Positions 1 through 38,431 of a stretch of DNA of 38,431 bases are shown piece after piece. Under the pieces are notes generated by a model that worked only from the letters and a program-made list of their open reading frames with translations, did not search any database and had not been told where the DNA came from. Within the stretch, counting starts at the first letter, position 1. Every line of letters begins with the position of its first letter. The position numbers and the translations under genes are program-made. Origin of the DNA: Methylococcaceae bacterium (lineage in GTDB: Bacteria > Pseudomonadota > Gammaproteobacteria > Methylococcales > Methylomonadaceae); contig JAGXGJ010000051.1 in NCBI GenBank assembly GCA_024636875.1, forward strand, positions 1 through 38,431, read 5' to 3'.

Positions 1-227
1 AGCGTTGAGGGGAAACCCCTCAGCTGAGTCCGTCTATTATACAGACCAACCCCAGTTAGTCAATAGCTTTTGAACTTTTATTCACTGCCCCGGTCTCGTT
101 GCAATTTTACTTGCCTCGAAAAGCCGATCATTTTAACCTGCCTAGCTTTTTTGTCAATGATGACTATAAATTTTGTTTGCCAGTATTACTGGTAGATTCA
201 TCCTATCAAAATAGATGCAAAAGCAGG

Positions 228-332
228 TATAGGAGCCAAAGTTGGTAAAACGACCATTGTAATACCCTCACCCTAACCCTCTCCCAAAGGGAGAGGGAAC
301 TTTGTGTCGCTTTACCAACGTCGGACTCTATA
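228..332 (-). repeat. 105-bp MITE-like inverted-repeat element, copy 1
   Basis: Three copies of this element occur in the window (here, 5812-5916 and 32688-32798); this one is in the opposite orientation. Both ends start with TATA and carry imperfect inverted repeats of about 27 bases that share GTTGGTAAAGCGAC, with one change in this copy. The centre holds the palindrome CTCTCCCTTTGGGAGAG followed by GGTTAGGGTGAGGGT. There is no coding capacity. The structure fits a miniature inverted-repeat element mobilised in trans, but no parent transposase is visible. Confidence 0.85.
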
Positions 333-342
333 CCTCAAGACT

Positions 343-374
343 GCTATAGAAACTTTTCAGAAAGTTTCTATAGC
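343..374. repeat. Perfect 14-bp stem hairpin
   Basis: GCTATAGAAACTTT, a TCAG loop, then the exact reverse complement. It lies 10 bases after repeat copy 1 and repeats its TATAG end motif. Without a T-run it is not a classical terminator, though it could act as a transcript end or RNA-processing site. Confidence 0.7.
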
Positions 375-664
375 ATCTGGTCTAAATTTTCAGGCCTACT
401 ATACTAATATTACATTTAACCAATAAATTAAAGAAGATGACAAAATGTATGCGAAGGCGACTATCCCGGTCCTTATTTCCGAATTCCTTTTTTGCCACAA
501 CCCCAAACAGGGAACAATAAGTTTCGTCCAGGCCTCTGGCTGCCCATCAGACCCCAGTGAACGATACCGCAACCCGGATGCTGGCGGTCTGAATAGAGCA
601 GTCAATGACGGGAACGACAGCATCGCAGTGAATACATCAGTTAATTGCTGGAGGAATATCTAAT

Positions 665-1471
665 ATGAAAGTTGTACTTTTCTGCGGGGGACATGGAACC
701 CGCTTGCGGGACCTTTCTGGTGAACTCCCTAAGCCAATGGTTAATATAGGACACAGGCCTATACTTTGGCATGTTATGAAATACTATGCTTATTACGGGC
801 ATAAAGATTTTATCTTATGTTTAGGATATAGAGCCCTAGCAATCAAAGAATTCTTTCTTAATTACAATGAATGTGTTTCCAACGATTTCATCATGACAAA
901 TAGTGGCAAGGAAATCAATCTAGTACAAAATGATATTGCAGATTGGAAAATTACATTTGTAGATACCGGTCTAAACTCAAACATTGGTCAGCGCTTAAAA
1001 AGGGTTGAGAAATACCTCGTTGGAGAGAAGTATTTCCTGGCCAATTATTCTGACGGATTAACCGACTTACCTCTGCCTGAGATGATCGATGTTTTTAAAA
1101 AAAGTGGGGATATCGCTACATTTCTCTGCGTCAAACCCTCGCACAGTTTTTCACTTGTGTCTCTTGTAAATGGGGATAGGGTTGAAAAAATAGAACCTGT
1201 TCAAGATACGAATTTAATTATTAATGGCGGTTTTTTTGTTTTTAAGCATGAAATCTTTCGATATATTAAATATGGCGAGGAATTAATCAGCGAGCCGTTT
1301 CAACGATTAATCGCAGAGCACAAATTGATGGGTTATAAATACGATAAATTCTGGCAATGTATGGATACCTTTAAAGAGCAAAAAGAATTAAATGAAAGAT
1401 TTGAGAGGGGCGATGCACCTTGGGTAGTCTGGAAGCGAAAATCTCGTGATTATGAAAGGATAATGGGATGA
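665..1471 (+). CDS. Glucose-1-phosphate cytidylyltransferase-like nucleotidyltransferase (RfbF-type)
   Basis: This 268-residue protein belongs to the sugar nucleotidyltransferase family, which joins a sugar-1-phosphate to a nucleotide to give an activated sugar. The N-terminus VVLFCGGHGTRLRDL is the nucleotide-binding loop, followed by LPKPMVNIGHRPILWHVMKYY and DFILCLGYRA, which match RfbF-type cytidylyltransferases closely. NYSDGLTDLPL holds the metal-binding Asp and NGGFFVFKHEIF is the usual product-site strand. Length is close to the family norm of about 257. The start is supported by GGAGG about 10 bases upstream. The next gene overlaps by 4 bases (ATGA), so the two form one operon, probably making or modifying a surface glycan. 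The normal partner (CDP-glucose 4,6-dehydratase) is absent, so the exact sugar is not certain. Confidence 0.8.
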   Translation: MKVVLFCGGHGTRLRDLSGELPKPMVNIGHRPILWHVMKYYAYYGHKDFILCLGYRALAIKEFFLNYNECVSNDFIMTNSGKEINLVQNDIADWKITFVDTGLNSNIGQRLKRVEKYLVGEKYFLANYSDGLTDLPLPEMIDVFKKSGDIATFLCVKPSHSFSLVSLVNGDRVEKIEPVQDTNLIINGGFFVFKHEIFRYIKYGEELISEPFQRLIAEHKLMGYKYDKFWQCMDTFKEQKELNERFERGDAPWVVWKRKSRDYERIMG

Positions 1472-2121
1472 AGACAATTGGATTTACCTCTCAAAAAAAC
1501 CAGTCCATAACGATATTGTGTTTGGGCGCCCACAGTGATGATATTGAAATCGGTTGTGGAGGCACTGTATTACGGCTATTAACTGAATATAACAATGTCG
1601 ATGCTCACTGGGTGGTTTTCGGCGCAAGTGGCATTAGAAATGCCGAAGCATTGGTGAGTGCAGATAAATTCCTAATGATGGCAAGAAGCAAACATGTTGT
1701 CGTAGAAAATTTCAAGGATGGCTTTTTCCCCTACATGGGGGGAGAAATTAAAACTTTTTTTGAAAAACTAAAACAAGAAATAAATCCAGATATAATTTTC
1801 ACTCATTATCGTCATGACCGCCACCAGGACCATCGACTCATTTCAGAACTGACCTGGAATACCTTCAGGGACCACCTGATCCTCGAATACGAAATCATGA
1901 AATATGATGGTGATATCGGTAATCCGAATTTTTTCGTTCATCTGGATTGTCATACCTGTCAGAAAAAGATAACGCAGATCGAGGAGACTTTCAAATCACA
2001 ATCGGGCCACCACTGGTTTAACGAGAGTGCTTTTTTTGCGTTGCTCAGGCTTAGAGGAATTGAATGTAATGCCCCGGAAAGCTATGCGGAGGGCTTTTAC
2101 TGTCGCAAAATTGTGATCTGA
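1468..2121 (+). CDS. PIG-L family N-acetylglucosaminyl deacetylase-like protein
   Basis: This 217-residue protein is a PIG-L/LmbE family zinc hydrolase, a family that removes acetyl groups from N-acetyl sugars or similar amides. The zinc site appears as LGAHSDDIEIGCGG near residues 19-32 (family consensus AHPDD, here with Ser for Pro) and as HYRHDRHQDHR near residue 113. Length is typical. It overlaps the nucleotidyltransferase by ATGA, so the pair is translationally coupled and probably acts on one sugar: activation by one, deacetylation by the other. No signal peptide is visible, so it is cytoplasmic. The substrate cannot be named from sequence. Confidence 0.8.
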   Translation: MKTIGFTSQKNQSITILCLGAHSDDIEIGCGGTVLRLLTEYNNVDAHWVVFGASGIRNAEALVSADKFLMMARSKHVVVENFKDGFFPYMGGEIKTFFEKLKQEINPDIIFTHYRHDRHQDHRLISELTWNTFRDHLILEYEIMKYDGDIGNPNFFVHLDCHTCQKKITQIEETFKSQSGHHWFNESAFFALLRLRGIECNAPESYAEGFYCRKIVI

Positions 2122-2292
2122 CATCTCCGAATTCTTACCTGGTCACCCACAAGCTTCAGCCAAAATTAAACCGGAGGAAGCCCAGGAATTCCTCAAGTAC
2201 CGTCACCTGTATAATTTGTGTATAACGATGAGAACTCCAGCTTGGGAATACGCGAATAGCCGAATTTTGCATTTATTATATAAATTCAAGAT

Positions 2293-3066
2293 CTATAGAT
2301 ATAAAAACTTTTCAACCCGTTCTATAAAAACACCCGGCTGTTGGACATGCAGCCAATGGCCGGCATTGGCAATAACGGTCAGCATAGCCTCTGGAAACAA
2401 GGCTCTCACGTCATCGATCTTGACATAGCCGGATTCTTCGCCCGCCAGAAACAAGGTTTTTCCGATAAACGCCGCACTATGCTTAACGCTGGGAAAGGCG
2501 GCGATATTGGGCGCCATCCGGTAAAAAATATCCAGATCAATGCGCCAGCAATACGCGCCATCCTTGAGGACAAGATTTTGCAATAAAAACTGGCGATAAC
2601 CGAGTTCGGGTATCGCCGACGCAAGCAGTTGCTCTGCCTGTTTTCGATTGCTGATTTCATGCAGCGGCAACGCTTTTAACGCATGAATCAGGCCGTCAAA
2701 AGAGTGTGTATAGCTGACGGGGGCAATATCCACCACAATCAACTTATCCATGCGCTCAGGATGATTCATCGCGAACCACATCGCCACTTTACCGCCCATG
2801 CTGTGCCCCAGCAAACTGGCTGTAGTTAAGCCTTGTTCGTCCATAAACAACAACAGATCCTCTGACATGGCCGGATAGTCCATTACCGGATGGTGTGGCG
2901 ACGCGCCATGATTACGCAAATCCAGCAGATAAACATGGAACCTGGCAGCCAGTTTTTCCGCTACCTGCCGCCAGTTACGCGAGGATGCGAAAAAACCATG
3001 CAGAATAATAATCGGAGCATCATCGGGACTGCCCAATTCTTCAAAAGTTAATTTCACGGCTTCCAT
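2293..3066 (-). CDS. Alpha/beta hydrolase (YbfF-like esterase)
   Basis: A 257-residue alpha/beta-hydrolase, a family of serine esterases. HGFFASSRNWRQVAEKL is the oxyanion-hole region, LGHSMGG is the nucleophile elbow with the catalytic Ser, and NAGHWLHVQQP holds the catalytic His. Layout and length match YbfF-type esterases; the substrate is unknown. The track start at 3117 is too far upstream. I prefer the ATG at 3066 (MEAVKLTF) because its A overlaps the stop of the upstream gene (TAATG), giving translational coupling within the lpdA operon. No signal peptide, so cytoplasmic. Confidence 0.85.
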   Translation of the reverse strand: MEAVKLTFEELGSPDDAPIIILHGFFASSRNWRQVAEKLAARFHVYLLDLRNHGASPHHPVMDYPAMSEDLLLFMDEQGLTTASLLGHSMGGKVAMWFAMNHPERMDKLIVVDIAPVSYTHSFDGLIHALKALPLHEISNRKQAEQLLASAIPELGYRQFLLQNLVLKDGAYCWRIDLDIFYRMAPNIAAFPSVKHSAAFIGKTLFLAGEESGYVKIDDVRALFPEAMLTVIANAGHWLHVQQPGVFIERVEKFLYL

Positions 3067-3788
3067 TAAGCAAACACGAACAATGCGCCCATCAAGCCGC
3101 CAAAAATTCCGCCCCAAACAACAAGCCAGCCCAAATGCTCACGAATGATCGCCTGAACCATTTCCTTAACCAGTTGCGGCGTTAATTCATTGAGGCGCTT
3201 GTCAATGACTGCTTCAATTTTATCGACAATATCGACCCCAATTTTATGCGCGTCCAGACCGTGCTTGAGTGCAGCTTTAAAGCGGTCAGACTCAATCATG
3301 TCGACCAGCGTGATTTTCATTTTTTCGGTAAACGGTTCTTTTAAAGGAGCCAGGGCTTCTTCGCCGCCCATCATTAGCAACATGCCGCCAAAAGAAGAAC
3401 CCATAATTGATGAAACCAGGCTTTCATAAATCCTGTCATAATCAACTGCATTCAAGAGAGGCTCCAGATTCAGCATCTTACTGCCCTGCTCTTCCTCTGT
3501 TTCAATAAATTGTTCGATATTATTTGCAGTAAAAAACTGCTGCATCATGAGTTGCTTGATTGAAAGTTTAAATTCCTCAAAGCGATTTGGTATAACCCCG
3601 GAACCATATAAAAAAGGCACCTTCTCAAACAGCATATAAATTGCCAGCCAATTGGTGACCGCCCCTGACAAGGCGAAAAAACCGATGGACTTGATCAATT
3701 CCTGTTGTAAAGGGCTTATGTAGCCGGTGGCAATGATGACAAGCGCAACAAGATTGGTAACAAAGCTTTTGTTAAAAAATTTTTTCAT
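3066..3788 (-). CDS. DUF445 family membrane protein (YheB-like)
   Basis: A 240-residue protein with membrane segments at both ends: two hydrophobic helices in the first 55 residues and one at the C-terminus (LGWLVVWGGIFGGLMGALFVFA). The middle is soluble and helical. NWLAIYMLFEKVP and GVIPNRFEEFKLSI are typical of DUF445 proteins, whose function is unknown. The start overlaps the lpdA stop by ATGA and the end overlaps the hydrolase start by TAATG, so all three are one transcript. Confidence 0.8.
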   Translation of the reverse strand: MKKFFNKSFVTNLVALVIIATGYISPLQQELIKSIGFFALSGAVTNWLAIYMLFEKVPFLYGSGVIPNRFEEFKLSIKQLMMQQFFTANNIEQFIETEEEQGSKMLNLEPLLNAVDYDRIYESLVSSIMGSSFGGMLLMMGGEEALAPLKEPFTEKMKITLVDMIESDRFKAALKHGLDAHKIGVDIVDKIEAVIDKRLNELTPQLVKEMVQAIIREHLGWLVVWGGIFGGLMGALFVFA

Positions 3789-5182
3789 CGTTTTTTAATA
3801 AAAAGATCGGTAATCGTGCCTTCAATCATTTCAGCTGACAATCCCAGTGTTTCGGCCAGAGTGGGATGTGCATGAACTGTTAAGGCCAGGTCTTCGATAT
3901 TGGCGCCCATTTCCAATGCCAGCACGGCTTCCGCAATCAATTCACCGGCATTGGTCCCCACGATACCCGCGCCAAGGATACGCCCGGTTTCTTTATCGGA
4001 AAGTAATTTCGTTACACCTTCCTTGCGCCCTATGCTTAAAGAACGGCCACTGGCTGCCCACGGAAAAGCCGCTTTTTCATAAGCGATGCCTTGAGCTTTG
4101 ACATCATTTTCAGTTAAACCCATCCAGGCTATTTCAGGGTCGGTATAGGCCACGGAAGGAATCGTCAATGCCTGCCACTCAGTTGCCATGCCTGCAATCA
4201 CTTCGGCGGCAATTTTGCCTTCATGTGTTGCTTTATGCGCCAGCATCGGGTTACCAACAACATCGCCAATTGCAAAAATATGCTTTACATTGGTGCGCTG
4301 CTGTTTATCAACACTGATAAATCCGCGTTCATCGACATTAATCCCGGCTTTATCGGCATCGAGTAAATGGCCATTAGGCCTACGCCCTACGGCAACCAGC
4401 ACTTTATCGAAAATATCCGATTCCGGTGCGGTTTTACCTTCGAAGGCGACTTTCAATCCTTCTGTTAAGGGTTCGATACTTTTAACTTTAGTTTCCAGAA
4501 AGATATTGTCATAGTCTTTCTTGATTTTAACCATAAGTGGCTTGACCAAATCCTTATCGCAACCGGGGATAATTTGCTCCTGCATTTCTACAATAGTGAT
4601 TTTACTACCCAGCGCGTTATAAACAGTCGCCATTTCCAGGCCAATAATACCACCACCGACTATCAACAGTTTTTTTGGAATATCTTCAAGATTGAGGGCA
4701 TCGGTTGAATCCATTAACCTTGGATCATCATTCGGAAATGCAGGAATTTTTACCGGCTGGGACCCGACTGCGATAATGGCCTGGTCAAATTCTATCAGCT
4801 GAGTGTCAACTTGAACTTGCGTATCCGACACAAACCGTCCTGTACCGTTAACAACCGTCACATTGCGCTGTTTTGCCAGCGCCGCCAAGCCGGTATTAAG
4901 CTGGGAACTGATCTTGTTTTTCCAGGTGCGCAATTGTTCCAGATTAATCTCAGGTTCTGAAAAGTTAATCCCTGCCGGATTTAATTCTTTGGCTTCATTT
5001 AACACATTAGCCACATGCAACAGGGTTTTTGAAGGGATACAACCGACGTTCAAACAAACACCGCCTAATACCGGATAACGTTCAACCAGGGTCACCTGTT
5101 TACCCAAATCAGCCGCGCGAAACGCCGCTGTATAACCGCCAGGGCCACCGCCCAGCACCAGAACTTGTGTTTTCAATTGCAT
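3785..5182 (-). CDS. lpdA: Dihydrolipoyl dehydrogenase (E3)
   Basis: This 465-residue flavoprotein reoxidises dihydrolipoamide and reduces NAD+ as the E3 subunit of pyruvate and 2-oxoglutarate dehydrogenase complexes. Seen in order: the FAD-binding VLGGGPGGYTAAFRAADLG at the N-terminus, the redox disulphide GGVCLNVGCIPSKTLLH near residues 40-56, the NAD-binding LLIVGGGIIGLEMATVY near residues 173-189, FAIGDVVGNPMLAHKA, and the C-terminal active-site base HAHPTLAETLGL. Length is normal. It is the first gene of a minus-strand operon with DUF445 and a hydrolase. The E1 and E2 genes are not in this window, but upstream of this gene is only the repeat-rich gap, so it is probably transcribed from its own promoter. 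Confidence 0.95.
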   Translation of the reverse strand: MQLKTQVLVLGGGPGGYTAAFRAADLGKQVTLVERYPVLGGVCLNVGCIPSKTLLHVANVLNEAKELNPAGINFSEPEINLEQLRTWKNKISSQLNTGLAALAKQRNVTVVNGTGRFVSDTQVQVDTQLIEFDQAIIAVGSQPVKIPAFPNDDPRLMDSTDALNLEDIPKKLLIVGGGIIGLEMATVYNALGSKITIVEMQEQIIPGCDKDLVKPLMVKIKKDYDNIFLETKVKSIEPLTEGLKVAFEGKTAPESDIFDKVLVAVGRRPNGHLLDADKAGINVDERGFISVDKQQRTNVKHIFAIGDVVGNPMLAHKATHEGKIAAEVIAGMATEWQALTIPSVAYTDPEIAWMGLTENDVKAQGIAYEKAAFPWAASGRSLSIGRKEGVTKLLSDKETGRILGAGIVGTNAGELIAEAVLALEMGANIEDLALTVHAHPTLAETLGLSAEMIEGTITDLFIKKR

Positions 5183-5811
5183 ACCTTCAAAATTAGTAAG
5201 TTGGATTTACCCAATTATTCAATTAGCATGGGAATTTGGAAAAGTGTTTTTGATCGTTGTGACAGGCACCGCTTTCATATTTAGAGTAACTCACATCACT
5301 CCGTCATAAATTCTGTATCGGCTTTGAGTAATTCTGTAAATAACAATTTTTATATGCTGACTCAATGATGATGCAAATGCACTTCTTGCAAATGTAAACC
5401 TAATTAAACACCTTTGAATTCAAATTCCTTGAAAATTGGAATAGCTTGATCTTGGCTGTTAGTAAATTAAATTGCTGTGATCATCTTGCACCTAGATAAA
5501 CGGTGCTAACCATATGATACTTGACTGCCTACGTCAACCATAGGCCATATATCAAGTAAATTGTTAACCCCCCGCCACTTATGTTCAGCTTCACATTTTA
5601 CACCTGACTAATGCGAAGGAATAATAAAAGTCGGTACACAAATTTATTTTGAATAATAAAGCTTGTACACAAGAAATCTTAATATTTAATCTTTGTCATG
5701 CAATACAACTTTATCTTGAATGGAAATTCCCGGTTATCCAACCTGCATCCAGTAAAATTCCATCCTTTAGGTAACACCCAAAAAATACCCCAGTATTTTT
5801 TGACTTACACA

Positions 5812-5916
5812 TATAGAGTCCGACGTTGGTAAAGCGACACAAAGTCCCCTCTCCCTTTGGGAGAGGGTTAGGGTGAGGGTATTACAAAGGTCGCTTTACC
5901 AACTTTGGCTCCTATA
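5812..5916 (+). repeat. 105-bp MITE-like inverted-repeat element, copy 2
   Basis: It has the same length and ends as copy 1 but the opposite orientation: TATAGAGTCCGACGTTGG at the left and CCAACTTTGGCTCCTATA at the right, with the CTCTCCCTTTGGGAGAG palindrome in the middle. It lies about 340 bases upstream of brxA. Confidence 0.85.
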
Positions 5917-6012
5917 AGTCGCTCTATACACGCCATACACGACGGGATTCGGCATACAGTGCTTATAGCTGTGTTTGCGGTTTATCATTCATTCAGACAG
6001 TTGTCGTTCGGC

Positions 6013-6091
6013 TGTGGGAGCGATGCCCACATCGCGACTAAAGGGGAACATCTGGCGTTGAGCTAGTCGCGATGTGGGCATCGCTCCCACA
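6013..6091. repeat. REP-type doublet with perfect 28-bp inverted repeats
   Basis: The left arm starts TGTGGGAGCGATGCCCACAT (6013-6040) and the right arm (6064-6091) is its exact reverse complement. The arms are separated by 23 bases. Each arm itself contains a small palindrome, as in REP sequences, and the whole would fold into a strong cruciform or RNA hairpin about 160 bases before brxA. Confidence 0.85.
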
Positions 6092-6254
6092 AAATGCCTT
6101 GCATGTAACACTGAGTTTTTGTTGAGTAAATCGATAATGTGCCTTAAGCTTGAAATTTTAAAATCAATAAACTGATCATTTACCTTTATCGGAAAGCATT
6201 TCCAATAATGGTTCGAATTAAAAATAACCTGCACTCAACACTTATGGTTAAACT

Positions 6255-6848
6255 GTGACTCCTATTTACAACGCAGAAATTTCTGCCGGCTCCCTTATGC
6301 CCCTGGAGAGTCGGCGGATTGCCGCTTTGTTACTGACTCATCCCGATGATAAAGGGTGGAGACAGGCGTTAGTCGAAGACAATCTGCTGCAGAAGAATGC
6401 TCCAGCTACTGCTTTACGCCAAGCCAAATTAATCAGGAATCGTCTGAACACGCTTGATGTTACCACTTGGGAAATGATCGCCAATCGTGAACAAGAAGTT
6501 GTTATTCAGTTATTATTGGTTGCAGCAGTCACACATAGCCGACTTTTAGCGGATTTTATTTCGGATGTGTATATAGATCACCAGCGCCGATTGAACCTGG
6601 CAATCACCCCCGGTGATTGGGAAGGTTTTTTAACCGAATGCAGCCACAAAGATTCATCAGTGAATCAATGGTCAGCCTCAACGCAAGCTAAACTATTCCA
6701 AGTCATCCTTCGCATCCTTACAGAAGCCAAATATCTTGAAAGCACACGCAGCATGAAACTCACTCCGCAGTCTTTACATCCCGATGTTCGGCGTTATTTG
6801 TCAGGTCATGGAGAGTCTGCCTTAATAGAACTTTTGGAGCGTGCATAA
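6255..6848 (+). CDS. brxA: BREX protein BrxA
   Basis: The first gene of the BREX operon encodes a 197-residue helical protein of the BrxA (DUF1819) family, reported to be a small DNA-binding protein needed in some BREX systems. The N-terminal pattern YNAEISAGSLMPLESRRIAALL is typical of the family, and length matches its usual value of about 200. The start is a GTG; a later ATG at 6297 would remove the conserved ISAGSL segment, so GTG is preferred although no strong ribosome-binding site precedes it. The stop overlaps the brxB ATG by one base (TAATG). Confidence 0.88.
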   Translation: MTPIYNAEISAGSLMPLESRRIAALLLTHPDDKGWRQALVEDNLLQKNAPATALRQAKLIRNRLNTLDVTTWEMIANREQEVVIQLLLVAAVTHSRLLADFISDVYIDHQRRLNLAITPGDWEGFLTECSHKDSSVNQWSASTQAKLFQVILRILTEAKYLESTRSMKLTPQSLHPDVRRYLSGHGESALIELLERA

Positions 6849-7435
6849 TGGCACTGTCTTTCGAGGAACGGCTCAATCAAATTCTGCCCAAAATAGGTTC
6901 TGATGAATTCCTGAACAGTAAAGGTTTAGGCAATGAAATCGGTTTCTGGATTTTCGATTACCCACCCGAACGGGAAATTGAGATGCGGGACTTTTTGACC
7001 CGAACGGTTCTTACCAGTCTTAATAAATCACAACCACCCATTCGGACAGGCGTCATTAATTTATTCGATCTTGTCATCCAGTTACTTCAGGAACGACAAC
7101 TGCTCGATAAGGCTATCGACATGCAACGGACAAAAGGTGATGAAGCGGTCATGGCGGCTTTACGACCGGTGCTTAAAGAAGATAAATTGGCTCAAAAAGT
7201 GGTTACCATGGTTGATCTCGATAATATTGATCTACTTATGCTTTGGGGTGTCGGTAGCGCTTATCCTATGCTTAGAACCCACACCTTGCTGTCTGCGCTA
7301 CATCCATTAATGGGCAGAACGCCTTTACTGATGTTTTACCCAGGCCGCTATGACGGCTATTCGTTGCGCCTGTTCAATAAATTATCCGAAGATCATTACT
7401 ACCGCGCCTTCAGGTTGATACCTGAGGTGCAATAA
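6848..7435 (+). CDS. brxB: BREX protein BrxB (DUF1788)
   Basis: This 195-residue protein belongs to the DUF1788/BrxB family found in nearly all type 1 BREX loci; its biochemical role is unsettled. Family features are FEERLNQILPKIGSDEFL at the N-terminus, the central LLMLWGVGSAYPMLRTHTLLSAL, and the C-terminal MLMFYPGRYDGYSLRLF-like stretch (here LLMFYPGRYDGYSLRLFNKL). The length is normal and the gene looks intact. It is coupled to brxA by TAATG, and brxC follows after 16 bases. Confidence 0.9.
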   Translation: MALSFEERLNQILPKIGSDEFLNSKGLGNEIGFWIFDYPPEREIEMRDFLTRTVLTSLNKSQPPIRTGVINLFDLVIQLLQERQLLDKAIDMQRTKGDEAVMAALRPVLKEDKLAQKVVTMVDLDNIDLLMLWGVGSAYPMLRTHTLLSALHPLMGRTPLLMFYPGRYDGYSLRLFNKLSEDHYYRAFRLIPEVQ

Positions 7436-7451
7436 CCGAGAAGAAAACGAC

Positions 7452-10400
7452 ATGGAAATAAGGGAGCTGTTCACCAAGCCTATTGACCGCCCGATCAATG
7501 GAGTCATCAAGGCCGACCAATTAGATGCTGAAAGTGTCTGGCAGGAATTGGAAGAGTACGTTGTCACCAAACAGCTCACCGAATATTTTCGGAAGTTTTT
7601 CGATGCTTATCTGGCAGCCGCAGAACAGCCCAAAGACTCGACTATTACAGCACGCATGGGCGTCTGGGTATCCGGATTCTTCGGCTCAGGAAAATCACAT
7701 TACATCAAAATACTGTCCTACTTGCTGGAAAATATTGAGGCCATTGACCCCAAAACCGGCAACCCTAAAAAAGCGGCTGATTTTTTTGACGAACACAAAA
7801 TCAAAGACCCGCTGCTGTTGGCTGACATCCACAAAGCCATTAAAGGTACTGCTGATGTCATCCTGTTTAATATCGATGCCAAGGCCGATGCAAAATCCGA
7901 CCGCGATGCCATCGTCCAGGTGTTTCTGCGGGTGTTTAACGAAAAGCAGGGACTTTGTGGTGATGCGCCCCATATTGCCGAAATGGAGCGTTATCTGATT
8001 GCCAAAGGCGCTTACGATACTTTCAAAACAATCTTTCAGGCTCGAAACGGCAATACCTGGCAACAAGAGCGTGATGCCGTGGATTTCCTGCGTGATGAGG
8101 TGATTGCCGCCTTGGCACAAGCACTCAACATGACTGAAGAATCGGCTGGACGTTGGTTTGATAACGCCCGTGATGATTACCGTATCAACATCGAAGGCTT
8201 GGCAAAACTGGTGCGTGATTATCTGGACACCAAACCCGCCGGTCATCGACTTATTTTTTTGGCTGATGAAGTTGGACAGTTTATCGGTGATAACACCCAA
8301 CTCATGTTGAGCCTGCAAACCATCGTTGAACAGTTGGGTACACTGTGCCAGGGACGCGCCTGGGTTATTGTCACCAGCCAGGAAGATATTGATGCCGCCA
8401 TTGGTGAGACCAACAAGGCTAAATCTCAGGACTTCTCCAAAATTCAAGGCCGTTTCCATACCCGGCTGTCTTTGTCCGGAGCCAATACTGACGAGGTCAT
8501 AGGCCAGCGCTTGCTGGCTAAAACTGAGCAAGCCCATGTTGCGTTAAGGGATGTATTTGCTCAAAAGGGCGACATCATAAACAACCAGCTGTCCTTTCTT
8601 GGCAATGCTGTCAATCTTCGTGGTTACCGGGATGCCGCCGAATTTGTGGCCTATTATCCGTTTACCCCTTATCAATTTCAATTGCTGCAAAAAATCTTCG
8701 AATCGATTCGCAAAGTCGGGGCAACTGGCCAACATTTATCGCGTGGTGAACGCTCCTTACTGAATGCCTTCCAGTCAGCTGCCGTACAAAATGCCGGCAA
8801 GCCCATTAATACCTTAATACCTCTCTATGATTTTTATCCGTCCATCGACAGCTTTATTGATAGCGTCGCCAAGAGATCAATTGATCAAGCCCCCTACAAC
8901 GAAGCTCTGGAACCCTACGATACCCTGTTACTTAAGGCTTTATTCCTGATTCGCTACATTTCCGAAACCATCAAGCCTACCATCGACAATCTGGCAACCC
9001 TCTGTGTTGATGAAGTGGATGCCGATAAACTCAGTCTTAAGCGCCGAATTCAGGAATCTTTAGCCAGACTGGAACAACAACAATTAGTTAGCCGTAACGG
9101 TGATCACTGGTTTTTCCTGACCAATGAAGAACGCGATGTTGCCAGAGAGTTGGGGCATGTGGACGTTTCATCAGCGGAAAGAACACGTTTGCTGTCTGAG
9201 CTGGTTTTTGAAGACATCCTCAGAGGGCAAACCAAAGTCAGGCATCGTAACACCAAAGGAGACTACGACTTTAACCGCCTGCTTGATGGTGCGCCGTGGA
9301 AAACGGCTAATCATACGCTAACGCTGGAAATCCTCAGCCCCTTGGGTGATGACTACGAACGGATGCACGAGGCCACTTGCATCATGCGCAGTAGCGAGTC
9401 AACGGGTCGAGCGATCATCCGCATGGCAGAAGGCCAACGGCTCTACGAAGAACTCACGCTTTATCTGCAAATTGAAAAATACATCATCAGTCCTAAAGCC
9501 GGACAGGCAACGCCGTCATTAAAACGTATCCTGGCTGACCGTAAAGAAGAAAACCGTGATCGAAAACTGCGTTTGGTCGAACAACTCAGCCATCTGATGA
9601 CCACTGGAGATTTTTATGTGTTGGGGCAAAAGCCCGGCATTAAAGCCGGATTGCATCCGGCCAGCCTGCTGGATGAAGTAGTCAATTATTTAATTGCCAA
9701 CACCTACAGTAAACTGCCTTATCTTAAATACCGCACACCAGACCCCATTGCAGAAATCAAAGCCGTTCTTTCCGGCGGTGATATTAAGCCGCTCTTGCAA
9801 GACACCCGGAACGAAGAACTTAACCCACTGGCAGTCAACGAACTGCGTCAATACCTGTTACTGGCAGCCTCAGAAAAGCGCGTGTTATTGTCCGATATAA
9901 TCGACCGATTTACCGGTATTCCCTGGGGCTGGAAACCGGAATGGGAAATTGTCTTGCTGCTTGCCAAGCTTTATATGGCCGGTGAGATTAAATTGATGCT
10001 CGAAGGCGCTGACATTGAACCAAAAGCTGCCATAGACCCCTTAACCAAATCGGTTCGATTTAAACAGGTTTCCCTACTCAAACGCAAACAACCACCTCCC
10101 GAATTGCTCAAACGCGCACGGGAATTGCACCGTGAACTGTTTGCCAAATTACCCAGAGAAGAGGAAGACGGCTTAATTACCGATACGCGTGACAGTTTCA
10201 CTACGTGGCAAAATGAACTTAAAAACTACAGTCATGCCGCAACCAGTAAATATTACCCCGGCAAAACAGTGATTGACCAAGCCATTAACCGCATTGGTAA
10301 ACAACTGGCTATTCGGGACAGTTACGAATTCATTGAAACCTTGCTTGCAGGCAAAGACGACTGGTTAGACCTGAGTGATGAGATTCACGATGTCATTAGC

Positions 10401-11045
10401 TTCTATAAAACCCAAATAACCACCTGGCAACGGCTGTTGGAGGCCATGACTGCCTTTACCGACAACCACGAAGCCCTGCAACAGGACATTAACGCCGCCA
10501 ATGCCCTCAAGGAATTAATAGCCATTCGAGATAATCCTGCGCCCTACAGTCAAATTAACCGTATTGATCCATTATTAAATACCGTTGAAACCGTTAACGA
10601 ACACCTGGCAGCCACTGAAAGAGAAATCGCGTTACTAGCCATTGAGCAGAAACTGGCCGAAATTGAAACAGCACTGGATCACGTTAAAGCCAATGCTGAC
10701 TTACGCAATAAAGCCTTGCACCCCATGCAGCAACTCAAAATCAGTATTGCCGGACTAAGCAGTATTCCCCAAATCCGCTACTTGGCTGAACGGGCAGGAA
10801 CTCATTTAGATACAGCAATGGATAATATTGCTGCTGCGCAAAAACAGCCTACTCCCGGCATCAAAGAACCTGGCGCTGGCAATACGGGTACGACGCCACA
10901 AAAACCCGTTAAAGTGATTCGCGCCCAAGAGCTAAGCAACAAAACTTATCTGGAGACAGAAGACGAAGTCGATGCTTACCTGACCAAGTTAAGGAAGGCC
11001 TTAGTAGCCGTCCTGCAAGAAGGCAAAAAAGCCCGGATTCAATAA
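7452..11045 (+). CDS. brxC: BREX protein BrxC (P-loop ATPase)
   Basis: This 1197-residue protein is the large BREX ATPase (PglY/BrxC family), thought to be the core NTPase of the complex with PglX and PglZ. The Walker A motif GFFGSGKSH sits at about residues 75-83, after the conserved GVWVSG lead-in. LIFLADEVGQFIG near residue 266 is the Walker B region. The C-terminal half is helical and ends in the conserved YLETEDEVDAYLTKLRKAL. Length agrees with the family (about 1200), with no frameshift. The next BREX gene, pglX, normally follows directly; here about 1.4 kb of TA genes and a repeat intervene. Confidence 0.95.
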   Translation: MEIRELFTKPIDRPINGVIKADQLDAESVWQELEEYVVTKQLTEYFRKFFDAYLAAAEQPKDSTITARMGVWVSGFFGSGKSHYIKILSYLLENIEAIDPKTGNPKKAADFFDEHKIKDPLLLADIHKAIKGTADVILFNIDAKADAKSDRDAIVQVFLRVFNEKQGLCGDAPHIAEMERYLIAKGAYDTFKTIFQARNGNTWQQERDAVDFLRDEVIAALAQALNMTEESAGRWFDNARDDYRINIEGLAKLVRDYLDTKPAGHRLIFLADEVGQFIGDNTQLMLSLQTIVEQLGTLCQGRAWVIVTSQEDIDAAIGETNKAKSQDFSKIQGRFHTRLSLSGANTDEVIGQRLLAKTEQAHVALRDVFAQKGDIINNQLSFLGNAVNLRGYRDAAEFVAYYPFTPYQFQLLQKIFESIRKVGATGQHLSRGERSLLNAFQSAAVQNAGKPINTLIPLYDFYPSIDSFIDSVAKRSIDQAPYNEALEPYDTLLLKALFLIRYISETIKPTIDNLATLCVDEVDADKLSLKRRIQESLARLEQQQLVSRNGDHWFFLTNEERDVARELGHVDVSSAERTRLLSELVFEDILRGQTKVRHRNTKGDYDFNRLLDGAPWKTANHTLTLEILSPLGDDYERMHEATCIMRSSESTGRAIIRMAEGQRLYEELTLYLQIEKYIISPKAGQATPSLKRILADRKEENRDRKLRLVEQLSHLMTTGDFYVLGQKPGIKAGLHPASLLDEVVNYLIANTYSKLPYLKYRTPDPIAEIKAVLSGGDIKPLLQDTRNEELNPLAVNELRQYLLLAASEKRVLLSDIIDRFTGIPWGWKPEWEIVLLLAKLYMAGEIKLMLEGADIEPKAAIDPLTKSVRFKQVSLLKRKQPPPELLKRARELHRELFAKLPREEEDGLITDTRDSFTTWQNELKNYSHAATSKYYPGKTVIDQAINRIGKQLAIRDSYEFIETLLAGKDDWLDLSDEIHDVISFYKTQITTWQRLLEAMTAFTDNHEALQQDINAANALKELIAIRDNPAPYSQINRIDPLLNTVETVNEHLAATEREIALLAIEQKLAEIETALDHVKANADLRNKALHPMQQLKISIAGLSSIPQIRYLAERAGTHLDTAMDNIAAAQKQPTPGIKEPGAGNTGTTPQKPVKVIRAQELSNKTYLETEDEVDAYLTKLRKALVAVLQEGKKARIQ

Positions 11046-11084
11046 CTTTACTTTGTCAGATTACATGATCATTTTTCCCAAGAT

Positions 11085-11181
11085 CGTCATTCCGGCAGGG
11101 ATTGCCGGAATCCAAGGCCCATGGATGGATTTAAGCTTGCCATCCATGGCGATGGATGCCCGCTTCCCGGCGGGCATGACG
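11085..11181. repeat. REP-like palindromic repeat
   Basis: The element is bounded by CGTCAT and ATGACG. Inside are three nested stems: CCGGCA/TGCCGG, CCATGGATGG/CCATCCATGG and GCCCGC/GCGGGC. The sequence TCATTCCGGCAGGGATTGCC is a well-known intergenic repeat type in Proteobacteria. It lies directly after brxC and may end or attenuate the brx transcript before the TA genes. Confidence 0.8.
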
Positions 11182-11234
11182 AGCTTGCGGATAATCTAGA
11201 AAAGTGGAATGAAAAGAGTTAAACACTCTAAACG

Positions 11235-11280
11235 TTGAACTTGAACATTCTAAAGCGGATAATTTGTTGAAAATTTCAAC
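11235..11280 (+). promoter_or_regulatory. Promoter and palindromic operator of the vapBC module
   Basis: A sigma-70-like promoter is visible: TTGAAC (11235-11240), a 17-base spacer, then GATAAT (11258-11263). Just after it, over the expected transcription start, lies the perfect palindrome GTTGAAAATTTCAAC (11266-11280). This is where the antitoxin of a type II TA module usually binds to repress its own operon. The antitoxin start and its GAGGAG ribosome site follow. This promoter may also feed the downstream BREX genes. Repression by VapB is inferred. Confidence 0.6.
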
Positions 11281-11296
11281 AACTGAGGAGACAATC

Positions 11297-11530
11297 ATGG
11301 CTACTGTCAATTTCAGCGTCCCTGACGATGTTAAAGAAGCGTTTAATATCGCTTACCAAGGACAAAACAAGAGTGCCGTTATTGCCGAACTGATGCGCGA
11401 AGCAGTTGAACGTGCCCAGCGCAAACAACGCAGTCACGATGCGATTGCAGGTATACTGGAACGGCGCAAGCATGCTCCGGCAATCACCGAAGAAGAATTT
11501 CGTGCAGCACGGGAAGAAGGCCGTCCATGA
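11297..11530 (+). CDS. vapB: VapB-like antitoxin
   Basis: This 77-residue protein reads ATVNFSVPDDVKEAFNIAY at its N-terminus, the strand-helix pattern of ribbon-helix-helix (RHH) DNA-binding antitoxins. A charged C-terminal tail that would wrap the toxin follows. I start it at the ATG at 11297, six bases after GAGGAG; the track start at 11264 lacks such a site. The stop overlaps the toxin start by 4 bases (ATGA). It would neutralise the PIN toxin and bind the palindrome at 11266-11280. Confidence 0.8.
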   Translation: MATVNFSVPDDVKEAFNIAYQGQNKSAVIAELMREAVERAQRKQRSHDAIAGILERRKHAPAITEEEFRAAREEGRP

Positions 11531-11949
11531 TTTTGGTGGTCGATGCTAGCGTAGCAATTAAATGGTTCTTTCAGAACCGGGATAATGAAACTGATTGCGA
11601 CTTGGCATTGACCATTTTGGAAAGTGTGGACGCGGGGCGAATCCAACTGGTACAACCGCCGCATTTTATTGCGGAAGTGGCAGCTGTACTTGCCCGCGAA
11701 AAGCCCGGTGAAGCCCAAGATGATCTATCTGATTTGTTGTGCGTCGAATGTCACATCACCCAAGAGCCAGAGATTTATACAACAGCAATCGATCTCTCCA
11801 TTCGTTATCGGCATCATTTGTTCGATACCTTATACCACGCCGTTGCCTTACACACACCCGGCTCAAAATTCATTACTGCCGATGATGCTTACTACCGCAA
11901 AGCACAAGGCATGGGTCATATTGTTCGTTTGCAGGATTATGCTATATGA
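11527..11949 (+). CDS. vapC: VapC-like PIN-domain toxin
   Basis: A 140-residue PIN-domain ribonuclease of the VapC type, which cuts tRNA or rRNA when freed from its antitoxin. The acidic metal-binding residues are all in place: ILVVDASVAIKWF, the Glu of HFIAEVAAVL, the Asp of HLFDTLYHAVAL and FITADDAYY. Length is normal, so this toxin appears intact. It overlaps vapB by ATGA. Its own stop overlaps, as ATGA, the start codon of a decayed copy of the pglX 5' end, which suggests the module was inserted right at the pglX start. Confidence 0.85.
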   Translation: MILVVDASVAIKWFFQNRDNETDCDLALTILESVDAGRIQLVQPPHFIAEVAAVLAREKPGEAQDDLSDLLCVECHITQEPEIYTTAIDLSIRYRHHLFDTLYHAVALHTPGSKFITADDAYYRKAQGMGHIVRLQDYAI

Positions 11950-11996
11950 ACAAAGCCAAATTCAAATCCTGCGCCTCACAATCATGCAAAGATTAA
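11946..11996 (+). pseudogene. Decayed copy of the first 16 pglX codons
   Basis: The bases from ATGAACAAAGCCAAA onward match the start of the real pglX piece at 12416, with 15 identical bases and then about 8 mismatches over 48. It reads MNKAKFKSCASQSCKD then stop, against MNKAKLKAYAPQARKD in pglX. The copy overlaps the vapC stop. The two copies flank the next TA module (12011-12407) as long direct repeats. This is most simply a remnant of the earlier pglX start displaced by that module. Confidence 0.75.
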
Positions 11997-12010
11997 CTGG
12001 AGAAATCGCC

Positions 12011-12238
12011 ATGAACCCGGAAAGACTCGTTTTCAATGATACTCCGGCATTCATTCCGGTACCGGAAGCGCTGCAACATCGCAAAGTTGAAGTAATCCTT
12101 TGTCCATTGGATGAGGACGCCGAGATCGTCGAAGCGCCAACATCCACATGGACAGATTTTTTCAAGCAATTCAGCCGTCAGGTTGACGATGCAACGCCTT
12201 GTGCGCGGGAAGAATTGTATGCCGACCGTTTGCGTTGA
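12011..12238 (+). CDS. VapB-like antitoxin (partner of broken vapC)
   Basis: A 75-residue antitoxin-like protein. Its N-terminal half DTPAFIPVPEALQHRKVEV, followed by ILCPLDED, resembles the AbrB/DUF2281-like start of several VapB antitoxins and matches the antitoxin at 14244 (DTPAFIPVP...QHRK.E...P.D). The C-terminal tail differs. GGAG precedes the ATG by about 9 bases. It overlaps the following PIN fragment by 20 bases in another frame. The reading frame is intact although its toxin is not. Confidence 0.7.
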   Translation: MNPERLVFNDTPAFIPVPEALQHRKVEVILCPLDEDAEIVEAPTSTWTDFFKQFSRQVDDATPCAREELYADRLR

Positions 12239-12407
12239 TACCAACATCTGGATTTATGCGCTCAGTGTCCCAAGTGCTGGAGATTTAAGTAAACATCAAC
12301 TTGCACAAAGTAGCATTCAGACTGCCGGAAAAATCACCCTTACGGCGCAAACTATCAAGCATCAACAACAGATTGACGGCCTTCGCATCATTAACCCTTT
12401 TAAATAA
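12219..12407 (+). pseudogene. VapC PIN toxin with internal deletion
   Basis: The frame opens MPTVCVDTNIWIYALSVP, the first strand of a PIN nuclease with its Asp, and closes QQIDGLRIINPFK, the usual last strand of the same family. The whole is only 62 residues instead of about 130. The middle, which would hold the conserved Glu and Asp residues, is missing after about residue 46, so the protein should be catalytically dead. The deletion kept the frame. It ends 8 bases before the pglX start and removes any normal pglX ribosome site. Confidence 0.7.
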
Positions 12408-12415
12408 AATCACGG

Positions 12416-13360
12416 ATGAACAAAGCCAAACTCAAAGCCTACGCCCCACAAGCCCGTAAAGACTTTATTGCTGCGGTTACTGCCCGTGCCCATCGCATCG
12501 GACTGGCAGAAAAGAACGGTTCTGTGGCGATTGAGCCCGCCGAAAAGAGTGGTGATTTCGTCATCATTGCCGGACAGTCCTGGCCTGCCAAGATCAGCCA
12601 GCAGCGCGATAACCTGATTGCCCTTATTGAGAAAGATGGCTTTAGCCAAACCATGGAAGCGGTGGCTTACACCTGGTTCAACCGCTTTGCCGCATTGCGT
12701 TATATGGAAATCCACGATTACCTCGGCCACGGTTATCGGGTGCTTTCCAGTCGAGAAGGCGGCTTGCCGGAAATACTAAACGCTGCGCCGGAATTGGCAC
12801 AAAACCGCGAACTCCCAGATCTTAATCCGCAACAGGTCATTGAACTCAAACTGGCCGGTGATCAAGACGGCGAACTGTATCGCTTAACGCTGATTGCTCA
12901 ATGTAATGCCCTGTCCAAGGTCATGCCATTTCTGTTTGAACGCATCGACAATGAAACCGAACTGCTACTGCCCGATAATTTATTGCTGACCGATTCAGTT
13001 ATCGCCAAACTGGTCACAGCAATCCCGGAAGAAGACTGGAGCCAGGTAGAAATCATCGGCTGGCTGTATCAATTTTACATCAGCGAGAAAAAGGATCAGG
13101 TCATCGGCAAGGTGGTTAAGTCTGAAGATATTCCCGCCGCCACCCAGCTGTTTACGCCGAACTGGATTGTAAAATACCTGGTGCAAAACAGCATCGGGCG
13201 TTTGTGGTTGATGGCAAAACCAACGTCTGATTTGAAAAATCAATGGGAATACTACATTGAACCTGCCGAGCAAACGCCTGAAGTACAAGCGCAATTAGAC
13301 GCGCTTATTGCCGCGCGAATCGCGGAAGACGAAAAAACAAATTTGAAAAGGAGTGATTGA
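12416..13360 (+). CDS. pglX: PglX (BrxX), N-terminal piece of split BREX methyltransferase
   Basis: This 314-residue piece matches the N-terminal helical region of type 1 PglX: KLKAYAPQARKDFIAAVTARA at the start, the conserved RFAALRYMEIHDYLGHGYRVL, and LFTPNWIVKYLVQNSIGRLW near residue 255, which normally runs into the SAM-binding motif. It stops after IAARIAEDEKTNLKRSD; in intact PglX the text would continue into LNPETITVLDPACGSGH, which here begins the second piece at 15040. There is no clear ribosome-binding site before the ATG, because a TA remnant ends 8 bases upstream. The piece has no catalytic motif of its own and would need to assemble with the C-terminal piece. Confidence 0.9.
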   Translation: MNKAKLKAYAPQARKDFIAAVTARAHRIGLAEKNGSVAIEPAEKSGDFVIIAGQSWPAKISQQRDNLIALIEKDGFSQTMEAVAYTWFNRFAALRYMEIHDYLGHGYRVLSSREGGLPEILNAAPELAQNRELPDLNPQQVIELKLAGDQDGELYRLTLIAQCNALSKVMPFLFERIDNETELLLPDNLLLTDSVIAKLVTAIPEEDWSQVEIIGWLYQFYISEKKDQVIGKVVKSEDIPAATQLFTPNWIVKYLVQNSIGRLWLMAKPTSDLKNQWEYYIEPAEQTPEVQAQLDALIAARIAEDEKTNLKRSD

Positions 13361-13363
13361 TAA

Positions 13364-13539
13364 ATGCCTGAAATATGTCGTTTTCTTGGAATAGTGATTA
13401 GCAAACTCTTAACGTCATTGATGGACATCTACCCGCAAAAGTGCGAGGTTTGGTTGAAGAATGGGCGGAATTACATCAACTTGAATTGATGACAATGTGG
13501 GATACCAAAGAATTTCATAAACTTAACCCTTTAGTTTAG
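13364..13539 (+). pseudogene. DUF4160 protein remnant (internal deletion)
   Basis: The first frame reads MPEICRFLGIVISKLL, the usual start of DUF4160 proteins. A different frame from about 13411 reads GHLPAKVRGLVEEWAELHQ and ends in HKLNPLV, the usual end of the same family. The middle (normally containing HFHAEY) has been lost and the frame shifted, so it is not functional. DUF4160 genes usually pair with a DUF2442 gene, which follows 9 bases later. The remnant begins 3 bases after the stop of the pglX N-terminal piece. Confidence 0.7.
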
Positions 13540-13548
13540 GCAAAAATA

Positions 13549-13815
13549 ATGATAGCAATTACAGAAGCGAACTACCAAAGTGGTTACCAAATTAAATTGA
13601 AGTTCAACACAGGTGAAGAAGGCGTGGTCGATTTGTTGGATCTTATCGAACGTTACAATGTTGCTGCGCCTTTAAAAAATGTGCGCGAATTTCAACAATT
13701 TTATCTTGATGAATGGCCGACGCTTGCCTGGTCATGCGGGTTTGATGTCGCTCCTGAAACGCTCTATGAACGAGCCACAGGCAACAGAGTGCCTTGGTGT
13801 GAAACACAAGATTAG
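13549..13815 (+). CDS. DUF2442 family protein
   Basis: An 88-residue protein of the DUF2442 family: GYQIKLKFNTGEEGVVDLLDLI, then FQQFYLDEWPTLAWSCGFDVAPETLYERA. Such proteins lie next to DUF4160 proteins in a TA-like pair and are regarded as possible antitoxins; their action is not established. The partner upstream is broken while this gene is intact. It lies inside the insertion that splits pglX. Confidence 0.75.
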   Translation: MIAITEANYQSGYQIKLKFNTGEEGVVDLLDLIERYNVAAPLKNVREFQQFYLDEWPTLAWSCGFDVAPETLYERATGNRVPWCETQD

Positions 13816-13824
13816 GAAAAACCC

Positions 13825-14055
13825 ATGCTGACAATAGAACTAGACAACGAAACCGAGCATGCCTTGCAAGAGCTGGCGCTACAGCAAGGTAAAACGTCGG
13901 AACAATGGTTAAAAGAAGTCACTGACCAATTCGTTCAAGTACAAACTCGCCGACAAGAATTTCCCGACCTTACAGAATTTCACAAGACTTTACCGATGCA
14001 AGAAGTCAGTGCAGGGGAGTTTTGCCATGCGATGCGTGACGGAGATCGCTACTAA
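13825..14055 (+). CDS. Small antitoxin-like protein
   Basis: A 76-residue protein starting MLTIELDNETEHALQELALQ, with a pattern (short strand then helices, GKTSEQWLKEV) like RHH antitoxins that precede VapC toxins. Its stop overlaps by one base the ATG of a PIN-type start (MQYVDTSAAL) that is cut off after about ten codons by palindromic repeats. I therefore read it as the surviving antitoxin of a VapBC pair whose toxin is lost. The family name is not certain. Confidence 0.6.
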   Translation: MLTIELDNETEHALQELALQQGKTSEQWLKEVTDQFVQVQTRRQEFPDLTEFHKTLPMQEVSAGEFCHAMRDGDRY

Positions 14056-14084
14056 TGCAATATGTAGACACCAGCGCTGCGCTG
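14055..14084 (+). pseudogene. Truncated start of a VapC PIN toxin
   Basis: MQYVDTSAAL is the characteristic first strand of a PIN nuclease with its catalytic Asp. After ten codons the reading runs into a block of palindromic repeats (14071-14212) and then into the next antitoxin frame, so no PIN domain follows. The 182-residue ORF of the track (14055-14603) is a chance fusion of this stub, the repeats and the next antitoxin. Confidence 0.6.
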
Positions 14085-14212
14085 GCTCCCAAGCTCCTGC
14101 CTGGGAACCCAGATAGCGAAGCTCTTGCTTCGCGAGACAAGAAGCTAGAGCTTCTTGCACCGAATTCCCAAGCTGGAGCTTGGGAACTAGCAAGCTGGAG
14201 CTTGGGAACTAG
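14071..14212. repeat. Cluster of small palindromes
   Basis: At least five short hairpins stand side by side: CCAGCG/CGCTGG, an imperfect CTCCCAAGC/CTGGGAA pair, CGAAGC/GCTTCG, AAGAAGCT/AGCTTCTT and TTCCCAAGCT/AGCTTGGGAA. The last is partly repeated in tandem: a 22-base unit beginning CAAGCTGGAGCTTGGG occurs twice, at 14169-14190 and 14191-14212. The cluster interrupts a vapC gene. A lone related half-copy (CCAGCTTGGGAA) is seen near 2232. Confidence 0.8.
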
Positions 14213-14243
14213 CAAAACTACTACTAGCCAAGAGGACATAATC

Positions 14244-14603
14244 ATGGACCACGCCCGGTTAATTTATGAAGACACACCCGCTTTTATTCCCGTACCAAAA
14301 GAAATGCAACACCGCAAAACAGAAATTACTTTTTTGCCGATGGATGATGAACTGGCACCAGAATCATCCACTACACCACAAACCACAGTAGAGCCAAGTA
14401 AATCATCTGCACTACATCCAGTCGAGTTAGCTGAAGTCAGAGACGTACTATTGTCTGATGAGTTTTTTGCATCTTTAGAAAAGGTAGAAACCAAAAACCC
14501 AAGATCACTGTTGGAACTCATCGGCAAAGGTCAAGGTTGTTTTAAAAATGCAGCTGAAGTTGACGCGTTTATCCGTGCGGAGCGTGATGCGTGGGACAAT
14601 TAA
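14244..14603 (+). CDS. VapB-like antitoxin
   Basis: A 119-residue antitoxin-like protein. Residues 8-35 repeat the motif DTPAFIPVP...MQHRKTEI...P.DD seen in the antitoxin at 12011, so the two are paralogues, but this one has a longer helical C-terminal tail. GAGGA lies about 7 bases before the ATG at 14244; the longer track ORF from 14055 is a fusion with repeats. Its end overlaps the toxin start by 13 bases. It lies within the insertion that splits pglX. Confidence 0.7.
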   Translation: MDHARLIYEDTPAFIPVPKEMQHRKTEITFLPMDDELAPESSTTPQTTVEPSKSSALHPVELAEVRDVLLSDEFFASLEKVETKNPRSLLELIGKGQGCFKNAAEVDAFIRAERDAWDN

Positions 14604-15046
14604 GGCAAGCCTTGCAAGGGCGGAATGTTTATTTAGATGCCAACATTTTTATTTATACCCTCGAAGGAATGGAGCCTTGGGCTAATTTATTATCAGACGT
14701 TTTCGCGGGTTTAACCACAGGTGAATTGTCGGCTGTTACCTGCAGTTTAAGTTTGTCTGAATGTTTGGTAATGCCATTTAAGCAAAACAAAAATGATTTA
14801 GTCGCCGTTTATCGTGAGGCACTCTTACCTGGTCATTATTTAACGATTGCGCCTATTGATGACAGAGTATTAATCTCAGCCGCAAACATTCGCGCCCAAA
14901 CCGGTTTAAAACTTCCCGATGCCATTCACGCCGCGACAGCCTTAATGCAACAATGCACAGCACAGCTCACCAACGACACAGGCTTTAGCCGCGTACCGGG
15001 CATCGAATTGTTTTTATTGTCTAACTGGATTTCCTCACCATGCTAA
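14591..15046 (+). CDS. PIN-domain toxin (VapC family)
   Basis: A 151-residue PIN nuclease with a GTG start. Acidic residues are retained: NVYLDANIFIYTLEG, the Glu in LSLSECLVMPF, the Asp in LKLPDAIHAATAL and TNDTGFSRVPGIEL. The toxin looks intact and pairs with the overlapping antitoxin. Its last codons (SSPC, stop at 15044-15046) run into the first bases of the pglX C-terminal piece, overlapping by 7 bases, which marks the right edge of the insertion in pglX. Translation of the pglX C-terminal piece may be coupled to this toxin. Confidence 0.8.
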   Translation: MGQLRQALQGRNVYLDANIFIYTLEGMEPWANLLSDVFAGLTTGELSAVTCSLSLSECLVMPFKQNKNDLVAVYREALLPGHYLTIAPIDDRVLISAANIRAQTGLKLPDAIHAATALMQQCTAQLTNDTGFSRVPGIELFLLSNWISSPC

Positions 15047-18000
15047 ACCCCGAAACCATCACCGTCCTGGATCCCGCTTGTGGTTCGGGACATATCCTGG
15101 TGGAAGCCTATGAGGTGTTGAAGGCAATTTACCTGGAGCGTGGTTACCGGATGCGCGATATTCCGCGCCTGATTCTGGAAAAGAATCTTTATGGCCTGGA
15201 CATCGACGAACGCGCCGCGCAATTGGCAGGTTTTGCGTTATTGATGAAAGCTCGTGCCGATGATAGGCGGTTGCTGGATAATCCGCCCAAGCTCAACGTG
15301 CTGGCTTTGCAGGAAAGTCCTAAAGCAGTTGAGGGACAAGGGTTTAGGGGCGAGGGGTTAGGCACGAGTGATTTTGACGCATTGTTGCCATTTCTAAGCC
15401 CTCGTCCCTCGTCCCTCGTCCCTAATCCCTATAACCTCATCCCTATCTTGCTGGACACCTTTGCACATGCTAAAACCTTCGGCTCACTGATTCAAATTCC
15501 ATCCGATTTGAATGCGCAACTGCCAGCGATGGACGCCGGTTTGCAGTTGGCCATTCAGAGTGGCGACCTGCTTGCTCAAGAAGCGGCATTAAATCTGTTG
15601 CCTTTGGTGCGGCAGGCGCGGATTTTGGGGATGCAGTTTGATGCAGTAGTGGCGAATCCGCCATATATGGGCGGCAAGGGGATGAATCCGGCGTTGAAGG
15701 ATTATGCTAAACGTGAGTTTCCTGATAGTAAATCTGATTTGTTTGCCATGTTTATAGAGCGCGGATTTGAGTGGTGCAAATCGTCTGGCTTTAACAGCAT
15801 GGTGACTATGCAGAGCTGGATGTTTTTGTCGTCGTTTGAGGCGATGCGAGAAAAATTATTGAAAGAACGAACGCTATCGTGCATGGTTCACATGGGAAAT
15901 GGCGTGATGGGCATTGCTTTTGGAACTGCCGCGACAATTTTTATTAATAAGCATATAAATGACTACGCGGGAAATTTTTCATATTGCGATAATAGCGATT
16001 TAAATGTGCAAAATATACCTTCGCATTTCCCTGTTCAAAATGAACGATTAAAAATTGCTAAGCCAGATGACTTCAAAAATATTCCAGGTAGTCCAGTTGC
16101 ATACTGGATTTCTCAAAACATAAGGGAAACTTTCAAGTTTGGAAAAATTTCGAAGTATGCTGAGCCGGCGGGGCGGTGCAAAACCACACAAGATGATCTC
16201 TATGTGAGGAATGTGTGGGAAGTAAATTCTAAAATGGTTAATGACAAATGGAAGTTTTTATTTAAGGGTGGTAAATCGGTTAAGTATTATGGCAATAAAG
16301 ATTACGTTATAGACTGGTCGCCAGAAGCAAGGTTTTTTTATAGTAGAACTGGAGGCTTGCCTCATGAAAGATATTGGGGAAAAGAAGGTTTAACTTGGAC
16401 TTTTGCAACATCTAGTGAGACTCTCGCTTTCAGATTTAAAGATCAATCCTCTCAATATAGTACGGTCTCCCCAACAATAGTATTTACCGATTCATCAAAA
16501 TTATTTGTGTCGTTATGTCTTTTGAATAGTATTGTTGCAGATAAGCTACTCAAGATACTTAACCCTACGCTTGGACTTAACATTGGAGATGTTTTAAACA
16601 TTCCAATTGACAATATCAGCCAAGACGATTTCAAACTTCTTGAAAAGAATGGAACTGAATTAACTGATATAGCCAAACTTAACTGGGATTCTTATGAAAC
16701 TTCGTGGAGCTTTTTAACAAACCCACTTATCAGCACTCAGCAAAAAACATTAAAAGCTTGTTATTTGCAATGGCAAACGCTAAATAGCCAATCCTTCGCA
16801 AAAATGCAAAGTATTGAAGAAGCAAATAATCGCCTCTTCATTAAAGCCTACGGCCTGCAAGTCGAACTCTCACCCGAAGTTCCCGAAGAGCAAATCACCC
16901 TCGCCCGCGCCGACCGTGAAAAAGACAGCCAACGGCTTATTTCCTATGCCATCGGCTGCATGATGGGGCGTTACCGGCTGGATAAGCCGGGGTTAATTTA
17001 TGCACATGCGGGGAATGTTGATTTCAACAAAATTTATAACGGAGGGAATAGGGATGAGGGACGAGGGGCGAGTGAAATGTTACCAAGACCTGATTGTTTG
17101 GCAGAAAGCAATGGAGTTGGTCGAGCTAGTGTATCGAATGACCAAAGTATTTCCGAACGAGGAACGCTATGGATTAAGCAGCCAGATTCAACGGGCGGCG
17201 GTGTCGATACCCTCGAATATCGCGGAGGGACATGCGAGACAGAGCCGTGCAGAATACCGGAATTTTCTATCCATCGCACAGGGTTCGAGAGCGGAAGTGG
17301 AGACTCAAACGCTGATAGCAGTACGTTTAGGTTATGTAACAGCAGCCCAGACCAAGGAAATAATGTCCTTGCTAGAAGAACTATCGAAAATGCTCAATGC
17401 ACTGAGAACCAAACTAACCTCTCATCCCTAAACCCTAATCCCTTCCTTCCTGACGCCGACGGCATTGTGCCGGTTACCGATGAACTCTGGTTTGAAGACG
17501 ACGCCGCCAACCGTATCGATGAGTTTTTGCAGGCGGCTTTTTTAGGGGTGAGGGATGAGGGGTTAGTGGCTAGGGAACAGGGTTTAGAGGGCAATGAAAC
17601 ATTGGCTACCCCCTCGCCCCTAACCCCTAATCCCTCTAACCTACAATGGCTGGCAGAAAGCCTAGGTCAAAAAGGCAATGAAACCCCACAGGAGACCATT
17701 CGCCGCTATATTGCCGGCAGCTTTTTCAAAGATCACCTGCAAACCTACAAAAAACGCCCGATTTATTGGTTGTTCTCCAGCGGTAAACAAGGTGCATTTC
17801 AGGCCTTGGTTTACTTGCACCGTTACAATGAAAGCACACTCGCCAGAATGCGCGCCGAATATGTCGTGCCTCTCACCGGCAAAATCCAGTCCCGCATCGA
17901 GATGCTGGAAAAAGATGCCGCTGCCGCCTCATCCAACGCAGCCCGCAGCAAGTTGAACAAGGACATCGAAAAGCTCAAGAAAAAACACGTCGAACTCCTC

Positions 18001-18141
18001 GCCTACGACGAAAAACTCCGCCATTACGCCGACCTACGCATCCAGCTCGACCTGGATGACGGCGTAAAAGTAAACTACGGCAAGTTTGGCGATTTACTGG
18101 CGGAAGTGAAGGCGGTGACCGGAGGTACAGGCAATGATTGA
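15040..18141 (+). CDS. pglX: PglX (BrxX), C-terminal catalytic piece of split BREX methyltransferase
   Basis: A 1033-residue piece with all the catalytic motifs of the N6-adenine methyltransferase: SAM motif TVLDPACGSGHILVEAYE at residues 8-25 and NPPYMGGKGM at about 206. The specificity region follows, then the conserved C-terminus TYKKRPIYWLFSSGKQGAFQ and LDDGVKVNYGKFGDLLAEV. PglX normally is one chain of about 1200 residues; here pieces of 314 and 1033 exceed that because three in-frame insertions lie at about residues 98-132, 667-801 and 834-868. The middle one contains a complete gene in another frame. The ATG at 15040 lies 7 bases upstream of the toxin stop and is the first Met before motif I. 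Whether the two pieces form an active enzyme is unknown. Confidence 0.9.
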   Translation: MLNPETITVLDPACGSGHILVEAYEVLKAIYLERGYRMRDIPRLILEKNLYGLDIDERAAQLAGFALLMKARADDRRLLDNPPKLNVLALQESPKAVEGQGFRGEGLGTSDFDALLPFLSPRPSSLVPNPYNLIPILLDTFAHAKTFGSLIQIPSDLNAQLPAMDAGLQLAIQSGDLLAQEAALNLLPLVRQARILGMQFDAVVANPPYMGGKGMNPALKDYAKREFPDSKSDLFAMFIERGFEWCKSSGFNSMVTMQSWMFLSSFEAMREKLLKERTLSCMVHMGNGVMGIAFGTAATIFINKHINDYAGNFSYCDNSDLNVQNIPSHFPVQNERLKIAKPDDFKNIPGSPVAYWISQNIRETFKFGKISKYAEPAGRCKTTQDDLYVRNVWEVNSKMVNDKWKFLFKGGKSVKYYGNKDYVIDWSPEARFFYSRTGGLPHERYWGKEGLTWTFATSSETLAFRFKDQSSQYSTVSPTIVFTDSSKLFVSLCLLNSIVADKLLKILNPTLGLNIGDVLNIPIDNISQDDFKLLEKNGTELTDIAKLNWDSYETSWSFLTNPLISTQQKTLKACYLQWQTLNSQSFAKMQSIEEANNRLFIKAYGLQVELSPEVPEEQITLARADREKDSQRLISYAIGCMMGRYRLDKPGLIYAHAGNVDFNKIYNGGNRDEGRGASEMLPRPDCLAESNGVGRASVSNDQSISERGTLWIKQPDSTGGGVDTLEYRGGTCETEPCRIPEFSIHRTGFESGSGDSNADSSTFRLCNSSPDQGNNVLARRTIENAQCTENQTNLSSLNPNPFLPDADGIVPVTDELWFEDDAANRIDEFLQAAFLGVRDEGLVAREQGLEGNETLATPSPLTPNPSNLQWLAESLGQKGNETPQETIRRYIAGSFFKDHLQTYKKRPIYWLFSSGKQGAFQALVYLHRYNESTLARMRAEYVVPLTGKIQSRIEMLEKDAAAASSNAARSKLNKDIEKLKKKHVELLAYDEKLRHYADLRIQLDLDDGVKVNYGKFGDLLAEVKAVTGGTGND
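15331..15436 (+). repeat. G-rich/C-rich arm pair A, in frame in pglX
   Basis: A purine-rich left arm (15331-15362, GAGGGACAAGGGTTTAGGGG...) and a pyrimidine-rich right arm (about 15397-15436, ending CCCTAATCCCTATAACC) bracket about 34 bases (TSDFDALLPF) that may be original pglX. The arms are near reverse complements of each other and share units such as GAGGGAC and TAGGG. The pglX frame stays open. The right end is nearly the same as in arm pair C (CCTAATCCCTCTAACC). Confidence 0.7.
17041..17442 (+). mobile_element. Arm-bounded element carrying a four-helix-bundle gene, inserted in pglX
   Basis: The element is bounded by GGAGGGAATAGGGATGAGGG at the left and CTCATCCCTAAACCCTAATC at the right, which are approximate inverted repeats. 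Between them is a complete gene (17054-17431) in the +1 frame of pglX. Comparison with normal PglX places the insertion between the residues NKIYN and FLPDADGIVPV, about 134 codons, a multiple of three, so pglX remains open throughout. Start and stop codons of the inner gene lie inside the arms. There is no known transposase; mobility is inferred from the two related arm pairs in the same gene. Confidence 0.65.
17054..17431 (+). CDS. Four-helix bundle protein (S23/IVP family) nested in pglX
   Basis: A 125-residue member of the four-helix-bundle family (PF05635/TIGR02436), first known from intervening sequences in 23S rRNA genes and related to the Avd protein of diversity-generating retroelements. 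The pattern is complete: VKCYQDLIVWQKAMELVELVY, RYGLSSQIQRAAVSIPSNIAEG, RNFLSIAQGSRAEVETQTLIA, LGYVTAAQTKEIMSLLEELSKML. The family is usually 115-125 residues. The track start at 17000 is in pglX; better starts are ATG 17054 (in the G-rich arm) or GTG 17072 (VKCYQDL). It is coded in the +1 frame within pglX on the same strand. Its role is unknown. Confidence 0.85.
   Translation: MRDEGRVKCYQDLIVWQKAMELVELVYRMTKVFPNEERYGLSSQIQRAAVSIPSNIAEGHARQSRAEYRNFLSIAQGSRAEVETQTLIAVRLGYVTAAQTKEIMSLLEELSKMLNALRTKLTSHP
17541..17642 (+). repeat. G-rich/C-rich arm pair C, in frame in pglX
   Basis: The left arm TTTAGGGGTGAGGGATGAGG... (17541-17588) and right arm ...CCCTAATCCCTCTAACC (17609-17642) surround a short core encoding NETLA. 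They are imperfect inverted repeats and resemble the arms of the elements at 15331 and 17041. PglX continues in frame on both sides (FLQAAF before, LQWLAESLGQ after), as in uninterrupted homologues. Confidence 0.7.
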
Positions 18142-19297
18142 AAAAATCCAAATCAAAAACTTTAAGTCGTTAGGCGATGAAGTTAGTTTGCCAATGGCAA
18201 AATTCAATTGCCTAATCGGCATGAATGGTTCTGGCAAAAGCACAGTGCTACAAGCACTTGATTTCATTTCTCAGATTATGATCGGTCACGTTCAAGAATG
18301 GCTGGATAGCCGCAGCTGGACCATCCATGATCTGAGCAGCAAGTTGCGTAAAGAGAGATATATTCTCCTTGCTGTACACTTTAAAACCTCAGACGGGCAA
18401 AAACTGATGTGGCATGGGTTTTTTAATAGGAATGAATTGCGATGCACCGGCGAGTTAGTCAAACTGAATGGAGATAAAATTTTTGAATCGGACGGGCGGC
18501 ATTTCCGACTCGAAGCGCAGCCCTGGCAAGGAATTGCCTTTAATTATCAAGGCTCTTTACTTTCTGTGTTGAAGGACTCCGAATTGTCTGTACCGGTACT
18601 GGAATTCCGTGATGCAATGCGGCGCATACGCTCGCTGGAGCTGCTTTCACCGCAACTAATGCGTAAAAGCGCACGTATTAACGATGTGGATATCGGCGCA
18701 GGTGGGGAAAAATTGGCTGGTTACTTGCACGGTATCAAAGGGGAGACCAGAAAAAAATTGGTCGAGTTGTTGAAAGCTTTTTATCCCAAACTCGAAGATT
18801 TCAAGGTGACAAATCAGCGTGCCGGTTGGAAAAAGTTATCGGTAATCGAACAATATGAAGGGCATCGCTTGGAAACGGAAGCCACACATCTCAGCGATGG
18901 CTTATTGCGGATTCTTGCCGTCCTTGCGCAATCGGGTTCTGATCGTTCATTGATCTTGCTCGATGAAATCGAGAATGGTATTAATCAGGAAATCATCGAA
19001 AAACTGGTTGATACCTTGGTAACCAGTCCGCAACAGATACTGGTCACCACCCATAGTCCATTGATTCTGAATTTTCTTGATGACGAAGTGGCACGCGAGG
19101 CGGTTCAGTTCATCTACAAGACACCGCAGGGTGAATCGCGCATACGGCCTTTCTTTGAGATTCCTCGCATCGGCGAGAAGCTGAGTTATATGGGTCCGGG
19201 TGATGCCTTTGTGGATACCAATCTGGAAGCTTTGACAGAAGAATGTATCGAATTGGATCGTTCCGACAAAAGCCCCCGTTTGGAAGAAATTGAATGA
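18134..19297 (+). CDS. AAA/ABC-like ATPase (RecF/OLD-like), BREX-nested
   Basis: A 387-residue ATPase of the AAA_21/OLD-like group. Walker A GMNGSGKST is at residues 29-37, directly after IKNFKSLGDEVSLPMAKFNCLI. The signature-like THLSDGLLRILAVL is near 250-262, Walker B LILLDEIENGIN near 272, and the switch His ILVTTHSPLILNFL near 303. Such ATPases sense phage components and activate a partner nuclease in systems such as PARIS, Gabija and Abi/OLD pairs. It overlaps pglX by 8 bases and the next gene by 4 (ATGA), so it is part of the BREX transcript. It is not a core BREX gene. The defence role is inferred from context. Confidence 0.8.
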   Translation: MIEKIQIKNFKSLGDEVSLPMAKFNCLIGMNGSGKSTVLQALDFISQIMIGHVQEWLDSRSWTIHDLSSKLRKERYILLAVHFKTSDGQKLMWHGFFNRNELRCTGELVKLNGDKIFESDGRHFRLEAQPWQGIAFNYQGSLLSVLKDSELSVPVLEFRDAMRRIRSLELLSPQLMRKSARINDVDIGAGGEKLAGYLHGIKGETRKKLVELLKAFYPKLEDFKVTNQRAGWKKLSVIEQYEGHRLETEATHLSDGLLRILAVLAQSGSDRSLILLDEIENGINQEIIEKLVDTLVTSPQQILVTTHSPLILNFLDDEVAREAVQFIYKTPQGESRIRPFFEIPRIGEKLSYMGPGDAFVDTNLEALTEECIELDRSDKSPRLEEIE

Positions 19298-20028
19298 TAT
19301 TGGTGTTAAGTGGAGAAGGTCCAACTGATTTAGGCTCTTGCACCAATTCTCTCGGACAATGTTGCGGCGATGACTTAGCCATCGGGCCTTTAACCGTATT
19401 GATTGACCAAATAATCACCCGATTGCAAGGGCGCTCAGTGTTGGCAAATCGGGATCGGCTTTATTACGTAAGCGAATCAAAACTTCGGGAGCGTGCTAAA
19501 GCACTCCCAGGTCGGCTAAAACCAGCTCGAAGCAAAAAGAGAGAGGCTGAAACAGGCTATTTCTTTGGCAATGCTGTAGCCCTTGGTGTAATTGCAAAAG
19601 AACTTGAGACCGAAACCGGACAAAACGCAATCGCTGTTCTGCACCGTGACTGCGACTCTACACGTTCCGGCCAAGCTGGGATGTGGAAAATTAAACATAA
19701 CTCTATGCTTGATGGATTTAAGTTTACCCGATTTTCACAGGGTGTGCCGATGCTACCCAAGCCAACCTCGGAGGTTTGGTGGCTTTGCGCTGCACAGCAA
19801 CAATCCTATCAGCATTGTTCACAGCTCGAAGATTTGCCCGGCAATCAGGCTTCTCTAAATCATCCAAAGAAAAAACTGGAACAAGTATTTGGCGGACACA
19901 AAACCGCAGCCGAACTTTGCGAATGGCTTGATGAAAATCCTTTTGATTTTGACCGTGCCGAATCAATGCCGAGTTTTAAAGCATTCGAGGTTGAGCTCGA
20001 ACGTGTGGTTAACGAGTTGATACATTAA
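19294..20028 (+). CDS. Toprim/DUF4276-like partner protein of the ATPase
   Basis: A 244-residue protein without a family name I can fix. The start MILVLSGEGPTDLG has the Glu of a Toprim-type active site, IAVLHRDCDSTR supplies the D-x-D motif, and PKPTSEVWWLCAAQ resembles the third acidic segment (E.W.L) of DUF4276/RloB-like proteins. Toprim proteins paired with AAA ATPases are the nuclease effectors of several anti-phage systems, so an effector role is plausible. Start and ATPase stop overlap by ATGA. After the stop, pglZ begins within 12 bases. Family assignment is by motif only. Confidence 0.6.
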   Translation: MILVLSGEGPTDLGSCTNSLGQCCGDDLAIGPLTVLIDQIITRLQGRSVLANRDRLYYVSESKLRERAKALPGRLKPARSKKREAETGYFFGNAVALGVIAKELETETGQNAIAVLHRDCDSTRSGQAGMWKIKHNSMLDGFKFTRFSQGVPMLPKPTSEVWWLCAAQQQSYQHCSQLEDLPGNQASLNHPKKKLEQVFGGHKTAAELCEWLDENPFDFDRAESMPSFKAFEVELERVVNELIH

Positions 20029-20039
20029 GGAACCCTATT

Positions 20040-22646
20040 TTGAGCCTACAACGCATCACCGATTCCCTGGCTGTCTTGTTTGCCTCGCATCCTATTGTGT
20101 TTTGGCATGATTCGGAAGGTGAATTTTCAGCAACGCTGGATAATCTTGCCCTGGATAATATCAATCTTGTCCGTTTGCAGGAGACACCGGCGCTACAAAT
20201 CAAAATGGCTATTGAACGCCAGCCTGAGCAGCGTTGGCTGTTTTATAGCACTCAGCCGGAACCGGACCCTGATAAAGATTGGTTATTGGATATTCGCTTA
20301 CGCAGTAAATCCTTTAAAGCCGATTCGACCTCAATCTTGCTGGATGATTTAGGTCTGGTTTCGCAAACTTTACGCGGGCATTTAAAAGAGCGAGCCAAGT
20401 TCCTACGCGCTAAAGAACGGGTTGAACGCTTAAGGCGTCTGGTGGCCGCCAGCGATAATGCAGACGACCTTGACCGGAAAATGTTGGCGGTTTTAACCCG
20501 TGCCGACCAGCCTGAATTGTTCTCTATTCTGCAACGCTTGTTTGCAACCTTGGTTGTTGATGGCGAAGTTAATCTCAATGCTCAGCCGAAAATCTGGCAG
20601 GACATCATCGCTAACGATCTGGAGGATGCCTTTTGGCTATTGGCAAAAACACAGCTAGGTTATGCCGAGACTGAACCGGGTTTGCGTGATTTATTGTTCC
20701 GTATTCTGGTGACTGATTTTTCTCGTTCATTCATGGATGAGCCCGCTGAAGCATTGAAGCATTTTATACTGCCTGAACGTAACCTCACCGCTAATGCTTC
20801 GGTGTTTGCTTCGCGATGGCGATCTGATTTAGCGCACTTTACCAGTTACAATCTGATTACAGCGGTGGTTGGACGTGACTTAGGGTTGGCTCATTTATTA
20901 GGTGGACTCTCGGCTGAGGACTTATCCGAGGTGATGACGTTTGAAGAAGTTGAACGCCGTATCATCAGTGATTTGAAGGATAGGGTTCTAGGTGCTGCGG
21001 GAGCCGCGATGGATTCTGTACTGACGCTGATTGCGCTGCGCAGGGATGGGCATTGGGCTAATCAAATTCTGGCTAATGCCAATGATGTGAACCGTGCTTT
21101 GGCTGCCAGTTATGATGCGTTGAAAGCCGCGACACATTTTTTAACCTTAAAGGATCAGCACAGGGAAGGTTTTAGTTTTGCTTCAAGTGCGGCGGGGTTT
21201 TCTACTTATCAAACAGAGTTATATCGATTTGATCAACTCTATCGACACTTTAACCGCGCTACCGAATTTGTCGAGCCTATGGGTTGGGCGGTTTTGCATG
21301 AATTAAAGCAACGTATTGAAGCGGCTTATTCAGGCTGGTTTATCCCCCAGTTAAGTTCGGCTTGGGGTAAGATTCTGGAAGGTGAGGCTGGATTGCTGTC
21401 ATCCTGGCGGATACCCGGCGTCATAAATCAGCAGAACTTTTTTGATAAGGTTGTATTGCCTTTGTCTGACGGTGGCACTAAACGGGTATTTGTCATCATT
21501 TCCGATGCGTTTCGTTTCGAGGTGGCAGAGGAGCTGGTTCAGATTATCAATAGTAAGAGCCGGTTTAAAGCGGTACTTTCCAGTCTATTAGGGGTATTGC
21601 CCAGTTATACCGGTTTGGGCATGGCATCACTGTTACCACATCAAACCTTGGCGTATAAAATTAACAGCAGTCTGGAACTGATGGCCGATGGCAAGCCGGT
21701 ATCGACCATGGAACAACGCAGCGCTTATTTAGCGGCGTATTCCGGGGCTGCCATTAAAGCCGAAGATTTGTTGGCAATGGGTAAAGATAAAGGCAGGGAA
21801 TTCGTTCGTGAACGCCGGTTGATTTATATTTACCATGACCGTATTGATTTGATTGGCGATAAACAGTCTTCCGAGACCAAGACTTTTGAGGCCGCCGCCG
21901 ATACTGTCATTGAGCTTGCCCAATTGGCCGGTTTTATCGTCAATAGTCTGAATGGCTATAATGTCCTGGTAACTGCCGATCATGGTTTTATGTACCAGGA
22001 ATCGGCGTTGGAAGAAGCCGATAAATCAACACTTTCTGAAAAACCGGAAGGGACGTTAGTGGCGAAAAAACGTTATTTATTGGGGCAAGGTATCGGTTGC
22101 AATGCTAAAGCCTGGTCTGGAAACACCGCATTGACGGCTGGGACTGAACCAGAAGGCAGTCTCGATTTCTGGATACCTAAAGGCGCAAACCGGTTTCATT
22201 TTAGCGGTGGCGCACGATTTGTTCATGGTAGTGCCATGCCTCAGGAAATAGTGGTTCCGGTGATTGCAATCCGTTCAACAGAATCGGCGTTAGCCAAAAC
22301 CAAGGTAGTTAGTATCAGTTTGCTGGGGGCATCCAACAAGGTGGTTACCAATACTCAACGTTTTGAGTTTATCCAGAATGAAGCCGTTTCCGAGCGTGTA
22401 TTACCTCGCGCATTAGTGATCTCTTTGCGTGATGGTGACCAGCCTATCAGTAATGAACAGACCGTCACCTTCGATAGCAGCTCGCAACTGCTTGATGAAC
22501 GCAAACGTTCGTTGTTGCTAACGGTGTTGTCGGGTTCTTATGACCGTAACAAAGACTATTATCTGGTTGCCCGTGATGCAGCAACCAAGGTAGAAGTGCT
22601 GCGTGCGCCAGTGAAAGTTGATCTGGCCTTCAGTAACGATTTTTAG
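20040..22646 (+). CDS. pglZ: BREX protein PglZ (alkaline phosphatase superfamily)
   Basis: An 868-residue PglZ, a core BREX protein with an alkaline-phosphatase-like fold that acts with BrxC and PglX. The metal-site strand is FVIISDAFRFEVAEELVQ at about residue 482 and the second is NVLVTADHGFMYQ at about 640, followed by RFHFSGGARFVHGSAMPQEIVVPVIAI with metal-binding His residues. Length matches type 1 PglZ (about 830-880). The start is TTG, eight bases after AAGGA; no in-frame ATG near would keep the conserved N-terminus. No disruption is seen. Confidence 0.93.
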   Translation: MSLQRITDSLAVLFASHPIVFWHDSEGEFSATLDNLALDNINLVRLQETPALQIKMAIERQPEQRWLFYSTQPEPDPDKDWLLDIRLRSKSFKADSTSILLDDLGLVSQTLRGHLKERAKFLRAKERVERLRRLVAASDNADDLDRKMLAVLTRADQPELFSILQRLFATLVVDGEVNLNAQPKIWQDIIANDLEDAFWLLAKTQLGYAETEPGLRDLLFRILVTDFSRSFMDEPAEALKHFILPERNLTANASVFASRWRSDLAHFTSYNLITAVVGRDLGLAHLLGGLSAEDLSEVMTFEEVERRIISDLKDRVLGAAGAAMDSVLTLIALRRDGHWANQILANANDVNRALAASYDALKAATHFLTLKDQHREGFSFASSAAGFSTYQTELYRFDQLYRHFNRATEFVEPMGWAVLHELKQRIEAAYSGWFIPQLSSAWGKILEGEAGLLSSWRIPGVINQQNFFDKVVLPLSDGGTKRVFVIISDAFRFEVAEELVQIINSKSRFKAVLSSLLGVLPSYTGLGMASLLPHQTLAYKINSSLELMADGKPVSTMEQRSAYLAAYSGAAIKAEDLLAMGKDKGREFVRERRLIYIYHDRIDLIGDKQSSETKTFEAAADTVIELAQLAGFIVNSLNGYNVLVTADHGFMYQESALEEADKSTLSEKPEGTLVAKKRYLLGQGIGCNAKAWSGNTALTAGTEPEGSLDFWIPKGANRFHFSGGARFVHGSAMPQEIVVPVIAIRSTESALAKTKVVSISLLGASNKVVTNTQRFEFIQNEAVSERVLPRALVISLRDGDQPISNEQTVTFDSSSQLLDERKRSLLLTVLSGSYDRNKDYYLVARDAATKVEVLRAPVKVDLAFSNDF

Positions 22647-22651
22647 GATGG

Positions 22652-24709
22652 ATGATGAACGACACTGTAAACGCTGCCGATAGGGACAGAAGTCTGGATA
22701 CCTTATTAAACCAAAGTTTTGCCGGTAAAGTCGTGCGCAAGGATTTAACCAAGCTGATCAAGGAAGGCGCCAATGTGCCGGTTTATGTGCTGGAATATTT
22801 GCTTGGGATGTATTGTGCCAGTGATGATGAAGAAACCATTCAGGCAGGCTTGAAGAACGTTAAGCGCATTTTGGCGGATAACTATGTCCGGCCTGATGAA
22901 GCCGAGAAGGTCAAATCCAAAATCAGGGAAAGTGGCAGTTACAAGGTGATTGATAAAGTCACCGTTAAGCTTAATGAACGGCGTGATGTCTATGAAGCCA
23001 TCTTGTCCAATCTGGGTGTCAAAGGCGTTGAAATTTCTGACCGCACCGTTAAAGATTATGAAAAACTGTTGGCCGGGGGTATCTGGTGCATTATTACTCT
23101 GAAGTATTATTTTGAAGAGGGTCAGGCCGGATCGCCTTTTCAAGTCACTGAATTAAAACCCATCCAAATGCCGAATATGGATATGGACGTCTTGTTTGAA
23201 GGGCGCAAAGCGTTTGATAGTAAGCAATGGCTGGATGTGTTGCTGCGTTCCACCGGCATGGAACCAATGCATTTTAATGAACGGGCAAAATGGCATCTGC
23301 TGGCACGGATGATTCCCTTCGTTGAGAATAATTATAATGTCTGCGAATTGGGTCCACGCGGCACCGGAAAAAGTCATATTTATAAGGAAGTCAGCCCCAA
23401 CAGTATTTTGATTTCCGGTGGTCAAACAACCGTCGCCAATCTTTTTTATAATCTGGGCAGGCAATCGATTGGTCTGGTTGGCTTATGGGATGTCGTGGCT
23501 TTCGATGAAGTGGCCGGTATCTCGTTTAAGGATAAAGACGGCATCCAGATTATGAAAGACTTTATGGCCTCCGGTTCATTCGCCAGAGGCCGCGATTCGA
23601 TTGTGGCTTCCGCCAGTATGGTGTTTGTCGGCAATATCAATCAATCCGTTGATACCCTGGTTAAAACCAGTCACTTATTAACGCCCTTTCCGGATGTGAT
23701 GATTGATACCGCGTTTTTTGACCGATTCCATGCGTATATTCCCGGCTGGGAAATTCCCAAAATGCGGCCGGAGTTTTTTACTAATCAATATGGTTTGATT
23801 GTCGATTATCTGGCCGAGTTTATGCGGGAAATGCGTAAACGCAGTTTTTCCGATGCCATCGATAAATATTTCAAGCTGGGCAATAACCTGAATCAACGCG
23901 ATACCATTGCTGTCAGGCGCACGGTATCGGGTTTATTAAAGCTGCTCTATCCCCATGGTGAATACGACAAGGCAGCCGTGGCTCAATGCCTTGAGTATGC
24001 GCTGGAAACCCGTCGCCGCGTTAAGGAACAATTAAAAAAGATCGGCGGCATGGAGTTTTTCGACGTGCATTTCAGCTATATCGATCAGGACACCATGGAA
24101 GAGAAGTTTGTGAATGTCCCCGAGCAAGGAGGCGATAAGCTGATTCCGGAAGGTACTTTAAAGCCGGGTGTATTGCATACCATTTCCCAAGGGGTAAAAG
24201 GTCATTTGGGCCTGTTCAGAATTGAAACCCAAATGACAGCGGGTAATGGTAAACTGAATCTTTCCGGTTTTGGCAGCAACACCCAGGCTAAAGAAGCCAT
24301 TAAAGTTGGATTTGATTTCTATAAAGGCAATATTTCCAGAGTCAGCGGTTCGGCAAAAGCCGCAGATCACGACTATCATTTGCATCTAATCGAATTGCAC
24401 AACAGCGGCCCCTCGCAGAGTTTAACTATGGCGGGGTTTGTTGCCTTTTGCTCAGGCGTTCTTAATAAATCGATCCAAAGTCAGATGGTTATTCTAGGCA
24501 CCATGACGCTAGGCGGAAATATTATCCCGGTTGAAAATTTGGCGGAAACCCTGCAAATGGCGTTTGATTCCGGAGCCAAACGCATATTATTACCGATGGC
24601 CAGTGTCAGTGATATTCCAACCGTCAGAGGCGAATTATTCGCCAAATTCCAAACCAGTTTTTATTCTGACCCGGTTGATGCTGTGTTTAAGGCGCTGGGG
24701 GCTGAGTAA
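22652..24709 (+). CDS. brxL: BREX protein BrxL (Lon-like AAA+ ATPase)
   Basis: A 685-residue BrxL. It carries ELGPRGTGKSHIYKEVSP (Walker A) near residue 233 and VVAFDEVAGISF (Walker B) near 280. A C-terminal Lon-protease-like domain follows, with NSGPSQSLTMAGFVAFCSG near 586 and GNIIPVENLAETL. BrxL has been described as an MCM-like ring ATPase that binds DNA and is needed for phage restriction rather than for host methylation. Length is typical. The start ATG follows the pglZ stop by 5 bases (a second ATG is 3 bases later). It is the last BREX gene. Confidence 0.95.
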   Translation: MMNDTVNAADRDRSLDTLLNQSFAGKVVRKDLTKLIKEGANVPVYVLEYLLGMYCASDDEETIQAGLKNVKRILADNYVRPDEAEKVKSKIRESGSYKVIDKVTVKLNERRDVYEAILSNLGVKGVEISDRTVKDYEKLLAGGIWCIITLKYYFEEGQAGSPFQVTELKPIQMPNMDMDVLFEGRKAFDSKQWLDVLLRSTGMEPMHFNERAKWHLLARMIPFVENNYNVCELGPRGTGKSHIYKEVSPNSILISGGQTTVANLFYNLGRQSIGLVGLWDVVAFDEVAGISFKDKDGIQIMKDFMASGSFARGRDSIVASASMVFVGNINQSVDTLVKTSHLLTPFPDVMIDTAFFDRFHAYIPGWEIPKMRPEFFTNQYGLIVDYLAEFMREMRKRSFSDAIDKYFKLGNNLNQRDTIAVRRTVSGLLKLLYPHGEYDKAAVAQCLEYALETRRRVKEQLKKIGGMEFFDVHFSYIDQDTMEEKFVNVPEQGGDKLIPEGTLKPGVLHTISQGVKGHLGLFRIETQMTAGNGKLNLSGFGSNTQAKEAIKVGFDFYKGNISRVSGSAKAADHDYHLHLIELHNSGPSQSLTMAGFVAFCSGVLNKSIQSQMVILGTMTLGGNIIPVENLAETLQMAFDSGAKRILLPMASVSDIPTVRGELFAKFQTSFYSDPVDAVFKALGAE

Positions 24710-24787
24710 TTTGAGCAAAATAGTGCACAAGCCATGGAACTCCACTCACTATCACGAAAACTGAACGAATCGGTGATGTGCCGTTTA

Positions 24788-24822
24788 CGGTGAGATATGA
24801 GTTAGCGTGCAAAGTCTCACCG
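24788..24822. terminator. Possible bidirectional terminator
   Basis: CGGTGAGA and TCTCACCG form an 8-bp stem with a 19-base loop in the gap between brxL and the convergent flavoprotein gene. There is no T-run, so it is a weak candidate. Confidence 0.35.
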
Positions 24823-24907
24823 CCATTAATTTAAGCCCTCTTTCCATAGGTTTGTCTGTTGCGTGTGATTTCACTAACTTTATAGCAGTGGTACAAAGCC
24901 AGCACAC

Positions 24908-26086
24908 TTACGCATACTGCCCCGCGCACCATGCAGATGACCATGCCCACTGAAAATTGTAGCCGCCCAGCCAGCCGGTAACATCGACCACTTCACCGAT
25001 GAAATAAAGCCCGGGAACCTTTTTACTTTCCATTGTTTTAGAAGAAAGTTCATCACAGTCTACGCCGCCCACAGTAACTTCAGCGGTACGATAACCTTCG
25101 GTGCCGTTGGGTTTAATTGTCCACTTGTGCAACTGATCTGCAACCTGTTGAATCTGACGGTCAGATAAATCGGGCATCGAAATGTTCAATAACTCATCAG
25201 GCAGCAAACAGCTGATCAATCGTTTGGGTAAATAGCTATCCAAAATCGTTCTTAAGGTGTTCTTTAATTTTTGCTGGCGTAAGGATTTCAGCTCAGTTTC
25301 TAAATTAACCTGGGGCAACAGGTTTATCACCACGGCTTCTCCTGCCCGCCAGTAGGATGAAATCTGCAAAACAGCAGGGCCGCTCAGTCCACGATGTGTA
25401 AACAAAATATTTTCATTAAAAATCTGCCGTTTATTGCTGACGATGCAAGGCACGGCAATGCCTGATAAAGGTGAAAATTTTTCCTTATCTTCCGGTTGCA
25501 GGGTAAAAGGCACCAGACCTGCGCGGGTTGGCAATACATTAATGCCAAATTGCCCTGCTATTTTGTAACCCAGCGGCGTGGCGCCCATTTTCGATATTGA
25601 TAATCCGCCTGTCGCAATGACTAAAGACTGGCCAATTACAGTACCATGATCGGTTTTCAGCTGAAACCGATTAGTTACCTGCTCAATGCTTTCTATATGG
25701 GTGTTCAGTTGCACGACCACGCCGGCATCAGCGCATTCAGCCAGCAACATATTTAGAATATCTTTAGCACTATCGTTGCAAAACAACTGGCCGTGATCTC
25801 TTTCATGGTAGGGGATTTGATAGCGTGAAACTAAAGCCAGAAAATCCCACTGGCTATAACGGCTGAGTGCAGACTTGCAAAAATGCGGATTGTTTGAAAT
25901 AAAGTTATCGGGATCGATAGCATGATTAGTGAAATTACATCGGCCGCCGCCGGACATCAGAATTTTTTTTCCGGCCTTGTTGGCATGATCCAGAACAATC
26001 ACTTTCCGGTCCCGCTTGCCCGCTTCAATAGCACACATCAAACCCGATGCGCCTGCCCCGATAATGATGACATCGGTTTCAGTCAT
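24908..26086 (-). CDS. HI0933 family flavoprotein (NAD(P)/FAD-dependent oxidoreductase)
   Basis: A 392-residue flavoprotein of the HI0933/YhiN family (BaiN-type), whose physiological role is mostly unknown. The FAD site DVIIIGAGASGLMCAIEAGKR is at the N-terminus, followed by MSGGGRCNFTN, which is characteristic. GYRTAEVTVGGVDCDELSSKTME and GLYFIGEVVDVTGWLGGYNFQ close the fold. I use the ATG at 26086 (MTETDVIII) rather than the track start at 26125, since it puts the FAD motif close to the N-terminus as in homologues. It is transcribed towards the BREX locus. Confidence 0.9.
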   Translation of the reverse strand: MTETDVIIIGAGASGLMCAIEAGKRDRKVIVLDHANKAGKKILMSGGGRCNFTNHAIDPDNFISNNPHFCKSALSRYSQWDFLALVSRYQIPYHERDHGQLFCNDSAKDILNMLLAECADAGVVVQLNTHIESIEQVTNRFQLKTDHGTVIGQSLVIATGGLSISKMGATPLGYKIAGQFGINVLPTRAGLVPFTLQPEDKEKFSPLSGIAVPCIVSNKRQIFNENILFTHRGLSGPAVLQISSYWRAGEAVVINLLPQVNLETELKSLRQQKLKNTLRTILDSYLPKRLISCLLPDELLNISMPDLSDRQIQQVADQLHKWTIKPNGTEGYRTAEVTVGGVDCDELSSKTMESKKVPGLYFIGEVVDVTGWLGGYNFQWAWSSAWCAGQYA

Positions 26087-26253
26087 GACCGCACTCACAC
26101 AAAAAGTGTCAACTATACTCCACATTGCTTTAATCTCTGTAACTGATGCTATGCGTGACCAATGGGAAGGTACGAATAACGTGTGACATCGATCTATAAA
26201 ACTAAAAAAAGTGATAAATCAGTAAAACTCATAGGCTGACTGCTGTTTTTTTG

Positions 26254-26259
26254 TATAAT
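26254..26259 (+). promoter_or_regulatory. Probable -10 box for nadK
   Basis: A perfect TATAAT stands 29 bases before the nadK start, after a T-run. No good -35 box is visible at the normal distance. Confidence 0.4.
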
Positions 26260-26287
26260 CAAACGCTTTACCGGTTGTTATTCAACA

Positions 26288-27172
26288 ATGCAAACTCCCT
26301 TTAAGACGATAGGTATCATAGGCAAACCCAGTGACCCAGGCATTGCTGAGACTTTGAACGGGCTTTACGATTATTTAACACAACATCAATATACCGTTTA
26401 TGTTGCTGAAGATAGTGTAGATTTTATTAAATATCAATCTGTTGACTCGTATTCGATAGAAACATTGGGACAGCATTGTGATCTGGTCATCGCTGTGGGG
26501 GGTGATGGAACTTTTTTAGCCGCCGCCCGCGCCATCGTCGAAGATGACATTCCTTTAATCGGCATTAACCTGGGACGCGTAGGTTTTCTTGTCGATATAT
26601 CTCCTAACGAACTGCCGGCAAAATTGCACCACATCCTTCAAGGCCACTACACGCAAGAGAAACGCTATTTATTGCGGGCGAAAATCATCCGCGACAACCA
26701 GGTTATTCACGAAGAAACCGCCGTCAATGAAGTGGCTATCCATCGCTGGGTAACGCCCAGCATGATTGAAATCGTGACAAAAATTGATAATGTTTTTTTA
26801 AATTCACAACGCTCTGACGGCTTGATTATTTCCACGCCGACCGGATCAACAGCCTATTCCTTGTCAGCCGGTGGTCCGATTCTGTATCCTTCATTAAACG
26901 CCCTGGTATTGGTGCCGCTGAATCCTCATACTTTTTCAAATCGCCCGATAGTGATTCATGATTCTGCTGAAATTGAAATCAGCTTTTGCCAAACCAAACA
27001 AATCAATGCCCTGGTGACTTGTGATCATATTGAAATTCCTGACGTATTGATCAGCGACAAGATTTTGATTAAAAAAGACCCAAAACCGATTAGAATTTTG
27101 CATCCTGAAGATCATGACTTCTTCCAAATCCTCAGGAACAAATTAAACTGGAGCAGCGGCAATCACAGTTAA
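26288..27172 (+). CDS. nadK: NAD kinase
   Basis: A 294-residue ATP-NAD kinase that makes NADP from NAD. The catalytic VGGDGTFLAAAR is at about residues 76-87, then INLGRVGFLVDI, NEVAIHRW and the substrate-binding DGLIISTPTGSTAYSLSAGGPI. The length and order of motifs match the E. coli enzyme. It is followed by recN after 2 bases, a common pairing in Gammaproteobacteria. Confidence 0.95.
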   Translation: MQTPFKTIGIIGKPSDPGIAETLNGLYDYLTQHQYTVYVAEDSVDFIKYQSVDSYSIETLGQHCDLVIAVGGDGTFLAAARAIVEDDIPLIGINLGRVGFLVDISPNELPAKLHHILQGHYTQEKRYLLRAKIIRDNQVIHEETAVNEVAIHRWVTPSMIEIVTKIDNVFLNSQRSDGLIISTPTGSTAYSLSAGGPILYPSLNALVLVPLNPHTFSNRPIVIHDSAEIEISFCQTKQINALVTCDHIEIPDVLISDKILIKKDPKPIRILHPEDHDFFQILRNKLNWSSGNHS

Positions 27173-27174
27173 CT

Positions 27175-28890
27175 ATGCTAGTAAACCTTAATATCAATGA
27201 CCTGGCAGTAGTCAAATCACTCGATCTCGACCTGCAGAAAGGCATGTCGGTGCTTACCGGCGAAACCGGTGCTGGTAAATCTATTTTATTAACCGCTTTA
27301 GGCCTTGCACTGGGCGATAGAGCCGATTCCGGCTATGTCCGTCCTGAATGTAAACGCGCCGAAGTTAATCTTGAATTTGATTTGGCCGATGCACCTGGGG
27401 CGCAAGAATGGTTGAAAGAAAATGAACTGGATGATGAGCAAAACTGTTTAATCCGGCGTATTGTCAATCAGGATGGACGCTCAAAAGCTTACATCAACAA
27501 CCGCCCGGTTACCTTGCAGTTTTTACAGGAACTGAGTGAAAAACTTGTTGAGATTCATGGCCAACATGCCCACCTGACGTTGCTAAATAGTGATGAGCAG
27601 CGCCGTTTACTGGACGCCTATGCAAAAAACCAGAGCCTTCTGGATCGGGTAAACGTCTGTTATAAACACTGGCAGCTTGCCCATAAGGAACTCGCAAGCC
27701 TGATTAAAGCCAGCGCAGACCAAACTGAACGCGAAGAATTGCTGCGTTACCAGATCGAAGAATTACAGCAATTGGACCTGGCGAATTTCAGTTATTCTTC
27801 CGTTTCGGAAGAACACAGCAAACTGGCCAATCTGGGGCAGATTTTAAGCACAGGCAAGGCCCAGGTCGATCTGCTCTATGAAGGCGACCCGCAATCGGTC
27901 AATCAAATGCTTAGTCACAGCGTCAGCGAATTGACTTATATTGCCCGGTTCGCACCGGAATTAACGGATATATGCAATCTGTTATCGGAGGCCCAGATTC
28001 AAACAGAAGAAGCCGCCATTCAATTACGCCGTTTTCTCGAATCCCAGGAAGTCGATCCCCAACGTATGGAGGTGCTGGAAAACCAGATTGGTGTTATTCA
28101 GAGCCTTAGCCGCAAACATCACGTTACCCCGGATGAACTGCCTGAACTGGTAGGCATACTTGAAGCTGAACTCGATGGACTGACCCACAGCGGTGAACGC
28201 ATCGAAACGCTAAAAGCCGATACCGCCCAGTTGCTCGCCCAATACGATCAGCTCACTGCGCAACTGTCCGAACAACGCCGTCAAACCGGTCAGAAATTAC
28301 AACAACAGATTTCTACCATGATTAAAGAACTGGGCATGCCGCAAGGCGAGTTTTTGGTTGATATTACCGCTTTGGATACCGATATTCCGAAACTGAACGG
28401 CAGGGATAAAATCGAATTTTTAGTCAGCGCCAATCCCGGACTTCCACCCAAACCGCTGGCTAAAGTAGCTTCAGGGGGTGAATTATCGCGCATCAGTTTG
28501 GCGATTCAGGTTACGACGTCCAATGATAAAACCACGCCTAGCCTCATTTTTGATGAAGTGGATTCAGGTATAGGCGGCGGTGTTGCTGAAATTGTCGGGC
28601 AAAAACTTCGCAGTTTGAGCCACAACCGGCAAGTCATGTGCGTCACTCATTTACCGCAAGTTGCCGCGCAAGCGCATCATCATCTCTATGTTGAAAAGAA
28701 CAACAAAACCGATATAACTTCTTCCCATGTCAGGCTATTGAATGATGAAGAACGCGTTGAAGAAATTGCCCGAATGCTAGGAGGCGTTACCATCACCGTC
28801 AATACGCTGGCGCATGCCAAAGAAATGTTATGTCAATCCACTTCCGGTGCACAACCGGAAGGTACAACCTCAGGAAACCAAAAACAATGA
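27175..28890 (+). CDS. recN: DNA repair protein RecN
   Basis: A 571-residue SMC-like ATPase for double-strand break repair. Walker A TGETGAGKSILLTALGLALG is near residues 27-46. A long charged coiled-coil follows (about 160-365), then the signature AKVASGGELSRISLAIQ and Walker B SLIFDEVDSGIGG, and the C-terminal VMCVTHLPQVAAQAHHH. Length is usual (about 555). It starts 2 bases after the nadK stop and ends overlapping the next gene by ATGA. Confidence 0.95.
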   Translation: MLVNLNINDLAVVKSLDLDLQKGMSVLTGETGAGKSILLTALGLALGDRADSGYVRPECKRAEVNLEFDLADAPGAQEWLKENELDDEQNCLIRRIVNQDGRSKAYINNRPVTLQFLQELSEKLVEIHGQHAHLTLLNSDEQRRLLDAYAKNQSLLDRVNVCYKHWQLAHKELASLIKASADQTEREELLRYQIEELQQLDLANFSYSSVSEEHSKLANLGQILSTGKAQVDLLYEGDPQSVNQMLSHSVSELTYIARFAPELTDICNLLSEAQIQTEEAAIQLRRFLESQEVDPQRMEVLENQIGVIQSLSRKHHVTPDELPELVGILEAELDGLTHSGERIETLKADTAQLLAQYDQLTAQLSEQRRQTGQKLQQQISTMIKELGMPQGEFLVDITALDTDIPKLNGRDKIEFLVSANPGLPPKPLAKVASGGELSRISLAIQVTTSNDKTTPSLIFDEVDSGIGGGVAEIVGQKLRSLSHNRQVMCVTHLPQVAAQAHHHLYVEKNNKTDITSSHVRLLNDEERVEEIARMLGGVTITVNTLAHAKEMLCQSTSGAQPEGTTSGNQKQ

Positions 28891-29918
28891 CTCGATTTCC
28901 AGCCGAATGGGAAAAACAATCCGCCGTATTAATCGCCTGGCCGCATATAACAGGCGACTTCAGCAATCGACTAGCAAGTGTAGAACAATCCTACAGCGTT
29001 ATTGCCGATACTATTACCCAATATCAACGACTCATTATCGTCTGCCGGGATGATAGCCATCAGCAACATATTCAAACCTTGATAAGCAATCACGACCATA
29101 TCGACTTCATCCACGCCGCCGTTAATGACATCTGGGTTAGAGATACGGTTTTTCTTAGCGTAAAGCAGGATGGTGAAATTTCACACATCAACTTTCTTTT
29201 CAACGGCTGGGGCGAAAAATACCAGCATCAGAACGACAATGCGCTAAATCACAAGCTGTTAAACGCCAAACCCTTTAAAGGCAATGCCTACAAGGACATC
29301 GATTTTATCCTGGAAGGCGGCAGTGTTGACAGTGACGGTATTGATACTATCCTGACAACCAAACAATGCCTGCTAAACCCCAATAGAAACAAGGGCCTGA
29401 CGCAAGAGGAAATTGAACAGCAACTGTTCCAGCATTTAGGTACGAAGCGGGTATTCTGGCTGGATCAGGAAAATCTGTCCGGTGATGATACCGATGCCCA
29501 CATCGACACCCTGGCCCGTTTCTGTTCAGCCAATACCATTGCCTATACCAGTTGCGACGATGCTGATGACCTGCACTATACGAACTTGAAATACATGGAA
29601 AGACAATTACAGGAATTCAGAACCCAGGAAAGTGATCCGTATCATTTAGTCCCGTTGCCGCTGCCAAAACCGATATATGATGAAGAAGGACAGCAATTAC
29701 CCGCCAATTACGCCAACTTTTTGATCATCAATCATGCTGTCATGGTTCCGGCCTATGGTGATCCGATGGACGAAATCGCTCTGCAACGATTGGCTGAGTG
29801 TTTTCCTCAGCATGAAATCATCCCGATACCTTGCGGGCCGCTGGTGTATCAATACGGCAGTTTGCATTGCATGACCATGCAGTTTCCTGAAGGGATTGTG
29901 GGGGTTGTTGGTTTATAA
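28887..29918 (+). CDS. Agmatine deiminase family protein
   Basis: A 343-residue member of the peptidylarginine/agmatine deiminase family (PF04371), which turns agmatine into N-carbamoylputrescine. MTRFPAEWEKQSAVLIAWPH opens the fold. WVRDTVFLSV, LEGGSVDSDGIDTIL and DTDAHIDTLARF carry the guanidine-binding and catalytic Asp/His residues, and YGSLHCMTMQFPEG near the end has the catalytic Cys. I take the ATG overlapping the recN stop (ATGA) rather than the track start at 28830, which is inside recN. Substrate specificity is by family only. Confidence 0.88.
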   Translation: MTRFPAEWEKQSAVLIAWPHITGDFSNRLASVEQSYSVIADTITQYQRLIIVCRDDSHQQHIQTLISNHDHIDFIHAAVNDIWVRDTVFLSVKQDGEISHINFLFNGWGEKYQHQNDNALNHKLLNAKPFKGNAYKDIDFILEGGSVDSDGIDTILTTKQCLLNPNRNKGLTQEEIEQQLFQHLGTKRVFWLDQENLSGDDTDAHIDTLARFCSANTIAYTSCDDADDLHYTNLKYMERQLQEFRTQESDPYHLVPLPLPKPIYDEEGQQLPANYANFLIINHAVMVPAYGDPMDEIALQRLAECFPQHEIIPIPCGPLVYQYGSLHCMTMQFPEGIVGVVGL

Positions 29919-29934
29919 AGCGCTGAATGGATTT

Positions 29935-29968
29935 GTGCTGGACGGGTTTTGTAAACCCCGCCCAGCAC
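29935..29968. terminator. Long hairpin after the agmatine deiminase gene
   Basis: GTGCTGGACGGGTTT pairs with AAACCCCGCCCAGCAC with one mismatch and one bulge, and a three-base loop. It starts 17 bases after the stop codon. It lacks a T-run but is likely the transcript end of the nadK-recN-deiminase operon. Confidence 0.5.
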
Positions 29969-30122
29969 TATTGAAAGGACTATTGAATTCACTGATGAAG
30001 TAAGCGCATCTGAGCTAAAAGCTGTTGCGAAAGCACTCAAAATACTCGATACTTCAAATTTGACTGGCCTGGTCCAAAAGCAGAATAACCAGACCGGGGT
30101 CAAAACTTTTGGAGGCTACTAA
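29955..30122 (+). pseudogene. Possible ORF remnant without start codon
   Basis: An open frame of 55 codons reads EFTDEVSASELKAVAKALKI and ends QNNQTGVKTFGGY before a stop at 30120. It has protein-like composition but no usable start codon after the upstream stop. It could be the 3' end of a lost gene. Its last bases hold the GGAGG ribosome site of the next gene. Coding status is doubtful. Confidence 0.3.
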
Positions 30123-30125
30123 TTT

Positions 30126-30425
30126 ATGAAAAAAACGATTTTTTTAGGATTGTCCCTGGCTGTCATAGGGTTAAATCCTGTTATTGTATCTGCTGTAACC
30201 GACAGCAAATACCCGGCCGCAGATTTCGAGCCCAGCGTTATATACATTGATAAGGATGTAGTGGCTAAAGGTCAGTCTCAAAATGAATCCGACCCAAAAT
30301 ACCCGGCTTCAAACTTCACTCCTACCGTTATCTTTGTTGACGAGCAGTTAATCGATCAATCTCAAGCTGAATCTGATCCAAAATATCCCGCTGCCTACTT
30401 CAAGCCAAAAGTTATTTATCCGTGA
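30126..30425 (+). CDS. Small secreted protein with three KYPA repeats
   Basis: A 99-residue protein of unknown family. The first 22 residues (MKKTIFLGLSLAVIGLNPVI...) form a signal peptide with probable cleavage after VSA, so it is exported to the periplasm or beyond. The mature part consists of three repeats of about 26 residues with the pattern D.KYPA..F.P.VI..D: DSKYPAADFEPSVIYID, DPKYPASNFTPTVIFVD and DPKYPAAYFKPKVIYP. GGAGG lies 10 bases before the start. No catalytic motif is seen; the regular repeat suggests binding or a structural role. Confidence 0.75.
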   Translation: MKKTIFLGLSLAVIGLNPVIVSAVTDSKYPAADFEPSVIYIDKDVVAKGQSQNESDPKYPASNFTPTVIFVDEQLIDQSQAESDPKYPAAYFKPKVIYP

Positions 30426-30509
30426 TTTATTGCTGATTATAAATTGACAAAAATGGGGATAAATTTTCTATTATATTGATTTAGGTGTTGCAGTTCTTAA
30501 AGCTTATCA

Positions 30510-31124
30510 ATGAATAAAACATGGTTAACGATATTTTTTTCGGTACTGATATGGTCAGTTATAAATCCAAAAGATTATCTGACCTGGTTGCTTGAAACAG
30601 CGCCGGCAACAATTGCATTTATTGTTCTGATAGCGACTCGTTCACGATTTCCACTAACAAATCTGGCTTATGCTTTGATCCTGTTTCACAGCATCTTATT
30701 AATGATAGGCGGGCATTACACTTACGCAGAAGTTCCTCTGTTTGACTGGATTAAGAACCTATTTAATCTTGAACGCAATAATTACGATAAACTTGCACAT
30801 TTTGCACAAGGTTTTGTACCTGCAATCATTGCCCGGGAAATCATAATCAGAAACCATGTTGTAACTAATACAAGTTGGCTTAATTTTTTCGTTATCTGCA
30901 TCTGCCTGGCAATCAGTGCCTTTTACGAGCTTATAGAATGGTGTGTTGCGATAGTAAGCAAGGAAGCCGCTGATGCATTTTTAGGCACTCAGGGCTACAT
31001 TTGGGATACGCAATCAGATATGGCCTATGCGTTATTGGGTGCAATGGTAGCGCTAGTTTCCTTAAACCGCACTCATGACAGACTAATTAGCAAGTTAATC
31101 ACTAAACCTCGGTCATTCAATTAA
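30510..31124 (+). CDS. DUF2238 family membrane protein (YjdF-like)
   Basis: A 204-residue integral membrane protein with about five or six hydrophobic segments. GHYTYAEVPLFDW, YDKLAHFAQGFVPAIIARE and SAFYELIEWCVAIV are hallmarks of the DUF2238/YjdF family, and the later LGTQGYIWDTQSDMAYALLGA closes it. Function is unknown. Length is normal. A strong hairpin (31147-31192) follows. Confidence 0.85.
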   Translation: MNKTWLTIFFSVLIWSVINPKDYLTWLLETAPATIAFIVLIATRSRFPLTNLAYALILFHSILLMIGGHYTYAEVPLFDWIKNLFNLERNNYDKLAHFAQGFVPAIIAREIIIRNHVVTNTSWLNFFVICICLAISAFYELIEWCVAIVSKEAADAFLGTQGYIWDTQSDMAYALLGAMVALVSLNRTHDRLISKLITKPRSFN

Positions 31125-31146
31125 AATCGCTCGAAAAAATATACCA

Positions 31147-31192
31147 CCACAGCTTCACAGAGTATAAAGAAGAGTAATCTGTGAATCTGTGG
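31147..31192. terminator. Hairpin between convergent genes
   Basis: CCACAG-C-TTCACAGA pairs with TCTGTGAA-T-CTGTGG over 14 base pairs with one mismatch and a 16-base loop. It lies between the ends of the DUF2238 gene and glgC and probably terminates one or both. No T-run. Confidence 0.5.
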
Positions 31193-31259
31193 CGGCTTGC
31201 GGCCGTAATGCCGGACAACGAAACAGCTGTTGCCCGACCTGCAAGGCTTACTTCAGCCA

Positions 31260-32510
31260 TCACTGTTTGGGGGCATTGGACACGAAGCAGTAACCCTTCG
31301 GAACGACGGTGATGCCGGATTCAGAGACTGTGAAGCGGGCTGCGTCTGCGTTGGGATCAAACCCGATCCTCTCGCCGGACGGAACCTGTACGTTTTTGTC
31401 GATGATGCAGCGTCTCAAGTGAGCACCCGCTCCCACATGCACGCCGTCAAACAGGATAGAATCTTCGACTACGGCATCTTCATCAACCCGGACTTGAGGA
31501 AACAGTATCGAATGCCTGACCGTACCGCCGGAGATTACCGTCCCGTTGTTTATTAGAGAATTGACAAGTTGCCCTTCTTGTCCGAGAGATCCCGGGGCCA
31601 TGCGGGCAGGCGGATTTTGTCCGTGGTAGGTGCGTATAGGCCAATCGGATTGATACAGGTTCAGAGGCGGGACCGGCGCGAGCAGATCCATGTTTGCAGT
31701 GTAATATGAATCTATCGTGCCGACATCGCGCCAGTAACGGTCTGGCGAGACGCGTCCGGCTTCTCCGCCAAACCGGTAAGCACAAACACAATGGGTCTCA
31801 ATGAGTCGCGGAATGATGTCCTTGCCGAAATCATTGCTTGCTGCTGCGAGACCATGGTCGGCTTGCAATTCTCGCCTGAGCAGGTCCATATTGAAAATGT
31901 AGATGCCCATTGATGCCAGCGCATAATGCGGATCGTTCGGCAGGGGCCCGGGATTTTTCGGCTTCTCTTGGAACTTGCGAATTTGCTGTGCGTCATCAAC
32001 CGACATGATGCCAAAAGAACTGGCACTTGCGAGCGGCACTGGCATGCAGGCTACCGTTAGCCCTGCTTTCTGGTCAAGGTGAAACTGGAGCATTGCGGCA
32101 TAGTCCATCCGGTAAATGTGGTCTCCAGCCAGAATCAACACATAGCTCGCATTGCTGCGATCCAGCAGATACAGGTTCTGGCGGATGGCGTCGGCCGTCC
32201 CTGCATACCAGGATTCGCCGGTTCGCATCTGCGGCGGAACGGGCGTGATATATTCGGATATTTCCGGGTTGTAGATGGACCAGCCATCGCGCAGATGTTT
32301 TTGCAGCGAGTGTGACTTGTATTGAGTCAGCACCAGCACACGCCGAAATCCGGAGTGCAGACAGTTGGTCAGTGTGAAATCGATAATCCGGTAATTGCCA
32401 CCGAAAGGCACAGCCGGCTTGGCCCGGTCCGCCGTCAGAGGATGCAGGCGCGAACCCACACCGCCGGCCAGGATAATGGTAAGGGTTTTATCGAGCATCC
32501 GTCGTCTCAT
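31260..32510 (-). CDS. glgC: Glucose-1-phosphate adenylyltransferase
   Basis: A 416-residue enzyme that makes ADP-glucose for glycogen synthesis. TIILAGGVGSRLHPLTADRAKPAVPFGG is the N-terminal nucleotide-binding and effector region, followed by RIIDFTLTNCLHSGFRRVLV, the conserved WYAGTADAIRQNL, ILAGDHIYRMDY, and YWRDVGTIDSYYTANMDL. The C-terminal part forms the left-handed beta-helix. Length is typical. Three starts are possible (TTG 32522, ATG 32510, ATG 32498) and none has a clear ribosome site; I chose 32510. No other glycogen genes are in view. Confidence 0.92.
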   Translation of the reverse strand: MRRRMLDKTLTIILAGGVGSRLHPLTADRAKPAVPFGGNYRIIDFTLTNCLHSGFRRVLVLTQYKSHSLQKHLRDGWSIYNPEISEYITPVPPQMRTGESWYAGTADAIRQNLYLLDRSNASYVLILAGDHIYRMDYAAMLQFHLDQKAGLTVACMPVPLASASSFGIMSVDDAQQIRKFQEKPKNPGPLPNDPHYALASMGIYIFNMDLLRRELQADHGLAAASNDFGKDIIPRLIETHCVCAYRFGGEAGRVSPDRYWRDVGTIDSYYTANMDLLAPVPPLNLYQSDWPIRTYHGQNPPARMAPGSLGQEGQLVNSLINNGTVISGGTVRHSILFPQVRVDEDAVVEDSILFDGVHVGAGAHLRRCIIDKNVQVPSGERIGFDPNADAARFTVSESGITVVPKGYCFVSNAPKQ

Positions 32511-32522
32511 CTGTTCAATCAA

Positions 32523-33136
32523 TAAGCATCATATTTCCCTTCAGGAGGAAAGCATTCCAAACAGTTTTATTTACTTGTGTCGAGCGCTTCCGTATCGCTG
32601 TCTCAAATCTCCCTCGCTTTCAAACGAAAGCACTTCTTATTTATGGCCGTAATCCTTAAAATGCGCTTCGATCGAACACATATACAGTATAGAGTCCGAC
32701 GTTGGTAAAGCGACACAAAGTCCCCTCTCCCTTTGGGAGAGGGTTAGGGTGAGGGTGAGGGTATTTCAAAGGTCGCTTTACCAACCTTGGCTCCTATAGC
32801 AACAAGTAGGAAAGTATTAAAGCCATCATAATTTTCTCCCCAAGTATGTGAATAATGATAACGCCGGACAATCACCACGACAATAAAATATTGGCATTAT
32901 TTATGCCATAAGCTGACTGTTTCACTTGGTTATTGCTAGCTCAGAGCAGCCGCGTTATTCCAGCAATTACCCAATTATCATAAGTCTGGATTTTCCGTAA
33001 ACTGTGAACCAAAATAGAGTTCTAGACTGCCGGCCTGCCCCAAACCAGTGCATATTGGAACTGGAGCGAAGCAGGCTAAGACAGTCATTACGCCGGTATC
33101 TATTACATTCCTGTAACCGAGTTGTCTCAGTATCCT
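32523..33136. other. Gene-free stretch upstream of glgC
   Basis: About 610 bases between glgC and the nafY-like gene (both minus strand). It holds element copy 3 (32688-32798), and otherwise I see no gene or RNA. The glgC promoter should be in the first 150 bases, but no clear boxes were found. Confidence 0.55.
32688..32798 (+). repeat. MITE-like inverted-repeat element, copy 3
   Basis: It has the same ends as copies 1 and 2 (TATAGAGTCCGACGTTGG ... CCAACCTTGGCTCCTATA) and the same central palindrome. It is 111 bases long because the unit GAGGGT is present once more. Orientation is the same as copy 2. It lies upstream of glgC. Confidence 0.85.
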
Positions 33137-33850
33137 TTAACAGCCTTCATCATGAGTAAACCTGACGCTTTCCTCAGCTGAACGCCCCAGCGCTTTAGCA
33201 AACCAGGGCGGGGGAGCCGCAAATACTTTCTGAAATTCCTTCAATTGATCTTCTGCTTCGGTTACCTCCGGAATCTTGATCGGGTAGATATCGGCGCGTA
33301 TCACTTTAGCCGCAGCCGGCCCACCGATAGATTGCACGAACAGAACATGGCAGTCTTTAATCAGATTGGCACGAAACAGGTTTCTATCTTCGCTGCTGTC
33401 GGCTTCAATAGTTGATCTTATATCAACCAGTTTGCAATCATCCTGTGATAACTGATAAACCAGAAAACGTATGCAGGAACCAAAATGCCCGTTAATCAAC
33501 GCGCCACTGTTGGAACCTATGGCGACGCGGATAGAATCGGGCATGTCGCCATCCCTGTAAGGTAATATCTCCGGCAGGTCTTCATCTTCAGCTTCGTCGC
33601 CCCACAGATAACGCACTGCCAGTTTGATATTGGCAAGACCGATGCCTATGTCTTCGCCATCTTCTTCTCCATCCAGACTGCCCAAGCCGGTTTTAAGATT
33701 GGTGACAGTGATGGATTTTAATTTTTCATCATCCAGGGGTGAGCCTATTCGCTCATGTAATATTCCCAGAAGCTTGGGTATATCAATACCAGGCAGGATG
33801 CGCGATGCCAGAGCGATGCGCAAGGCCAGTTCACGGGGCAATGCTTCCAT
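33137..33850 (-). CDS. NafY-like nitrogenase cofactor-binding protein (NifX domain)
   Basis: A 237-residue protein in two parts. The N-terminal helical part is ALRIALASRILPGIDIPKLLGIL, followed by EKLKSITVTNLKTGLGSLDG. The C-terminal part is of the NifX/NifB-like dinitrogenase iron-molybdenum cofactor-binding type (IRVAIGSNSGALINGHFGSCIRFLVYQL, with the cofactor-ligand His of GHFGSC). Layout and length match NafY, which holds FeMo-co and stabilises apo-dinitrogenase. I begin at the ATG at 33850, preceded by AGGAG inside the end of the ankyrin gene; the track start at 33871 overlaps that gene. It is third in a rhodanese-ankyrin-NafY operon with a sigma-54 promoter. Confidence 0.8.
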   Translation of the reverse strand: MEALPRELALRIALASRILPGIDIPKLLGILHERIGSPLDDEKLKSITVTNLKTGLGSLDGEEDGEDIGIGLANIKLAVRYLWGDEAEDEDLPEILPYRDGDMPDSIRVAIGSNSGALINGHFGSCIRFLVYQLSQDDCKLVDIRSTIEADSSEDRNLFRANLIKDCHVLFVQSIGGPAAAKVIRADIYPIKIPEVTEAEDQLKEFQKVFAAPPPWFAKALGRSAEESVRFTHDEGC

Positions 33851-33851
33851 T

Positions 33852-34304
33852 TCAATCTCCTGATTTAACAAGCTTGGATAGTAGTTTAAGTATCTTTCTG
33901 GTGGAGGCTAAATCCAGCGCAGTAAAATCGTCGTGCGTTTTAAGGTCCGGATCAGCGTCAGCCGCTAATAGTTGTTCAACAACGGTTTCTCTGCCACTGG
34001 ATGCCGCAAAAATCAGGGCAGTAGCGCCAGAAGCGGAATTTTGATGATTAATTTCGACTCCTGCATGAATCAGTGCATCGATACACTCGCTGTTTTCAGC
34101 ATAACAAGCTACCCACAATGCGTTATTACCATAGTGATCCATAACATCCGTCGCTGCATTTTGCTCAAGCAAAAAATGAACAACGTCGCCACGGCCTTGC
34201 TGACTGGCTAAAATTAAAGGATAAATGCCGGCATTGTTCTTTAAAACCGGTTGGGCTACCGAGAAATAGTTATTTTGTAACCAGTCCCATATTTCTGGCT
34301 TCAT
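33852..34304 (-). CDS. Ankyrin repeat protein
   Basis: A 150-residue protein with about four ankyrin repeats: GIYPLILASQQGRGDVVHFLL, NALWVACYAENSECIDALIHAG, GATALIFAASSGRETVVEQLL and FTALDLAS. Ankyrin repeats mediate protein contacts; no enzyme domain is present. It starts at a TAATG overlap with the rhodanese stop and carries the ribosome site of the NafY-like gene within its last codons, so the three are one operon. A role in nitrogen fixation is inferred from the neighbours. Confidence 0.85.
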   Translation of the reverse strand: MKPEIWDWLQNNYFSVAQPVLKNNAGIYPLILASQQGRGDVVHFLLEQNAATDVMDHYGNNALWVACYAENSECIDALIHAGVEINHQNSASGATALIFAASSGRETVVEQLLAADADPDLKTHDDFTALDLASTRKILKLLSKLVKSGD

Positions 34305-34612
34305 TATGCTTCCTGATGTTTATCTTTCCAGCTGGAATAGCCCCCTTCCAGGCTGTAAACATGCTTGAAGCCGAAATCGCTAAAAAACTCGGCAAGATGC
34401 TCGCTGGCATGGCCGTAATAACAATAAATCAACAAACTGCGTTGTTTATCGCCGCGTTTGACTAAAGAATGTTTCAAGCCTTCATGAACATGCAGGGCAT
34501 CTTCTAAATGCCCTGCCCTATAATCTTTCAAGTCCCGGCAGTCCAGAATCATGGGTTTTGATTCCTCAATCAGTTTTTCAGAATCGGCAATGGAGATAAT
34601 TTTGTATTTCAT
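34304..34612 (-). CDS. Rhodanese-like sulfurtransferase (GlpE-type)
   Basis: A 102-residue single-domain rhodanese. MILDCRDLKDYRAGHLEDALHV is the N-terminal CH2A-like segment. LLIYCYYGHASEHLAEFF holds the catalytic Cys in a six-residue loop (CYYGHAS), close to GlpE (CYHGxSS). FKHVYSLEGGYSSWKD ends the domain. It moves sulfane sulphur to acceptors. In nif clusters rhodaneses may aid Fe-S supply. First gene of its operon; 5' leader of about 137 bases from the sigma-54 promoter. Confidence 0.85.
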   Translation of the reverse strand: MKYKIISIADSEKLIEESKPMILDCRDLKDYRAGHLEDALHVHEGLKHSLVKRGDKQRSLLIYCYYGHASEHLAEFFSDFGFKHVYSLEGGYSSWKDKHQEA

Positions 34613-34759
34613 CGTAGCGTTTATGACTTCTGAAAGTCATCCCTCAAAATGGCAAAATTGTAGTAAAACTGACAATAAAATAGATTTTGTTGCCTGGTAT
34701 GTAGCGATCAGCCATCTAGTCGCTCTATTTTATGGAATTAAGACACACTGGAGTAATCA

Positions 34760-34776
34760 AGCAAATTATTTGCCAA
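34760..34776 (-). promoter_or_regulatory. Sigma-54 (-24/-12) promoter of the rhodanese-ankyrin-nafY operon
   Basis: On the minus strand the sequence TTGGCAAATAATTTGCT fits TGGCA-N6-TTGCW, with the invariant GG and GC ten bases apart. Predicted transcription start is near 34749, 137 bases before the rhodanese ATG. Such promoters need RpoN and an activator such as NifA. Confidence 0.7.
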
Positions 34777-34822
34777 CATACTGAATAGCGCGTGTTTTAA
34801 AGGATTGACTAGATTGGCAAAC

Positions 34823-34858
34823 AAAAAAAAAGCGCCCTAGCCGAGAAAGTAGGACGCC
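34823..34858 (-). terminator. Rho-independent terminator of the AAA ATPase operon
   Basis: On the minus strand GGCGTCCTA pairs with TAGGGCGC around a 10-base loop, followed by a run of nine Ts. It lies after the ATPase operon and before the next sigma-54 promoter, separating the two transcripts. Confidence 0.8.
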
Positions 34859-34998
34859 AAAGGTACCAAGCCCAGGAGAGCACAATAAAAAAACAGTAAC
34901 TGCAAAAAATATAAAGCATTAATAATGCCAACGACTAATACCGTGATACTTCAAACATCGCGATAAAATGTGCCGAGGTACAATATGGGCCTACTTCG

Positions 34999-35151
34999 TC
35001 AGTGCACAGTATGGCCATGAGCTGGTTTGAGCGATAGACAATACGGCTCCTGTTTATTTTTCGACCAGTTTTCATTTTTCTTGCCCAGAGAAAGAATCCA
35101 GTCCGCCAACTGTTTGGTCTCCTCTGCATTGACCGCGGTTGTGGCGGCATA
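34999..35151 (-). pseudogene. Possible cytochrome c C-terminal remnant
   Basis: Directly after the ATPase stop, in the same frame, the translation YAATTAVNAEETKQLADWILSLG is very like the last helix of small class I cytochromes c (often ...EEAKALADWILSL). There is no start codon, no CxxCH haem site and the frame runs on with unrelated residues to a stop at 34999. This could be a leftover of a deleted cytochrome gene. The 71-residue ORF of the track is another frame of the same DNA. Confidence 0.4.
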
Positions 35152-35181
35152 TAGGCTATTTATGCTTATGTGTGTCCTGAC

Positions 35182-36894
35182 TTAGTGTTTTTCTGCAGAT
35201 TTCCCCAGATCCATGCCCCGGAAAATTGAGCAGCGTTTGAATACCTCCAATGTCGGCGCTACTTTTTTGTGTTGACAAAACTTCGCGACCAGCTTGGCAA
35301 GTCCTTTAATATCGCGGCCCGTTGCTTCCGGGAAGGTTTCCACTAATTGATTGATCAAATAAGCATCAACATCCAGAGCGAATTGCTCGATCATCACCTG
35401 CCAAATCCGTCTGCGTGCCTCACTGTCCGGCGGATAATACTTGATCAGGGCGATACAGCGGGAAACAATCGCTTCATCAATGTCATCAACACGATTAGTC
35501 GTCAAAAACAGCAAGCCGTTAAAATATTCAAGCACCCTCAAAAATACCCCGACCACGGCATTCATGGCGATGTTGTTATCGCGGCGCTTGATGTAGACAT
35601 CCGCCTCGTCAATCAGCATCACGGCGCCCCAGCGCTGAGCGCGGGTTAAGACATCTTTCAAGGCTTTTTCCATTTCCACTACATTGAGCCCCAGTTGTCC
35701 GGAATGGACGCGGTACAACGGACGCTTGATAATTTCGGAATAGACTTCGGCAGTCAACGTCTTACCGACGCCTGCAGGTCCTGCGCACAACACGGTTGTT
35801 CCTCCAGACTTGCCTTCAACAATATCATCCATCAAGACATCCATTTCGGCGGTCAGAATGTCAATCAAATCGATCTGTTCTTCACGCAGAACCAATTTTT
35901 GCTTCAATTCCGGCTGGTATCGATAAGGCTTGATGTCATTGACATGAACCCATAAATGATGATGCAGTTCCAGATGAAACATCAGCAAATAGCAATGTAC
36001 CGGCAGTTCGGTAAACAAACCTTTGGGTATTTGGGTTTGCGATGCCTCAACTTCATTTTCGACCTTGCAGTCATAGCGATTACTTTTAGCGGCTTTGCGC
36101 AAATATTTGGCAAGAATGTCGCCTTTGGCATCGACAGTCAAGGCGCGCTCGCTCAGAATACTTTCATCACAAACCAGGCATGCAGCTCCGCCTTCTGTCG
36201 ACAAAACCACGACATCTTTACGCGCCCAGTCGGTGCTGCGATGCGAAGCCGTGGGATCTTCAGCATAAAACCCGGTGCCTTTTCCGGAAAACTGTGCGCC
36301 GGACTGTCCGCACCATTCGAAATATCGTCCTGCTGCGTCGTCATAAGTTCTGATCAGTTCAGGCGTTTCTTTAAGAAAGCCTTTAGCTGCAAAAATTTCG
36401 GTAACCGTTTTATCGGCAATGTCCCGCGCGCGGATAGTGAGGGTTGAAATTGCCACTTTGCCTTTGGCGTTGGCTTTAAGCTCAAGCGTGACGCGTCCGG
36501 TTTCTTCCTCGCCCGAAGGCGTAAAGTCCAGCCGGGTAACTACGTAGGCCATGGGTTTTCCGGCCACGTTGGCCTGGAATAACCAGCCGCGTATGGCGTT
36601 ATTGATCATATAACGGGCAAGCGCCGGCAGCAGCATTTCCAGGTCATCTTCTTCAAACCTGACCGTATCATCGTTCATCGCTTTTTGCAGGGTTGACAGC
36701 TGCGCGGCATGACCCTGCATTTGCTTCCCTGCATTCTTGTACAAAAGCTGCAAAAAGCTGAGCTCGGTATTGGACAGTTGCCTGAAGGGTACTTCGGCTT
36801 TATTGCCAAAACGCAGTTGATCTTTCAAGGCTGACAGTCCCGGGAATTCATCAACCATTGTTTCTACATACTTGCGTTCAATCTGAAGTTTCAT
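35182..36894 (-). CDS. AAA+ ATPase of unknown function, in a NifA/sigma-54-type operon
   Basis: A 570-residue protein. The first 340 residues match no family I recognise. The last 200 form an AAA+ domain: Walker A TTVLCAGPAGVGKTLTAEVY near residue 365, Walker B AVMLIDEADVYIKRR near 427, LLFLTTNRVDDIDEAIVSRC with sensor 1 and the arginine finger region. The AAA part resembles chaperone-like ATPases with PLYRVHSGQLG and YFNGLLFLTTNRV, a style common in fungal AAA proteins and rarer in bacteria. It probably remodels a protein partner. It is the third gene of an operon with two unknown proteins, 17 bases after the second. Nitrogenase-related work is inferred from the promoter and neighbours. Confidence 0.75.
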   Translation of the reverse strand: MKLQIERKYVETMVDEFPGLSALKDQLRFGNKAEVPFRQLSNTELSFLQLLYKNAGKQMQGHAAQLSTLQKAMNDDTVRFEEDDLEMLLPALARYMINNAIRGWLFQANVAGKPMAYVVTRLDFTPSGEEETGRVTLELKANAKGKVAISTLTIRARDIADKTVTEIFAAKGFLKETPELIRTYDDAAGRYFEWCGQSGAQFSGKGTGFYAEDPTASHRSTDWARKDVVVLSTEGGAACLVCDESILSERALTVDAKGDILAKYLRKAAKSNRYDCKVENEVEASQTQIPKGLFTELPVHCYLLMFHLELHHHLWVHVNDIKPYRYQPELKQKLVLREEQIDLIDILTAEMDVLMDDIVEGKSGGTTVLCAGPAGVGKTLTAEVYSEIIKRPLYRVHSGQLGLNVVEMEKALKDVLTRAQRWGAVMLIDEADVYIKRRDNNIAMNAVVGVFLRVLEYFNGLLFLTTNRVDDIDEAIVSRCIALIKYYPPDSEARRRIWQVMIEQFALDVDAYLINQLVETFPEATGRDIKGLAKLVAKFCQHKKVAPTLEVFKRCSIFRGMDLGKSAEKH

Positions 36895-36911
36895 AGGTCT
36901 TCTAAAAATTC

Positions 36912-37481
36912 TTAAATTGCACCTACGGCTGCTTCTTTAACCACCACTATGGTATTTTCTTCTGCTTCTGCAAATGAAACGAGTGGCGTTTTTGGCTTAT
37001 ACGATTTGGCTGCCGCATAGGCGATAGCGACTTTATCTTCAGCAGATTGATTCTTCAGCTCGCTTTTTTCGATATATAGTTCTTCAAGTAATTCATTCCA
37101 TACCAGGCCTTGTCTAAAAGGAATCAATTTGTAGGACACACCTTCCAGTTCAACCTGCATTCCTTTACCGATATTTTCTACATAAATCAAGGCAATGCAG
37201 TCTGGAGCTATATCGTCTTTATATTTTTCAACAAAAACGGGCAGCAGATCGAGCGTTGGCAACAGGCCATTGATGAATTTGATCATGTCGTTTTCAACGA
37301 TCAGCGCAGAATGAATCAACAGAGCCTCAGGCGGTTTGCGGTCATTTGTTGTACCTTCTCGCAAAGCACCTTCTTTTAATACCAGGTCACCACGGTAAGC
37401 ATAAACACCCGCATCGCTGGTTTGACCATTAACCAGAGTTACAGTCAGTAAGCCTTTTGCTTGGTAGTTTTCTAGTAGCAT
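36912..37481 (-). CDS. Hypothetical protein, ATPase operon
   Basis: A 189-residue protein I do not recognise. It begins MLLENYQAKGLLTVTLVNGQ, has no signal peptide or membrane segment, and looks alpha/beta with an Ala- and Val-rich C-terminus. GGAG lies 12 bases before the ATG. It lies between the small first gene and the AAA ATPase, so it could be an adaptor or substrate of that ATPase. Composition is like its neighbours. Confidence 0.7.
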   Translation of the reverse strand: MLLENYQAKGLLTVTLVNGQTSDAGVYAYRGDLVLKEGALREGTTNDRKPPEALLIHSALIVENDMIKFINGLLPTLDLLPVFVEKYKDDIAPDCIALIYVENIGKGMQVELEGVSYKLIPFRQGLVWNELLEELYIEKSELKNQSAEDKVAIAYAAAKSYKPKTPLVSFAEAEENTIVVVKEAAVGAI

Positions 37482-37525
37482 TGTTTGTTTCTCCAGATGA
37501 GTTTAAGTAAAAATAAAATCGTTGA

Positions 37526-37942
37526 TCAGTTTATTACATGTTGTTCCTTTGTGGCTGCCAGTTCCACCAACGCTAAATGTCCAGACACATCAAACAGAAT
37601 ATGTTGTTCTCTAAAGAATTCGCCGGCCGCATCAATTGCATCCAGCAGAATGGCGATGACAAAACGCTCGGCATGGATTGATGCCACCATCTTTTCCGGT
37701 ACGGCGGACTCGATTCTTAGAATCTGCCCGACGCTGTCAAATGAGTGCAAACGCAAGCCTGCGAAGTCTGCTTTTTCTTGCCGACTGGGTAATAAAAATA
37801 CAATGTCCAGGACCGGCGTCCTCTGTTGTACGAGTCGATCACGAAATCCTGCCAACTCCGTAGCAACTTTTGTAATGGCTTTAATTAACTCACTCTCATC
37901 AAGAGAACGATCCGGGATCATGTAGCCAATGTGTAATGTCAT
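37526..37942 (-). CDS. Hypothetical protein, first gene of the sigma-54 ATPase operon
   Basis: A 138-residue protein of unknown family, MTLHIGYMIPDRSLDESELIKAI onward; helical and soluble. I start it at the ATG at 37942, which has GAGGTG at the right distance. The track start at 38002 would be upstream of the transcription start predicted from the sigma-54 promoter (about 37955), so it can be excluded. The 5' leader would be only about 13 bases. The operon continues with two genes at gaps of 44 and 17 bases. Confidence 0.75.
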   Translation of the reverse strand: MTLHIGYMIPDRSLDESELIKAITKVATELAGFRDRLVQQRTPVLDIVFLLPSRQEKADFAGLRLHSFDSVGQILRIESAVPEKMVASIHAERFVIAILLDAIDAAGEFFREQHILFDVSGHLALVELAATKEQHVIN

Positions 37943-37964
37943 ATTCACCTCTTTTATAAATTTT

Positions 37965-37982
37965 AAGCAAAACCCTTGCCAA
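37965..37982 (-). promoter_or_regulatory. Sigma-54 (-24/-12) promoter of the ATPase operon
   Basis: On the minus strand the sequence TTGGCAAGGGTTTTGCTT fits the consensus YTGGCACG-N4-TTGCW with a single change (C to A). GG (37980-37979) and GC (37968-37967) are ten bases apart as required. Predicted start near 37955. Confidence 0.8.
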
Positions 37983-38144
37983 TATTTTATTCTGGATCGC
38001 AAGAGGATAAGGATCGGCTAACAAAAAATTGATTATTCCATTACTGCCTGATTTTATAGCTGATTTCTGATGAACATCAGATGAAACTTCTATAAGACAA
38101 GCGCTCATAACGCAGCCAGATTAAGCCCTGCACTGGCAAGTGCT

Positions 38145-38160
38145 TGTCGCAAACCTTACA
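38145..38160. promoter_or_regulatory. NifA-type upstream activator site, proximal
   Basis: TGTCGCAAACCTTACA is an exact TGT-N10-ACA, the consensus bound by NifA, about 165 bases upstream of the -24 box of the operon on the minus strand. The site alone could be chance; the tandem copy 33 bases further supports it. Confidence 0.65.
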
Positions 38161-38177
38161 AAATATTAAAAAGCAAC

Positions 38178-38193
38178 TGTGATATAAGTAACA
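38178..38193. promoter_or_regulatory. NifA-type upstream activator site, distal
   Basis: TGTGATATAAGTAACA is a second exact TGT-N10-ACA. It lies 33 bases from the first, about three turns of DNA, so both would lie on the same face of the helix, as with many paired activator sites. About 200 bases from the -24 box. Confidence 0.65.
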
Positions 38194-38353
38194 ATCAGCC
38201 GGTTTAATGTCTTTGATTAAAGCCCTAATTTACTCGTCAGTCGTAAGTTAATTGCCAAATACAGGGGAGTAACGGTCCTCTATGCACCTGGCACATGAAT
38301 GCAGGATGAGGTTAAATTGAATCAGTAACTACCGTTTTGAACGGCAATTTTGT

Positions 38354-38431
38354 TTAATCGTCATCTATTTCATCAGAAACAGTCAGTAAATATGCGCGGA
38401 TTTGCTCGATGATGGTGTTTTGGCCTACTAG
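38354..38431 (-). CDS. 3' end of a gene entering from the right edge
   Basis: On the minus strand the last 78 bases read LVGQNTIIEQIRAYLLTVSD and end with EIDDD and a TAA stop, with no interruption to the window edge. The text has the look of a real protein C-terminus with an acidic tail. Too little is visible to name it; given its neighbours it may be a nitrogen-fixation gene. Confidence 0.5.
   Translation of the reverse strand, partial: LVGQNTIIEQIRAYLLTVSDEIDDD

Follow-up and report, generated by a model that had tools for sequence, protein, structure and literature searches.

Little is known about how BREX systems are regulated, and toxin-antitoxin (TA) modules frequently occur in defence loci for no obvious reason. 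In type II TA modules, the operator as a rule overlaps the promoter (PMC3920265). In the type 1 BREX system StySA of Salmonella, transcription also starts inside the operon, the terminator between brxC and pglX is leaky, and the slot between pglX and pglZ holds an ATPase/DUF4435 pair (PMC9009780). The internal starts mapped in StySA are located in pglX, in the ATPase gene and in the DUF4435 gene, and no TA promoter is described at its brxC-pglX junction (PMC9009780). The Acinetobacter regulator BrxR is a WYL protein encoded at the head of a BREX operon that is transcribed as one mRNA, and its site overlaps a promoter (PMC9122589). Back-up nuclease effectors, PIN RNases among them, lie within core BREX loci according to another study (PMC12839542). 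The text of that study contains neither 'VapC' nor 'split', and no TA operator or TA-split pglX was found in the passages covered.

The DNA analysed here (the window, 38,431 nucleotides of a Methylococcaceae contig, JAGXGJ010000051.1) carries brxA, brxB, brxC, pglX, pglZ and brxL in the type 1 order, as assigned by PADLOC and Pfam, and like StySA it has an accessory ATPase pair between pglX and pglZ. A vapBC module, likewise encoding a PIN protein within the core locus, stands between brxC and pglX (Table 1). An internal promoter at this place would matter because of the internal starts and the leaky brxC-pglX terminator of the Salmonella operon. VapB resembles BrxR in being a small protein, predicted to bind DNA, that is encoded with BREX and has its site over a promoter, but it is a TA antitoxin encoded in mid-operon. 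The module shares with FitAB-like VapBC modules of the ribbon-helix-helix (RHH) type the gene order antitoxin-toxin, a 4-nt overlap of the two genes, a PIN toxin with conserved acidic residues and a palindrome adjoining the -10 box. It differs from them in lying inside a BREX operon and in having a VapB without a sequence relative in the PDB. We consider it likely that the junction holds an autoregulated type II TA promoter that is also an internal source of mRNA for the BREX genes behind it.

Table 1 Features of the BREX locus around the TA module (positions in the window)
Feature	Position	Strand	Basis or remark
brxC, upstream neighbour of the TA module	7452..11045	+	PADLOC BrxC, E=0
dispersed MITE-like repeat, downstream of brxC and upstream of the vapB promoter	11046..11225 (about)	+	31 matches in the genome
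-35 hexamer TTGAAC	11235..11240	+	read in the window sequence
-10 hexamer GATAAT, adjoining the operator	11258..11263	+	read in the window sequence
putative VapB operator, perfect 19-nt palindrome TTGTTGAAAATTTCAACAA	11264..11282	.	spans the expected start site
Shine-Dalgarno sequence GAGGAG of vapB	11285..11290	+	
vapB, RHH-like antitoxin, 77 aa	11297..11530	+	
vapC, PIN toxin, 140 aa	11527..11949	+	PF01850, 4.3e-10
pglX start remnant, 48 nt, overlapping the vapC stop (ATGA)	11946..11993	+	scar of a former vapC-pglX overlap
second antitoxin-like ORF (AT2, 75 aa), between vapC and pglX	12011..12238	+	no Pfam match
truncated PIN toxin of the second TA module	12219..12407	+	intact relative in L176
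pglX N-terminal ORF	12416..13360	+	profile positions 1-305
TA genes inside pglX	13549..15046	+	DUF2442 (DhiA-like), RelB-like antitoxin, chimeric ORF, PIN toxin (14591-15046)
pglX C-terminal ORF (MTase, TRD, CTD)	15040..18141	+	profile from 304; own ATG overlaps the PIN stop
ATPase pair	18134..20028	+	PADLOC candidate PDC-M25A/B, between pglX and pglZ
pglZ and brxL, last genes of the presumed read-through unit	20040..24709	+	

A preliminary description of the window had claimed a promoter of two hexamers 17 bases apart and a perfect 15-base palindrome before vapB. The promoter is present as claimed (11235-11263, 17-nt spacer), and so is the palindrome, which turned out to be longer: it is an inverted repeat of 19 nt, with 9+1+9 structure (TTGTTGAAA-A-TTTCAACAA), beginning one base past the -10 box and spanning the position, about 11270, where transcription is expected to start. 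The promoter score was rejected as evidence, since consensus matches occur at chance level: 26 sites with a match as good as this one (9 of 12 positions) were counted in 19 kb, versus 28.6 ± 4.9 in shuffled sequences. As the match alone was thus unremarkable, conservation among relatives was tested. With arms of at least 9 nt and a gap of at most 6 nt, 9 perfect palindromes, some of them in repeat elements, were found in the window, versus 0.4 in shuffles. The exact operator occurs once in the genome, at vapB; none was found upstream of brxA or elsewhere in this genome. An Rfam scan of 5180-15100 returned no RNA family.

Two surveys supplied the relatives. VapC was searched over 200 related genomes, with a match in 44, and VapB over a collection with one genome per species, which gave 232 relatives, the best 80 of which were fetched. 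Among these best 80, TTGTTGAAAnTTTCAACAA was found at most 70 nt upstream of vapB in 78 of the 79 loci with usable upstream DNA, up to 3 mismatches being permitted in its 18 positions. The 19 operator columns hold about 32 bits over 76 non-redundant loci (at most 4 mismatches, a cut-off that excluded one locus; near-duplicates removed), and columns -45 to -31 hold on average about 0.04 bit each. Choosing relatives by VapB or VapC similarity inflates operator conservation through shared descent, but the flanks are nonetheless saturated. In most of the 76 loci, a -10-like hexamer adjoins the palindrome and is itself preceded, at a distance of 17 nt, by a TTG-type -35. The operator-bearing loci are from betaproteobacteria and gammaproteobacteria, with a few from neighbouring groups; most lie on contigs of metagenome-assembled genomes, some of low coverage. 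Two homologues from the first survey lack the palindrome and have a diverged VapB N-terminus (L056, with MATMILDVPDQ, and L038), as expected if the N-terminus of VapB reads the palindrome. Judged by this conservation, the palindrome is the autoregulatory operator, overlapping the promoter, of a TA family with RHH-like antitoxins and PIN toxins (VapBC), and the decisive evidence for the promoter-operator is comparative, rather than the promoter match. A literature search, which covered few subscription papers, found no described match to TTGTTGAAAnTTTCAACAA.

The two genes have the features of a VapBC pair, the small antitoxin gene lying upstream and overlapping vapC by 4 nt. Purifying selection acts on both, with dN/dS of 0.07-0.15 for one gene and 0.09-0.24 for the other. 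The acidic quartet of VapC (D6, E50, D100, D119), expected of a PIN toxin, is invariant in 10 homologues. Profile matches of VapB to RHH, CcdA and PSK_trans_fac were weak; its monomer model has helices at 10-19 and 25-59 and an extended N-terminus. Foldseek with this model gave no significant match (FitA at E=2.8), and neither VapB nor VapC had a match in a PDB sequence search. We call VapB RHH-like on the strength of its sequence pattern and model and, weakly, of the profiles.

In 13 genomes the module occupies the brxC-pglX junction. Among BREX loci readable across this junction (BrxC relatedness of at least 55%, the proportions referring to the genomes sampled), a TA or antitoxin gene was present in 13 of 13 genomes; it was this vapB in 10 of them, and the remaining three had other TA or antitoxin genes. 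In six loci (L056, L067, L069, L081, L082, L178) the vapC stop and the pglX start overlap as ATGA, and L077 has the two genes in the same register, giving six or seven genomes overall. L067 comes from a cultivated relative, Methylovulum psychrotolerans Sph1. The 48-nt remnant behind vapC (Table 1) indicates that the window, too, formerly had this overlap, and that a second, degraded TA module (12011-12407) now intervenes before the pglX start at 12416. No terminator-like site was predicted on the forward strand between vapC and pglX in the window, and the downstream genes nearly all overlap or lie at most 12 nt apart, the exception being a 188-nt gap after the N-terminal pglX ORF. The ATGA overlap, the tight packing and the lack of a predicted terminator make read-through into pglX likely. 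A comparison of predicted terminators behind BREX and non-BREX vapBC copies (0 of 14 versus 1 of 60) did not discriminate between them, and Rho-dependent ends are invisible to such a scan.

The placement of a TA promoter and operator in the middle of the BREX operon was thus borne out by the conservation and by the position between brxC and pglX, and transcription beyond pglX, as the preliminary description had proposed, appears likely from the gene arrangement. The named targets (pglX, the ATPase pair, pglZ and brxL) are all there, except that pglX is not one ORF but split in two. That the read-through makes a substantial contribution to the expression of pglX to brxL seems to us somewhat more probable than the opposite.

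We propose that a type II TA module with an RHH-like VapB and a PIN-type VapC settled at the brxC-pglX junction. VapB dimers, probably with VapC, would bind the 19-nt palindrome over the edge of the -10 box and the start site and thereby repress the promoter, as its anatomy and conservation suggest. Transcripts from the vapB promoter would provide a second, internal source of mRNA for pglX, the ATPase pair, pglZ and brxL, as argued by the 4-nt vapC-pglX overlap (former in the window, present in relatives) and the absence of a terminator, and would add to those coming from upstream of brxA. The self-repressed TA switch would thus probably contribute to transcription of the defence genes that follow. 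The operator itself would be maintained for the self-control of the TA module, control of BREX being a by-product of position.

About 60 vapBC copies outside BREX, among the best 80 of the 232 VapB relatives, carry the same operator; next to decayed BREX genes (L068, L072), vapB, vapC and the operator have all been retained; and no operator was found at brxA, brxB or brxC. These observations speak for an operator retained on behalf of the TA module rather than of BREX. The preliminary description had suggested that autorepression by the antitoxin could govern the downstream BREX genes, whose expression might rise when the antitoxin is lost in an infection; of this, the promoter-operator and the likely read-through stand, but neither an operator serving BREX nor an induction of BREX through antitoxin loss is supported. 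On the VapC tree, the BREX label changes six times, at least five of these changes being forced by supported branches, and the module has therefore entered or left BREX loci on several occasions. The notion that this vapBC family resides in defence operons generally was rejected, since the sampled neighbours of non-BREX copies are mostly metabolic or transport genes; two exceptions, L099 and L100, have restriction-modification or nuclease-like neighbours.

We considered the possibility that vapBC is purely a passenger or addiction module whose promoter is irrelevant to BREX, and which is held at the junction because losing it, or the operon around it, would free VapC. The many non-BREX copies, the repeated label changes, the persistence beside decayed BREX and the different TA types that fill the same junction in other genomes all fit this explanation. 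On the other hand, six or seven genomes have vapC overlapping pglX by 4 nt, which makes transcriptional isolation unlikely, though an internal terminator could permit it; we regard the pure passenger as rather unlikely.

VapC might also act as a back-up suicide effector, released when BREX failure or shut-off in infection depletes VapB. The active-site residues of VapC are conserved, and PIN RNases and other back-up effectors are reported inside BREX loci (PMC12839542). Yet vapB stands behind a promoter of its own and would be derepressed under such conditions, and the link between BREX failure and the VapB level is purely postulated, which leaves this explanation doubtful.

A more direct role, in which VapB is a BREX regulator that holds pglX to brxL down at rest and whose loss in infection raises BREX, fits the position and the read-through anatomy, as well as the recurrence of vapB at the junction in 10 of 13 related BREX genomes, with other TA or antitoxin genes in three. 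Against it speak the roughly 60 non-BREX loci sharing the operator and the persistence of vapBC and operator where BREX has decayed. Moreover, a full-length transcript begun ahead of brxA would bypass the operator, and no VapB operator lies at the first promoter of the operon, as a BrxR-like role would require; brxA, brxB and brxC are therefore outside its control. An operator upstream of brxA was sought as a link in trans and none was found, and the brxA upstream regions do not align. We judge this role to be very improbable. A TA-BREX hybrid, in which the level of the second half of the operon is determined by the VapB operator, toxin control is coupled to expression of the methyltransferase by TA modules nested in a pglX that stays split for good, and phage shut-off or antitoxin decay raises BREX and, on failure, frees VapC, is highly speculative and hardly to be expected.

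Under the favoured reading, that of an autoregulated TA promoter with read-through, many genomes have a sharply defined, conserved TA operator built into a BREX operon, with translational overlap between the toxin gene and the methyltransferase gene, and the junction offers a clean case for testing whether the self-control of an antitoxin also affects a defence system.

The gap between brxC and the vapB promoter is filled in the window by a MITE-like repeat, which is absent from L041/L042; a related element lies in the same gap in G033 (L054/L144). The folding of the repeat strand is strong (-78.9 kcal/mol, z -6.6). It has no U-tract and is no canonical terminator, but the transcript coming from upstream may be protected or attenuated by it.

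The junction is one of two recurrent sites of TA insertion, the second lying in pglX itself, immediately ahead of methyltransferase motif I. The best match of both pglX parts is NCBIfam BREX_1 PglX, and the single polypeptide typical of type 1 BREX is here divided around TA genes (Table 1). The gene is split in the window and in L066, L069, L077, L081, L082, L177, L179, L180 and L192 (about ten genomes; L066 and L180 both belong to genome G035). All split loci share one site, ahead of LNPET, the motif with which the methyltransferase core begins, and the downstream half begins with ATGCTAA in 9 of 10 of them. The inserted genes vary: PIN toxins with various antitoxins, UPF0175-DUF3368 and DUF4160-DUF2442. 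In G119 (L041), TA sequence follows the N-terminal part of pglX where the TA-split begins, and the contig ends there. Most of the N-terminal half is lost in L077, and pglX of L069 has frameshifts that may be low-coverage errors.

Both halves have dN/dS values as low as those of intact loci in the window, L066, L082, L177, L179 and L180, indicating purifying selection, so that a two-chain PglX is probably functional in these six split loci. As both halves are conserved in the tested loci, we treat the split pglX as a variant gene of a type 1 BREX locus. The literature search, again with few subscription papers covered, found no report of these TA insertion sites or of a TA-split pglX; the recurrent split, if confirmed, would mean that PglX is able to work as two chains.

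At the brxC-pglX junction of distant BREX loci, we saw SbcD/SbcC-like genes (L184, L185 and L187, judged by eye), pairs of ATPase and nuclease-like genes (L190-L193) and RHH plus GNAT-like genes (L181). Within the split of the window, the chimeric ORF (14055-14603) begins with residues resembling the start of a PIN toxin and continues, probably from 14244, as an AT2-like antitoxin. About 138 residues of PglX between TRD and CTD (17029-17443) do not align to PglX of the relatives, and the corresponding DNA is unique in the genome except for a 30-nt match at 15401-15430.

Follow-up and report, generated by a model that had tools for sequence, protein, structure and literature searches.

What does a methane-eating bacterium gain from a three-gene operon that ends in an AAA+ ATPase and lies near other nitrogen-fixation genes? 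The operon was found in a 38,431-nt stretch of DNA, called the window here, from a Methylococcaceae bacterium (assembly GCA_024636875.1, contig JAGXGJ010000051.1, positions 1-38,431 of the forward strand). Its features, from the activator sites to the downstream neighbors, are as follows.

38193-38178, minus strand: distal NifA-type activator site TGTTACTTATATCACA, an exact TGT-N10-ACA, 212 bp upstream of the promoter
38160-38145, minus strand: proximal NifA-type activator site TGTAAGGTTTGCGACA, an exact TGT-N10-ACA, 179 bp upstream of the promoter
37982-37965, minus strand: sigma-54 (-24/-12) promoter TTGGCAAGGGTTTTGCTT, score 15.4 of 16.1
37526-37942, minus strand: gene 1, 138 aa, ATG start with AGAGGTG before it
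36912-37481, minus strand: gene 2, 189 aa, from a nif-associated family that has no name
35182-36894, minus strand: gene 3, an AAA+ ATPase of 570 aa with a family-specific N-terminal region (residues ~1-340) and a classical AAA domain (368-480)
34760-34775, minus strand: sigma-54-like site TGGCAAATAATTTGCT, score 14.7, preceding the rhodanese gene
34304-34612, minus strand: rhodanese-family gene (PF00581, 6.9e-17), a recurrent neighbor of the AAA+ gene in our context tally
33852-34304, minus strand: ankyrin-repeat gene (PF12796, 2.8e-19), also recurrent in that tally
33137-33847, minus strand: NafY/NifX-like gene (DIMCO_N, 1.6e-34; Nitro_FeMo-Co, 1.6e-16)

The three operon genes are separated by gaps of 44 nt (genes 1 and 2) and 17 nt (genes 2 and 3). 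A preliminary description of the locus had pointed to a near-perfect sigma-54 promoter, two exact TGT-N10-ACA sites 33 bases apart upstream of it and a NafY-like gene nearby, and all three were recovered at the positions given above. The promoter TTGGCAAGGGTTTTGCTT is the sole sigma-54 site scoring at least 15 within the window; relatives carry a near-identical version, TGGCAAGTGTTTTGCT, and the paired geometry of the activator sites is seen again in them. This region therefore has the sequence signature of the NifA/sigma-54 regulon, namely a -24/-12 promoter with TGT-N10-ACA about 100-200 bp upstream. Chance was estimated from 100 dinucleotide-preserving shuffles of the window, in which a sigma-54 site scoring at least 15 occurred 0.24 times and one accompanied by an activator site 60-260 bp upstream 0.01 times, while none of the 100 shuffled windows contained such a site together with two activator sites at that distance. 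Of 76 related loci, 38 had a sigma-54 site scoring at least 13 no more than 250 bp from the first gene (2.4 expected), and 21 combined it with an activator site (0.05 expected). In other genomes in which gene 1 occurs by itself, it still has a sigma-54 site. Upstream of the sigma-54-like site TGGCAAATAATTTGCT, a search for an exact TGT-N10-ACA gave none.

The preliminary description had made its proposed link to nitrogen fixation depend on the presence of nifHDK in the genome, and indeed nifH, nifD and nifK are found on contig C132 and nifE, nifN and nifX on C34. The phylogenetic comparison that it suggested was carried out with nifD in three genome sets (121 Methylococcales, 181 genomes of a Rhodocyclaceae-type family, and a class sample of 369), and the AAA+ gene tracked nifD in each. 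All 51 Methylococcales that encode the protein have nifD, which is present in 65 of the 121 overall; in the Rhodocyclaceae-type family the nif-type protein is carried by 17 genomes, 16 of them with nifD (75/181 overall), and in the class sample 7 of 8 carriers have it (31/369 overall). Five genomes of the Rhodocyclaceae-type family with only a 41% paralogue all lack nifD. On the other hand, the AAA+ gene is not found in practically every nifD-positive genome, as a core nif gene would be: it is absent from 14/65 of these in the Methylococcales, 59/75 in the Rhodocyclaceae-type family and 24/31 in the class sample. Since many diazotrophs lack it, the gene is accessory and not generally needed.

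The genomic surroundings also indicate a nif accessory gene, one that occurs with nifD and lies near nif genes. Full-length counterparts of the AAA+ protein with 68-93% identity are encoded at 80 proteobacterial loci, in many cases within nif clusters, and core nif or rnf genes were found near the gene in 43 of 79 loci. Its recurrent neighbors are nifE, nifN, nifX, DUF269, fdxB, a Shethna-type ferredoxin, NafY and rhodanese genes, joined in Methylococcus by isc genes, nifV and nifW. These neighborhoods, the co-occurrence with nifD and the conserved promoter strongly support the link to nitrogen fixation, and it is highly likely, as judged from sequence comparison, that the three genes form an accessory nif operon under NifA/sigma-54 control.

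We then considered the two smaller proteins. Neither they nor their divergent homologues match any family in Pfam, NCBIfam, PHROGs or PADLOC, so that the description of both as lacking a recognizable family held for Pfam and NCBIfam; the 189-aa protein is nevertheless a widespread nif-associated family and not an orphan, being present in 62 of the 65 nifD-positive Methylococcales. Its structure model is confident (pLDDT 91.8), and a fold search against the PDB gave no hit better than E 0.009, the TM of the best hits staying under 0.3. Gene 1 was found in 15 Methylococcales genomes, all 15 with nifD.

The AAA+ protein itself has the domain and motifs of a classical AAA ATPase: PF00004 matches residues 368-480 with 60.1 bits (cut-off 21.2), and the Walker A, Walker B, sensor 1 and arginine finger motifs are complete and conserved in 45 sequences. 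The approximately 340 residues before this domain, which had been called novel, have no significant match in Pfam, NCBIfam or PDB sequences, and a fold search with this region returned only AAA fragments without significance; in its AAA part, the model was poor. The preliminary description needs one correction here: the protein has paralogues outside diazotrophs. These are encoded on plasmids and in the jumbo phages PBS1 and AR9, are about 34-41% identical, align over most of the protein and share N-terminal residues, among them G103, W104, H311, W315 and H317. However, they have no nif association and form a separate branch of the tree, in which the nif-type proteins make up one side of a 100/100 split.

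In sequence, the AAA domain is closest to Cdc48/VCP, proteasomal and FtsH-type ATPases, with Cdc48/VCP-like and proteasomal proteins as the best matches (5vc7, 3.1e-14). These matches are nevertheless confined to residues ~364-534, and the protein differs from them in its N-terminal region, its single AAA domain and the lack of a pore-loop aromatic. In pore loop 1, a near-invariant N404 stands where 5vc7 has W; the loop reads LGLNV in the nif clade and LGI or LGV in most paralogues. The aromatic-hydrophobic-glycine pore loop 1 of threading unfoldases of the Cdc48, FtsH and Clp type is thus missing, as is a fused protease domain of the kind found in FtsH and Lon, no second Pfam domain scoring over the cut-off. 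Together, these two absences speak against simple proteolysis. Full-length matches to IetA/TRIP13-type defense ATPases were not found either; there were only partial matches to the AAA domain, with a maximum of 48 bits in PADLOC, and NCBIfam IteA gave 38 bits, below its cut-off of 510.

The published record of the AAA+ gene that we found consists of one line, in which azo3791 of Azoarcus sp. BH72 is listed as a 'conserved hypothetical ATPase' that is NifA-regulated and has RpoN and NifA sites (PMC3916325); this search turned up no client, biochemistry or mutant, and azo3791 goes unmentioned in the main text of the Azoarcus Tn-Seq paper. The gene lies between hupL (azo3787) and hupF (azo3793), the same place that the AAA+ gene occupies within the uptake-hydrogenase (hup) cluster of the Azoarcus-like genome G152, and by this synteny it is the counterpart of the gene studied here. 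In contrast to the operon of the window, azo3791 stands beside the hydrogenase genes without genes 1 and 2. Its reported NifA dependence, together with the conservation of the promoter across genomes, lends strong support to the predicted NifA/sigma-54-type control that the preliminary description had put forward. Two other candidates from the literature were rejected: nafU of Azotobacter encodes a 13.8-kDa inner-membrane protein unrelated to the operon (PMC8907163), and the AAA ATPase reported near nif genes in a bog lake is a transposon-like ATPase in Chlorobi (PMC7341956).

A second published relative concerns a neighbor of the AAA+ gene. In some relatives the gene order is nifH <- -> pnfA - 189 aa - AAA+, and a pnfA-like gene, gene 2 and the AAA+ gene are contiguous in loci L020, L022 and L030. 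The pnfA gene of Pseudomonas stutzeri is NifA/sigma-54-dependent and needed for full microaerobic nitrogenase activity; its mutant retained 23% activity microaerobically and was near-normal in plain anaerobiosis, but also failed anaerobically with nitrate (PMC2820453). In P. stutzeri A1501 the operon (PST1325-PST1324) is NifA/sigma-54-controlled and divergent from nifH, PST1324 corresponds to gene 2 by gene order, and no AAA+ gene is described there. PST1325 was rejected as the gene 2 counterpart, because the Azomonas gene order identifies it as the SIR2-like pnfA and PST1324 as gene 2. The operon of the window lacks pnfA, the pnfA-like gene of this genome being located beside nifH on contig C132, and none of the operon's three proteins matches the SIR2_2-like domain of PnfA. 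The pnfA phenotype belongs to a gene that is the operon neighbor of the AAA+ gene in relatives, and was studied in another species. The suggestion in the preliminary description of a machine for nitrogenase assembly, repair or protection is best read as a hypothesis.

Rubisco activases such as CbbX and CbbQO are AAA+ proteins that are encoded with one metabolic enzyme system and remodel it. We propose that the AAA+ protein may act in a comparable way, as an enzyme activase or remodeler and not as a protease. The analogy would be functional and not one of close relationship, as the protein has no match to CbbX/CbbQ/MoxR-type activase or metal-chelatase models in Pfam or NCBIfam (activase models: E<=1). 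While nitrogen is being fixed, NifA would occupy both TGT-N10-ACA sites and activate sigma-54 polymerase at 37982-37965, and the three proteins would be made together with nitrogenase, as sequence and comparison suggest. The classical AAA domain implies that the third protein probably forms an ATPase ring, whose N-terminal region could bind a nitrogenase-related client, possibly helped by the 189-aa protein in the role of partner or adaptor; ATP-driven remodeling of this client might then keep nitrogenase, or the machinery that matures it, functional when conditions are microoxic. That the protein remodels such a client is given a little less than an even chance, and the statement as a whole, an accessory nif operon whose AAA+ protein remodels a nitrogenase-related client with ATP under microoxic conditions, is offered just as tentatively. 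Microoxic protection or repair as the operon's purpose is considered slightly less likely still; the oxygen argument is borrowed from pnfA. A dedicated nitrogenase activase, in which the NifA-controlled ring and the 189-aa protein would reactivate or remodel nitrogenase when aerobic and microaerobic proteobacteria experience oxygen stress, is a rather unlikely special case. Possible targets in a role of this kind, like that of Rubisco activase, are the Fe protein, the MoFe protein or a maturation intermediate.

The recurrent neighbors of the AAA+ gene are maturation genes, which would fit a protein that uses ATP to insert or deliver FeMo-co, Fe-S clusters or molybdenum, acting alongside NafY, NifX, NifEN and ferredoxins. 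Nevertheless, the well-studied assembly pathways work without an AAA+ protein, many nifD-positive genomes do not have it, and no metal-chelatase or MoxR family matched in Pfam or NCBIfam, and we consider such a role rather improbable. Still less probable is that the gene, though a member of the NifA regulon, works in a different co-induced process, for example uptake hydrogenase or electron supply. The hup cluster of G152, hupS and hupL near the gene at locus L010, the rnf genes adjoining it in Thiothrix and a flavodoxin gene in Methyloversatilis all suggest this possibility; yet hydrogenase genes were found at only 2 of the loci, compared with nif genes at 43 of 79, and such partners are not common to the loci.

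A quality-control unfoldase that passes damaged nitrogenase proteins to a separate protease would agree with the sequence relationships of the AAA domain, and a phage relative is annotated as an ATP-dependent protease. However, no domain that we found supports that annotation, and the replacement of the aromatic by N404, the missing protease domain and the lack, on sequence inspection, of an obvious protease-docking tail at the C-terminus make this an improbable explanation. An ordinary mobile-element or defense ATPase with a coincidental nif promoter is very improbable and already contradicted. The 37-41% paralogues on plasmids and in PBS1 and AR9, and a BREX-1 system in the same window, might have suggested such an origin, but the 100/100 branch separates the nif-type proteins from these paralogues, the gene follows nifD in three genome sets and the promoter is far above chance. 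Membership in the BREX-1 or another defense system was rejected, as PADLOC yielded weak AAA-domain matches only and the BREX genes stop over 10 kb short of the AAA+ gene, housekeeping genes filling the interval.

We therefore return to remodeling of a nitrogenase-related client as our preferred reading, in which the AAA+ protein is probably an overlooked nitrogenase helper. Oxygen, together with what is still missing from our knowledge of the accessory genes, limits the transfer of nitrogenase to crops and aerobic hosts. A candidate for this gap that has been overlooked is a conserved AAA+ protein under NifA control, which tracks nifD in several groups of proteobacteria and whose gene, in some of these, lies next to nifH along with the 189-aa family and pnfA.

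The three minus-strand genes, their sigma-54 promoter and two TGT-N10-ACA sites (the NifA-type activator site) lie where the preliminary description had placed them, with intergenic gaps of 44 nt (gene 1/gene 2) and 17 nt (gene 2/gene 3); two further sigma-54-like sites lie beyond gene 3:

37942 (ATG) to 37526, minus strand: gene 1, 138 aa
37481 to 36912, minus strand: gene 2, 189 aa
36894 to 35182, minus strand: gene 3, AAA+ ATPase, 570 aa
34760-34930, minus strand: pair of sigma-54-like sites, scoring 14.7 (at 34775) and 13.9 (at 34930), ahead of the rhodanese, ankyrin-repeat and NafY-like genes

The promoter, TTGGCAAGGGTTTTGCTT, scores 15.4 of a possible 16.1 and is the sole site of at least 15 within the window. 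In 100 dinucleotide-preserving shuffles of the window, a site of this strength was preceded at 60-260 bp by one or more activator sites 0.01 times per window on average, and by two in no shuffle. Rhodanese and ankyrin-repeat genes follow the AAA+ gene, and beyond them is the NafY-like gene that had been reported near the operon; the only TGT-N10-ACA near the two sigma-54-like sites on this side sits downstream of them.

The promoter arrangement recurs in relatives. A sigma-54 site scoring at least 13 was found within 250 bp upstream of the first gene at 38 of 76 loci, compared to 2.4 expected from shuffles, and was joined by a TGT-N10-ACA 60-260 bp further up at 21 of the 76 (0.05 expected); the paired activator-site geometry of the window was found again in at least seven relatives. 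At seven further gene 1 loci, where genes 2 and 3 do not adjoin it, a sigma-54 site lies no more than 53 bp from the gene in all seven, and a TGT-N10-ACA lies 186-207 bp upstream of it in five.

The same window also holds a defence region, in which pglX is split, with about 1.7 kb holding small ORFs and a PIN-domain gene between its two parts:

6255-24709, plus strand: BREX-1 system (brxA, brxB, brxC, pglX, pglZ, brxL)
12416-13360: first pglX part, model positions 1-305
15040-18141: second pglX part, beginning at model position 304
18134-20028: PDC-M25A/B candidate defence genes, within the BREX-1 region

The proposed link to nitrogen fixation is supported by the draft genome (77% complete) in which the window is contig C94: contig C132 carries nifH, nifD and nifK, a second NafY-like gene and, divergent from nifH, a pnfA-like gene, and contig C34 carries nifE, nifN, nifX, DUF269, DUF683, fdxB, a Shethna-type ferredoxin and a TPR protein. 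Among 121 Methylococcales genomes, nifD is present in 65 and the AAA+ gene in 51, all 51 of which have nifD. Among 369 gammaproteobacteria, nifD occurs in 7 of 8 carriers of the nif-type protein (the close homologues) versus 31 of 369 overall, and in the family of an Azonexus MAG (181 genomes) it occurs in 16 of 17 such carriers and is missing from all five genomes having only the 41% paralogue. The Fisher p-values for these three sets (1e-21, 1e-7 and 3e-6, respectively) are optimistic because the genomes are related to each other, and some of the genomes are incomplete. The two nif-type carriers without nifD are G214, a partial match, and G544 (99% complete; loci L089 and L118). No nifD was found in G544, which has a gene 2 homologue and, beside its AAA+ gene, NifX-like and other nif-associated genes; it is therefore possible that its nif cluster was lost or left unassembled, or these genes may have another use. 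The AAA+ protein is an accessory one, as many diazotrophs do without it.

The classical AAA domain spans residues 368-480, and its Walker A (AGPAGVGKT), Walker B (VMLIDEAD), sensor 1 (TTNR) and arginine finger (R479) are kept across 45 sequences. Residues 1 to about 340 gave no family match and no PDB sequence match. The best 80 of the 250 relatives found are 68-93% identical over nearly the full length, the closest named one (93%) being from a Methylobacter MAG; hosts of close relatives include Methylococcales, Ferrovum, Gallionellaceae, Sulfuriferula, Thiothrix, Azomonas, Azonexus, Bradyrhizobium and Methylocella. Core nif or rnf genes flank the AAA+ gene at 43 of the 79 loci longer than 6 kb (up to 8 kb scanned per side, or 12 kb for a single plasmid locus). 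A distant branch (about 33-41% identity) occurs on large plasmids (including L084-L088), mostly in bacteria where no nif genes were seen, and also in the Bacillus jumbo phages PBS1, AR9 and vB_BsuM-Goe21; these paralogues are at times annotated as ATP-dependent proteases. In the tree, a branch with 100/100 support sets all 46 nif-type proteins apart from the paralogues; several paralogue branches are long and their order is unsure.

Gene 2 was found in 62 of 65 nifD-positive Methylococcales. In the set of 369 gammaproteobacteria, 11 genomes carry a member of its family, and nifD is present in 10 of these. Distant members adjoin nifH in Methyloversatilis, Azomonas and Methylococcus, lie close to nifS and a nifU-like gene in one Bradyrhizobium, and occur on plasmids of root-nodule Cupriavidus and Paraburkholderia. 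The AlphaFold model of the gene 2 protein has a confident fold (pLDDT 91.8), for which no PDB match was found. Gene 1 occurs in 15 genomes, all with nifD. Further small families recur in nif loci: one of about 115 aa with the motif VDCATAVMLKILDGKCKM and no Pfam family, next to the AAA+ gene, and two between the Shethna-type ferredoxin and gene 2, with no match in Pfam or NCBIfam:

L070 10044-10388 and L089 6506-6874 (also L042, L073 and L081): about 115-aa family
L019 3470-3967: 165-aa family
L012 2894-3268: 124-aa family

Two published systems hold probable counterparts. Eight NifA-regulated genes of Azoarcus BH72 have both RpoN and NifA sites, and azo3791, a 'conserved hypothetical ATPase', is among them (PMC3916325); HupL and HupF of this strain are azo3787 and azo3793 (PMC3534401). 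G152, an Azoarcus-like genome, has its AAA+ gene, with TGGCACCAATTCTGCT and a TGT-N10-ACA upstream, between hupL-hupC-gpx and hupD-hupF; as this gene stands two genes before hupF, it corresponds in position to azo3791, the putative orthology resting on synteny. In P. stutzeri A1501, pnfA (PST1325) is NifA/sigma-54-dependent and divergent from nifH; its mutant retains 23% of nitrogenase activity microaerobically, is like the wild type anaerobically and is much lower anaerobically with nitrate, and its authors proposed a role in electron transfer or oxygen protection (PMC2820453). The Azomonas gene order (NafY, a 131-aa ORF, gene 2 family, SIR2-like, nifH) is the same as PST1322-PST1326, so that PST1324, for which 26-fold induction under nitrogen-fixing conditions is reported, is likely the gene 2 counterpart, again by synteny. 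At L020, L022 and L030, the pnfA-like gene, gene 2 and the AAA+ gene stand in succession; at L020 gene 1 lies between them, and at L022 and L030 the series is transcribed divergently from nifH.

Sequence and comparison support a nif-type promoter, nif linkage and an AAA+ core. Remodelling of a client by the AAA+ protein is favoured over its degradation, because the aromatic residue typical of threading unfoldases is absent from pore loop 1 (N404 stands at the position of W in 5vc7) and no protease domain was found in the protein. The AAA+ protein would form a ring, with its N-terminal region binding the client and the gene 2 protein as its partner, and under microoxic conditions would act on either nitrogenase or the maturation of that enzyme.
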